From contig CAIZMK010000201.1 in NCBI GenBank assembly GCA_903934035.1, positions 1 through 41,863 on the forward strand: a stretch of DNA of 41,863 nucleotides, written 5' to 3'. Under the pieces are notes generated by a model, which saw only the letters and a list, made by a program, of their open reading frames with translations, was not told the origin of the DNA and ran no database searches. Origin of the DNA: an uncultured Methylococcaceae bacterium. GTDB taxonomy: Bacteria; Pseudomonadota; Gammaproteobacteria; Methylococcales; Methylomonadaceae. Shown piece after piece: positions 1 to 41,863 of this stretch (positions are counted from its first letter, which is position 1; the number at the start of each line of letters is the position of its first letter). The position numbers were made by a program, and so were the translations under genes.

Positions 1-71
1 CGTAGGGGCGTATTGCATACGCCCTTTTATAACGAACTTAATTTTACAGGGCGAATGAATTCGCCCCTACG
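1..71. repeat. Compound palindromic intergenic repeat, copy 1
   Basis: CGTAGGGGCG...CGCCCCTACG terminal inverted repeat containing nested GGGCGTATTGCATACGCCC and GGGCGAATGAATTCGCCC; near-identical copy at 251-321. Confidence 0.85.
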
Positions 72-100
72 ACCAGCAGCACAATATTAAGGATATGGCT

Positions 101-217
101 GCAGGCCGGAATAAGACTTTTCAAGCGCGAGCGACAAAAGCGTTTCCGGCATATACAACGACCCTGTGCCGGAAACGCTTTATTTGCTTACGCTCATAAA
201 GCCTTATTCCGGCCTAC
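101..217. repeat. REP/BIME-like palindromic repeat (GGCCGGAATAAG family), copy 1
   Basis: GTAGGCCGGAATAAG...CTTATTCCGGCCTAC inverted ends with internal GCGTTTCCGGCA/TGCCGGAAACGC; related copies at 351, 17763, 23429, 30335. Confidence 0.85.
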
Positions 218-250
218 AAAGGCTTAGCTGTGGGCATTGACGCAAAACTC

Positions 251-321
251 CGTAGGGGCGTATTGCATACGCCCTTTTATAACGAACTTAATTTTACAGG
301 GCGAATGAATTCGCCCCTACG
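251..321. repeat. Compound palindromic intergenic repeat, copy 2
   Basis: Near-identical to 1-71, offset exactly 250 bp. Confidence 0.85.
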
Positions 322-350
322 ACCAGCATCACAATATTAAGGAAATGGCT

Positions 351-467
351 GTAGGCCGGAATAAGACTTTTCAAGCGCGAGCGAGAAAAGCGTTTCCGGC
401 ATATACAACGACCCTGTGCCGGAAACGCTTTATTTGCTTATGCTCATAAAGCCTTATTCCGGCCTAC
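351..467. repeat. REP/BIME-like palindromic repeat, copy 2
   Basis: Near-identical to 101-217, offset 250 bp. Confidence 0.85.
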
Positions 468-739
468 AGCTAAACTTTTGTAGCTGATCGGGGTTTGCAA
501 CCCGACTGAAACGTTTAGGTGCTTCAATAATTTGGAAACCTTATGCGTTAGGAACGGGTTTATAAACCCCGTCCTTCATAACTAATATGCATCGGTGTTT
601 TAGTTGATTTTTCACATTGTAAAGAGTTGCTGGGGTTTTTTAAAATGATAGTGCGTTCATAAAACTCATACAATTTTAATTTGCATTAATTCTGAATTCG
701 GTTATACCTCTAGTCGGAGATAGCGTTACAAGAAAAAAC

Positions 740-786
740 TTGATCAGATTGGTCTCTTATTTAAGACCAGTCTGATCAAACCTTTT
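740..786. terminator. Strong hairpin followed by a T run (terminator-like)
   Basis: TTGATCAGATTGGTCT / AGACCAGTCTGATCAA 16-bp stem (one G-T wobble), then ACCTTTTT. Confidence 0.6.
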
Positions 787-877
787 TATCTCCCAATAAT
801 TTAAATCACAATCAAGCAGCCCTAAAGTGACTCGCATTACTGTTATTTTGTTGTGCTGACATATCAAGGTAATAATT

Positions 878-991
878 ATGTTTGATAATAATGATAAAGA
901 AACCCAAAAAAATATCTTAACCACATTATTGATTGTTGCTTGTGTAGTAATATGGTTAACAATTCAATTGTTTCCAGAGTTCCCTATGTAA
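878..991 (+). CDS. Small single-TM protein candidate (37 aa, MFDNNDKETQKNILTTLLIVACVVIWLTIQLFPEFPM)
   Basis: ATG preceded by AAGGT; hydrophobic segment; AT-rich hairpin terminator 70 bp downstream. Confidence 0.5.
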   Translation: MFDNNDKETQKNILTTLLIVACVVIWLTIQLFPEFPM

Positions 992-1062
992 GAAGATAAC
1001 TAAATATTATGGTTAGTTATGCTTTAGATGAACTCCTCTTAGACCTAAATTCACCAACATTA

Positions 1063-1100
1063 CTATATGTAAAAAAATTTAATTTTTACATATAGTTTTT
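1063..1100. terminator. AT-rich hairpin terminator
   Basis: CTATATGTAAAAA/TTTTTACATATAG perfect 13-bp inverted repeat followed by TTTTT. Confidence 0.6.
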
Positions 1101-1403
1101 CTTAAGCTCTTTAGCTTTATCAATAGGTTATTCGATTTGAATTTGATAGGATTTTAGGTAATCTGTGTGTTATCAAAAATCGATTCTTGAAGTATAACTA
1201 AGTATAGGTAGTCGTATTTTGACCATAAGTCCATGGTCTTAATTTATTGCAACGTAGTGATCTTTTCTTAATTGCTCGTTATTTTTAAAGCTCCAATGAC
1301 TAACAATGGTTTAATATTAAAAGCTTTCATCTCGTTCTGTAGGTATGGAGTTTTTTTTTCTTACGTCGAAAAACAATTGCAGTCGTAAACCCAAGGCATA
1401 AAT

Positions 1404-2285
1404 ATGAACAACAATAAAATAGAGCGTCTTAAAAATAAATTCAATATTACTGAGGCTGATATTGAGTATGTTCGTGAAGCAGGAAAATTACTAACTGAGC
1501 ATTTGCCTGAGTTTATTGATGAATGGTATGTCTGGCTAAACAAGCAAGAAGAGTTTTCACAGTTTTTTGGTTCAAACGCTAGCAACTTAATACAAGTTCA
1601 AAAGCAGCAATTTTTCCATTGGCAAGGTTTTTTTGCCGCCAATATTAACGATGATTATGTGAAAAGCCGACGCTATATTGGCCAAGTCCATGCCAGTATT
1701 GGTTTACCAAACGATATTTATTTCGCAGGCATGACGATGTCTTCGCAATTGTTGTCAAATATGCTTCGGAATATCAAACCAATGCCCGCGAATGTCGGTG
1801 ATATGGTCGATGCTTTAACTAGGCATATTTTTCTTGATACCTATTTAGTTATGGATGAAATAGCTAGCATTAAAAATACGAAATTATTAGATAGCCACAA
1901 ATCCATGATGGAAATGTCTACGCCAATAACACCTATTTGGGAAGGGATTTTACTATTACCTTTATTAGGCATTTTGGATTCAAGTCGCAGTCAAGACATC
2001 ATGAATAAGTCGCTGTCTAAAATAACTGAAGATCGAACTAAGGTATTTATTTTAGATATTAGTGGCGTTGCTGCTATAGACACGGCTGTAGCGAATCAAT
2101 TAATAAAAATCACTAAAGCAACCCAGTTAATGGGTTGTGAAGCAATTATTTCTGGAATATCTCCAGCTATTGCACGAACTATTGTTGAGCTAGGTGTAAA
2201 CACAGGTGAAATAAAAACCACATCTACATTGCGCGATGCTTTCGAAATCGCTTTGAAGTTAATTAATGTTCAAATTGTAAAGTAG
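1404..2285 (+). CDS. Globin-coupled sensor with C-terminal STAS domain (RsbR-like)
   Basis: N-terminal globin-sensor signature IGQVHASIGLPNDIY; C-terminal STAS LDISGVAAIDTAVANQLI...GISPAIARTIVELG. Confidence 0.85.
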   Translation: MNNNKIERLKNKFNITEADIEYVREAGKLLTEHLPEFIDEWYVWLNKQEEFSQFFGSNASNLIQVQKQQFFHWQGFFAANINDDYVKSRRYIGQVHASIGLPNDIYFAGMTMSSQLLSNMLRNIKPMPANVGDMVDALTRHIFLDTYLVMDEIASIKNTKLLDSHKSMMEMSTPITPIWEGILLLPLLGILDSSRSQDIMNKSLSKITEDRTKVFILDISGVAAIDTAVANQLIKITKATQLMGCEAIISGISPAIARTIVELGVNTGEIKTTSTLRDAFEIALKLINVQIVK

Positions 2286-2329
2286 TCATTTAAATTGTTC
2301 GGTAGATATACATTGGTAGCATAAATTTT

Positions 2330-2794
2330 ATGAAAATTTACCAGCTTTATCGTCAACAATACCTTAGTTTAAGTGTTCAGGAGGCTTGGGATTTTTTATC
2401 ATCTCCCTATCACCTGAATGACATTACTCCTGATTTTTTTCATGTGACCATCAATTCTAAAGTACCGGAAAAAATTTATAGTGGCTTGATGCTCAGTTAT
2501 CAAATGAAAGCGGTTTTTGGAATTCCTATGAGCTGGTTGTCAGAAATTAGTCATTGTGATGAGCCTAAGCGCTTTGTTTATGAACAGCGTATTGGACCCT
2601 TCAAGTTTTGGAGTCATGAAGTATGTTTGACTGAAACCCAAAATGGACTAATGCTTGAAGATATCATGTGTTATGCAATGCCCTTGGGTTGGCTAGGACA
2701 GTGTCTTAATACAGTCTTGATAGCGAGTAAACTTGACAGAATATTTGATACTCGTCGTGACTATTTGAATAGTCGATGGGGGCAAGTGCTTTAA
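2330..2794 (+). CDS. SRPBCC (START-like) family protein
   Basis: 154 aa; pattern typical of SRPBCC ligand-binding/cyclase-like proteins (AWDFLSSPYHLNDITPDFF...RFVYEQRIGPFKFWSHE). Confidence 0.75.
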   Translation: MKIYQLYRQQYLSLSVQEAWDFLSSPYHLNDITPDFFHVTINSKVPEKIYSGLMLSYQMKAVFGIPMSWLSEISHCDEPKRFVYEQRIGPFKFWSHEVCLTETQNGLMLEDIMCYAMPLGWLGQCLNTVLIASKLDRIFDTRRDYLNSRWGQVL

Positions 2795-3071
2795 TGGCAT
2801 TAATTGGCTTTCTTTGCAGGTTTTAAAAAATAATAAAAAAGCATGTGCCTAGTATAAAAATCGACATGAAAATATCAGTGCAGGGTGTTGACGTCTTATA
2901 AGCTTGTGTTATGTTTAAAGCTGATTTTATTTTAAAAGAATTGCGTAAAAAACTAAGATTCAAAGATTAGCATTAAAGATGTTTTGGTTATTTTAGGGTA
3001 GCTGTTCAGGATAGGTGTTTGTGCTTCATTCAGACAAAATAAAAATTAGAGTGTTAACGTTGGAGTAGTTG

Positions 3072-4010
3072 ATGTCTTGGCAAAACCTGTTTACTAAAGT
3101 ATTTGCTTGGTTTGATAATAGCAATGTAAAAATAACTGATAATGTCGGTGAAAGTATCGATTGGATGCGGGTCATTCCATTTATTTTAATGCATCTGGTC
3201 TGTTTACTGGTTTTAGTAGTGGGCTGGAGCCCCGTTGCCTTATGGGTCGCTTTGGCATCTTATCTGCTGCGTATGTTTGCCATTACCGCTTTTTATCATC
3301 GCTACTTTTCTCATAAGTCTTTTAAAACATCACGTTTTGCTCAGTTTTTATTCGGAGTGCTAGGTGCAACAGCTACTCAGCGCGGACCTATTTGGTGGGC
3401 TTCGCACCATCGTCGTCATCATATTTATTCTGATAAAGATAAAGACATTCATAGCCCTAGAAAAGGTTTTTTATGGAGCCATATGGGCTGGTTTTTATGT
3501 CTTAAGAACTTTAGTACCCAAGAACATTGTGTACGCGATTTGTTTAAATTCCCTGAATTAGTTCTACTGGATCGATTTGACACGCTGGTGCCGATAATTT
3601 ACGGGTTCTTTATGTTATTCCTAGGTCAGTACTTAGAATACGCCTATCCAGAATTACAGACTAATGGCTCGCAAATGTTGATTTGGGGTTACTTTGTGTC
3701 CACTATCGTTTTGATACATTGCACATTGTTTATCAATTCGCTGGCTCATATTTGGGGTCGTCAACGTTACCAGACTGGAGATGATAGCCGCAATAATGGT
3801 TTTCTTGCCTTGATAACGATGGGGGAGGGTTGGCATAATAATCATCATCATTATCCCGCATCGACTCGGCAAGGTTTTTTTTGGTGGGAAATTGATATGA
3901 GCTACTATCTGCTAAGGTTGATGTCACTATTTGGCATCATCTGGGATTTAAAGCCAGTTCCAGCTAATCGCTTGTATTCAAATCTAATTCAAAAAGAGGC
4001 GCAATCATGA
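3072..4010 (+). CDS. Acyl-CoA/fatty acid desaturase (delta-9 type)
   Basis: Histidine boxes HRYFSH, HRRHH, GEGWHNNHHHYP. Confidence 0.9.
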   Translation: MSWQNLFTKVFAWFDNSNVKITDNVGESIDWMRVIPFILMHLVCLLVLVVGWSPVALWVALASYLLRMFAITAFYHRYFSHKSFKTSRFAQFLFGVLGATATQRGPIWWASHHRRHHIYSDKDKDIHSPRKGFLWSHMGWFLCLKNFSTQEHCVRDLFKFPELVLLDRFDTLVPIIYGFFMLFLGQYLEYAYPELQTNGSQMLIWGYFVSTIVLIHCTLFINSLAHIWGRQRYQTGDDSRNNGFLALITMGEGWHNNHHHYPASTRQGFFWWEIDMSYYLLRLMSLFGIIWDLKPVPANRLYSNLIQKEAQS

Positions 4011-5248
4011 AGATAGCTATTGTGGGTAGTGGTATTTCTGGGCTTTATGCGGCCCATTATTTGAGTAAACAGCATCAGATTACAGTGTATGAGGCTAACA
4101 GTATACTGGGTGGTCATACTGATACGCATAATATCGATCTGGGTGAGAAAACTTATGCAGTAGACACAGGTTTTATAGTCTTTAACGAACATAATTACGT
4201 TAATTTCTGCCAATTCCTTAAGGATTTGAAGGTAGAATCGCAGCCTTCCGTGATGACTTTTAGTGTAGCCGATGCTATTTCGGGTCTTGAATATAATGGC
4301 ACTGACTTGGATAAGCTATTCTGCCAACGACGAAACTTGTTTCGGCCGCGCTTTTATCGCATGGTTAAAGATATTTTGCGTTTTTACCGTGAAGCGCCTT
4401 CGCTGTTAGAAAGCAGCGATGATATTTTGACATTAGGCGACTATTTAGATCAACAGCAATACAGTCAGACCTTTATTGATGATCATATCTTACCCATGGC
4501 GAGTGCCTTATGGTCTGGTTCGCCGCAATTGGTGAGAAATTTTCCTGCCCGTTATTTTGTAGCTTTCATGGCTAATCATCAGATGTTAAAGACCGAAAAT
4601 AGACCTGAGTGGCGAACTGTTTGCGGAGGTTCTTCTAGTTATATTGAGGCATTTAAGGGCACTTTTAATGGTGATATCCGCTTAGATTGCCCCGTGTTGG
4701 CGGTTAGCCGAGATAAAAACGGTGTCATCTTAAGAAGCCATCAAGGTCAAGAGCGCTATGACCAAGTTATTATGGCTTGTCATAGTGATCAAGCCTTGCG
4801 TTTGTTGCAAGATGCCAGTGTTCAAGAAACAGAAATACTGGGCAACATGACCTATCAAGACAACGATGTAGTACTGCACACCGATGCCCACTTAATGCCG
4901 AAGCATCCTAAAGCCTGGGCAAGTTGGAATGCCCTTAAACTTAGCGAAACTCAGTCTGGTTGTACCGTCACTTATTACATGAATATGCTGCAAAATTTGG
5001 ATGCACCAGAACCCTTGTTGGTAACACTTAATTGCACCGATCAAATTGATTCAGCAAAGATATTACAGCAAAGGCATTATCATCATCCTGTCTATACACC
5101 GGCAAGTTTGGCTGCACAAAAGCGTCGTGATGAGATTAATGGTATTAATAACACTTGGTATGCCGGTGCTTATTGGGGTTGGGGATTTCATGAAGATGGT
5201 GCTAAAAGTGCACAACAAATTATTGATCGTTTAAGCGAGGCTAGATGA
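4007..5248 (+). CDS. NAD(P)/FAD-dependent oxidoreductase (amine-oxidase-like flavoprotein)
   Basis: Dinucleotide fold [19 protein letters not shown]; typical partner of DUF1365 and CFA synthase. Confidence 0.9.
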
Positions 5249-6012
5249 ACGCCTTAAATAGTCGATTATTTAAGGGCTGGGTTCGTCATCGTCGCTATTC
5301 TCCCAAAAAGCACAGCTTTAAATATGGAATCTACATGAGCTGGATTGATCTATCTGAGCTAGATCAGGTCATGGCATTAAGTCCTTTTTGGTCCTTGGAA
5401 CGATTCAATCTAATCAGTTTTTATCGAAAAGACTATTTGGGCGATGCGGGGCAGGATTTGTCGACGGCTATAAAAAAACGTATAGAAGAACATGCGGGCG
5501 ATCAGTTTAACGGTCGAATTTGCTTGTTAACACATTTACGCTTTTTAGGTTTTTGTTATAACCCCGTCAGTTTTTATTTCTGTTATCCCGAGGGCTCAAA
5601 TACGCCTCGTTATATTCTTGCTGAAATTAATAACACGCCATGGAATGAGCGCTATTGCTATGTATTAGATACTGCCGATAGTCCAGTTAAAAATAATAAA
5701 TGGGAGTTTGGTTTTGATAAAGCCTTCCATGTCTCTCCATTTATGCCGATGGAACAGTATTACCGTTGGAAATTTAGTTTAGATGACAATAATCTGACTA
5801 TACACATGGAGTTACAACAAGATAATGACTGCTGTTTTGATGCCACTTTGCAATTAAAAGCCCAAGAATTGAATCAATCTGTTCTGAATATGATGCCATT
5901 CAGATACCCTTTTTTAACCTTGTCAGTGCTTTTTTCAATCTATTGGCAGGCATTAAGGTTGTGGCTGAAAGGTATCCCTTTTTACGATCATCCAAACCAT
6001 AAAACTGAATAA
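5245..6012 (+). CDS. DUF1365 family protein
   Basis: [24 protein letters not shown]...[17 protein letters not shown]. Confidence 0.9.
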
Positions 6013-6028
6013 TCTATTGGAGAATTCT

Positions 6029-7291
6029 ATGAGTGCAGTCGTCGCTTCTTTAAGCAAAAGCCCCTCACGAATTGATTTGCTGTTACGCAAAGCATTTCTG
6101 GATAAACTTGCCCACTTAGAAAATGCCGTATTAACTATTTCCGATGCTTTGGGTGAGTGTAAATTAGGGTCTGAAAGTTCTGATGGTTTATCTGCCAGAA
6201 TCGAGGTGCTGGATATGAGTTTTTATCGGCAAGTTGGCCTAGGTGGCTCTATAGGTGCAGCTGAATCTTATATGGATCAGCAGTGGCAGGCCGATGATTT
6301 ATGTAGTGTTATACAAATTTTAGTACGTAATCGTGATTTGCTTGATAGCTTGGAAGGTGGTTTGGCGACACTGGCTAATCAGTTGCTCAAAGTGTGGCAT
6401 TTTGCAAATCGCAATTCTCAACAAGGCAGCAAAAAAAACATAGCTGCACATTATGATCTTGGCAATGATTTGTTTGCGCTGTTTTTAGATCAACACGGCA
6501 TGTATTCTTCAGCGACTTTTTATCAAGCCGAACAGAGTCTGGAAGATGCCTCAACCGCTAAACTTGAGCGCATCTGTCAAAAGTTAGATTTACAACCCGA
6601 GGATCATGTTGTTGAAATAGGAACGGGTTGGGGTGGTTTTGCTACTTATGCGGCTAAAAATTATGGTTGTCAAATTACCACGACAACTATTTCAAAAGAA
6701 CAATTTCAGGCTGCTCAACAGCGGATTGCCGAAGCGGGTGTGGCAGGTCAAGTTACGGTGTTGATGGAAGACTATCGTGATTTGCAAGGCAGTTATGACA
6801 AATTAGTTTCAATAGAAATGATTGAAGCGGTGGGGCATCACTACTTAGATACTTATTTAAAACAATGTGCCGCTTTATTAAAGCCCAACGGTTTAGCCTT
6901 GATTCAGGCAATCACTATTGAAGATAGGTATTATCAACAAGCTTTAAAAAGTGTCGATTTCATTAAGCGTTATATATTTCCTGGAAGCTTTATTCCCTGT
7001 GTAAGTGCGATTGTCGGCAGCGCTTCGCGTAGCACTGATTTACGACTCATTAATCTTGAAGATCAGGGTGAAAGTTACGCCATGACTTTAAATCATTGGC
7101 GCAAACGTTTTATGACCGAATTGGATCAAGTCAGGGCACAAGGTTATAACGAAGAGTTTATTCGTATGTGGGAGTTTTATCTGTGTTATTGCGAAGGTGG
7201 ATTTTTAGAAAAATCTATTTCTAATGTGCAGTTACTCTTAGCTAAACCCGCTAATCGTCGTCAACAATGGTTACCTAATTATGAATCTTAA
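6029..7291 (+). CDS. cfa: Cyclopropane-fatty-acyl-phospholipid synthase family protein
   Basis: SAM-binding VEIGTGWGGFATYAA; YSSATF, SIEMIEAVGHHY; internal ATG at 6029 preferred over 6017. Confidence 0.9.
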   Translation: MSAVVASLSKSPSRIDLLLRKAFLDKLAHLENAVLTISDALGECKLGSESSDGLSARIEVLDMSFYRQVGLGGSIGAAESYMDQQWQADDLCSVIQILVRNRDLLDSLEGGLATLANQLLKVWHFANRNSQQGSKKNIAAHYDLGNDLFALFLDQHGMYSSATFYQAEQSLEDASTAKLERICQKLDLQPEDHVVEIGTGWGGFATYAAKNYGCQITTTTISKEQFQAAQQRIAEAGVAGQVTVLMEDYRDLQGSYDKLVSIEMIEAVGHHYLDTYLKQCAALLKPNGLALIQAITIEDRYYQQALKSVDFIKRYIFPGSFIPCVSAIVGSASRSTDLRLINLEDQGESYAMTLNHWRKRFMTELDQVRAQGYNEEFIRMWEFYLCYCEGGFLEKSISNVQLLLAKPANRRQQWLPNYES

Positions 7292-7823
7292 TAATTGGAT
7301 CAATATGCTTTGGATGCAGGTTTTATGGTTTGGATCTGTGATTGGTGCAGCTCATCAGTTGCTATTTTTGGCTCCGTTATTGATGATCGGCTTTGCATTC
7401 TGGGAGTTTCGACCTGGCAGGCATGTTTATGGTGATTTTCAGTTAATCCTGGTCGCAGTATTAATCGGATTGATACTCGACACAACTTGGGTAAGGTTAG
7501 GTTGGCTTGAGTTTTCTGGCGGTTGGGCTTTATCAGAGCGAGCACCCTTATGGATACTCTTGTTGTGGGCAGGTTTAGCCTTAACCATTAATCATTCCTT
7601 GGCTTGGCTGCAATCTCGCTTAGTACTTGCGGCTTTGTTAGCCGCAGTTGGAAGTCCATTAACCTATTTAGCGGCAGCACGTTTTGGAGCTGTTGATATC
7701 GTTAGTGAATCACGAGTTTGGTGTGTAGGGCTGGCTTTAAGCTGGGCAATTGCCTTGCCGCTTCTACTTTGGTTGGCGAATCATTTGAAACACCTTAAAC
7801 AAGAGAAGGAAGCCGATGTTTAG
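7281..7823 (+). CDS. DUF2878 family membrane protein
   Basis: Multi-TM 180 aa; position in cluster; overlaps neighbours. Confidence 0.75.
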   Translation: MNLNNWINMLWMQVLWFGSVIGAAHQLLFLAPLLMIGFAFWEFRPGRHVYGDFQLILVAVLIGLILDTTWVRLGWLEFSGGWALSERAPLWILLLWAGLALTINHSLAWLQSRLVLAALLAAVGSPLTYLAAARFGAVDIVSESRVWCVGLALSWAIALPLLLWLANHLKHLKQEKEADV

Positions 7824-8583
7824 CATTATTGTTGTTGCAGTTTTTAGTGTCATCGCCATGTTGTTGGCCTGGAATTGGCAAAAGCATCATGATAATGCCG
7901 GTGTTGTTGATGTGGTATGGGCTTTCGGGATGATGTTTGCCGGCCCTTGGTACGCTTTAAATGGCTCTGCGCCTTTGTTATTACAAATAAGTTTAGGTAT
8001 GTTGACCTTTAGTTGGTTTTGGCGCTTGGGTCGTTACTTGCAGGGGCGCGTATTCAGAGAGGCCGAAGATGGTCGTTATCATGCTATGCGCAGAGCTATG
8101 AAAGATAAAGTACAACTAGGATTTCTGTTATTTTTTCTGTTGCAGGCTGGATTTGTCTGTCTATTGTCATTGCCGTTTTGGGCGGTTGCTCAAAATGCAA
8201 ACCCTGAAAGTTATCTGATATTTCTAGCCTTAGTATTAGCCATTTTTGCATTCTATGGAGAAAAGACAGCCGATCATCAACTGGCAGTCTTTAGAAATAA
8301 TCCCGAAAATCATGGTTTGACTTGCCAGAAAGGTTGGTGGCGATATTCGAGGCACCCTAATTATTTTTTCGAATGGTTACACTGGTTCGCTTATCCGTTG
8401 ATGGGGTGGGGCGGTGAATATCAATACTGGTTATTGTTGGCGCCTGTTGTCATGTTTTGTTTTTTATTTTGGTTAACAGGTATCCCGTTTACTGAGCAAC
8501 AGGCTCTACGTAGTCGTGGCGAAAATTATCGGTTGTATCAAAAAACCACTAGCCTATTTATTCCTTGGTGGCCTAAAGCATAA
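7816..8583 (+). CDS. DUF1295 / steroid 5-alpha-reductase-like membrane protein
   Basis: C-terminal GWWRYSRHPNYFFEWLHW...YQKTTSLFIPWWPK. Confidence 0.9.
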   Translation: MFSIIVVAVFSVIAMLLAWNWQKHHDNAGVVDVVWAFGMMFAGPWYALNGSAPLLLQISLGMLTFSWFWRLGRYLQGRVFREAEDGRYHAMRRAMKDKVQLGFLLFFLLQAGFVCLLSLPFWAVAQNANPESYLIFLALVLAIFAFYGEKTADHQLAVFRNNPENHGLTCQKGWWRYSRHPNYFFEWLHWFAYPLMGWGGEYQYWLLLAPVVMFCFLFWLTGIPFTEQQALRSRGENYRLYQKTTSLFIPWWPKA

Positions 8584-8764
8584 GCTAGATTGATTGAGCG
8601 TATTAGTTATAACAATCTTGTAGAGGTGATATTAAGTTCTTTATATTTAAGGTGGAAAATGCTTGAATCTTTAGACTCAATGCCATTAAGTAAAAGAGTA
8701 GAAAAACTGTAGAGGCGACAAAAACTTGCCTTAATGGCTATGATGTTTAAACGGGAGTCTTAAA

Positions 8765-9301
8765 TTGAAAATCAAAGTAATCAAGCTATTAGCCGGACTA
8801 TTTACAATGTTAATAAGTGCTTGTAGCAATCAAAGCTTGTCGCCAATCCAACCGGTATCATCTGTTAATTTGAATCAATTTATGGGGGACTGGTATGTGA
8901 TTGCTTGTATTCCTACCTTTATTGAGACTGAGGCCTATAGTGCTATTGAATCTTATCAGCTTGAAAAAGACGGCACTATTAATACGACTTTCGTTTTTCG
9001 TAAGGGTGGTTTCGAAGGGCTTGAGAAAAGATATAATCCACATGGCTTTGTGGTTGATAATACTGAAAATTCAGTATGGGGTATGCAATTCATCTGGCCG
9101 TTTAAGGCTGAATATATTATTGCTTATCTTGATAAGGATTATAGCAGCACTATCATTGCAAGAAATGCGAGAGATTATGTTTGGATTATGGCGCGTACAC
9201 CTATTATTGATGATAGTCAGTATCAAGAACTCACAGCTACCGTTGCAAAGCTTGGCTATGATTTAAGTAAGTTACGTATAGTGCCGCATCAACATCCTTA
9301 A
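8765..9301 (+). CDS. Lipocalin family lipoprotein (Blc-like), TTG start
   Basis: Lipobox LISAC; lipocalin FMGDWYVIACIPTFIE; YVWIMARTP. Confidence 0.88.
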   Translation: MKIKVIKLLAGLFTMLISACSNQSLSPIQPVSSVNLNQFMGDWYVIACIPTFIETEAYSAIESYQLEKDGTINTTFVFRKGGFEGLEKRYNPHGFVVDNTENSVWGMQFIWPFKAEYIIAYLDKDYSSTIIARNARDYVWIMARTPIIDDSQYQELTATVAKLGYDLSKLRIVPHQHP

Positions 9302-9312
9302 GCCGATAGAAC

Positions 9313-9714
9313 ATGACAGAAATACAGTCCTCTAAAACAGTCACTATGTCCAAAGTTACTTGCTTTCATGATGGTGAATGCCCCATCTGTAACATTGAAA
9401 TCAATGCGATGAAAAAGCTCGATAAACAAGGTAATATCAATTGGGTGGATATTGCCCATGATAAGGTTGCCCTAGAGAAAGCGGGCTTAACTTATAAGGA
9501 AGCCATGGATCGTATGCACGTGCTTGACGAAAATCAACAGTTGCAATCAGGTGTACTTGGTTTTTTACAAGTTTGGAAGCATCTACCTTACTATCGACGC
9601 ATTGCTCCAATCATAGAGAAAGTTCCTTATCTATTAGGTTTTTTGGAGTTTTTCTATTGTATTTTTGCACGCTATCGTTTGCCGCTTACAGGTAAAAAAC
9701 AGATCAAGGAATAG
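9313..9714 (+). CDS. DUF393 / DCC-family thiol-disulfide oxidoreductase-like protein
   Basis: FHDGECPICNIEINAM motif. Confidence 0.85.
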   Translation: MTEIQSSKTVTMSKVTCFHDGECPICNIEINAMKKLDKQGNINWVDIAHDKVALEKAGLTYKEAMDRMHVLDENQQLQSGVLGFLQVWKHLPYYRRIAPIIEKVPYLLGFLEFFYCIFARYRLPLTGKKQIKE

Positions 9715-9752
9715 TTCTTCTGAGGTACTGATATTTAAGTAATATGATTGCT

Positions 9753-9780
9753 TGTATTTTTGGCCAAAGGCAAAAATACA
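9753..9780. terminator. Bidirectional hairpin between convergent genes
   Basis: TGTATTTTTG/CAAAAATACA inverted repeat between convergent CDSs. Confidence 0.7.
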
Positions 9781-9807
9781 CCTTATTTGTCGTTGTGCTA
9801 GTGATAG

Positions 9808-10293
9808 TTAATCTTTTAATATCGTAACTTGATCGCCTAATCGGATTATCCCACCTTGTAATACTTGTGCATTAATTCCACCATGACCTCGCATGGAATT
9901 ATAACCGCCAGGGCCTAATGTTTTTTCCATCTTTGAACAGGGATGGCATAAGCCAGTCATTTGAAATATCGCTGCGCCAATCTTAAATTTACAATTTTTT
10001 AAGGCTAATAAATTAACGCCTTTTATCAGTAAGTTACGTCTTAAAATTTCTGGAGCAATAGACTGATTTAGCATGGACTCAAGTACCGCTAAATGCTCAT
10101 ACTGTAATAATGTCACTTGTCTACGTCCACTATTGCCGTTATATCGATCACCTATTAAACCTGATCGTGCATCAGCTAAAACCTCATCTACCACGATCAT
10201 AGCATCGCCTTTGCTGGGTCTAACTCCTATCCAAATTAATTCCCCAGAATTAGGAAAAGTTTGTAATAACTGACTTAGGCTTAATTGACTCAT
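9808..10293 (-). CDS. MOSC domain-containing protein
   Basis: GLIGDRYNGNSGRRQVTLLQ; LCHPCSKME...MRGHGGINAQVLQGG. Confidence 0.9.
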   Translation of the reverse strand: MSQLSLSQLLQTFPNSGELIWIGVRPSKGDAMIVVDEVLADARSGLIGDRYNGNSGRRQVTLLQYEHLAVLESMLNQSIAPEILRRNLLIKGVNLLALKNCKFKIGAAIFQMTGLCHPCSKMEKTLGPGGYNSMRGHGGINAQVLQGGIIRLGDQVTILKD

Positions 10294-10416
10294 AGTGTTA
10301 TCACCAAAATCACTTGGTTTTGTTGTTAATATAGCTTAGATTTTAGGGGGATTATTCAAGGCAACTGGTTTTCTTTTAAGTAGCGTGAAGTTAGCAGAGC
10401 AAAATTATTGTCTGTG

Positions 10417-10998
10417 TTAATTTAACGATAACAACCAGTAACTGCGCTTTGGATAAGTAATGTCAAGTACGGGCAGTTCTTTGAATCCTTGTTTAATATA
10501 CAAATTGCGCATTCCATGAGCATGCTGGTCTGTCCGGCCGAGCCGATAATCAAATTTATGCTGACGTAACTCTGATAACAATGTGTAGGATAACTGCTCT
10601 GCGATACCCAATCTACGGTATTTTGCTCTTACACCTAAGCCACCCACATAAAATGTTCTCAGCTTATAGTTACCGAGATAATCTAAGTCGTAGCTACCAG
10701 AAATCTTAAAAAAAGTCTGGTCACGAGGATCATCAGATTTAACAACCAACTCTTGGCCCAGCAGGTAACCTATAATATGACCTTCTTGTTTATGCTTTGC
10801 TATGACAAGTATGGTGTTTTTTCTCATCATTTCTACACCCAGTCCAAACATGATTCTTGCAGCTGAAAAGCTTTCATTCCAGGGTGGTTCACTAAATACT
10901 TCGCAAATAACTTCTGCCAAATCTGAGATTAAAATACCTTGTTGGTCTGACCTTAAATCACTGATTGTTATGACTTGAACGTCAAAAAAGTCAGTCAT
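10417..10998 (-). CDS. GNAT family N-acetyltransferase
   Basis: VRAKYRRLGIAEQLSYTLLSELR acetyl-CoA-binding motif. Confidence 0.8.
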   Translation of the reverse strand: MTDFFDVQVITISDLRSDQQGILISDLAEVICEVFSEPPWNESFSAARIMFGLGVEMMRKNTILVIAKHKQEGHIIGYLLGQELVVKSDDPRDQTFFKISGSYDLDYLGNYKLRTFYVGGLGVRAKYRRLGIAEQLSYTLLSELRQHKFDYRLGRTDQHAHGMRNLYIKQGFKELPVLDITYPKRSYWLLSLN

Positions 10999-11000
10999 AT

Positions 11001-11165
11001 TTAATTAGATTTTTTTGCAGATAAGCGGTAAAAAATAAAAGCTGAGATCAATAGTATAGGAAATAATGTCACTGAAAACATTGCTGGTGAACAACCGCGG
11101 CTACAGTTGGCTAACATCAATAAAAAGAAAAAAATTAGAACGCTTAATGTTGTTAATATTTTCAT
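11001..11165 (-). CDS. Small membrane protein, 54 aa (MKILTTLSVLIFFFLLMLANCSRGCSPAMFSVTLFPILLISAFIFYRLSAKKSN)
   Basis: Strong SD AGGAGGAATTATC-ATG; two hydrophobic segments; directly upstream of the GNAT gene; absent from the supplied ORF track. Confidence 0.65.
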   Translation of the reverse strand: MKILTTLSVLIFFFLLMLANCSRGCSPAMFSVTLFPILLISAFIFYRLSAKKSN

Positions 11166-11290
11166 GATAATTCCTCCTAAGAAAATGTGCGCTTTAGCAC
11201 TATGGTGATAAAGTTATACAAGCAATTTTTATAAAAGCAACCTCCATGGTGTGAGGAAAGCTAAAAAACCTATCAAGCCAAATAGTAATT

Positions 11291-11899
11291 ATGCGAATGA
11301 AAGTGAATATAAAAAAGTTTTTTATCCCTGTTCTTTGTTTGTTGCATATGACTGCCATTTTTTGGTGGACCTTGCCACATAGTTTTCAAGGTATGATTGC
11401 AGAAGATGTTAAGCAAACGACTATAGAATCTAAGGTTTTTAAATGGCTAGGATTTGCTGAAAATACTTGGCCAGTTCTTTTTTTAAACCATTACATTGAT
11501 ATCACTGCTTCCCAACAATACTGGGACTTTTTTGCCCCACAAAGCCCTAAGTTTCATCAATATTTATCAGTTTGTAATAGCCTTAATAGGGATAATAAAT
11601 CTGAGGAAATAAGCTGTAAAGGGCCTGTTTTATTTAGTAACTTAAAGCATGATTTTGATACTTTTATGATTGTTAGTAATAGCAGTCGCTATTATCGCTT
11701 AACGGAAACCTTGATCAATTTAAACGATCCCGATTTTTTGCAGGCTTTTGGGCAATATTACCAAAGTCATCAATCTGAAGGAATTACTAACAATGTTTCT
11801 GTGCAATTACTAGCTCATCAATTTGAGCTTTATCCTGATCTTAAAGAAATGCCAAAATCGGGTTACCGTATAGATAAGATACTTTGGGAACGTTATTAA
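11291..11899 (+). CDS. Hypothetical protein with N-terminal TM segment
   Basis: 202 aa ORF overlapping the next CDS; no recognised domain. Confidence 0.7.
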   Translation: MRMKVNIKKFFIPVLCLLHMTAIFWWTLPHSFQGMIAEDVKQTTIESKVFKWLGFAENTWPVLFLNHYIDITASQQYWDFFAPQSPKFHQYLSVCNSLNRDNKSEEISCKGPVLFSNLKHDFDTFMIVSNSSRYYRLTETLINLNDPDFLQAFGQYYQSHQSEGITNNVSVQLLAHQFELYPDLKEMPKSGYRIDKILWERY

Positions 11900-12795
11900 T
11901 GAAAAGTGTATGGAACTATCTATGGTTTAACCCAATTGACGCCAAGCAATATGCTGCTTTAAGGATTTTATTTGGCGGCTTATCATGCGTTTATTTTTTA
12001 GAGTTTTTGCCTTATGTGGACAGCCAATTTAGTCGTTTAGGTTGGTTAGGTGATATTCAACAAATAGCAAATCAAAATGGTGGAAGTTGGTCAATATTTT
12101 TTATCCATGAAAATTGGAGTTTCACCACATTAGCTTATGCCGTTATTGTTCTAGGCATATTAAGTGCCTTTCTTATGATGATAGGTTGGAAGAGTCGATA
12201 CACTGCCTTTATAACATGGCTGATATGGGTGTCTTTGTGGAATCGAAATCCATTATTAATGGATGGTGATGATGCGATACTTAAAATGATGTGTTTTTAT
12301 TTGATGTTATCGCCGTGTGCAAATTGTTGGTCAGTTGATGCCTATATACGAAAAGCATCTCAACACGTTGTTGTTTGGCCATTACGTTTGATACAGTTTC
12401 AAATTGCTTTAATTTATTTTGTATCAGGCTGGGTTAAGTTTCATAGTGTTGAATGGAATGATGGCAGCATTATTCAGTATGTTTTAATTCATCCAGAATA
12501 TTCACGATGGAATGGTTGGGGAATTATTGATAGCCCTTTAATAAAATCATTATTAGCTGGACTTACTTGGTTTATAAGAGATTGGGAATTGTTTTTTCCG
12601 GTATTATTGCTCAATCCCTATACACGCAGATCGAGCATTTTAATAGGGGTATTGTTTCATTTAGGTTTATTACTAACTATGCATTTACGTTGGTTTCCGG
12701 TGATTATGCTTTCATTGTATCCAGCGCTGCTTTCAAATAGTTTTTTTACAGGAATAGAAAATAAGTTAAAACATGTTAGGCATGATTCGAAATAA
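11899..12795 (+). CDS. HTTM-domain (vitamin K-dependent carboxylase-like) membrane protein
   Basis: Multi-TM; ALRILFGGLSCVYFLEFLPY...QIALIYFVSGWVKFHS...ELFFPVLLLNPYTRR; start at MKSVWNY is likely. Confidence 0.75.
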   Translation: MKSVWNYLWFNPIDAKQYAALRILFGGLSCVYFLEFLPYVDSQFSRLGWLGDIQQIANQNGGSWSIFFIHENWSFTTLAYAVIVLGILSAFLMMIGWKSRYTAFITWLIWVSLWNRNPLLMDGDDAILKMMCFYLMLSPCANCWSVDAYIRKASQHVVVWPLRLIQFQIALIYFVSGWVKFHSVEWNDGSIIQYVLIHPEYSRWNGWGIIDSPLIKSLLAGLTWFIRDWELFFPVLLLNPYTRRSSILIGVLFHLGLLLTMHLRWFPVIMLSLYPALLSNSFFTGIENKLKHVRHDSK

Positions 12796-12848
12796 ATTAA
12801 CGCTCACTAAATGGATACAAATTTAAGATCGTAAGATATAAGTTTCTG

Positions 12849-12927
12849 CCGTTCGTGGTGAGCTTAGTAGAACCTTGAGCGGCTTAACCGTAAATTCTTC
12901 GACACGCTCAGGATGAACGGTTAAGCC
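12849..12927. repeat. Intergenic inverted repeat (CCGTTCGTGGTGAGC... type)
   Basis: GGCTTAACCGT/ACGGTTAAGCC perfect 11-bp arms plus gttcgtggtgagc..acacgctcaggatgaac imperfect arms, between convergent genes. Confidence 0.6.
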
Positions 12928-12979
12928 TTAATCATATCTGGTCTTAAGTTGATAAGCCCCTATGTTATTTTTTATAGTG

Positions 12980-13390
12980 TTATTGGGTTATTTTTACTAG
13001 CCAGCCGCTAGAGCCTTTACAATTACTTTGAGCATCAATGAGTATTTTTGCATAAGTATCTTTTAATTCGGCTGGCAGTGTTCCATGAACACTGACACTG
13101 GCGCCTTCAGTTTTTGGCCCTATTTCAATAGTAGCGGGTACGCCTTTAACGGTGACTTTGATTGTTTCAGGATGTGTATTACCAGAAGCTCTAAAAGAGA
13201 AGCTTGATCCTGGTGCTACTTCGGCTTTATCTTCTGGAGAAAAATCTGTAAATCGTGGTTTAGTACAGGTATTTACACTACCACTGCGGCTATTATCTCC
13301 AACACCGTAAGCCCCAGCTTGACTAGCTACCAGCATTAAAACAGCTATCGTAAAACCATTGTATCTTTTCATTATCAAACTCCATTGCAT
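12980..13390 (-). CDS. Hypothetical secreted protein
   Basis: Signal peptide ending ASQAGA; no recognised domain. Confidence 0.65.
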   Translation of the reverse strand: MQWSLIMKRYNGFTIAVLMLVASQAGAYGVGDNSRSGSVNTCTKPRFTDFSPEDKAEVAPGSSFSFRASGNTHPETIKVTVKGVPATIEIGPKTEGASVSVHGTLPAELKDTYAKILIDAQSNCKGSSGWLVKITQ

Positions 13391-13511
13391 TGTTATTATT
13401 AATACAAAGTATCTGAAATAAGCGGATTGTCAAATGGCATAAAAGTCATACGAATTTATTAAAGTAACTGTCTTTATACTCTCGTTTGCCGCGCGTCGGA
13501 GGTTTTCTTTT

Positions 13512-13928
13512 TCATTGATGCTTATTAGTCATTTTTCTTTCAATGCGAAGCATTGCGCCATATAAAAGATGAGATAAGCCAGTATAAAGAAAAAATGGTG
13601 AGAAATTTTCATCAATAGCAATGTCATTGATTTCACCATAAAGCCTCATTGAAATGATCATCATGAGTAGAAAAAAACCAACGGGTATCATTATCTGGAA
13701 GTTATTTCTGAAGGTGCAATAAATTAAAATGGCTACTTCAGTCATGGCCAGATAGATCATGATTATGCGTAAATTATTGTCCAGTGCACCATACAAATCC
13801 TCGTTAAATTCAAATATTGAGTAACTGTCAGAAACAGACAATACGCAACCGGCTAAAAGAAGAAAAACTGCGATATAGAAATTTATTTCGAGGAGCAATT
13901 TAATGCTTTTAAGTGTCATGCTATTCAT
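13512..13928 (-). CDS. Hypothetical membrane protein
   Basis: 138 aa with about 4 hydrophobic segments. Confidence 0.6.
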   Translation of the reverse strand: MNSMTLKSIKLLLEINFYIAVFLLLAGCVLSVSDSYSIFEFNEDLYGALDNNLRIIMIYLAMTEVAILIYCTFRNNFQIMIPVGFFLLMMIISMRLYGEINDIAIDENFSPFFLYTGLSHLLYGAMLRIERKMTNKHQ

Positions 13929-14205
13929 CTGTATTGCCTATGATAATCGCCAAAAGTGCTGCTCTTAACCATTTGGTAGGCTTATTAGAGCAAGAAAATT
14001 AATTTGTTTTAAATCTTATAGGTGTGCTGAAGACATTATAAAAAACACAAAATAAAGGATTTATATTAATAACTTACCTGCTGATAACTAGCTTGTCAAA
14101 AGCTGTTGGTGTGATTGTGGCACTAATATTAAAGTGTTTACAGTATTTAGTCAGGAGTTGACTATGGCGGATATGTTGATCAAATCCGCCATAGTTTATT
14201 TTAGT

Positions 14206-14463
14206 CTATGAATTTGGCATTGAGGACAGATGAGCATCTAGTTCTGCTCTTATTAGAGCATCGTAATGGCGGTTTAATGTGGCATCGCTAGGCCTTGGTT
14301 GAAGAGAGGTTTCTACTTTATGCTGTAACTGCGTAAGAAATGTATTTTCTGGTGATACTTGCTCAGAAACATTTAGTTTTGAGCTGTCTTGATCGACTTC
14401 GGAACGCATGCCAATTATGGCAATAAAAAGCAATGCTATGAAAAGTATTACAACCTCTAACAT
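14206..14463 (-). CDS. Hypothetical small protein with N-terminal TM
   Basis: Start MLEVVILFIALLF with SD GAGGTATTGAT-ATG is more plausible than the 14589 start. Confidence 0.55.
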   Translation of the reverse strand: MLEVVILFIALLFIAIIGMRSEVDQDSSKLNVSEQVSPENTFLTQLQHKVETSLQPRPSDATLNRHYDALIRAELDAHLSSMPNS

Positions 14464-14512
14464 ATCAATACCTCGACATAATAAATTTACAAAATAACGA
14501 CTGTGACTTAAT

Positions 14513-14686
14513 TTAGTGCCATGAAAATTGGTCAATTTTAAAGCGATTGCGATGTTTTTTGATGTTGAGGAAAATAATTGCGATGGCAAATAAGCCTGCT
14601 GATACAGTGTATTCGCCGGAAATAAATAGCACGATTGATAATATAATGGTTGCTGCTATACCACTATCTTTAGGTAAGTTTTTCAT
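14513..14686 (-). CDS. Small membrane protein candidate, 57 aa (MKNLPKDSGIAATIILSIVLFISGEYTVSAGLFAIAIIFLNIKKHRNRFKIDQFSWH)
   Basis: Two hydrophobic segments; ATG at 14686; conflicts with the upstream extension of the 14206 ORF. Confidence 0.5.
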   Translation of the reverse strand: MKNLPKDSGIAATIILSIVLFISGEYTVSAGLFAIAIIFLNIKKHRNRFKIDQFSWH

Positions 14687-14863
14687 ATTTTAGCCCTTTT
14701 AATTAAACGACGGGCTGACTATAGCGAACTTGTTTTTTGATGACAATACTGTGATTGATGTATAGATTGTATTCTAAATGGAAATAATTAAAAATGTGTC
14801 TGGCATAAGTGTTGTATGTCAAGCTAAAACTTGATTGCTACACCAACTTGAGTCTATTAAACT

Positions 14864-16165
14864 TCATTTTAATTTTAAAGTGGCTGATTTGTTTAGCCAT
14901 ACATTGGCTTTATTGGATAACCAACTGCGAGCAACATTGTCTTTTTTACAGATGTGATCTAAAAAAGCACTGGAAACGCTATAGACAGCGGCCACCTGGG
15001 CATAATCTTGATTACCATTAACTTTAGATCTATCTTTATCTCTAGACATCATCCCATTTCCAGTATTGTCGCCATGAGAGCCGCTCCTACTTCTACCGTT
15101 ACTTCCGCCTCCGCCATATTGGTTGGTGAAGTGAGATTGTTTGTTCGATTCTGTGTCCTCTGATGAATCTTGATTAGAGTTTGGATCTTGGTTTTGGTTT
15201 TGGCTGAAATTATTGCCAGACAGTAACTGATGACTGCCTTTTTTTAAAACTAATAAACATTTATCTCCCGGTGGAGAATATTCCCAAATAGCCGTGCGTG
15301 CAAAAGGTGTGCTGATAGCGGATGGGTCATCGTCTTCTGCACCTGTTACAGCAAGTAGGGGAAGGGAAATGTTTTGGTACCGCGTGGTAATGTCACCTAA
15401 TGCCATATCTACGGCAGGGCTTAATAAAATAGCTGCTAGTGGTTTAAAATCTGTTGTTGAGGGCAGGGTGATATCATAGGTTTCACCTATCATAGCAGCT
15501 GTGGTTTGTGCACCTATATCATAACCAGCGATCACTACTCTTGATAAATCGGCTCTTGCAAATAAGCCTAGTCTGCTTTGATTTCGTTGTTTAAGTTGTG
15601 CATAAGCCCATAGTACCTGATTTATGCGTTTGCTCAGTTGTTCTTGTGAAAAGTATTGATGCCCTAAGTAGCGAAGATCACTGTTTCTAATATCTTTTTG
15701 TGCAGCGGAATTATCGTAGTCTTTACTAAACCATGAGCTACTTTTGGGTGGCGCTACTTTAGGTGTGCCTTTCAGCGCGTCACCAAGACTTTTAGGTTGC
15801 ACACTGAAGACTGAATAGCCTGCTTTAGCCCAAGCTTCTCTCCAGAGTTTACCTGTCTCTGAAGACTCGCCTAATCCTGGTAAATAGATAATAAGAGGAT
15901 AATTGCCAGGAACAACAGGAGTCATCATGGTTATCTGAATACCTTGGTCATCATGCTGCCAGGTTTCTGTGATGGACTCTACGTCATAATTGAGCACAGC
16001 AGAATAGCCACCATTAGCGATAGATACATCAATTTTTGCTGATTGCTGTTCCGGTGTTAAGGGCGTCGGTCCCATAAAGCAAGCAGTCATTAAGCAGGTG
16101 ATAAGCAGGCTAAGAGTAATTGCAGAGAATTTAGTGGTCATTTTTTTCATGAGATGAGAAGGCAC
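14864..16165 (-). CDS. Alpha/beta-hydrolase-fold lipoprotein (dienelactone hydrolase/PAF-AH-like) with low-complexity insert
   Basis: Lipobox LMTAC; YPLIIYLPGLGESSE; VVIAGYDIGAQTTAAM nucleophile-elbow-like segment; AILLSPAVD. Confidence 0.7.
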   Translation of the reverse strand: MPSHLMKKMTTKFSAITLSLLITCLMTACFMGPTPLTPEQQSAKIDVSIANGGYSAVLNYDVESITETWQHDDQGIQITMMTPVVPGNYPLIIYLPGLGESSETGKLWREAWAKAGYSVFSVQPKSLGDALKGTPKVAPPKSSSWFSKDYDNSAAQKDIRNSDLRYLGHQYFSQEQLSKRINQVLWAYAQLKQRNQSRLGLFARADLSRVVIAGYDIGAQTTAAMIGETYDITLPSTTDFKPLAAILLSPAVDMALGDITTRYQNISLPLLAVTGAEDDDPSAISTPFARTAIWEYSPPGDKCLLVLKKGSHQLLSGNNFSQNQNQDPNSNQDSSEDTESNKQSHFTNQYGGGGSNGRSRSGSHGDNTGNGMMSRDKDRSKVNGNQDYAQVAAVYSVSSAFLDHICKKDNVARSWLSNKANVWLNKSATLKLK

Positions 16166-16211
16166 TTACGTTAACGACTGGAACTATTAAAGCGGGTTAA
16201 GTTTGCTATTG

Positions 16212-16625
16212 TTATTGATGGCCTTGTACAGAAGGCGGAGGTATTAAGCTATTAGGTTTAGGCGCAAACGGTGGAACAGGTGGGTAAGGTGATGTTATTT
16301 GAGCTGGAGTGACGCCAGTGAGCTGTCCATAAACAGGAACCTGATGACCTTTTGCGTACATACATTGTATATAGGCCATATCGTAGTGAAGCTGATCCTC
16401 ATAAATAGAGGTAGAGGCGTTAGAGTGATCAATGTTTGGCGCTATTTGGTTTGGCATCGTCCCAAGTTTAGCAAATTGTTGGCAGATAAAATTATCCTTA
16501 TCAAATTGATCCAATGATAAGCCCGTGCCAGGTAGTACCAGAACACTGGGTCCGGTAGGAATACTGGCGCAGCCTTGTATCATCAGTAAAGTGATGCTAG
16601 TAGCTATGGTAATTAAACGTGACAT
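16212..16625 (-). CDS. Small lipoprotein, glycine-zipper-protein-like
   Basis: Lipobox MIQGCASIPTGPSVLVLPGTG; CMYAKGHQVPV. Confidence 0.65.
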   Translation of the reverse strand: MSRLITIATSITLLMIQGCASIPTGPSVLVLPGTGLSLDQFDKDNFICQQFAKLGTMPNQIAPNIDHSNASTSIYEDQLHYDMAYIQCMYAKGHQVPVYGQLTGVTPAQITSPYPPVPPFAPKPNSLIPPPSVQGHQ

Positions 16626-16638
16626 ATATAATCTCTAG

Positions 16639-17088
16639 TTATTGAGGAGGCGCGGGCGGTGTGGGAGCTACTTGCTGCCAGCCATTAGGGCATTCTCTGA
16701 CATAAGGATAATAACCGTTTGGGTTTTGGCAGTAATACCAATAATTGCTAGGAGCTTGTTGTACGACAGGTGCTGGGCTTTGCTGTATATAGACAGGTGG
16801 TGCAACTGGAACTTCAACGATTGTAGGTGGATAAGCATAATTATTATAGCCGCCATAATAACTACCAATCCCGTATCCCAAACCTAAGCCCAGTCCTAAA
16901 CCTAGTGCACCGTAGCCGTAGCCACGATGACCACCTCTATAGCCACCACCGTACCCCCCACCATAGTGGCCGCCACCATAATGACCTCCACCGTGAAAAC
17001 GGTCAGCCCAGGCAGGATTTACAGTCATTACGCCAATAAGTGTAATAACTAAACATAATGCAGTGATATTTTTCATAATGATCTCCAT
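16639..17088 (-). CDS. Gly/Tyr/His-rich secreted protein
   Basis: Signal peptide; GGGHYGGGHYGGGYGGGY low complexity; C-terminal YYCQNPNGYYPYVRECPNGWQQV. Confidence 0.7.
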   Translation of the reverse strand: MEIIMKNITALCLVITLIGVMTVNPAWADRFHGGGHYGGGHYGGGYGGGYRGGHRGYGYGALGLGLGLGLGYGIGSYYGGYNNYAYPPTIVEVPVAPPVYIQQSPAPVVQQAPSNYWYYCQNPNGYYPYVRECPNGWQQVAPTPPAPPQ

Positions 17089-17264
17089 GCTGCGTTGATG
17101 GTGTTGTCAAAGGTTAATAGTGTATAGTATTTATTTGCAGATAGTTACGTAGGATGGGTAGGGCGTTAGAGATTGTAAAAGTATTCTTTTTATTTTCCCT
17201 CTTTAGCAAAGAGGGGTTAGGGGAGATTGGGTCTATTAAAAATAATCATTAAATATTACTAGTC

Positions 17265-17598
17265 TATAGCTGATGTTACGCAGTCGCCATTCAGCGGTTT
17301 AAAAAAACTCACATAATGAGGTCGCTATCGCGACGATGTGTTAATCGGGTATTCGCACCCGAAGGCGAGATACTTTCTTTTGCTCCGCCAAAAGAATGTA
17401 TCCAAAGAAAAGGCGGCTCGATTACCGCTTCTTCCTGCGCTCCTCGGTTTTATCGAGGGGCGGTAGAGAGGGCTTCCTGCCCTCCTGCCGACGCGCGGCA
17501 TCCATGCCGCGCCCCTTCGGGCTAGTCCCAACAAAACCTACGGTGCTCGGCGCGGCAAACGAGAGTAAAGCCACGTTACTGCGTAACATCAGTCTATA
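17265..17598. mobile_element. MITE-like GC-rich element with terminal inverted repeats
   Basis: Left TATAGCTGATGTTACGCAGT and right ACTGCGTAACATCAGTCTATA are inverted copies; AGTCTATA is a direct repeat at 17261-17268 and 17591-17598; interior is GC-rich and palindromic with only spurious ORFs. Confidence 0.65.
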
Positions 17599-17762
17599 AT
17601 ACAAAAAACTCCCCTCGATCCCCATTTTACAAAGGGGGGCGCTAAAATCATAATACTTTCACAGTCTCGTTAGCGTAATCCATCGTGTGATATGCGTTTG
17701 ATGTTTTTTACTTTGTTCTAGCCATCCTACCATTTACAGTTTTAGACAATCTGAGCAGAGTC

Positions 17763-17813
17763 TAGGCCGGAAATGCTTTACTTGCTTACGCTCGTAAAGT
17801 CTTATCCGGCCTA
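17763..17813. repeat. REP-like repeat, half copy
   Basis: TAGGCCGGAAATGCTTTACTTGCTTACGCTCGTAAAGTCTTATCCGGCCTA, same family as 101-217. Confidence 0.75.
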
Positions 17814-17848
17814 AAACTTTTTATCTTATAAGCTAAAAATTCCATTAA

Positions 17849-19003
17849 TCAGTTAAGTTTCAGCATTTCCAGAGCTAAATTAGCCATGTTTTTAGAACCA
17901 CCGCCTTGCCCTAGTTGCGCCTTAACTAAAAGTAAATTGGCTCGCATTTCATCTGCATAAGATTTATCTAGCAATATTCGTATAACTTCGGCAGCAATGT
18001 TTTCGGGCGTTGCTGCGTGTTGTATCAATTCTTTAATAGCCAGTTTACCTAAAACAATATTGGGTAAACCTATAAAAGGCGTATTAACCAAACATCGACC
18101 TAGCCAATAAGTTATAGCGGCTAATTTATAAGTAATCACCATCGGTATAGTCATTAAAGCGACTTCTAATGTTGCAGTACCTGATGTGGTCATAATGGCG
18201 TCACAGCATTGCATCACATCATAAGGTTGATTTTTTATAACGGTAATGCGACAACTCGAAGCGTTTAAATAATCGTTTAATAAGCTATCACTAATCGAGT
18301 CGGCTTGAGGCAATATAAATTGCACATCAGCTAACTCAGTTTGTAATTGTTCTGCAGCGGATAACATAATCGGCAATAAACGTTTTATTTCATTGGCGCG
18401 ACTACCTGGTAATAAACCAATGATCGCTTTATTTTCATCTAAGCCAAAGCGATAACAGTTTTCAGATCGGCTATGGTTAGGGTGGACTTTGTCTACAGAA
18501 GGATGCCCGACATAGCGCACGGGTACCTGTTCGGCATCATAATAAGCTGTTTCAAAAGGGAAGATCACTGCCATCATATCGATGGCTTTCCCATAAGTTT
18601 TTACACGACCTGGTCGCCAAGCCCAAACTTGTGGGCTTACATAAAACAATACCTTGATCCCCAGTTGTTTGGCAAAACGCGCTAATTTAAGATTGAATTC
18701 TTTATAATCAACACAGACTAGCAAATCTGGACGTTCGCTTGCCACGAGCTGTTGCATGAGTGTTAAGGCTTTACGAATTTCACCATAATGCTTAATGACT
18801 TCAATCACCCCAATTACGGCGATACCCGCAGAATCATAGCGAATATCGATACCAGCCTGTGCCATTTTTGCCCCTCCCATACCCATGCCTTTAATGCTGG
18901 GCTGCTGTGCTTTCAACTCCAAAAACATATTGGCAGCGTGTTGGTCACCAGAAGATTCTCCGGCACTGAACACTATGGATTGCTGATTTTTTTGTGGAGG
19001 CAT
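17849..19003 (-). CDS. lpxB: Lipid-A-disaccharide synthase
   Basis: FSAGESSGDQHAANMFLEL; KVLFYVSPQVWAWRPGRV; LLPGSRANEIKRLLP. Confidence 0.96.
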   Translation of the reverse strand: MPPQKNQQSIVFSAGESSGDQHAANMFLELKAQQPSIKGMGMGGAKMAQAGIDIRYDSAGIAVIGVIEVIKHYGEIRKALTLMQQLVASERPDLLVCVDYKEFNLKLARFAKQLGIKVLFYVSPQVWAWRPGRVKTYGKAIDMMAVIFPFETAYYDAEQVPVRYVGHPSVDKVHPNHSRSENCYRFGLDENKAIIGLLPGSRANEIKRLLPIMLSAAEQLQTELADVQFILPQADSISDSLLNDYLNASSCRITVIKNQPYDVMQCCDAIMTTSGTATLEVALMTIPMVITYKLAAITYWLGRCLVNTPFIGLPNIVLGKLAIKELIQHAATPENIAAEVIRILLDKSYADEMRANLLLVKAQLGQGGGSKNMANLALEMLKLN

Positions 19004-19581
19004 GGGTAAGTTTTCCTAGGTTATAAACTTATTAATTGCCAATTCATTGGCAATCTTTGTGCCTGCTTAAGAACAGTTTCTGTGGCGAGTAATTTCATAT
19101 TCGGCGATGACCCGAATTGCCGCAAGAGTCGTTTACTATGACGTTTAATTTAGCTTTCAAAATTATTTTTATCGGTCTGTCAATTTAAGCATTTTCTCTT
19201 AATCGCTGTGTTAATACAACAGCCAATCCCGTAATTAATGGTGTTGTATCAAAGCTTTCGAGCTGTCATTGTTGGAAACTGTAATATAAAGTGCTGATAA
19301 ACTAAAGTTTCGGAATTATTTTTGCTAGCATATCAAGTGTTTATTCTTGTTATTCTTGGACTTAAGTATTGGTGTTTTACTTTTAAATTGAAGGACTTAC
19401 CATAGTTTGTCTGCAGAAGAGATGTTTTTCCCTTTGCTGGCCTTATTTCATAAATGAATTCGCCGAATTAATTTTCTCGGCAATAGGAGCTATATGACTA
19501 AAGCATCTGTTCTTGATGCAGTTGAGTCTTCGCGCCCTAATATGTACAGCTAGCAGGGGAAAACCCTATGTCAGTTGGTGT

Positions 19582-19619
19582 GGGTGGAGATAATGGGCGC
19601 AAACCCGTTATCTCCATCC
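19582..19619. terminator. Hairpin at the 3' end of the che locus
   Basis: GGGTGGAGATAATGGG/CCCGTTATCTCCATCC 16-bp stem (two wobbles); no clear T run. Confidence 0.4.
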
Positions 19620-19655
19620 TACTGAATATCATTACAAAAATACCTAAATTGCTAT

Positions 19656-22600
19656 TTAATCACCAAGATTAGCCGATTTAAGCCCCAACAAATGACTAAT
19701 ATCTAATAACAAGCCCACTTCACCGCTGGCAAGTAATGCACAGCCGGTTACGCCTTGTATCGATGCTAGATAGCCCTGCAGTGGTCTAATCAGCACTTGT
19801 TGTTGGCCTATCAGTTCATCTACGACTATTGCAAGTCGCTGCTGGTCACCTCGAACAATCACATACAAACCGCGTTGTGTTGGATATTGCAGAGCCTGAT
19901 CGTCATGTCGTCCTGCCAATAATTGTATGGGTATTAAATCCTCAGCCGATAAACGCAACATAGGCTTACCGCCATCTGCAGATACTTGCATCATTTGTTC
20001 GGCTTCAGAGCGAATGATGGTTTGAATGCCTTGAATAGGAATAACATATTGAACGGCATCAACACGCACTACCATGCCTTCCACTGCCACCATAGCCAAG
20101 GGCAGGGTGATTTGAAAGCCCGATGTCGTTGTTGCCAGTAGGTTGCCTCCTTGAATTTGGAGTTGCTGACGAATTTCGTTAAGTTGCTGCTCCATGATCA
20201 GATGGCCGTCAGATTTACTTTGCTGGTCATAAACAGCTGTCCCATCATCAAATACGCTCAATTTAATGTGGTCAACATAACGAACGAGTTGAATATTGAT
20301 TTGAACAACTGCAGGTTTTGAAAGTGCCTGTCGTTGCTCAGGTGTTTCTATTCGATGATTAATGCAAATCTGTAATAAACTTCGTAGTGGGATTTTGAGT
20401 TGCTCAACCATACTAAAATCTAACTCTATTTCATCACCACTCGTGGTTAAATTGACTTGTCGGTCAGCTTGTCGAGCCAGACCATCACAATAGGCCTGTA
20501 AAGGTTCTAGCAATAAAGCCGCAGGTCTCACGCGCAAACGAATGGCTTCGTCTTGCAAACGGTTGAGTAAGGCGGTGTGATGTGTTTCTAGTTGGATCAG
20601 CTTTTCTAATTGTTCCTGACTAGATTCTAAAACCTGTGTTACTGAGTTTTTTGCTAGATGCCATTGCTGTCCAGCATCATGAACGATAGTATCTACGGTA
20701 TACACTAAATCAGTCTCAAATAGATGGTTAAGCAGATGCTGGGCCATCGATTGGCCTGTGACCAGCTCGCCAATTATTTCCAGCATTTCACTCGACAAAG
20801 CACTTTGTGAAATAATACTTTCACTGTTCTCTTGTTGAGGATCGATTTCGGTATTGAGTGGTGGATTCATACTATCAATCAATACCGCTTCAAGCCTCAA
20901 TTGTTGGTTTGTGGGATCCAGCATGTTTAAGGCTAAAGTGATGGCTTTTTCAGGCAGGCTACTGGCGATAAAAAAATCGTATAAAGTTTCTTTGCCATCA
21001 TAAAAAGTGACATTGCTGATCACTTCAGCAGCACCCTCACTAATCCAAGTAATAAATTGGTCAGCTAAGTTTTCATCTTGATTCAAATCGGCGCGAATAA
21101 TATAGAACTGCAGGCCTTGTTCTAGGGCAGTTAATACCGTTTTAATGCTTTCTGGCGTTAAGATATTATGGAAGGAATTTGGCAATCCTAAGCGGGTTAC
21201 GATTTGCGACGATGATAAGCTGCCATTATTTTCAGGCGTTACCTCAGGGCTCACTTGTAACAACTGTTTAAGCTGCGCTCTATCGGGAGATTCATCAAAT
21301 TTTTCAGAGTCCAAAGCAAATTCAATATCGCTAATGAAGGACTGAGTGCTGCGTAATAACATGGTATCGACCGCTACGGCACCGATTTCAGCACGGCTGT
21401 ATAAATCTAACAAGGTCATGCAGAACTGTGCAGCAGTCTCTAGGCCAACATGCAAACAGGCATGATAAATTTGACGGAACAGCAGCATCATACGCTGGCA
21501 TTGAGCTGGCAGGTTTTCTTGGCGTTTTAGACGATCAACGACCAAGCACATGTCCAGCAAATTCTCAAATAAATGCTCAGCGCACCAATGCTGTAAGCAC
21601 TGACGCGGATTGATTGCTAAATCATTTCCATCAATAGCTAAGTTGTTGATGATAGTGCTTAGTTCGCTATAGAGATTAAACTCGAAAACTGGAAAATAAT
21701 TAGCAATCAAATCGTCGTCTTGATTTATTTCGCTAATTAATTGCTCAAGAACTTCAGTCAATCGAACAAAATGATGCGTTTCCGCAAGACTCATTAACTC
21801 TAAAGCTGTTGTTATAATGGCCTGCAAATTTTCTTGTTCGCCTAAAGCTAGCTTTAATTCCGATAAACGACTGAGAGGTGCTTGTAATTGTTGGAAGAAT
21901 TCTTGAAGGGGGGCATCAATAATGACTGGACTGTTTGTAGTGGTGTTTTCACTTAATGATGAAAAATCTTGAGCATATAGGTCCTGTAGGGCTTCAAAAA
22001 GGATTTGTGCAGATTCAACATCGGGCTCGGTTAAGCCGATAAAGTTGCCCATTATCATCGACCATTCGTGCATGCCCATTTGTTCAGCGGCATAGTGCAG
22101 TTGTTCGACTTCATCACTCAATAGCTTTAAGTCTCTTTGATTCAGCAGAATAGCTTGAATGTTCTGCAAATTATCTGCGGCTATTTCGCGAAAGATTTCA
22201 CGATAAACAGGGTCGTCAGCTAAGGCGCTGTTATCGATAGGCTCAAAAATGATAGATTCTTGCAAAACGGCTTGCTGCACATTATCAGTCGCTAAATCTG
22301 AGCTGCTTTGTGTGAGTGACAAGCGACAATCAGCGACTTTATCACTCAAGCGCTGGCACATTTCCGTCGCTAAGTGTGGGGGAGCATCTTGTTTTTTAGC
22401 AACTGATAATTCCAACATGCCGCGTAAACTATCAGTGGCTTCAAGCAATAAATCAATAATATCATTCGCTAAAACGACGCCATCATCACGCACTAAACCA
22501 ATCATGTCTTCAGAGTGATGCGCGACCGATTCTATCGCTGATAAACCCAACATTCGGGCATTACCCTTGTAGGTATGCATGGCACGAAATAATCGTGCAA

Positions 22601-22724
22601 TCGCTTCAGAGTTGTTGGGTGTTTGCTGCAAAATTAATAAGCAAGCCTCTATCTCGTCAAGCGATTGACCACCTTCTTCTGCATACAAGCCCCAAATTTC
22701 ATTAATATCCAAGTCATCGGACAT
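19656..22724 (-). CDS. CheA-type protein: N-terminal Hpt, long middle region, degenerate histidine-kinase core, C-terminal CheW-like domain (CheA3-like)
   Basis: Hpt LFRAMHTYKGNARMLGL (His50); degenerate P4 (LLQICINHRIETPEQRQALSKP; FDDGTAVYDQQ); CheW-like end VVRVDAVQYVIPIQGIQTIIR...VDELIGQQQVLIRPLQGYLASIQGVTGCALLASGEVGLLLDI. Confidence 0.88.
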   Translation of the reverse strand: MSDDLDINEIWGLYAEEGGQSLDEIEACLLILQQTPNNSEAIARLFRAMHTYKGNARMLGLSAIESVAHHSEDMIGLVRDDGVVLANDIIDLLLEATDSLRGMLELSVAKKQDAPPHLATEMCQRLSDKVADCRLSLTQSSSDLATDNVQQAVLQESIIFEPIDNSALADDPVYREIFREIAADNLQNIQAILLNQRDLKLLSDEVEQLHYAAEQMGMHEWSMIMGNFIGLTEPDVESAQILFEALQDLYAQDFSSLSENTTTNSPVIIDAPLQEFFQQLQAPLSRLSELKLALGEQENLQAIITTALELMSLAETHHFVRLTEVLEQLISEINQDDDLIANYFPVFEFNLYSELSTIINNLAIDGNDLAINPRQCLQHWCAEHLFENLLDMCLVVDRLKRQENLPAQCQRMMLLFRQIYHACLHVGLETAAQFCMTLLDLYSRAEIGAVAVDTMLLRSTQSFISDIEFALDSEKFDESPDRAQLKQLLQVSPEVTPENNGSLSSSQIVTRLGLPNSFHNILTPESIKTVLTALEQGLQFYIIRADLNQDENLADQFITWISEGAAEVISNVTFYDGKETLYDFFIASSLPEKAITLALNMLDPTNQQLRLEAVLIDSMNPPLNTEIDPQQENSESIISQSALSSEMLEIIGELVTGQSMAQHLLNHLFETDLVYTVDTIVHDAGQQWHLAKNSVTQVLESSQEQLEKLIQLETHHTALLNRLQDEAIRLRVRPAALLLEPLQAYCDGLARQADRQVNLTTSGDEIELDFSMVEQLKIPLRSLLQICINHRIETPEQRQALSKPAVVQINIQLVRYVDHIKLSVFDDGTAVYDQQSKSDGHLIMEQQLNEIRQQLQIQGGNLLATTTSGFQITLPLAMVAVEGMVVRVDAVQYVIPIQGIQTIIRSEAEQMMQVSADGGKPMLRLSAEDLIPIQLLAGRHDDQALQYPTQRGLYVIVRGDQQRLAIVVDELIGQQQVLIRPLQGYLASIQGVTGCALLASGEVGLLLDISHLLGLKSANLGD

Positions 22725-22767
22725 TGATCAACCCCTAATTTGTTAAATAGTTGAGCGCAAAAAACAC

Positions 22768-23175
22768 TTAGCTAAGTCCCACTAAACGACGCATAACTTC
22801 AGTTAATTCCAAACCACGAGCATCAACTAAATCTAAAGAAACTGCGCCGGAAGGTTTAGTCACAATCGCATCAGCACCTAATGCTCTGGCTTTAGCGGCA
22901 TAGGGTGAGCCGTCTAAAGCGACTGAAGATAAAATGATGACTTTGGCTTTGCTTTTCAATTTAGCATGACGTAAAAACTCTAAGCCATCCATTTCAGGCA
23001 TTTCTATGTCTAATAAAATTAGTGATAAATCTTTATGATTACTCAATTCTTCCAGGGCTTTTTTACCATTTTCAGCAAATGCCACAGCTCTGAAGTCAGG
23101 CATTTTGGTGACAAAGGTGCGAATGACCGAGCGCATCATTACTGAATCGTCAACGATTAATACTTTATGTTCCAT
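22768..23175 (-). CDS. Single-domain response regulator (CheY-like; receiver resembles that of CheB)
   Basis: VLIVDDSVMMRSVIRTF; LILLDIEMPEMDGLEFL; IVTKPSGAVSLDL. Confidence 0.92.
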   Translation of the reverse strand: MEHKVLIVDDSVMMRSVIRTFVTKMPDFRAVAFAENGKKALEELSNHKDLSLILLDIEMPEMDGLEFLRHAKLKSKAKVIILSSVALDGSPYAAKARALGADAIVTKPSGAVSLDLVDARGLELTEVMRRLVGLS

Positions 23176-23377
23176 TTTTGTTCCTTAATTAGTGATTAAT
23201 TAATTTGTGTACTTAAAGAGTTGCATTGTTAATGCCCTCTAGTTTTGTTCAATTTATTTAACTGATGTTCACTAGCCATCTCTGGCATTAAGATTCCTAG
23301 GATGGGTAGAACAACGTGAAACCCATTACGTAATTACTCAAGTAAGTTCGCATTATCAGTAGTTTTCACAACGTATG

Positions 23378-23397
23378 GACAGGTCGCGACCTGTCCC
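23378..23397. repeat. Perfect 20-bp palindrome
   Basis: GGACAGGTCGCGACCTGTCC. Confidence 0.8.
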
Positions 23398-23428
23398 ACC
23401 ATTAGATCGATATCTACTTATGATGTTT

Positions 23429-23546
23429 GTAGGCCGGAATAAGACCACCTAAGCGTAAGCGCGGGGTGGCGTTTCCGGCATAGAAGTACTGCCTAGGCCG
23501 GAAACGCTTTATTCGCTTACGCTCGTAAAGCCTTATTCCGGCCTAT
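23429..23546. repeat. REP/BIME-like repeat, copy inside the che locus
   Basis: GTAGGCCGGAATAAG...CTTATTCCGGCCTA; internal GCGTTTCCGGCA/CCGGAAACGC. Confidence 0.85.
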
Positions 23547-23580
23547 AAATGCATTTTATAAGCCATTATATTTATTTAAT

Positions 23581-23606
23581 GTGGGAGAGGCTAAAGCCTC
23601 TCCCAC
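23581..23606. repeat. Perfect hairpin repeat
   Basis: GTGGGAGAGGCT-AA-AGCCTCTCCCAC. Confidence 0.8.
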
Positions 23607-23660
23607 AAAAATACTTTCACAGCCTTTGTCGTTAATGCACTATAGATTGGGTCGGTTTAT

Positions 23661-25757
23661 TTAAAAATCTCCATAGCCACGTTCATCAGCATCCAGAGGT
23701 AAGATTGATTTAGGTGATTTTTTAGGGCTAGCTTTTGCTTTTGTTGTGTTTTCTGGTTTGTTAGTTGGTTCTGTAATGCTTTGTTGTGCATCAAGCAAGG
23801 CTTTTAATTGACGCAAAATTTCAGGGGTTAAACCTTCCAATCCTGGTATAGACATTGGAGCCTGTTGTACTTCACGTTCCCGTAATTTGAAGCGATTAAT
23901 TTCCTGACGCATTTGACCCGTCACAATACTCAATTCATCAGATGAAGAAGCTAGCTCTTCAGCTTGTTGACTGCTGCCTTCTGCGGTTTTCGCTACTTGA
24001 CTCATTGCAACGCTGATTTGCGACAGGCCACGAGATTGCTCGATACTGGCTGCGGCAATTTCTGCTACCAAGTCTTTGACTTTAGTAACGCCACCTACAA
24101 TTTGTTCCAATGATTCACGGGTTTGACTAACAATTGATACACCTTCAGTGACACGTTTGGATGAGTCTTCAATTAAGGTGGCTGTCTCCCTAGCGGCTTT
24201 GGCGCTGCGTCCCGCTAAATTACGAACCTCTTGGGCAACCACGGCAAAACCACGACCATGCTGACCAGCACGCGCTGCTTCTACTGCGGCGTTGAGTGCT
24301 AATAGGTTTGTTTGGAAAGCAATTTCGTCGATGACTTTAATGATTTTAGCGATATTTTGAGAGGCTTCATTAATGGAACTCATCGAATGAATCATGCTTT
24401 CCATTTTTTGCTGGCCTTGGCTTGCAGCTAAGGCCGCGTTAATGACCAGTTGGTTAGCCGCATTGGCGTTATCAGTATTAGCTTTAACTTGGCTATCCGT
24501 TTCTGCCAGACTGGCTGAAACTTCTTCTACAGATGACGATTGCTCTTCAGCTGTTGCAGCCATATTTTGTGAAGCCTGTTTTAATTCTTCTGAAGAACTG
24601 CCCACTTGTTCAGCGACACTATTAATCTCGTAGAAGGTTTTATTGAGGCCAACAAAGGCATTTTCAAAAGCATCCATAATGATGCGGAAATCACCTTGAT
24701 ATTGCAGTCGATCAACTGTTTGGGTTAGGTCACCATTAACTATAGATTGTGATAATGAGATGGCATCACCAATAATTTGTTTAAGATTGGCACGCAAAAT
24801 TTCTATAGTGTCATTAATAAAGGCTTTTTTTCCAGGGAATTTTTCTAAAGGCGCATCAAAGTTACCTTCGCCAAATTCAGCAACACAAGTAAGCGCTTTC
24901 TTCTTAGCTGAAATATGTGCAGCAACCATATCGTTGATGCCATTTGCTAATTCAATATATGCGCCTTTATATTTGCTGGTATCAATAAATACCTCGATAT
25001 CACCTTTGTCGTGTTCAATGGACATGTTTTTTAAATCGTCTAACAGTCCTTGAATTGTAGATCTCATTAAATCAGCACTCGCTTGCAAGATAGCAGCAGA
25101 ACCAGAACACAAAGCCGAATCGATCAAAGGTTTGCTCAAATCACCATTAGCTACGCCTGATAAAACATCGGAAATATTCTCTATCACTGAGACATCGCTC
25201 CATTCCACTAAAGAGCCTGTTCGTTTGCCATTAGTATCAAATAAAGGGGCTGCGACTAATTCAAAGACACGATTACCTAATCTGATTTTTGCGCTATGTT
25301 TGCCCTGAAGACTAGCAACCATGTGTTTTTGGTGAGCAGGATTTTTATGAAACAAATCCATGCTTTGGCCAATTAATTTTGACTGGTCAAAATGAGGCAA
25401 ATATTTTTTAATATCTTCTTCAGCTTGAGAAAACATAGTCACTAAAGAGGTATTCATGTAGGTAATGATATTATTTTCATCCGCTAACTGAATACAGCTA
25501 CTGAGATTATCTAATAATGATGTTTGTGTAGCATTTTGATTAACGGACATGGGGTTCTCCTGTTCAATTTGTATCAATGATTGCCTAGTCACTGAGACCT
25601 TTGATGGGTCTCGTTGTGGTCGGGCTTTTGTTTTCTTAATCGGGGCTGTTATGGATTCAGTGGGTGTATCTGGTGGCTCTACCGGTTTGACCCAATCTAA
25701 AGGATCATTCATTACTCGGCTGCGACTCGATGGTTTAGCGGGTTTTTTCTCAGTCAT
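23661..25757 (-). CDS. Soluble (cytoplasmic) methyl-accepting chemotaxis protein with PAS domain (TlpT-like position)
   Basis: Signalling hairpin [48 protein letters not shown]-like N-half; no TM segment. Confidence 0.93.
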
Positions 25758-26476
25758 TAGCCACGCTCCATAGAATAGTTCTCAAGTGCCAAGATGGTCT
25801 TAACCAATGTCGCATAATCTTCTGCGCCTGCAGACGTTGGTGCGTAGTCAAAAATGTTTTGGCCATAACCGGGTGATTCCGCTAGGCGGACGTTGTTGCG
25901 TATCACTTCAGCTAGCAAATTCTGTCCAAAGCGTTCAGTTAACCGCGCTCTGACCTCACGATGTACGACTAATCTGTCGTCATAACGGCATAACAACAAC
26001 CTTAGGCGCGACCAAGGAATATTTTCGATTTCCATGCGCTGCATTAAGCGACTGATGCCTTGCATGCTTAAGAACTCTGGTTCCATGGGTGTTAAAACCC
26101 AATCACAAAGCTGCATTAAACTTGCAACCTCAGGTGTCCACATGGGCGGTGCATCAATAATCACATAATCAGTTTGCGTTTTCAATGGTGTGTTTAATGG
26201 CCGTTGCAAGGGCGGATTGCAATCACCGGCAATTAATTGTAATTGTGCTGAAATAATTTCTGGTTGAAATTTCTGATTATCAGCCAACCAATGGCTAACA
26301 TTCCAAGGCAAGGTTTCAGCTCTCAAACCCATCGCCGCTGTTAAGTGGGTCTGCGGATCGAGATCAACTAAGGTAACGGTTTTGCCGCTGGCTTTTGCTA
26401 ATCCAGCACCTAAATTGAGTGCTGTAGTGGTTTTTCCTACGCCACCTTTTTGATTAAAAATTAAAATTTTCATCAT
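25757..26476 (-). CDS. ParA/MinD-family ATPase associated with the chemotaxis cluster (PpfA/ParC-like)
   Basis: Deviant Walker [30 protein letters not shown]; stop overlaps MCP start as TAATG. Confidence 0.9.
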
Positions 26477-26481
26477 TAAGC

Positions 26482-27033
26482 TTATCCAGCAATGACTGCT
26501 GATTCCAAGGCGCTATGTAATTCGATAGCTTGATTGGAAGCTAATTGTTCAATATCAAGAATAATGGCTACTTTGTTTTTTTGTTTACCAAAACCTCGTA
26601 TCACATTGTTTTCGTTGAAACGGCTAGGTAAATCAATGTTGCTTTCGGGAATCTCGATGACTTCTCGGACATAATCAACGACTAGACCAATCATGACATT
26701 ATCAATATCCAAGACGATTATCACGGTGCGTGGTGTATAAGTTTTAGCTGTCATACCAAAGCGCAAACGAATATCCATGATAGGAATGACTTTGCCACGA
26801 AGATTAATCACGCCTTTAATAAAGTTAGGCACATCCGGCACTTCCATGATGCGCTGCATTCCCACGACTTCTGTGACATAGCTAATGCCAATTCCGTATT
26901 CTTCACTAGCAACCCCAAAGGTTAAATACATATCCTCGATATTGTCTTCGTCATTAAACACCAAAGTGGTGCTTTCGTATTCTGAGTCATAATCTGGAAT
27001 ATCGCTAGTTGTCGTATCTGACATATCTGACAT
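26482..27033 (-). CDS. cheW: Chemotaxis coupling protein CheW
   Basis: YLTFGVASEEYGIGISYVTEVVGMQRIMEVPDVPNFIKGVINLRGKVIPIMDIRLRFGM; start MSDMSD preferred. Confidence 0.94.
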   Translation of the reverse strand: MSDMSDTTTSDIPDYDSEYESTTLVFNDEDNIEDMYLTFGVASEEYGIGISYVTEVVGMQRIMEVPDVPNFIKGVINLRGKVIPIMDIRLRFGMTAKTYTPRTVIIVLDIDNVMIGLVVDYVREVIEIPESNIDLPSRFNENNVIRGFGKQKNKVAIILDIEQLASNQAIELHSALESAVIAG

Positions 27034-27043
27034 ATCAACCTCT

Positions 27044-28126
27044 TTAATTATTACTAATGTTTGAATTAAGCGTGGGTCGGCGGACGAAGGCATTCATTAA
27101 CATTGCTGGGATTTGTTCCAGTGCTACCATGTTTTGGGCGCCGCCCAAATTATAAGCGACTTGTGGCATACCAAACACCACTGAGCTGGCTTCGTCTTGC
27201 ACAACGGTGCTGCCACCTGCACGAAATATAGCCAACATACCTTCAGCGCCATCTTTACCCATGCCAGTTAATATGGCAGCAGCGGCATTAAAACCAGCAG
27301 CTTTAGCGACTGATTGGAATAATACATCCACTGCTGGTCGGCTATAATTAACTGGTTCACCGTCGATCAAGGCGATTTTATATTGGCCACCAGAGCGTTC
27401 AATGATCATGTGTTGATTTCCACCCGGTGCTAAAAATACATGTCCTGGTAAAATTCGATCGCCATGTTCGGCTTCTTTGACTTGCATAGAACACAAGCCG
27501 TTGAGGCGTTCAGCGAAACTAGAGGTAAAGCCACCTGGCATGTGCTGCACAATGACGATGCCGGGCGCATTAGCTGGGAAAGCCGGCATTATTCGGGCTA
27601 AGGCTTCTACGCCACCGGTAGAGGTACCAATAGCAATAACTTTATCGGTAGTTTCGCCAATATTGGCAACGGGTTCTATGTCTCTGCGGCTTGAGTTACG
27701 CTTGAAATGATTGACATTAACTTTAGAAGCCGCTTTGACTCGCTGATTAATCTCTGTGAGTAATTTGGGTAGTTCATCGACCAAACCCAATTGTGGTTTA
27801 GAAATAACATCTACCGCACCAGATTCTAAGGCCTCTAAGGTAATGCGTTCACCTTCTTGAGTTAAAGAACTGATGATGACGGTTGGAATTGGCATGATAG
27901 GCATAAAGCGCTTAAGAAAGGTAATGCCATCCATGCGCGGCATTTCTACATCCAGAGTCATGACGTCAGGCTCAAGTTCAATCATTAAATCTCTAGCGAT
28001 ATACGGGTTTGCTGCCTCACCGATCACTTCAAGTTCAGGGTCTTTACGCATGCCGTCGGATAAGATTTTTCTTACTAAAGCAGAGTCATCGACAATCAGC
28101 ACGCGAATGGGTCTTTTGCTGATCAT
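27044..28126 (-). CDS. cheB: Protein-glutamate methylesterase/glutamine deamidase CheB
   Basis: Receiver VLIVDDSALVRKIL; catalytic GTSTGGVEAL, VIVQHMPGGFTSSFAERL, GMGKDGAEGM; start MISKRP preferred. Confidence 0.95.
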   Translation of the reverse strand: MISKRPIRVLIVDDSALVRKILSDGMRKDPELEVIGEAANPYIARDLMIELEPDVMTLDVEMPRMDGITFLKRFMPIMPIPTVIISSLTQEGERITLEALESGAVDVISKPQLGLVDELPKLLTEINQRVKAASKVNVNHFKRNSSRRDIEPVANIGETTDKVIAIGTSTGGVEALARIMPAFPANAPGIVIVQHMPGGFTSSFAERLNGLCSMQVKEAEHGDRILPGHVFLAPGGNQHMIIERSGGQYKIALIDGEPVNYSRPAVDVLFQSVAKAAGFNAAAAILTGMGKDGAEGMLAIFRAGGSTVVQDEASSVVFGMPQVAYNLGGAQNMVALEQIPAMLMNAFVRRPTLNSNISNN

Positions 28127-28941
28127 GAAAAAGGTTTCCAATAAATGCCGTTATCAATAAGTTGCCAGCGTGATTCAAGGTCACGTAAAGAAACAGTGAC
28201 GCTAGTTAGCATCCAGCCACCGGGTTCTGTTACATCATAAATGGCTTCAATAATTTGTTTTTGCTGGGCTTTGTCAAAGTAATACAAGACATTACGACAA
28301 AATACGACATTAAAATTACGCTGAAAAGGGTAGGGGTGATTTTTTAAATTAAGACGGCGAAAGGTGCAAAGTTGACGAATTTCAGCTTTGACTTGATAGC
28401 GGTCATTTTCCAATTCATCAAAATAGATTGGAAGCAGGGTGGTCGGCATTTTATCGATATGCATCATGCCATAAACCGCTTTTTCAGCTTCGGCAATCAC
28501 TACCCCGCTAATATCGGTTCCTAAAATAGCTAAGTGGTGTTTTGCCCAACTTAATCCTCGTTTTTCAGCAGCAATCATGGCCAAGGTATAAGCTTCATCA
28601 CCCGAAGAAGCGGCGGCGCTCCAAATCCTTGCGCCTTCAACAGGCAAATTTGGAAGGATATGGTTTTGGAAATAATCCAGTACCTGAGGTTCGCGAAAAA
28701 AATAAGTATGGTTGGTCGACGCTGCATGGATAACGGCATTAAGTAATTCGTTATCAGCACCTAGCGCCAAACGATCAGCTAAGGTGCCAAGATCAGGAAT
28801 TTTGTATCGATCACAAACACTTTGCATACGATGAATGAGTAATTCGCGTTTTTTTTCGGGGAACACCATGCCGCAACGTTGTTGTAGCCAGTTACCTATG
28901 CGTCGAAATTCTAGGTCGTAAGGCAAAGATGCGGAGCTCAT
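28123..28941 (-). CDS. cheR: Chemotaxis protein methyltransferase CheR
   Basis: TNHTYFFREPQVLDYF; IWSAAASSGDEAYTLAM; FNVVFCRNVLYYFD. Confidence 0.95.
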   Translation of the reverse strand: MSSASLPYDLEFRRIGNWLQQRCGMVFPEKKRELLIHRMQSVCDRYKIPDLGTLADRLALGADNELLNAVIHAASTNHTYFFREPQVLDYFQNHILPNLPVEGARIWSAAASSGDEAYTLAMIAAEKRGLSWAKHHLAILGTDISGVVIAEAEKAVYGMMHIDKMPTTLLPIYFDELENDRYQVKAEIRQLCTFRRLNLKNHPYPFQRNFNVVFCRNVLYYFDKAQQKQIIEAIYDVTEPGGWMLTSVTVSLRDLESRWQLIDNGIYWKPFS

Positions 28942-30164
28942 AGTGCTTGCCCTGCTTTCAATTCTTCATGATCTAAAATGATAGCCACTTCACCGGTACC
29001 TAATAAGGCACAGCCATGACTAGCTCGAATATGTTCTAATTGACCTTGTAAAGGTTTCATAACCACTTGTTGTTGGTCATAAATCTCATCTACTGGCAAG
29101 CCGATCAAACCATTTGAGGTTTTGAATACGACGATGACTAAAGTCTCTAAAGGCGCTAATTGTTGGAAATCTTCACCATAAAAACGTTCCAGTCGACAAA
29201 TAGGTATCAATTCATCTTGAACTCGTATCATCTCTCCGCCGTTGTTTGCGGCTACAGAGCTAATTTGATGTTGCTCTGGACGAAACACCTTATCAACGAC
29301 ACTAATGGGTGTTGCATAAAGTCTAGTTCTGATGCGCATGACTAAGCTATCTAAAAAGGCCAGTGACAAGGGAATAGATAATTTGACCTGTGTGCCTAGT
29401 CCCGTTTGGCTATTAACGCTAATATGGCCGCGCAAACTTTTCATGGTGGCATTTAAAACATCCATGCCCACACCACGTCCTGATAAATTAGTTACGGTTT
29501 CGGCGGTTGAAAAGCCGGGTTGAAAGATAACTTGCCATAAACGCTGGTCGTCAGGTTCTTCAGCAACACCCATCAAACCACGTTCGCGAGCTCGGCTAAG
29601 GATTTTGTCGCGATGCAGACCTTTACCATCATCAGCAACAGTGATTTGAATGTCGCCGCCCAGTTGCACAGCGCTTAAGGTGATTTTGCCAGTTTCTGGT
29701 TTGCCTAAGGCAAGACGTTCGCTGGGAGATTCTAGACCATGATCGGCGGAGTTTCTTAGTACATGTACCAGTGGTTCATAGAGTCTATCGGCAACGACTT
29801 TGTCTATTTCGGTTTCTTCGCCTTCTAATACTAATTCTATTTTTTTGTTTGTTTGTCTTTCTAGTTCTCGAACCATACGGCGCATTCGACGAAAGACTTC
29901 TCCGATAGGTACTTGACGTAATTCAACGGCAGCATCTTGCATTTCGTTTAATAGCATTTGCAAGCGATGGGCTGAATTAGAAAAATCAGGTAGATCAAGA
30001 TCTTTTAAATCAGGGCAGTGAATAACTTCACCCACACCTAAGCTTAATTCGCCAACCAAATCCATCAGGCGATCGACTTTATCGATTTGAATTCTCAAAA
30101 AAGTGGCTTGATTATCGGAGGTCAGCGCTTCTGCTGTATTTGGGTTAATGTTTGAAGCACTCAT
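28938..30164 (-). CDS. CheA-type histidine kinase lacking Hpt (P3-P4-P5 only; CheA4-like)
   Basis: Starts at the dimerisation domain (VDRLMDLVGELSLGVGEV); intact N box VLRNSADHGLESP, DDGKGL, GRGVGMDV; C-terminal CheW-like domain; no Hpt His motif. Confidence 0.93.
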   Translation of the reverse strand: MSASNINPNTAEALTSDNQATFLRIQIDKVDRLMDLVGELSLGVGEVIHCPDLKDLDLPDFSNSAHRLQMLLNEMQDAAVELRQVPIGEVFRRMRRMVRELERQTNKKIELVLEGEETEIDKVVADRLYEPLVHVLRNSADHGLESPSERLALGKPETGKITLSAVQLGGDIQITVADDGKGLHRDKILSRARERGLMGVAEEPDDQRLWQVIFQPGFSTAETVTNLSGRGVGMDVLNATMKSLRGHISVNSQTGLGTQVKLSIPLSLAFLDSLVMRIRTRLYATPISVVDKVFRPEQHQISSVAANNGGEMIRVQDELIPICRLERFYGEDFQQLAPLETLVIVVFKTSNGLIGLPVDEIYDQQQVVMKPLQGQLEHIRASHGCALLGTGEVAIILDHEELKAGQAL

Positions 30165-30334
30165 AGCGTAGTCTTAACAATTAAAGTAAAGTCCTTGTTC
30201 AAAATGTAAGTTTATGAGTACAGGATGCAGAATTTTGATTATAACGCTGGTAAAAAGATTTAATTGGACAATTAAAGCCGATAAATACCTTCTTTTCATT
30301 GCACTATTGTTGTTAACTTGAAGGTTGTTAAATT

Positions 30335-30454
30335 GTAGTCTGGAATAGGGTCATGTTTGCGTAGTGCGAAGTGGTGTTTCTTGCAATACGATCGGTGTGG
30401 CTGCCGGAAACGCTTGTTTTCGCATGCGCTTAAAAAAACCTTATTCCGGCCTAC
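30335..30454. repeat. REP/BIME-like repeat, diverged left arm
   Basis: gtagtctggaatagggtc...gccggaaacgctt...ccttattccggcctac. Confidence 0.65.
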
Positions 30455-30479
30455 AGCTATCTGAGCATGTGAACGATAA

Positions 30480-30532
30480 AAGTACCGTAGAATTGTAGGG
30501 TGGTTAGAGCGACAGCGAAACCCATCCTACAG
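30480..30532. repeat. GTAGGGTGG...CCATCCTAC inverted repeat
   Basis: gtagggtggttagagcgacagcgaaacccatcctac; related text near 17151 and 23298. Confidence 0.6.
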
Positions 30533-30549
30533 GTAAGTACATGTAAGAT

Positions 30550-31164
30550 TTATAGGATAATTGTTAAATACTCTTTAAGCATCAAGTTAAAATAGTTAAA
30601 GGTTTGATTTGCGCTATCAAGTGCTTGTGTACATTGCTCGGGTTGGTCTGATAAGGTTTCGATGAAGCTAATAAAATCTTGCCAGTTCTTTTGCGTTTCT
30701 TCTCCGTAGCCGTAAAAAAAACGTCCACCCTTTGTTTGATTTAAACCATGATGTTTTTCTAAGGATCGCGCTATAAGTTGAGCACCTAAAGTCGAGCCTT
30801 CAACGACATACAACACGCCAATCAATTGTCCGATGCTATTAATGACAGGATTTTTTAAACTAGGCGCTGCTTGCAATGGTGCGATATTTAAATAGCCTAA
30901 ATCTTGTTTAATTAAAGGCCACTTTAACCGGCTGTGATAATCAAAGTTAGCATCATACTGGGCTATAAAGTGAATAATTTGCTCTTCTAATACTTGATAA
31001 AGCCGGTCATAAGCTAATAACAATTTATAGTAATTTTCTATCGGATAATCTGCTTGCATCAGTCCGCTTAGCAAAGGATGATTATTGAGTTGTGTATGCT
31101 GATGATGAGTTGCCTCACGCAGTTTAGCTCTGAGACTTTCAGGCATAATAGGCTTTAACGACAT
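30550..31164 (-). CDS. Heme oxygenase (biliverdin-producing, BphO-like)
   Basis: LREATHHQHTQLN; LYVVEGSTLGAQLIARSLEKH; immediately downstream of a bacteriophytochrome gene. Confidence 0.88.
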   Translation of the reverse strand: MSLKPIMPESLRAKLREATHHQHTQLNNHPLLSGLMQADYPIENYYKLLLAYDRLYQVLEEQIIHFIAQYDANFDYHSRLKWPLIKQDLGYLNIAPLQAAPSLKNPVINSIGQLIGVLYVVEGSTLGAQLIARSLEKHHGLNQTKGGRFFYGYGEETQKNWQDFISFIETLSDQPEQCTQALDSANQTFNYFNLMLKEYLTIIL

Positions 31165-31172
31165 AAATATAA

Positions 31173-34100
31173 TTAGCCTCGTAAGCTAAGGTCGCGCCAA
31201 ACAACTTGTATAAATTCTTCGTTATTTAATTGGGTTTTAGTTAGCATGACTTCAACCAATAACTCAGAACCATCAAAGCGTAAATGCGTCCATTCAAAAC
31301 AATGATAACCATTTTGTTTGGCTATTTCGTTCATTGCTTTAGCTTTCTCATCTGATAGACATCCGTCAGGTTGTAAGGTAGGAGATACTTCACTAGGATG
31401 TTTGTTAATAAAGTTCTCTTTTGATGGGTAGCCCAATATCTTTAAGGTGGCTTCATTACATTCGATAAAACGATCATTTTTAATGATCATTATCGGATCG
31501 GTCATGCCTTCAAAAAGATGTTGATAATCAAAGATACTTGTAGTGGCTAAAGACCATGATGGATAAGGATTCCATTCTTTTATCCATGTAGCTAGCTGAG
31601 TAGCTGTCATAGGTTTTGCGATTGCAAATCCTTGTGCAAACTCACAACCTAGGCTTAATAATATTTCACCCTGCTCAACGGTTTCAACCCCTTCGGCAAT
31701 GACTTGTTTTTCCATGCCTAAGGTTAAATTAATGATGTTTTCCACTAATTTTAAGTTTTTGTCCGATTCGGTCATATCAACTATAAAGCTACGATCTATT
31801 TTTAGTGCTTTTATAGGTAATTCTTTTAGATAGGTTATGGAAGAGTAGCCTGTACCAAAATCATCTAAAGCAAAATCAATGCCCATTTCTTGGCATTCAC
31901 TAATAATCTTGGAGACAGTTAATCGATCATCGAGTGCGGTAGTTTCTAAAATTTCAAGTTCTAAGCTACCCGCTCTATAGTATGGTTGGCGCGAAATAGC
32001 GTTTTGTAATTTGTCAACAAAGTTTGTTTGGTATAACTGTCTAGGGTCGATATTAATACTAATGCTGGTTTCTATGCCTTGTTCATTCCATACACTGAGT
32101 TGTTTTAAGGCGCTATCAATAACCCAATTACCCAGTTCTATGCCTAAAGGATGATTTTGCACGATGGGTAAAAAGAGTGAGGGTCCTATTTGACCAGTGT
32201 CTTTATTCCAGCGGATTAAGGCCTCAAATCCCAAGACGTCACCGGAACGCATATTAACTTTGGGCTGGTACAGTAATTCAAATTCGCTTTGATCTAAGGC
32301 CTTTTTAATGGCATCAATAGCATTGTTACGAGTAATGATGGCTTGGTCTTGAGTGCTATCAAAGAAATGAAAGCAGTTTTTACCCTGATTTTTAGCGACA
32401 TACATGGCTTGATCGGCATGGCTTAAAAGAGTTTTAGCATCGGCATCTTCAGCGATGATGTCGTTAGGGTAGAGGCAGACACCAATACTGGCAGATACTT
32501 TTAAGGCTACGCCTTCTAATAAAATGTCAGAGTTACAAACTTTTAATAAGCTGATGATAGGCCCTTCATGGTCGTGTTTAGTTGTCAAACCATCTAATAT
32601 GACGACAAATTCATCGCCGCCTAAGCGTGCTAAGGTGTCACTATCACGAATGTTTAGTTTTATTTGATGACTGATAGCCACCAAAAACTTATCACCTATC
32701 GCATGACCATAATGATCATTGATAGCTTTAAAACCATCCAGATCAACAAATAATACTGCAAAAAAACCACCATAACGTTTAGTTCGACTGATGGCATTTT
32801 CTAGTCGATCGAGTAATAGCAATCGATTAGGTAAGCCGGTTAAATTGTCATAATAAGCAATTTTTTCATAATGTTGGCGCTTATTGATAATGTCGGTAAT
32901 ATCACTACCCACTGCTAAATAGCGCTGTGGCTTACCTCGACTATCAAATATTACAGAGATAGTCGTCATTATGGTTGATAAATTACCCGCTTTGGTGCGA
33001 TTAATGAATTCGCCCTGCCAAAAACTTTCGGTATTCAATTTTTGCCACATGTGGGCATAAAAGCTGGTGTCGTGCATACCTGATTTAAGTATACTGATAT
33101 TTTGTCCAACGACCTCATCTCGACTGTAGCCGGTTAATTCACAAAAGCGTTGATTACAATCTAAAACAATACGATTGAGATCGGTGCTATAGATAATCTC
33201 ATGGGCCACATTAAAAAAATCTAGAGCGGCTTTGGAGTTTCTAAGGTCGGTAATGTCAATGCAGGTTCCTACATAGCCAATGAATTCTCCCTCAGCAGAT
33301 TGTTGAGGAACATAATGTCCATCTAGCCAGCGATATTTACCATCGGCACGTTGTAAGCGAAACTCAATATGGAAGTGTTCTCGACGATCAAATAATCGAT
33401 TATAGTTACTCATAAAAGCATCACGATCTTGGGGATGTATGCCTTTAAGCCAACCAGCTCCTTGTTCGATAAAGTAACTTCGACCGGTGAATTTTAACCA
33501 ACTCTTGTTGAACCAAAAAAGATTTTTATGAACATCCGCTTGCCATATTAAGGCCGGAGTCACATCAGAGAGTTCCCGAAAACGTTTCTCAGATTCAACT
33601 AGGTTGTCTTTCATTAGCTTATGTTCGGAAATGTCTCGCTGAATACCGACATAGTGGCTTAATTGATTTTGCTTATCATAAATGGGTGAAATAGTGAGTT
33701 CATTCCAAAAGCTTGTACCATCCTTTCTATAGTTTAAAATTTCACCGATAAAAGATTGTTGTTCAGTTAATGAATCCCTGATTGCTTGAATATGATCTGG
33801 GTCGGTTTCTGGACCATGCAACATTTTGCAATTTTTGCCAAGTATTTCTTCCTGACTATAGCCTGTTAATTGTTCAAAGTCTCTATTCGCGAAGGTGATT
33901 CGTTTGAAGGGGTCTGTAATGATGATGCCTGTAGGTACGGCATTTAACAGCTCAATATGAGAGTGTTGAGTGTCATTGAGTAGATTTTCTAAATGTAAGC
34001 TATGTAGAAAAGTAGATAGTGATGCCTGGAAGAAATGAGCGAATTTTATCTTTTCTTTAGGCCAGGGTTTACACCGACCATGCGACGTTTCGGACCATGT

Positions 34101-35528
34101 TTCAAATGATTTGCGAGGTGTTAGATGAAACTGATCGTCAGTATGCCTTAAGCCTTCGGTGTTAGTTCCCGCCCAATTAATTTTACGTATTTTTTCTTGG
34201 CGTAACCAAATGATGCAATTTTCCATATTGCTAGTATGTCGTATAGCCAGTATGCCAGCAGCCTTATCTGAATAAGCCTCAGCTTCTATGAGTGACTTAG
34301 AAAGATGATTACACACATAAGGTTCGTCTCCCATATTAACGTTAAGCCAATCTAGTAAGCTGGTAATGTCATTTTGAGTGGGTGTGATCCCTGCTAGAAA
34401 ACGCATATTGTCAACGATAACGATAATGCCGGTTGCGTTAAACAGACTCATTAATTCTGGCAGTGTTTTAGAGGTATCTATAGCCGATAGTTTGCTTAAT
34501 TTAGCAATGGTTTTTATATTCACATCCAAGGCTTTATGGGTCAAACTTTGGTGTTTAAGGAGTCCCTTCATGGCTAGTTTTAAGCTAACTAGCTGGCTTA
34601 TTAAATGCGCTGCCTTGCGCATAGGTAAGGAGATTCTTTTAGGTGTGAGATGATGGCATGCGATCAATCCCCAAAGCTTGCCATTTTGCAGTAAAGAAAT
34701 GCTTAGGGTTGAAGTGACTCCCATATTACGCAGATAAGTGATGTGTATGGGCGATAAGCTTCGTAACGTAGAATAACTCATGTCCAGAGCTTCGTTGCTA
34801 ACTGGGTTGAGTTTGGGAATTATAGATACAGGTATGGCATCGATATCAGTCACACCTCTTACTAAATTTTGCGTGTATAGCTTTCTAGCTTGTTCAGGAA
34901 TGTCGCTGGCTGGAAAGTGAAGGCCTAAATAGTCAGTGACTAGTTCAGTGCGACTCTGGGCTATGACTTCACCGTCCCAGTATTCATCAAACTTGTAAAT
35001 CATGACATTGTCATAAGCTAATATCGATCGAACAGTTTGTGCGATATGGTCAAAATAGCTAGTTAAAGTCTTTTTCCCATCATCCTCAGGGAGTAGTTCT
35101 TGAATTTTTGATAACAGTTCGGTTAAGTTTTCCGAGGCCTCTAAATGACTATCATTACTTAATTCAAGTACAGGAAATTCATCTGATAGATAAACATGAG
35201 CATCCAGTTTGTTAAAATTGGGGCTAATAAAGTCAATAACCCCCATTGCAGTATTTGTATTGGATAGTTGGGCAGTAGCAATTAGTTGGTTAACTTGAGC
35301 AGCAGCCTTTGCTCCTATGACACTATGCAAAGGTTGATCTAGGGCTAGGTCAGCAGAAATTTTTAATAATTCTTCCAAGTTATCGCTGGCTTGAATAATT
35401 GAATGAACTGGGTTAGTGTTTAGAACGAGAGCAATCCCATGTGGTTGAATCGTACTTAATTTATGAATAGGCTCAGAGGCACATTGTTCCATTGCCTGCT
35501 TTAAAGCTAAATCAGAGTGTTCAGTCAT
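31173..35528 (-). CDS. Bacteriophytochrome with LOV-like PAS, additional PAS, GGDEF, EAL and C-terminal PAS domains
   Basis: Cys16-x2-EPIHKLSTIQPHG; GAF DIPEQAR; PHY PRKSF; LOV-like GKNCKMLHGPETDP...LNYRKDGTSFWNEL...GIQRD; RDSDTLARLGGDEF; FEALIRW, DDFGTGYSS, EGVET. Confidence 0.93.
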   Translation of the reverse strand: MTEHSDLALKQAMEQCASEPIHKLSTIQPHGIALVLNTNPVHSIIQASDNLEELLKISADLALDQPLHSVIGAKAAAQVNQLIATAQLSNTNTAMGVIDFISPNFNKLDAHVYLSDEFPVLELSNDSHLEASENLTELLSKIQELLPEDDGKKTLTSYFDHIAQTVRSILAYDNVMIYKFDEYWDGEVIAQSRTELVTDYLGLHFPASDIPEQARKLYTQNLVRGVTDIDAIPVSIIPKLNPVSNEALDMSYSTLRSLSPIHITYLRNMGVTSTLSISLLQNGKLWGLIACHHLTPKRISLPMRKAAHLISQLVSLKLAMKGLLKHQSLTHKALDVNIKTIAKLSKLSAIDTSKTLPELMSLFNATGIIVIVDNMRFLAGITPTQNDITSLLDWLNVNMGDEPYVCNHLSKSLIEAEAYSDKAAGILAIRHTSNMENCIIWLRQEKIRKINWAGTNTEGLRHTDDQFHLTPRKSFETWSETSHGRCKPWPKEKIKFAHFFQASLSTFLHSLHLENLLNDTQHSHIELLNAVPTGIIITDPFKRITFANRDFEQLTGYSQEEILGKNCKMLHGPETDPDHIQAIRDSLTEQQSFIGEILNYRKDGTSFWNELTISPIYDKQNQLSHYVGIQRDISEHKLMKDNLVESEKRFRELSDVTPALIWQADVHKNLFWFNKSWLKFTGRSYFIEQGAGWLKGIHPQDRDAFMSNYNRLFDRREHFHIEFRLQRADGKYRWLDGHYVPQQSAEGEFIGYVGTCIDITDLRNSKAALDFFNVAHEIIYSTDLNRIVLDCNQRFCELTGYSRDEVVGQNISILKSGMHDTSFYAHMWQKLNTESFWQGEFINRTKAGNLSTIMTTISVIFDSRGKPQRYLAVGSDITDIINKRQHYEKIAYYDNLTGLPNRLLLLDRLENAISRTKRYGGFFAVLFVDLDGFKAINDHYGHAIGDKFLVAISHQIKLNIRDSDTLARLGGDEFVVILDGLTTKHDHEGPIISLLKVCNSDILLEGVALKVSASIGVCLYPNDIIAEDADAKTLLSHADQAMYVAKNQGKNCFHFFDSTQDQAIITRNNAIDAIKKALDQSEFELLYQPKVNMRSGDVLGFEALIRWNKDTGQIGPSLFLPIVQNHPLGIELGNWVIDSALKQLSVWNEQGIETSISINIDPRQLYQTNFVDKLQNAISRQPYYRAGSLELEILETTALDDRLTVSKIISECQEMGIDFALDDFGTGYSSITYLKELPIKALKIDRSFIVDMTESDKNLKLVENIINLTLGMEKQVIAEGVETVEQGEILLSLGCEFAQGFAIAKPMTATQLATWIKEWNPYPSWSLATTSIFDYQHLFEGMTDPIMIIKNDRFIECNEATLKILGYPSKENFINKHPSEVSPTLQPDGCLSDEKAKAMNEIAKQNGYHCFEWTHLRFDGSELLVEVMLTKTQLNNEEFIQVVWRDLSLRG
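33609..33971 (-). other. Putative LOV (FMN-binding PAS) domain within the phytochrome (about residues 520-640)
   Basis: Cys567 (codon 33828-33830) in NCKMLHG; Asn/Asn/Gln flavin-contact positions in LNYRKDG, FWN and GIQ. Confidence 0.65.
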
Positions 35529-35912
35529 GTAATCGCCATAAAAATAAATTTCAGCATCAAAGCTTAGTAGCCTTAGATTGCCTAATAACTTGTCATCGTA
35601 AGATTACAATAATATCTCAAATATTACGAGGGTTTTTTGAAGTTTGGAAGAGATAGGAGCGTGTTAATTGCTTTGTTGTAATTGACGCAAAAAACCTAAG
35701 TTAATTGAGAGGGTTATTGTCTGTAGAGAAAGATTCTTCGAGTTCTGGTAGGTAATTATGTTGAGAGAATCAAGCATTTTGGTAAGTTTGTCTTTTAACT
35801 TATTAAGGCGGGACTGTTTGACGTTAAGTCGTTCATGGTGAGTCATGAAGTATTGGAGGCGATCTGGTTTCGCGGGGCCAATATTGGGTAATCTTAATTT
35901 TTAGGCATAAAA

Positions 35913-35945
35913 AAAGGACTGGGTTTACACCTAAGTCCTTTATTT
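35913..35945 (-). terminator. Terminator of the interrupted tRNA gene (minus-strand reading)
   Basis: AAAGGACT/AGTCCTTT stem followed by a T run on the minus strand. Confidence 0.65.
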
Positions 35946-35948
35946 TTA

Positions 35949-35997
35949 TGGTGGCGATAGGTGGATTTGAACCACCGACCCCGGGGTTATGAATCCC
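35949..35997 (-). pseudogene. 3' half of a tRNA-Met(CAT) gene, an att-site remnant at an integrative element boundary
   Basis: Minus strand reads GGGATTCATAACCCCGGGGTCGGTGGTTCAAATCCACCTATCGCCACCA: anticodon loop TTCATAA, perfect T arm GGTGG-TTCAAAT-CCACC, acceptor 3' strand, ACCA; no D arm or 5' acceptor strand upstream. Confidence 0.8.
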
Positions 35998-36274
35998 ATA
36001 AATAGCAAAAGCCACAACACACAGCAACAAACAATAGTAATTAAATCAATAAGTTAATTCATTTGTCTTGTTGTCCATTATTGCCATTTATTACCTGTTT
36101 TTATAATGAATTGCGTCACCAGTGCGTCATTGGTTTATACTGTAACCCTACTAGCAAAGCGGCCTTGAAGGTGTAATCAGCACCAACAAGACCTTACCAC
36201 TAACTTAAATTCGGGTTAAGCAATGGCTGGAAGCATCATATCAGAAAGCCAATTGTCACCCTACAGGAACAATC

Positions 36275-37336
36275 ATGGCAACTATCAAAGAACGCACAGC
36301 ACAAGATGGCAATAAAAGCTTTTTTGCAGAAGTCAGGATGAAAGGCTATCCGGCACAACGTGCCACCTTCAAGCGAAAAACAGACGCTAAAAAGTGGGTG
36401 CAAGATACTGAATCAGCAATCAGAGAAGGACGGCACTTTAAAACCGCCGAAGCGAAAAAGCACACCGTAGAGGAAATGATAGACCGCTATCTTGCCGGGG
36501 CTAATCTTACCAAGACACAAGACGAACATACCGGCTTGCACCTAAGACGCTGGAAGGATGAATTAGGTTATCTGATACTTGCAGATTTAACCGTGGGCGT
36601 AATTACCCAAGTTAAAGATAAATTACTAAGTGAGGATGTTAGAGGTAAACCACGAAGCCCAACCACCGTACTTAGATACATGGCTTCATTAAGCACCGTT
36701 TTAACAACAGCCGTTAAGGATTGGGCATGGCTTGAAGATTCACCTATGAAAAACATTACCAAGCCTAAAGCGGCGCGGGGGCGTGTCCGGTTTTTATCAG
36801 ATGATGAACGCGAACGGCTTTTAATTGCTTGCAAGGAATCCAGTAACAAACTGCTTTATATGTGTGTAATTCTGGCTATTAGTACCGGCATGAGACAGGC
36901 TGAACTGTTTGGCCTTAAATGGACTGATGTAGATCTTTATAATGGTTTTTTGATCTTGCATAAAACCAAGAACGGCGAACGGCGGCGCGTTCCCTTATCT
37001 GGGCATGGTTTGGACTTGTTACGCGAACATGGCAAGGTTAGGCGGCTTGATACTGACTTATTATTCCCGGGCATTAAAAACCACTTAACCCCGATTGATT
37101 TACAGACACCTTGGGAAACGGCACGGAAACGCGCACAGGTAGAGGATTTTAGATGGCATGACTTGAGACATTGCACGGCTTCTTATTTGGCTATGAACGG
37201 CGCAACCATGCCAGAAATTGCCGAGGTATTGGGACAGAAAACCATGCAAATGGTCAAAAGATACGCGCATTTATCAGACGGCCATGTAAGTAATGTGGTT
37301 GCTAGCATGAACGCCAAAATATTTGGTTCATCCTAA
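36275..37336 (+). CDS. int: Tyrosine-type site-specific integrase
   Basis: AISTGMRQAELFGLKWTDVDL; WHDLRHCTASYLAMNGATMPEIAEVLGQKTMQMVKRYAHLSD. Confidence 0.96.
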   Translation: MATIKERTAQDGNKSFFAEVRMKGYPAQRATFKRKTDAKKWVQDTESAIREGRHFKTAEAKKHTVEEMIDRYLAGANLTKTQDEHTGLHLRRWKDELGYLILADLTVGVITQVKDKLLSEDVRGKPRSPTTVLRYMASLSTVLTTAVKDWAWLEDSPMKNITKPKAARGRVRFLSDDERERLLIACKESSNKLLYMCVILAISTGMRQAELFGLKWTDVDLYNGFLILHKTKNGERRRVPLSGHGLDLLREHGKVRRLDTDLLFPGIKNHLTPIDLQTPWETARKRAQVEDFRWHDLRHCTASYLAMNGATMPEIAEVLGQKTMQMVKRYAHLSDGHVSNVVASMNAKIFGSS

Positions 37337-38130
37337 TGAATAATCTATTAAGTCCAGTCGAACTAATAGAAGGCATTGATAAAATGCAAGGCTTGGGATC
37401 TTCAGACTTTGAAATCATCCAAAATATAGCCAGAATTGCAGAAGCAGAAGCGAGAAATATAATTAACAAAGCAGGTTTTGCGCCTGATTTAATGACTTAT
37501 TGTTTTGTACCAGATGATGATTTAAGCCATGGAGAAAATAAAAAAGAACGGTTGAAATTTGAAAGGCTGGCTTGGTATAACGAAGCAAGTCACTTGATTG
37601 ACATTCCTGATATTGAACTAGCGACAGCGGCATTCACTATTATTGAAGCTAGGCAATTCACTTATTTTCTTGATACTGGGCAGGCAGAAAAAGCCATTAT
37701 TTCAATGGCTAATCTTTTAGCTTGTGGCTTGCTTCAGTCAGAACAAGACAAAGAAGGGGCTATTAATGTATTAAGAAACCGTCATAAGAAACAAGGGAGC
37801 AACGGCGGCAAAGGTAAAAAGGGCTTTAAAAAACCTATTAAGCAGTATATCGAAAAGGCCTATAAATCCCTTAAACTTAATAATGAACTTAGTCCAGACA
37901 AAGCCGCACGCAGGATTTTAAAATTATTTACAGATGATAACGCGCAATCAATTTATAAAGAAATTTATCCAGACAATGAACTTTGTCCCATTATTGCCAT
38001 TGAATACAACAACAACGAAAAGAGATTTTTTTATTATGCTACTCATACCCCGGATAAAGAGGATTCCTTAAGCTTTGATAGATTAATTTTTATCATTAGA
38101 GAATTAAGGCGTGCCGGTGATCTTGATTGA
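37336..38130 (+). CDS. Hypothetical protein of the integrative element
   Basis: 264 aa ORF coupled to int by TAATG overlap; no recognised domain. Confidence 0.75.
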   Translation: MNNLLSPVELIEGIDKMQGLGSSDFEIIQNIARIAEAEARNIINKAGFAPDLMTYCFVPDDDLSHGENKKERLKFERLAWYNEASHLIDIPDIELATAAFTIIEARQFTYFLDTGQAEKAIISMANLLACGLLQSEQDKEGAINVLRNRHKKQGSNGGKGKKGFKKPIKQYIEKAYKSLKLNNELSPDKAARRILKLFTDDNAQSIYKEIYPDNELCPIIAIEYNNNEKRFFYYATHTPDKEDSLSFDRLIFIIRELRRAGDLD

Positions 38131-38260
38131 TAAACTTACTTAAAAAATAAAATTTGGAATAGCCGCTATTCAGAAATACACGTTGTTTTAATTACCCCAA
38201 GCCGCAAACCATAACAGTTCGCGGTGATTCTTCTTAATTAATGAATCAGGATAATACACA

Positions 38261-38497
38261 ATGAACCAACAACAAACCGAAAATATACAAATCGCGTGGA
38301 TCTTTTCCACCGTTCAACAATTCCATCAACGCCACCCTGCTTTTACACTAGGGGGATTAAGGCATCAAATTTTTAATGAGCATACAAACGGATTAGCTAA
38401 ATCCGGGGCTGTTATTCGTAATGGGCGGCGGGTGCTTATAAACGAACTTAAGTATTTTGGTTGGCTGGAAGCCCAAAACCAAGCCGGTGCAAAATAA
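38261..38497 (+). CDS. Small excisionase/AlpA-like DNA-binding protein
   Basis: FTLGGLRHQIFNEHTNGLAKSGAVIRNGRRVLINELKYFGWLEAQ resembles HTH excisionase-type proteins of P4-like elements. Confidence 0.65.
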   Translation: MNQQQTENIQIAWIFSTVQQFHQRHPAFTLGGLRHQIFNEHTNGLAKSGAVIRNGRRVLINELKYFGWLEAQNQAGAK

Positions 38498-38814
38498 TGA
38501 AAAATACAGCAATCATTCCAGCAACCCCCGGCTATTTCATTGTTGAACCAGTCACCGAAGGTGGAAAAATAGTTGATGCTGTTTTAATACCTATTATCGG
38601 TTGGTTTATAGACTGTCAAATTACACACCCGATTACCCTTTTTCAAACATTTGAAGATAATAATTATCCAATACTGACACCCGGAAACATTGTATTTGAT
38701 GATTCCCAAGACACCTATAACAGTATTGAAGATTGGATGACTTGCCAAAATGCGAGAGCGCAGACACCAACAACCTTATTTGAATTGAATGGCAAAAATC
38801 AAGGAGCCGCGTAA
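38497..38814 (+). CDS. Hypothetical protein of the integrative element
   Basis: MKNTAIIPATPGYFIVEPV...; TAATG coupling on both sides. Confidence 0.65.
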   Translation: MKNTAIIPATPGYFIVEPVTEGGKIVDAVLIPIIGWFIDCQITHPITLFQTFEDNNYPILTPGNIVFDDSQDTYNSIEDWMTCQNARAQTPTTLFELNGKNQGAA

Positions 38815-39263
38815 TGAATCAAACTAAATTGCAAGAAAGTTATTTGGCGCTTAGTTCCTACTTTGAGAAAGCTATCATTATTACTGAAATAAGTCGTAAA
38901 TTTGAAGCGGATTTAAGTGCTGAAACCGAAGAAAATAAAAGTTTTATTATTCCCATCGTTACCTGTTTTTTATTCCAAAAAAATATTTTAATAGAACTGA
39001 ATGAATGCCTAACCCAGTCTGAAAATAAACCTGATGTGGGCTTATTGCTGGCATCTTTAATAAACTTAAATAAAGCACAACTAGCGTTTTGTGAAGCCGC
39101 ATTTTCAGTAAGTGTTACTTATGGTACTTATGAGCTATTAGAAACCCCGAGATTTTTAAATATTGATGTCATTGGTGAAGCCTTCAATTTAAATCTTGAA
39201 TTAAAATACTTCATTAAAAAAATCAAGAAGACTTTGATTAAGGCGGGCTATCTATGCGAATAA
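38814..39263 (+). CDS. Hypothetical protein of the integrative element
   Basis: 149 aa ORF in a tightly packed operon. Confidence 0.65.
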   Translation: MNQTKLQESYLALSSYFEKAIIITEISRKFEADLSAETEENKSFIIPIVTCFLFQKNILIELNECLTQSENKPDVGLLLASLINLNKAQLAFCEAAFSVSVTYGTYELLETPRFLNIDVIGEAFNLNLELKYFIKKIKKTLIKAGYLCE

Positions 39264-39544
39264 AACCCGAACAGCTTAAGGCAGCTATTGCACCGGCTGA
39301 TTATTATCAACATGAATTACCCGGTGCAATACTTAAAAAATATGGCTGGAATGATGCTGGCTTGTGTATCTTTCATAACGACACCCAGAAGGGCAGCTTT
39401 CGAGTAAATACCCAAACAGGGGCTTATTGCTGTTTTGCTTGTCAGATAAAGGGCGGTGATATTATTGCTTTTGAAATGGACAAGTACGGGCTTAATTTTA
39501 CCGAGGCGTTGGTAACATTAGCTGAAAAATGGGGGCTAACATGA
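39254..39544 (+). CDS. CHC2-type zinc-finger (primase-like) protein
   Basis: CIFHND...YCCFACQIKGGDIIAFEM. Confidence 0.82.
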   Translation: MRIKPEQLKAAIAPADYYQHELPGAILKKYGWNDAGLCIFHNDTQKGSFRVNTQTGAYCCFACQIKGGDIIAFEMDKYGLNFTEALVTLAEKWGLT

Positions 39545-41691
39545 GCGAAATTCCTAAAAGTTACAAGGGAAACCCTTTGATTTATAGCTGGCAATACAAA
39601 GACGAAAGCGGCCAAATACTAGGCGCAGTTATACGCTATGAAGACCCCAACGGGAAAAAAGACGTTGTTCCGTTTTTTAAAAAAAACGGCACAAACTGGA
39701 CAGCGGGTATTGATATAAATCCACGGCCTTTATTTGGCCTTGAAAAACTGGCCGCACACCCAAAAGACAAGCCGGTTTTTATTGTCGAGGGTGAAAAGTG
39801 CGCGGCGGCTTTGCAAGGCCTAGGGATTTGTGCAGTTACTTCATTGGGCGGCTCACAAGCCGCCAAAAAGACCGACTGGACACCGTTAAATGAATTTAAA
39901 TTGGTTTACATATTGCCTGATTTTGATGATTCAGGCGAACATTACGCGCATGATGTGCTTGAACTATTGGCGGCATTGCCACAGCCACCCAAAACCAAAA
40001 CGGTACGCTTGCAGGGACTTGAAAAGGCTGGCGATGTGGTGGACTGGCTTCAAAGTTGGCTTGATAATTGGGACGGTTACGCACCTATCGCCGGTGAATT
40101 ACACGAGCAGATTAAGGTAAAATTATGGGCAGAAATAAAAAGACCAAGCGCCGAACCCAAAGCATTAGTTAATGATGATGCTTGGAGTGTACCCGGTGAA
40201 ATTATTACCAAATTGCCCAAAGTTGCAGCCTTATCCGTGGAGCTAATACCCGAACCGTTTAGGGTTTGGCTGACAGACGTTAGCCACCGAATGCAGACAC
40301 CCGGAGACTTTGCAGCGGTATCAAGTCTTGTTATTGCTGGCTCACTGATTGGCGCGGGGTGTGGGGTAAGACCTAAACAGCTTGATGATTGGGAGGTAAT
40401 CGCTAATCTATGGGGTGCTTGTATTGGTAGGCCTTCAGTAGTTCTAAAAAGTCCTAGCATGAAAGAACCTATGAGCTTACTTGATCGACTTCAGGCGGCT
40501 TATGGTGCGATTTACGAGCGTGATAAAGCCGAAGCTGATTTTGATGGCTTGGTTGATGATGCTGTTTTGAAGGACTTAAAAAGCAAGCTGGACACAAACG
40601 CAAGAGGTAAAGGCTCGCTAAATAAAGCTGACTTACAGCGTTTGCGAGATGAATTTATTAATTTAAATGCTGGCGCAGAATCACAGCCAACGCGACGGCT
40701 GTTTAAAACCAATGAAACATCCATACAAAGCATGACCTTGTTACAAAATCAAAACCCGCGAGGCCTTTTAGTATACCGTGATGAATTAACTGGCTTGCTA
40801 GCACGTTGGGACAGAGAAGACGGCGCAGACGAACGCGCGTATTTTTTGGAGGGCTGGAATGGGAACGGATCTTATACGGACGTCAAGATAGGGCGCGGAG
40901 TAACCGAAGCTAAAACCATTTGTATAAGCTTATTAGGTGGAATACAACCCGATAAGCTTACAAAATACCTACGCCAAGCACAAAAAGGCGGTAATGATGG
41001 CATGCCACAACGCTTACAGCTTGCCGTTTGGCCTGATGAGCCGAAAGACTGGCAGCTAGTCGATATTAAACCCAATAAAGAGGCAAAACAGGCGGCTTTT
41101 TTGATTATGCAAACCTTGGCTGATATGGATTTTTTACAGTATGGAGCTACCCAAAACAGCCATGACGACCGGCCTTATTTTAGATTCGATGCTGATGCAC
41201 AGGAAATCTTTAATAATTGGCTTACTGACCTACAAACCATCAAAATAAAACAAGAAGATAACCCCTTAATGGCTGAGCATTTTGGAAAATTTAGGTCATT
41301 AATGCCTAGTTTGGCCTTGATATTTCATTGTATTGATCTTGCAGGCGGACGGGTAAGCGGTGCGATAAGCCAACGCGCGGCATTGTTGGCGGTTGCTTGG
41401 TGCGACTATCTGGAAACCCATGCGCGGCGTATTTATGCCATGTCAGAGAGTCTGGGGCATGGTGCGGCGGTAAACTTGGCAGATAAGATAAAAGCAGGGG
41501 CTTTGCCCAATCCTTTTACCGCGCGGGATGTTTATAAAAAAGGCTGGTATGGCTTGGCAGAAACAAAAGACGCGGAAACGGCTTGTGGTGTTTTGGTTGA
41601 AGAAAACTGGCTAAGGCGTCAACAACCAGAAAAAGCAGCCGTAGGGCGGCAACCTTTAGCTGATTTTTATATTAACCCGGCTGTTTTATAG
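39541..41691 (+). CDS. TOPRIM-DUF3987 primase/helicase-like replication protein
   Basis: TOPRIM-like VFIVEGEKCAAALQGLG...YILPDFDDSGE; DUF3987-like YRDELTGLLARWDREDGADERAYFLEGWNG. Confidence 0.82.
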   Translation: MSEIPKSYKGNPLIYSWQYKDESGQILGAVIRYEDPNGKKDVVPFFKKNGTNWTAGIDINPRPLFGLEKLAAHPKDKPVFIVEGEKCAAALQGLGICAVTSLGGSQAAKKTDWTPLNEFKLVYILPDFDDSGEHYAHDVLELLAALPQPPKTKTVRLQGLEKAGDVVDWLQSWLDNWDGYAPIAGELHEQIKVKLWAEIKRPSAEPKALVNDDAWSVPGEIITKLPKVAALSVELIPEPFRVWLTDVSHRMQTPGDFAAVSSLVIAGSLIGAGCGVRPKQLDDWEVIANLWGACIGRPSVVLKSPSMKEPMSLLDRLQAAYGAIYERDKAEADFDGLVDDAVLKDLKSKLDTNARGKGSLNKADLQRLRDEFINLNAGAESQPTRRLFKTNETSIQSMTLLQNQNPRGLLVYRDELTGLLARWDREDGADERAYFLEGWNGNGSYTDVKIGRGVTEAKTICISLLGGIQPDKLTKYLRQAQKGGNDGMPQRLQLAVWPDEPKDWQLVDIKPNKEAKQAAFLIMQTLADMDFLQYGATQNSHDDRPYFRFDADAQEIFNNWLTDLQTIKIKQEDNPLMAEHFGKFRSLMPSLALIFHCIDLAGGRVSGAISQRAALLAVAWCDYLETHARRIYAMSESLGHGAAVNLADKIKAGALPNPFTARDVYKKGWYGLAETKDAETACGVLVEENWLRRQQPEKAAVGRQPLADFYINPAVL

Positions 41692-41720
41692 TCGATACTG
41701 AAATCAAACAGTAAACAATG

Positions 41721-41744
41721 AAACCGGCTTTTGTCGGTTTTTTT
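41721..41744 (+). terminator. Rho-independent terminator after the replication gene
   Basis: AAACCGgcttttgtCGGTTTTTTT. Confidence 0.75.
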
Positions 41745-41788
41745 GGTTAAGTTGGTTTAGTCGGTTCGGGGTAACCACGTTTATATAA

Positions 41789-41863
41789 ATGCCGATACGT
41801 GAATATGATGTGGACTTGATCGACTTGCCAGAATGGACACGCAAGGCTTTAGTTGGTTTAGTC
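41789..41863 (+). CDS. Start of an ORF truncated by the window edge (MPIREYDVDLIDLPEWTRKALVGLV...)
   Basis: Open frame from ATG at 41789 to the end of the window. Confidence 0.35.
   Translation, partial: MPIREYDVDLIDLPEWTRKALVGLV

Follow-up and report, generated by a model that had tools for sequence, protein, structure and literature searches.

The window analysed here, a stretch of DNA of 41,863 nucleotides (positions 1-41,863, forward strand, of contig CAIZMK010000201.1 in assembly GCA_903934035.1), comes from an uncultured Methylococcaceae bacterium with the GTDB lineage Bacteria; Pseudomonadota; Gammaproteobacteria; Methylococcales; Methylomonadaceae. It contains a cluster of chemotaxis genes in the order cheA4-cheR-cheB-cheW-parA(ppfA)-soluble receptor-cheY6-cheA3, all on the minus strand and mostly overlapping or tightly spaced. 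The cheA4 gene (28938-30164) encodes a CheA4-type kinase with domains P3, P4 and P5 and no P1 (Pfam HATPase_c, E 3.6e-15). The Pfam-assigned CheR (28123-28941), CheB (27044-28141) and CheW (26482-27093) are followed by a PpfA-like ATPase of the ParA family (25757-26476; Pfam AAA_31/CbiA) and by a TlpT-like chemoreceptor (23661-25757) with PAS, HAMP-like and MCP signalling domains (Pfam), which is soluble, having no transmembrane segment (maximum 19-residue hydropathy 1.05). The response regulator at 22768-23175 is of the CheY6 type: its only PDB chain matches at E<=1e-20 are to CheY6 (3KYJ_B, 9.7e-44; 3KYI_B, 1.3e-42), and it keeps Met13, one of the two residues that set CheA3-CheY6 specificity (PMC2817712). 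The last gene (19656-22724) encodes the 1022-residue CheA3-type protein that is the subject of what follows.

The Rhodobacter (Cereibacter) sphaeroides operon cheOp3 has the same gene composition (PMC3964821, PMC7277832), and the same gene order is found in a genome (L079) with a P1 98% identical to 3KYI; the shared composition and order identify the window cluster as an R. sphaeroides-type split CheA. The L079 ParA in the equivalent position is 48% identical to that of the window, and the two CheA4 proteins are 61% identical. As the sequence-only reading had it, the window CheA4 keeps every ATP-binding motif intact; it is the ortholog of R. sphaeroides CheA4, and no difference of kind was found between them. 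The gene order is common to Methylococcales, Rhodobacteraceae and genomes of a family provisionally labelled Beijerinckiaceae-like. Directly upstream of cheA4 and on the same strand (30550-35528) lie two ORFs, one coding for 204 residues and by eye heme-oxygenase-like, the other for a 1451-residue, by eye phytochrome-like protein with PAS, GGDEF and EAL-like sequence; the whole of the former and the last 200 residues of the latter occupy the equivalent place at L053. The genome also has a gene for FliM, so that flagellar output is possible, and one for CheZ (G000:C135:4331-4909, on contig C135 close to a further CheA locus), a second CheY-P phosphatase.

The CheA3-type protein, an ortholog of R. 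sphaeroides CheA3, is built in the order P1, helical middle, P2-like, P3', P4', P5, and is 33% identical over about 815 residues to the CheA3 of the R. sphaeroides-like L079 genome. Its P1 (Hpt) domain (residues 10-101, 22422-22697, minus strand; Pfam Hpt, E 3.9e-11) finds R. sphaeroides CheA3 P1 as its top PDB match (3KYI, E 1.5e-31) and has the phospho-acceptor His50 in HTYKGN (22575-22577, minus strand), an H-x-x-K-G motif that is retained in every relative having an N terminus. The middle region (residues 111-640, 20805-22394, minus strand) is conserved across the CheA3 family. It matches no Pfam family, and in an AlphaFold2 model with pLDDT 70 it consists of helical bundles followed by one P2-like alpha/beta domain (about residues 501-625), where R. 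sphaeroides-type CheA3 has two further Hpt-like domains without the histidine and a P2-like domain. A Foldseek search with this region gave nothing significant, the best relevant match being 2LP4 (P1-CheY/P2; E 0.16). In the CheA3 proteins at L045 and L046 (1342-1350 residues; from the same genomes as L055 and L054) the middle contains repeated copies of a helical unit (NDPxYRELF...), which has thus been multiplied in some lineages. In Candidatus Methylobacter oryzae (L049, 5024-8258) a frameshift or an error of assembly breaks cheA3 at about residue 410 into two ORFs that overlap.

The P3-like dimerisation hairpin (residues 641-727, 20544-20804, minus strand) is degenerate as in R. sphaeroides-type CheA3: it matches Pfam H-kinase_dim only below the cut-off (E 0.032), and it is lengthened, spanning 92-94 residues in 23 of 23 CheA3 proteins (92 in the window) as against 58 in nearly all CheA4, the window's own included, so that one shared four-helix dimer bundle may not form. 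The CheW-like P5 (Pfam CheW stretch, residues 882-1013, 19686-20081, minus strand; E 8.9e-15) closes the protein.

Between the hairpin and P5 lies the segment designated P4' (residues 728-878, 20091-20543, minus strand). The sequence-only reading had seen a P4-like segment inside this Hpt-bearing CheA, and so it proved; the interval that it gave, 20080-20460 on the minus strand, spans the segment but is out of frame if taken literally. Pfam HATPase_c (PF02518), which recognises the adjoining CheA4, has no match in CheA3 even at E<=1, but phmmer against PDB chains aligns residues 746-834 with T. maritima P4 (1I58; E 9.8e-8), and residues 722-834 align with the P4 of several CheA structures. Profile comparison (hhalign) of P4' from the window and other Methylococcales with the CheA4 family gives 99.4% (E 5.4e-21) over 186 columns, the full length. 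Both results put the likeness to P4 far above chance. The structure prediction that had been suggested as a check bears this out, yielding a GHKL-like fold: the AlphaFold2 model of residues 722-878 from 14 sequences has pLDDT 86.7 and pTM 0.81, and CheA P4 domains fill the first 31 places among its Foldseek matches in the PDB (E 6.7e-13 to 5.3e-9), with other histidine kinase ATPase domains ranking after them. Sequence, profile and predicted fold thus point to descent of residues from about 728 to 878 from a CheA P4 (GHKL ATPase) domain.

The catalytic motifs are another matter, and here the original description stands in each particular. Of the peptide quoted in it, ELDFSMVEQ starts near residue 767 and GFQITLPLAMV occupies residues 869-879 (20088-20120, minus strand). 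The former N box (residues 783-793, 20346-20378, minus strand) reads LLQICINHRIE in place of the canonical LLRNxxDHGIE, its Asn replaced by Ile and its Gly by Arg; the former G1 box (residues 824-830, 20235-20255, minus strand) is VFDDGTA, with Ala for the last Gly; and the F box, the lid and the G2 box are deleted. A congener from a different assembly (L036/L053) has the same lid deletion in different local sequence, and the deletion is therefore not an assembly error. Compared with canonical CheA P4 (T. maritima 1I58, E. coli 6S1K/8C5V), the window domain shares the predicted GHKL fold and recognisable sequence over residues 722-834, but without N box, F box, lid and G2 it is not a kinase domain by motif. 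P4' thus appears to have lost its ATP site and is predicted to be catalytically dead.

A degenerate P4 (HATPase_c) in R. sphaeroides CheA3, following a duplication of the core, was reported in 2023 (Microbiol Spectr, PMC10782961), and the proposal that the CheA3-like partner is a full CheA with a decayed core is accordingly not new, well supported as it now is by profile comparison, predicted fold, graded relatives and the order P1...P3-P4'-P5. The window and R. sphaeroides proteins have that order in common, as well as the loss of the ATP motifs and the partners CheA4, CheY6, PpfA and soluble receptor. They differ in the extent of erosion: R. sphaeroides-type CheA3 has lost the N-box helix (23-24 residues versus 35) and has a lid reduced to 21 residues, while the window keeps the helix and has a lid of 32. 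The suggested comparison with R. sphaeroides CheA3 gives a close match between the two kinds of P4' profile (99.9%, E 1.5e-32, 138 columns), but the R. sphaeroides-type profile reaches CheA4 directly only over its first half (94.7%, 103 columns). The window's family, matching both, therefore serves as a bridge. The further idea that the middle region of CheA3-type proteins descends from P4 is right for its last part; the helical (pseudo-Hpt-like) segments and the P2-like domain that precede P4' have no place in it.

The 2023 survey treats CheA3 and CheA4 as unique and as emerging early in the evolution of Rhodobacteraceae, the only family reported (PMC10782961). With the full window protein as query, matches at E<=1e-60 occur in 13 of 251 genomes of Methylococcales, and those loci of this kind that have a named record belong to Methylococcales, for the most part to MAGs. 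In a sample of 399 genomes of the phylum the sole further full-length match is in G187; G1587, of the same Beijerinckiaceae-like family, is a second genome with CheA3. The R. sphaeroides P1 as query is found in 6 of 219 genomes of the family of G083, which is taken to be Rhodobacteraceae on the strength of the 98% P1 match. Weak profile matches in seven other genomes (G679, G692, G754, G963, G1214, G1467 and G1503) were rejected as CheA3, N box, G1 and G2 all being intact; these are ordinary CheAs that have a P2-like region in common with CheA3. The split CheA is thus sparse but crosses classes, and is more widely distributed than the family previously reported; the orthologs in Methylococcales and Beijerinckiaceae-like genomes imply that the split is older than the Rhodobacteraceae or has moved between classes. 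This wider distribution and the series of intermediates that comes with it are what is new here.

The series can be followed motif by motif in 17 CheA3 proteins from outside the Rhodobacteraceae, 6 from within and 14 CheA4. The N box is intact in all 14 CheA4; its Asn is present in 0 of the 17, and the Rhodobacteraceae CheA3 proteins, 6 of 6, have lost the remainder of the box as well. All 17 keep DDG, and 16 of them DDGxG, the window (DDGTA) being the exception. The lid, measured by counting the residues that separate the G1 Asp pair from the next GG strand, is 66 residues long in CheA4. In most non-Rhodobacteraceae CheA3 it has 49-59 (52-59 in most Methylococcales), in L062 and the window pair 32-33, and in Rhodobacteraceae no more than 21. 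On a CheA3 tree computed without P4 the short lids require three changes, two of them forced by starred branches, and the window pair is grouped with long-lidded sister sequences at 100/99, which makes the lid loss of this genus separate from that of the Rhodobacteraceae. Repeated loss of the lid, in at least two to three lineages of which the window's is one, is the history that these counts and branches favour. The less eroded Methylococcales proteins are the missing intermediates connecting an almost unrecognisable segment of R. sphaeroides CheA3 with P4; constructs based on them would allow the remaining function of a dead P4 to be probed in smaller steps.

The term vestigial, as applied to P4' by the sequence-only reading, goes too far, and sits poorly with the retained GHKL core and with the pattern of substitution. 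Between the window and its congener dN/dS is 0.24 in P4' (0.27 in the lid), 0.03 in P1 and 0.08 in P5, with zero nonsynonymous changes in P3; in two other pairs the P4' value is 0.08 (L057/L056) and 0.07 (L055/L054), and values below 1 signify constraint without saying which function is constrained. Nonsynonymous changes between window and congener nevertheless concentrate in P4' (19 in 333 sites versus 7 in 1088 in P1, P2-like, P3 and P5; Fisher p 9e-8), but part of this excess is mutational, since synonymous changes are likewise enriched there (p 0.005). P4' is under purifying selection, with a relaxation that is local and recent.

These considerations make it likely that the window protein is the CheA3 half of a split CheA whose P4' is dead and is kept, most plausibly, as a link in the array. 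In R. sphaeroides, CheA4 phosphorylates the P1 histidine of CheA3, CheA3 is a CheY6-P phosphatase (PMC2817712, PMC3591291, PMC6829392), and P1 hands its phosphoryl group to CheY6 (PMC2817712, PMC3591291). By analogy with that biochemistry, the CheA4 encoded at 28938-30164 would use ATP to phosphorylate His50 of CheA3 P1 in trans, the phosphoryl group would pass to the adjacent CheY6-type regulator, and CheA3 may also act as its phosphatase. P4' would then be a structural link, holding P3 and P5 in the geometry needed by the chemoreceptor array, and would shrink where selection allows: by the lid in the window's genus, by the lid and the N-box helix in Rhodobacteraceae. Pseudo-histidine kinases such as DivL (PMC9430884) offer a parallel, a histidine-kinase-like protein put to a use other than its own kinase reaction, although DivL belongs to a different family and pathway and CheA3 still has a predicted usable phospho-acceptor Hpt domain. 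A literature search for CheA pseudokinases found nothing.

Where this pair of proteins came from is a question for the trees. Maximum-likelihood trees of P3-P5 place CheA3 next to CheA4 with support of 92/77 (73 rows) and 67/77 (87 rows, omitting OG_L140, the CheA3 of G1587), and a tree of P5 alone, which is free of the decay of P4, also pairs them (93/87). The trees agree with an origin of CheA3 and CheA4 by duplication of one CheA core, and may be read in that sense, although support for the sister relation is never strong and long branches meet. The same features leave some room for another origin of CheA3, in which an unrelated full-length CheA was recruited to the operon and lost its kinase afterwards, a history compatible with the mechanism just given: bootstrap support of just 67-93% for the sister pair would allow it, and single-protein alphaproteobacterial CheAs have a P2-like region in common with CheA3. 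The pairing that persists in the P5 tree argues against it, and such an origin is considered unlikely. The trees of CheA3 and CheA4 both group the Rhodobacteraceae, L052 and G187/G1587 sequences, a pattern that fits joint movement of the two genes. An AU test of the gammaproteobacterial sequences as one clade in the CheA4 tree gives p 0.30, which is compatible with transfer between gamma- and alphaproteobacteria in either direction. In R. sphaeroides the cheOp3 genes sit in the fla1 flagellar locus, for which an ancient gammaproteobacterium has been proposed as the source (PMC7277832), and this makes a gammaproteobacterial origin of the whole module a testable idea.

A pure scaffold would not strictly need the DDGxG that 16 of 17 non-Rhodobacteraceae CheA3 have kept. 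Its retention could mean that P4' is a working regulatory pseudo-ATPase with the G1 aspartate pocket preserved, binding adenine nucleotide or another ligand without Mg or hydrolysis and switching the CheY6-P phosphatase, all the more as DDG persists in 17 of 17 after loss of the N box in every one and as purifying selection on P4' is strong in the relatives. In bifunctional histidine kinases, moreover, the catalytic domain often affects phosphatase activity. Yet the window itself has DDGTA and has lost lid and G2 box, Rhodobacteraceae lack the N-box helix as well while R. sphaeroides CheA3 is a published active phosphatase, and the DDG turn may be structural; the proposal is improbable. Its stronger form, in which P4', with its G1 pocket kept but N box and lid gone, has been put to new use as a domain that binds a ligand without hydrolysis or has a regulatory role, and so gates the CheY6-P phosphatase activity of CheA3, is slightly more doubtful still, although a dead kinase domain would, were it true, have become the control element of the opposing reaction. 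That P4' is truly vestigial, a leftover without a function of its own and on its way to being lost, is equally hard to credit, because the concentration of nonsynonymous changes (p 9e-8) and the loss of the lid in at least two to three lineages are countered by an omega of 0.24 (0.07-0.08 in relatives) that is not near 1, by a dS raised in P4' too, so that part of the excess is mutational, and by a P4 sequence core that is alignable in every member and keeps its GHKL form in the window model.

One natural variant may bear on the phosphatase. In the fragmentary genome G1587 (L093, 833-3208) a CheA3 of 792 residues is missing the equivalent of window residues from about 274 to 637, the helical and P2-like portion, and retains P1, P3, P4' and P5; this deletion could help to locate the phosphatase within CheA3.

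Follow-up and report, generated by a model that had tools for sequence, protein, structure and literature searches.

The window, the whole 41,863-nucleotide stretch of DNA that was analyzed, carries on its reverse strand a single intact ORF (31173..35528) that begins with ATG, has no internal stops and encodes 1451 amino acids. Pfam matches to PAS_2, GAF, PHY, several PAS, GGDEF and EAL fit a layout of PAS-GAF-PHY-LOVlike-PAS-PAS-GGDEF-EAL-PAS; the domains described below and the heme oxygenase gene all lie on the same strand. The PAS-GAF chromophore-binding module (aa 1–315, 34584..35528; assigned from Pfam, motifs and Foldseek) contains the candidate biliverdin-attachment cysteine, Cys16, placed by motif position (codon 35481..35483), and DIPEQAR at 209–215. 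The PHY domain (aa 316–512, 33993..34583; Pfam and motifs) has WAG at 452 and the PRKSF tongue at 471–475. Based on primary sequence, this PAS-GAF-PHY arrangement with its N-terminal Cys and its DIP and PRxSF motifs is predicted to be a bacteriophytochrome. When a model of aa 1–660 was searched with Foldseek, the matches were bacteriophytochromes, and XccBphP was the best fold match.

Immediately after PHY lies the LOV-like PAS domain (aa 523–641, 33606..33962), which was assigned from profiles, diagnostic residues and a structural model. The candidate flavin-adduct cysteine, Cys567, is placed by motif position (codon 33828..33830). The second PAS after PHY (33231..33596) is of the PAS_3 type and is not a LOV domain by Pfam and residue count (1/10 diagnostic residues), and the third (32877..33230) has MmoS and NifL rather than LOV as its closest solved relatives by profile and residue count. 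The GGDEF domain (32349..32876) has its motif at 970 and an intact RxxD inhibitory site, and the EAL domain (31584..32348) has EALIRW, DDFGTGYSS, LKIDRSF, AEGVET and AQG; both domains were assigned from Pfam and motifs, and the catalytic signatures of both appear intact from the sequence. A C-terminal PAS recognized from sequence (31176..31583) follows EAL. The earlier note had described a bacteriophytochrome joined to a LOV-like domain with GGDEF-EAL output. The ORF and every motif it quoted, including GKNC at 564 (which places Cys567), NYRKDG at 599, FWN at 607 and GIQRD at 628, were recovered, and the phytochrome and c-di-GMP enzyme domains on either side of the LOV-like domain are intact as far as sequence can tell. 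The PAS after EAL, the RxxD site and the adjacent heme oxygenase gene had been missed.

That heme oxygenase gene (30550..31164, identified by Pfam) begins 8 bp downstream of the phytochrome gene's stop codon and is the likely source of biliverdin for the phytochrome. In the closest relative (G118/AMbin126), whose protein is about 90–92% identical overall to that of the window, the phytochrome and heme oxygenase genes come in the same order, and the two ORFs after them, at 408 and 272 aa, match in length the next two chemotaxis genes of the window. A scan for sigma-70 promoters gave fewer matches than expected.

Profile comparison and structure prediction, the checks that the earlier note had proposed for its reading of the first PAS after PHY as LOV, both favored LOV. 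Among NCBIfam models, YtvA_fam scored 142–145 bits, NifL 93 and the generic sensory_box 85, and the best solved match was YtvA (100.8 bits), followed by dozens of other LOV domains. The third PAS served as an internal control: it reached only 33 bits against YtvA_fam, compared with 142 for the LOV-like domain, and favored MmoS (74.6 bits) and NifL (50 bits), with no LOV scoring above about 28. A maximum-likelihood tree of 72 domains split the LOV-like domain and canonical LOVs from NifL, MmoS, Aer and ordinary PAS with support of 98/95; only this main split can be trusted, since the domain is short and the rows were selected for their resemblance to that of the window. AlphaFold2, given nine sequences, modeled aa 515–655 with a pLDDT of 90. 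The best 50 PDB matches listed by Foldseek for this model were all LOV structures, and it superimposed on MrLOVe with a TM of 0.91 and an rmsd of 1.4, both flanking helices included, although AlphaFold2 models no flavin and the fold alone is no demonstration of one.

Ten diagnostic residues were scored in YtvA numbering (G59, N61, C62, R63, F64, L65, Q66, N94, N104 and Q123). Published LOV surveys use such recognition residues as filters and keep sequences with at least 8/9, or with 9/10 (PMC9098866, PMC4682037). The window domain scores 7/10, keeping G, N, C, L, N, N and Q, and its GKNCKMLH departs from the GXNCRFLQ consensus, so those filters would reject it, which may be why such proteins have gone unreported. 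Canonical long-hairpin LOVs with the Cys score 9–10 (one scores 8), whereas the 19 non-LOV PAS domains compared all lack the adduct-position Cys and reach at most 5/10. NifL scores 4/10 and MmoS 3/10, and both lack C62, N104 and Q123. By alignment, the predicted flavin contacts N61, N94, N104 and Q123 are kept as N566, N599, N609 and Q630, the adduct-position C62 as Cys567, and the phosphate-binding R79 as R584.

Three substitutions, R63K (K568), F64M and Q66H (H571), set the domain apart, and we know of no experimentally tried precedent for F64M. The other two have precedents in YtvA as single mutants, that is, without F64M or a short hairpin alongside: in E. coli cells R63K and Q66H still photocycle, recovering in 312 s and 753 s, respectively, versus 2100 s for the wild type (PMC4161478, Table 1). 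In EL222, a natural LOV protein that is light-active, the Q66 position is occupied by Ala (PMC4161478). The Aβ-Bβ hairpin, whose length the earlier note had overlooked, has 11 residues versus 14 in all solved or canonical LOVs compared. A short hairpin is common to NifL, MmoS and Aer, and one is also present in Gln-to-Thr LOV-like domains whose NCRF motif is intact (L069, L038). The proposed match to the LOV consensus thus stands in profile, tree, predicted fold, adduct Cys and the Asn/Asn/Asn/Gln contacts, but not as a canonical LOV domain, given the R-to-K, F-to-M and Q-to-H changes and the short hairpin. In short, the first post-PHY PAS is related to LOV domains, as a variant of them, judged by profile, tree and predicted fold.

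Between the window protein and its orthologue in the closest relative, the LOV-like domain is 96.7% identical with a dN/dS of 0.04, and the PAS-GAF and PHY domains are 86% identical with a dN/dS of 0.11. Cys567, K568 and H571 are the same in the closest relative. Purifying selection on the LOV-like domain is strong. Chance resemblance to LOV was ruled out by the profile scores, the tree and the residue counts, and a plain NifL/MmoS-like PAS identity was disfavored by the third-PAS control and the tree split.

The window domain belongs to a clade of 17 short-hairpin LOV-like domains from Methylococcales (support 97/81), in which the motif often reads GKSCxILQG. The Cys is kept in 12 of the 17 and replaced by Leu or Phe in the other five, through four changes on the tree. 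Eight members are fused to phytochromes. The Cys is present in the window protein, its orthologue L039, L040, L041 and L056, and absent from L002, its orthologue L042 and L043. Because the Cys has been lost several times, phytochrome-fused paralogues included, finding a Cys at the adduct position does not by itself establish blue-light sensing. Its loss in five members, three of them phytochrome-fused, also indicates that the domain can persist without adduct chemistry.

We consider it probable, with some reserve, that the protein is a functional two-color red/blue c-di-GMP receptor, a bacterial variant on the neochrome theme assembled from known parts. The LOV-like domain probably senses blue light. 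The PAS-GAF-PHY module would bind biliverdin made by the neighboring heme oxygenase and switch between red and far-red states. The LOV-like domain would bind a flavin, most likely FMN, and blue light would form a Cys567-C4a adduct, probably with fast dark recovery. Q630 would relay the change to the sheet. Predicted helical linkers flank the domain at about aa 491–528 and 634–654 (with low confidence near aa 519–532 and 646–660), and these helices could transmit both signals to GGDEF and EAL by way of PAS2 and PAS3. Coupling of both sensors to the enzymes and the direction of output are inferences; as far as the sequence tells, either enzyme could dominate in a given color of light.

The main rival is that the domain binds flavin and acts as a redox or oxygen sensor like NifL and MmoS, or by photoreduction, with no functional Cys adduct, so that the protein would integrate red light with redox state. 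The three phytochrome-fused domains that lack the Cys make a light-blind flavin or redox role a live rival: paralogues and phytochrome-fused relatives keep Asn/Asn/Gln without the Cys (GKNLAFLQG in L002; also L042 and L043). The hairpin shared with NifL, MmoS and Aer and the 93 bits scored by the NifL model point the same way. MmoS itself comes from the same order as the host, which also favors such a role. Cys-less LOV domains are known to signal by flavin reduction (PMC4682037). However, YtvA and other LOV profiles exceed NifL by about 50 bits, the tree places the domain on the LOV side, NifL and MmoS lack the three residues named above, and Cys567 is kept in both the window protein and its orthologue. 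We regard this redox role as rather unlikely.

A cofactor-free domain would act as a passive PAS relay or dimerization element linking the phytochrome to the enzymes, in the manner of the PAS9 output of XccBphP, and would leave red/far-red light as the only input. Such a role is consistent with the plainly non-LOV PAS found after PHY in most Methylomonas-family relatives (L012–L017), with the rank of XccBphP as best fold match, in which a PAS follows the phytochrome, and with the expectation that R63K and Q66H weaken phosphate and ribityl contacts. Yet the retained N61, N94, N104, Q123 and R79, together with the Cys and the low dN/dS, are hard to account for without flavin, and we think this reading improbable. 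It is very doubtful that the domain is a photoactive LOV uncoupled from output, a vestige beside a phytochrome that is the only effective input. Two PAS domains do intervene before GGDEF, but the strong constraint on the LOV-like domain and the predicted helical linkers on both of its sides, even with their low-confidence stretches, argue against uncoupling.

The rarity of the fusion, also claimed by the earlier note, held across all genome sets searched (151 genomes of the family, 35 of the genus, 387 of the class, 399 of the phylum and 375 from the class of G503) and an additional scan of GTDB contigs with DNA patterns taken from PHY. The direct PHY-LOV fusions that turned up came from 3 of the 35 genus genomes and from one Methylomonas-labelled metagenome assembly (L056). 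Besides the window's own genome, none was found in the 387, 399 and 375 genomes of the broader sets, which are samples that very divergent fusions could escape. In the genome sets and the contig scan, matches outside Methylococcales were LOV-only, with no direct PHY-LOV fusion: in Pedobacter (L060) the phytochrome and a LOV kinase are separate adjoining genes, and L120–L123 lack a phytochrome. Direct PHY-LOV-like fusions were limited to a few Methylococcales genomes among those searched.

In the literature searched, we found no description of a bacterial phytochrome-LOV fusion, or of a red/far-red sensor, a LOV-like domain and c-di-GMP enzymes on one chain. The only multi-sensor receptors named in a 2022 review are neochromes, Ppr and cyanobacteriochrome arrays (PMC9614035). 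Neochromes (phytochrome3 of Adiantum and those of Mougeotia), as cited in PMC12826048 and PMC9614035, likewise place LOV after phytochrome on one red- and blue-sensing chain. They are eukaryotic, with a pair of canonical LOV domains and a Ser/Thr kinase as output, none of which applies to the window protein; it is bacterial, with one variant LOV-like domain and GGDEF-EAL. The PYP-phytochrome-GGDEF/EAL protein of Thermochromatium tepidum and Ppr of Rhodospirillum centenum are also bacterial proteins in which a blue sensor is joined to a bacteriophytochrome and c-di-GMP enzymes (PMC12826048), but their blue sensor is an N-terminal PYP rather than a putative flavin domain after PHY. SL2 of Synechococcus elongatus (LOV-GGDEF-EAL), in which blue light leads to c-di-GMP hydrolysis (PMC8846402), has a canonical LOV and no phytochrome, and the comparable control in the window protein is only predicted. 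BphG/PadC-type bacteriophytochromes with GGDEF/EAL share the red/far-red module, and XccBphP (PAS-GAF-PHY-PAS) carries a PAS in the corresponding position behind PHY; neither has a LOV-like flavin domain. Natural departures from consensus are also known in LOV-delta-Q receptors (PMC9098866) and Cys-less LOVs (PMC4682037), but in the window domain the Cys and the Gln are both retained and the changes fall at R63, F64 and Q66.

If it works as predicted, the protein would be an independently built, flavin-based bacterial counterpart of neochromes with c-di-GMP output instead of a kinase, and a single-chain two-color switch of interest to optogenetics. With the Cys-less paralogue in the same genome, the contribution of the adduct cysteine can be tested directly on natural proteins. 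The short-hairpin clade bears on the origin of LOV photosensors from flavin redox sensors; an AU test of its placement relative to canonical LOV gave p values of 0.35–0.49. On a bolder and rather improbable reading, the clade would have split off early, between flavin PAS domains that sense redox state and canonical LOV, and would have been fused to phytochromes within one genus with the Cys kept or lost per copy, giving natural matched pairs of red-plus-blue and red-plus-redox c-di-GMP receptors in the same cell.

The closest named records are from Methylococcales methanotrophs. Related genomes encode a second type of fusion, in which a phytochrome-PAS-LOV array with Gln123 replaced by Thr precedes a histidine kinase (L050, L051/L116, L102 and L105, the last with Ile instead of Thr). 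The genome of the window also encodes two stand-alone canonical short LOV proteins (L124), which indicates that flavin-based blue-light sensing is at home in this organism.

G000, the genome to which the window belongs, encodes a second phytochrome protein with a LOV-like domain and GGDEF-EAL output (L002, contig C55). Its motif, GKNLAFLQG, indicates a LOV-like pocket from which the adduct cysteine is absent. A phytochrome fragment (L045, G000:C85:3-700) begins at the start of its contig and ends directly past PHY, without an output domain; it is either a truncated gene or an assembly artefact.

Phytochrome-PAS-LOV-histidine kinase proteins were found in related genomes (loci L050, L051/L116, L102 and L105), and their LOV domains retain the cysteine and most of the motif. 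The active-site Gln position is occupied by Thr in L050, L051/L116 and L102 and by Ile in L105. Thr is likewise found there (e.g., GVTRD/STTRD) in the short-hairpin LOV-like domains L069, L038, L036, L026, L028 and L031, all with an intact NCRF motif. This short-hairpin set is widespread, with L069 coming from outside the class. The window's own genome carries two canonical short LOV proteins at L124 (G000:C87), which stand alone at about 155 aa each and have the motifs NCRFMQ/NCRFLQ and GVQ; short ORFs of this kind turn up repeatedly throughout the family.

Immediately upstream of the phytochrome gene, on the opposite strand, lie genes for a phage-type integrase and a DUF3987 protein (36275-41691, +), likely the edge of a mobile element. 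The window also contains a chemotaxis cluster with a split CheA (19656-30164, -). One of its proteins is CheA-like, 408 aa long and devoid of Hpt; another, of 1022 aa, has Hpt at one end and CheW at the other, and no kinase domain was found in it. The cluster further encodes CheR, CheB, CheW, a ParA/MinD-like ATPase and an MCP that contains HAMP. Its organisation may be akin to that of the CheA3/CheA4-PpfA cluster in Rhodobacter sphaeroides.
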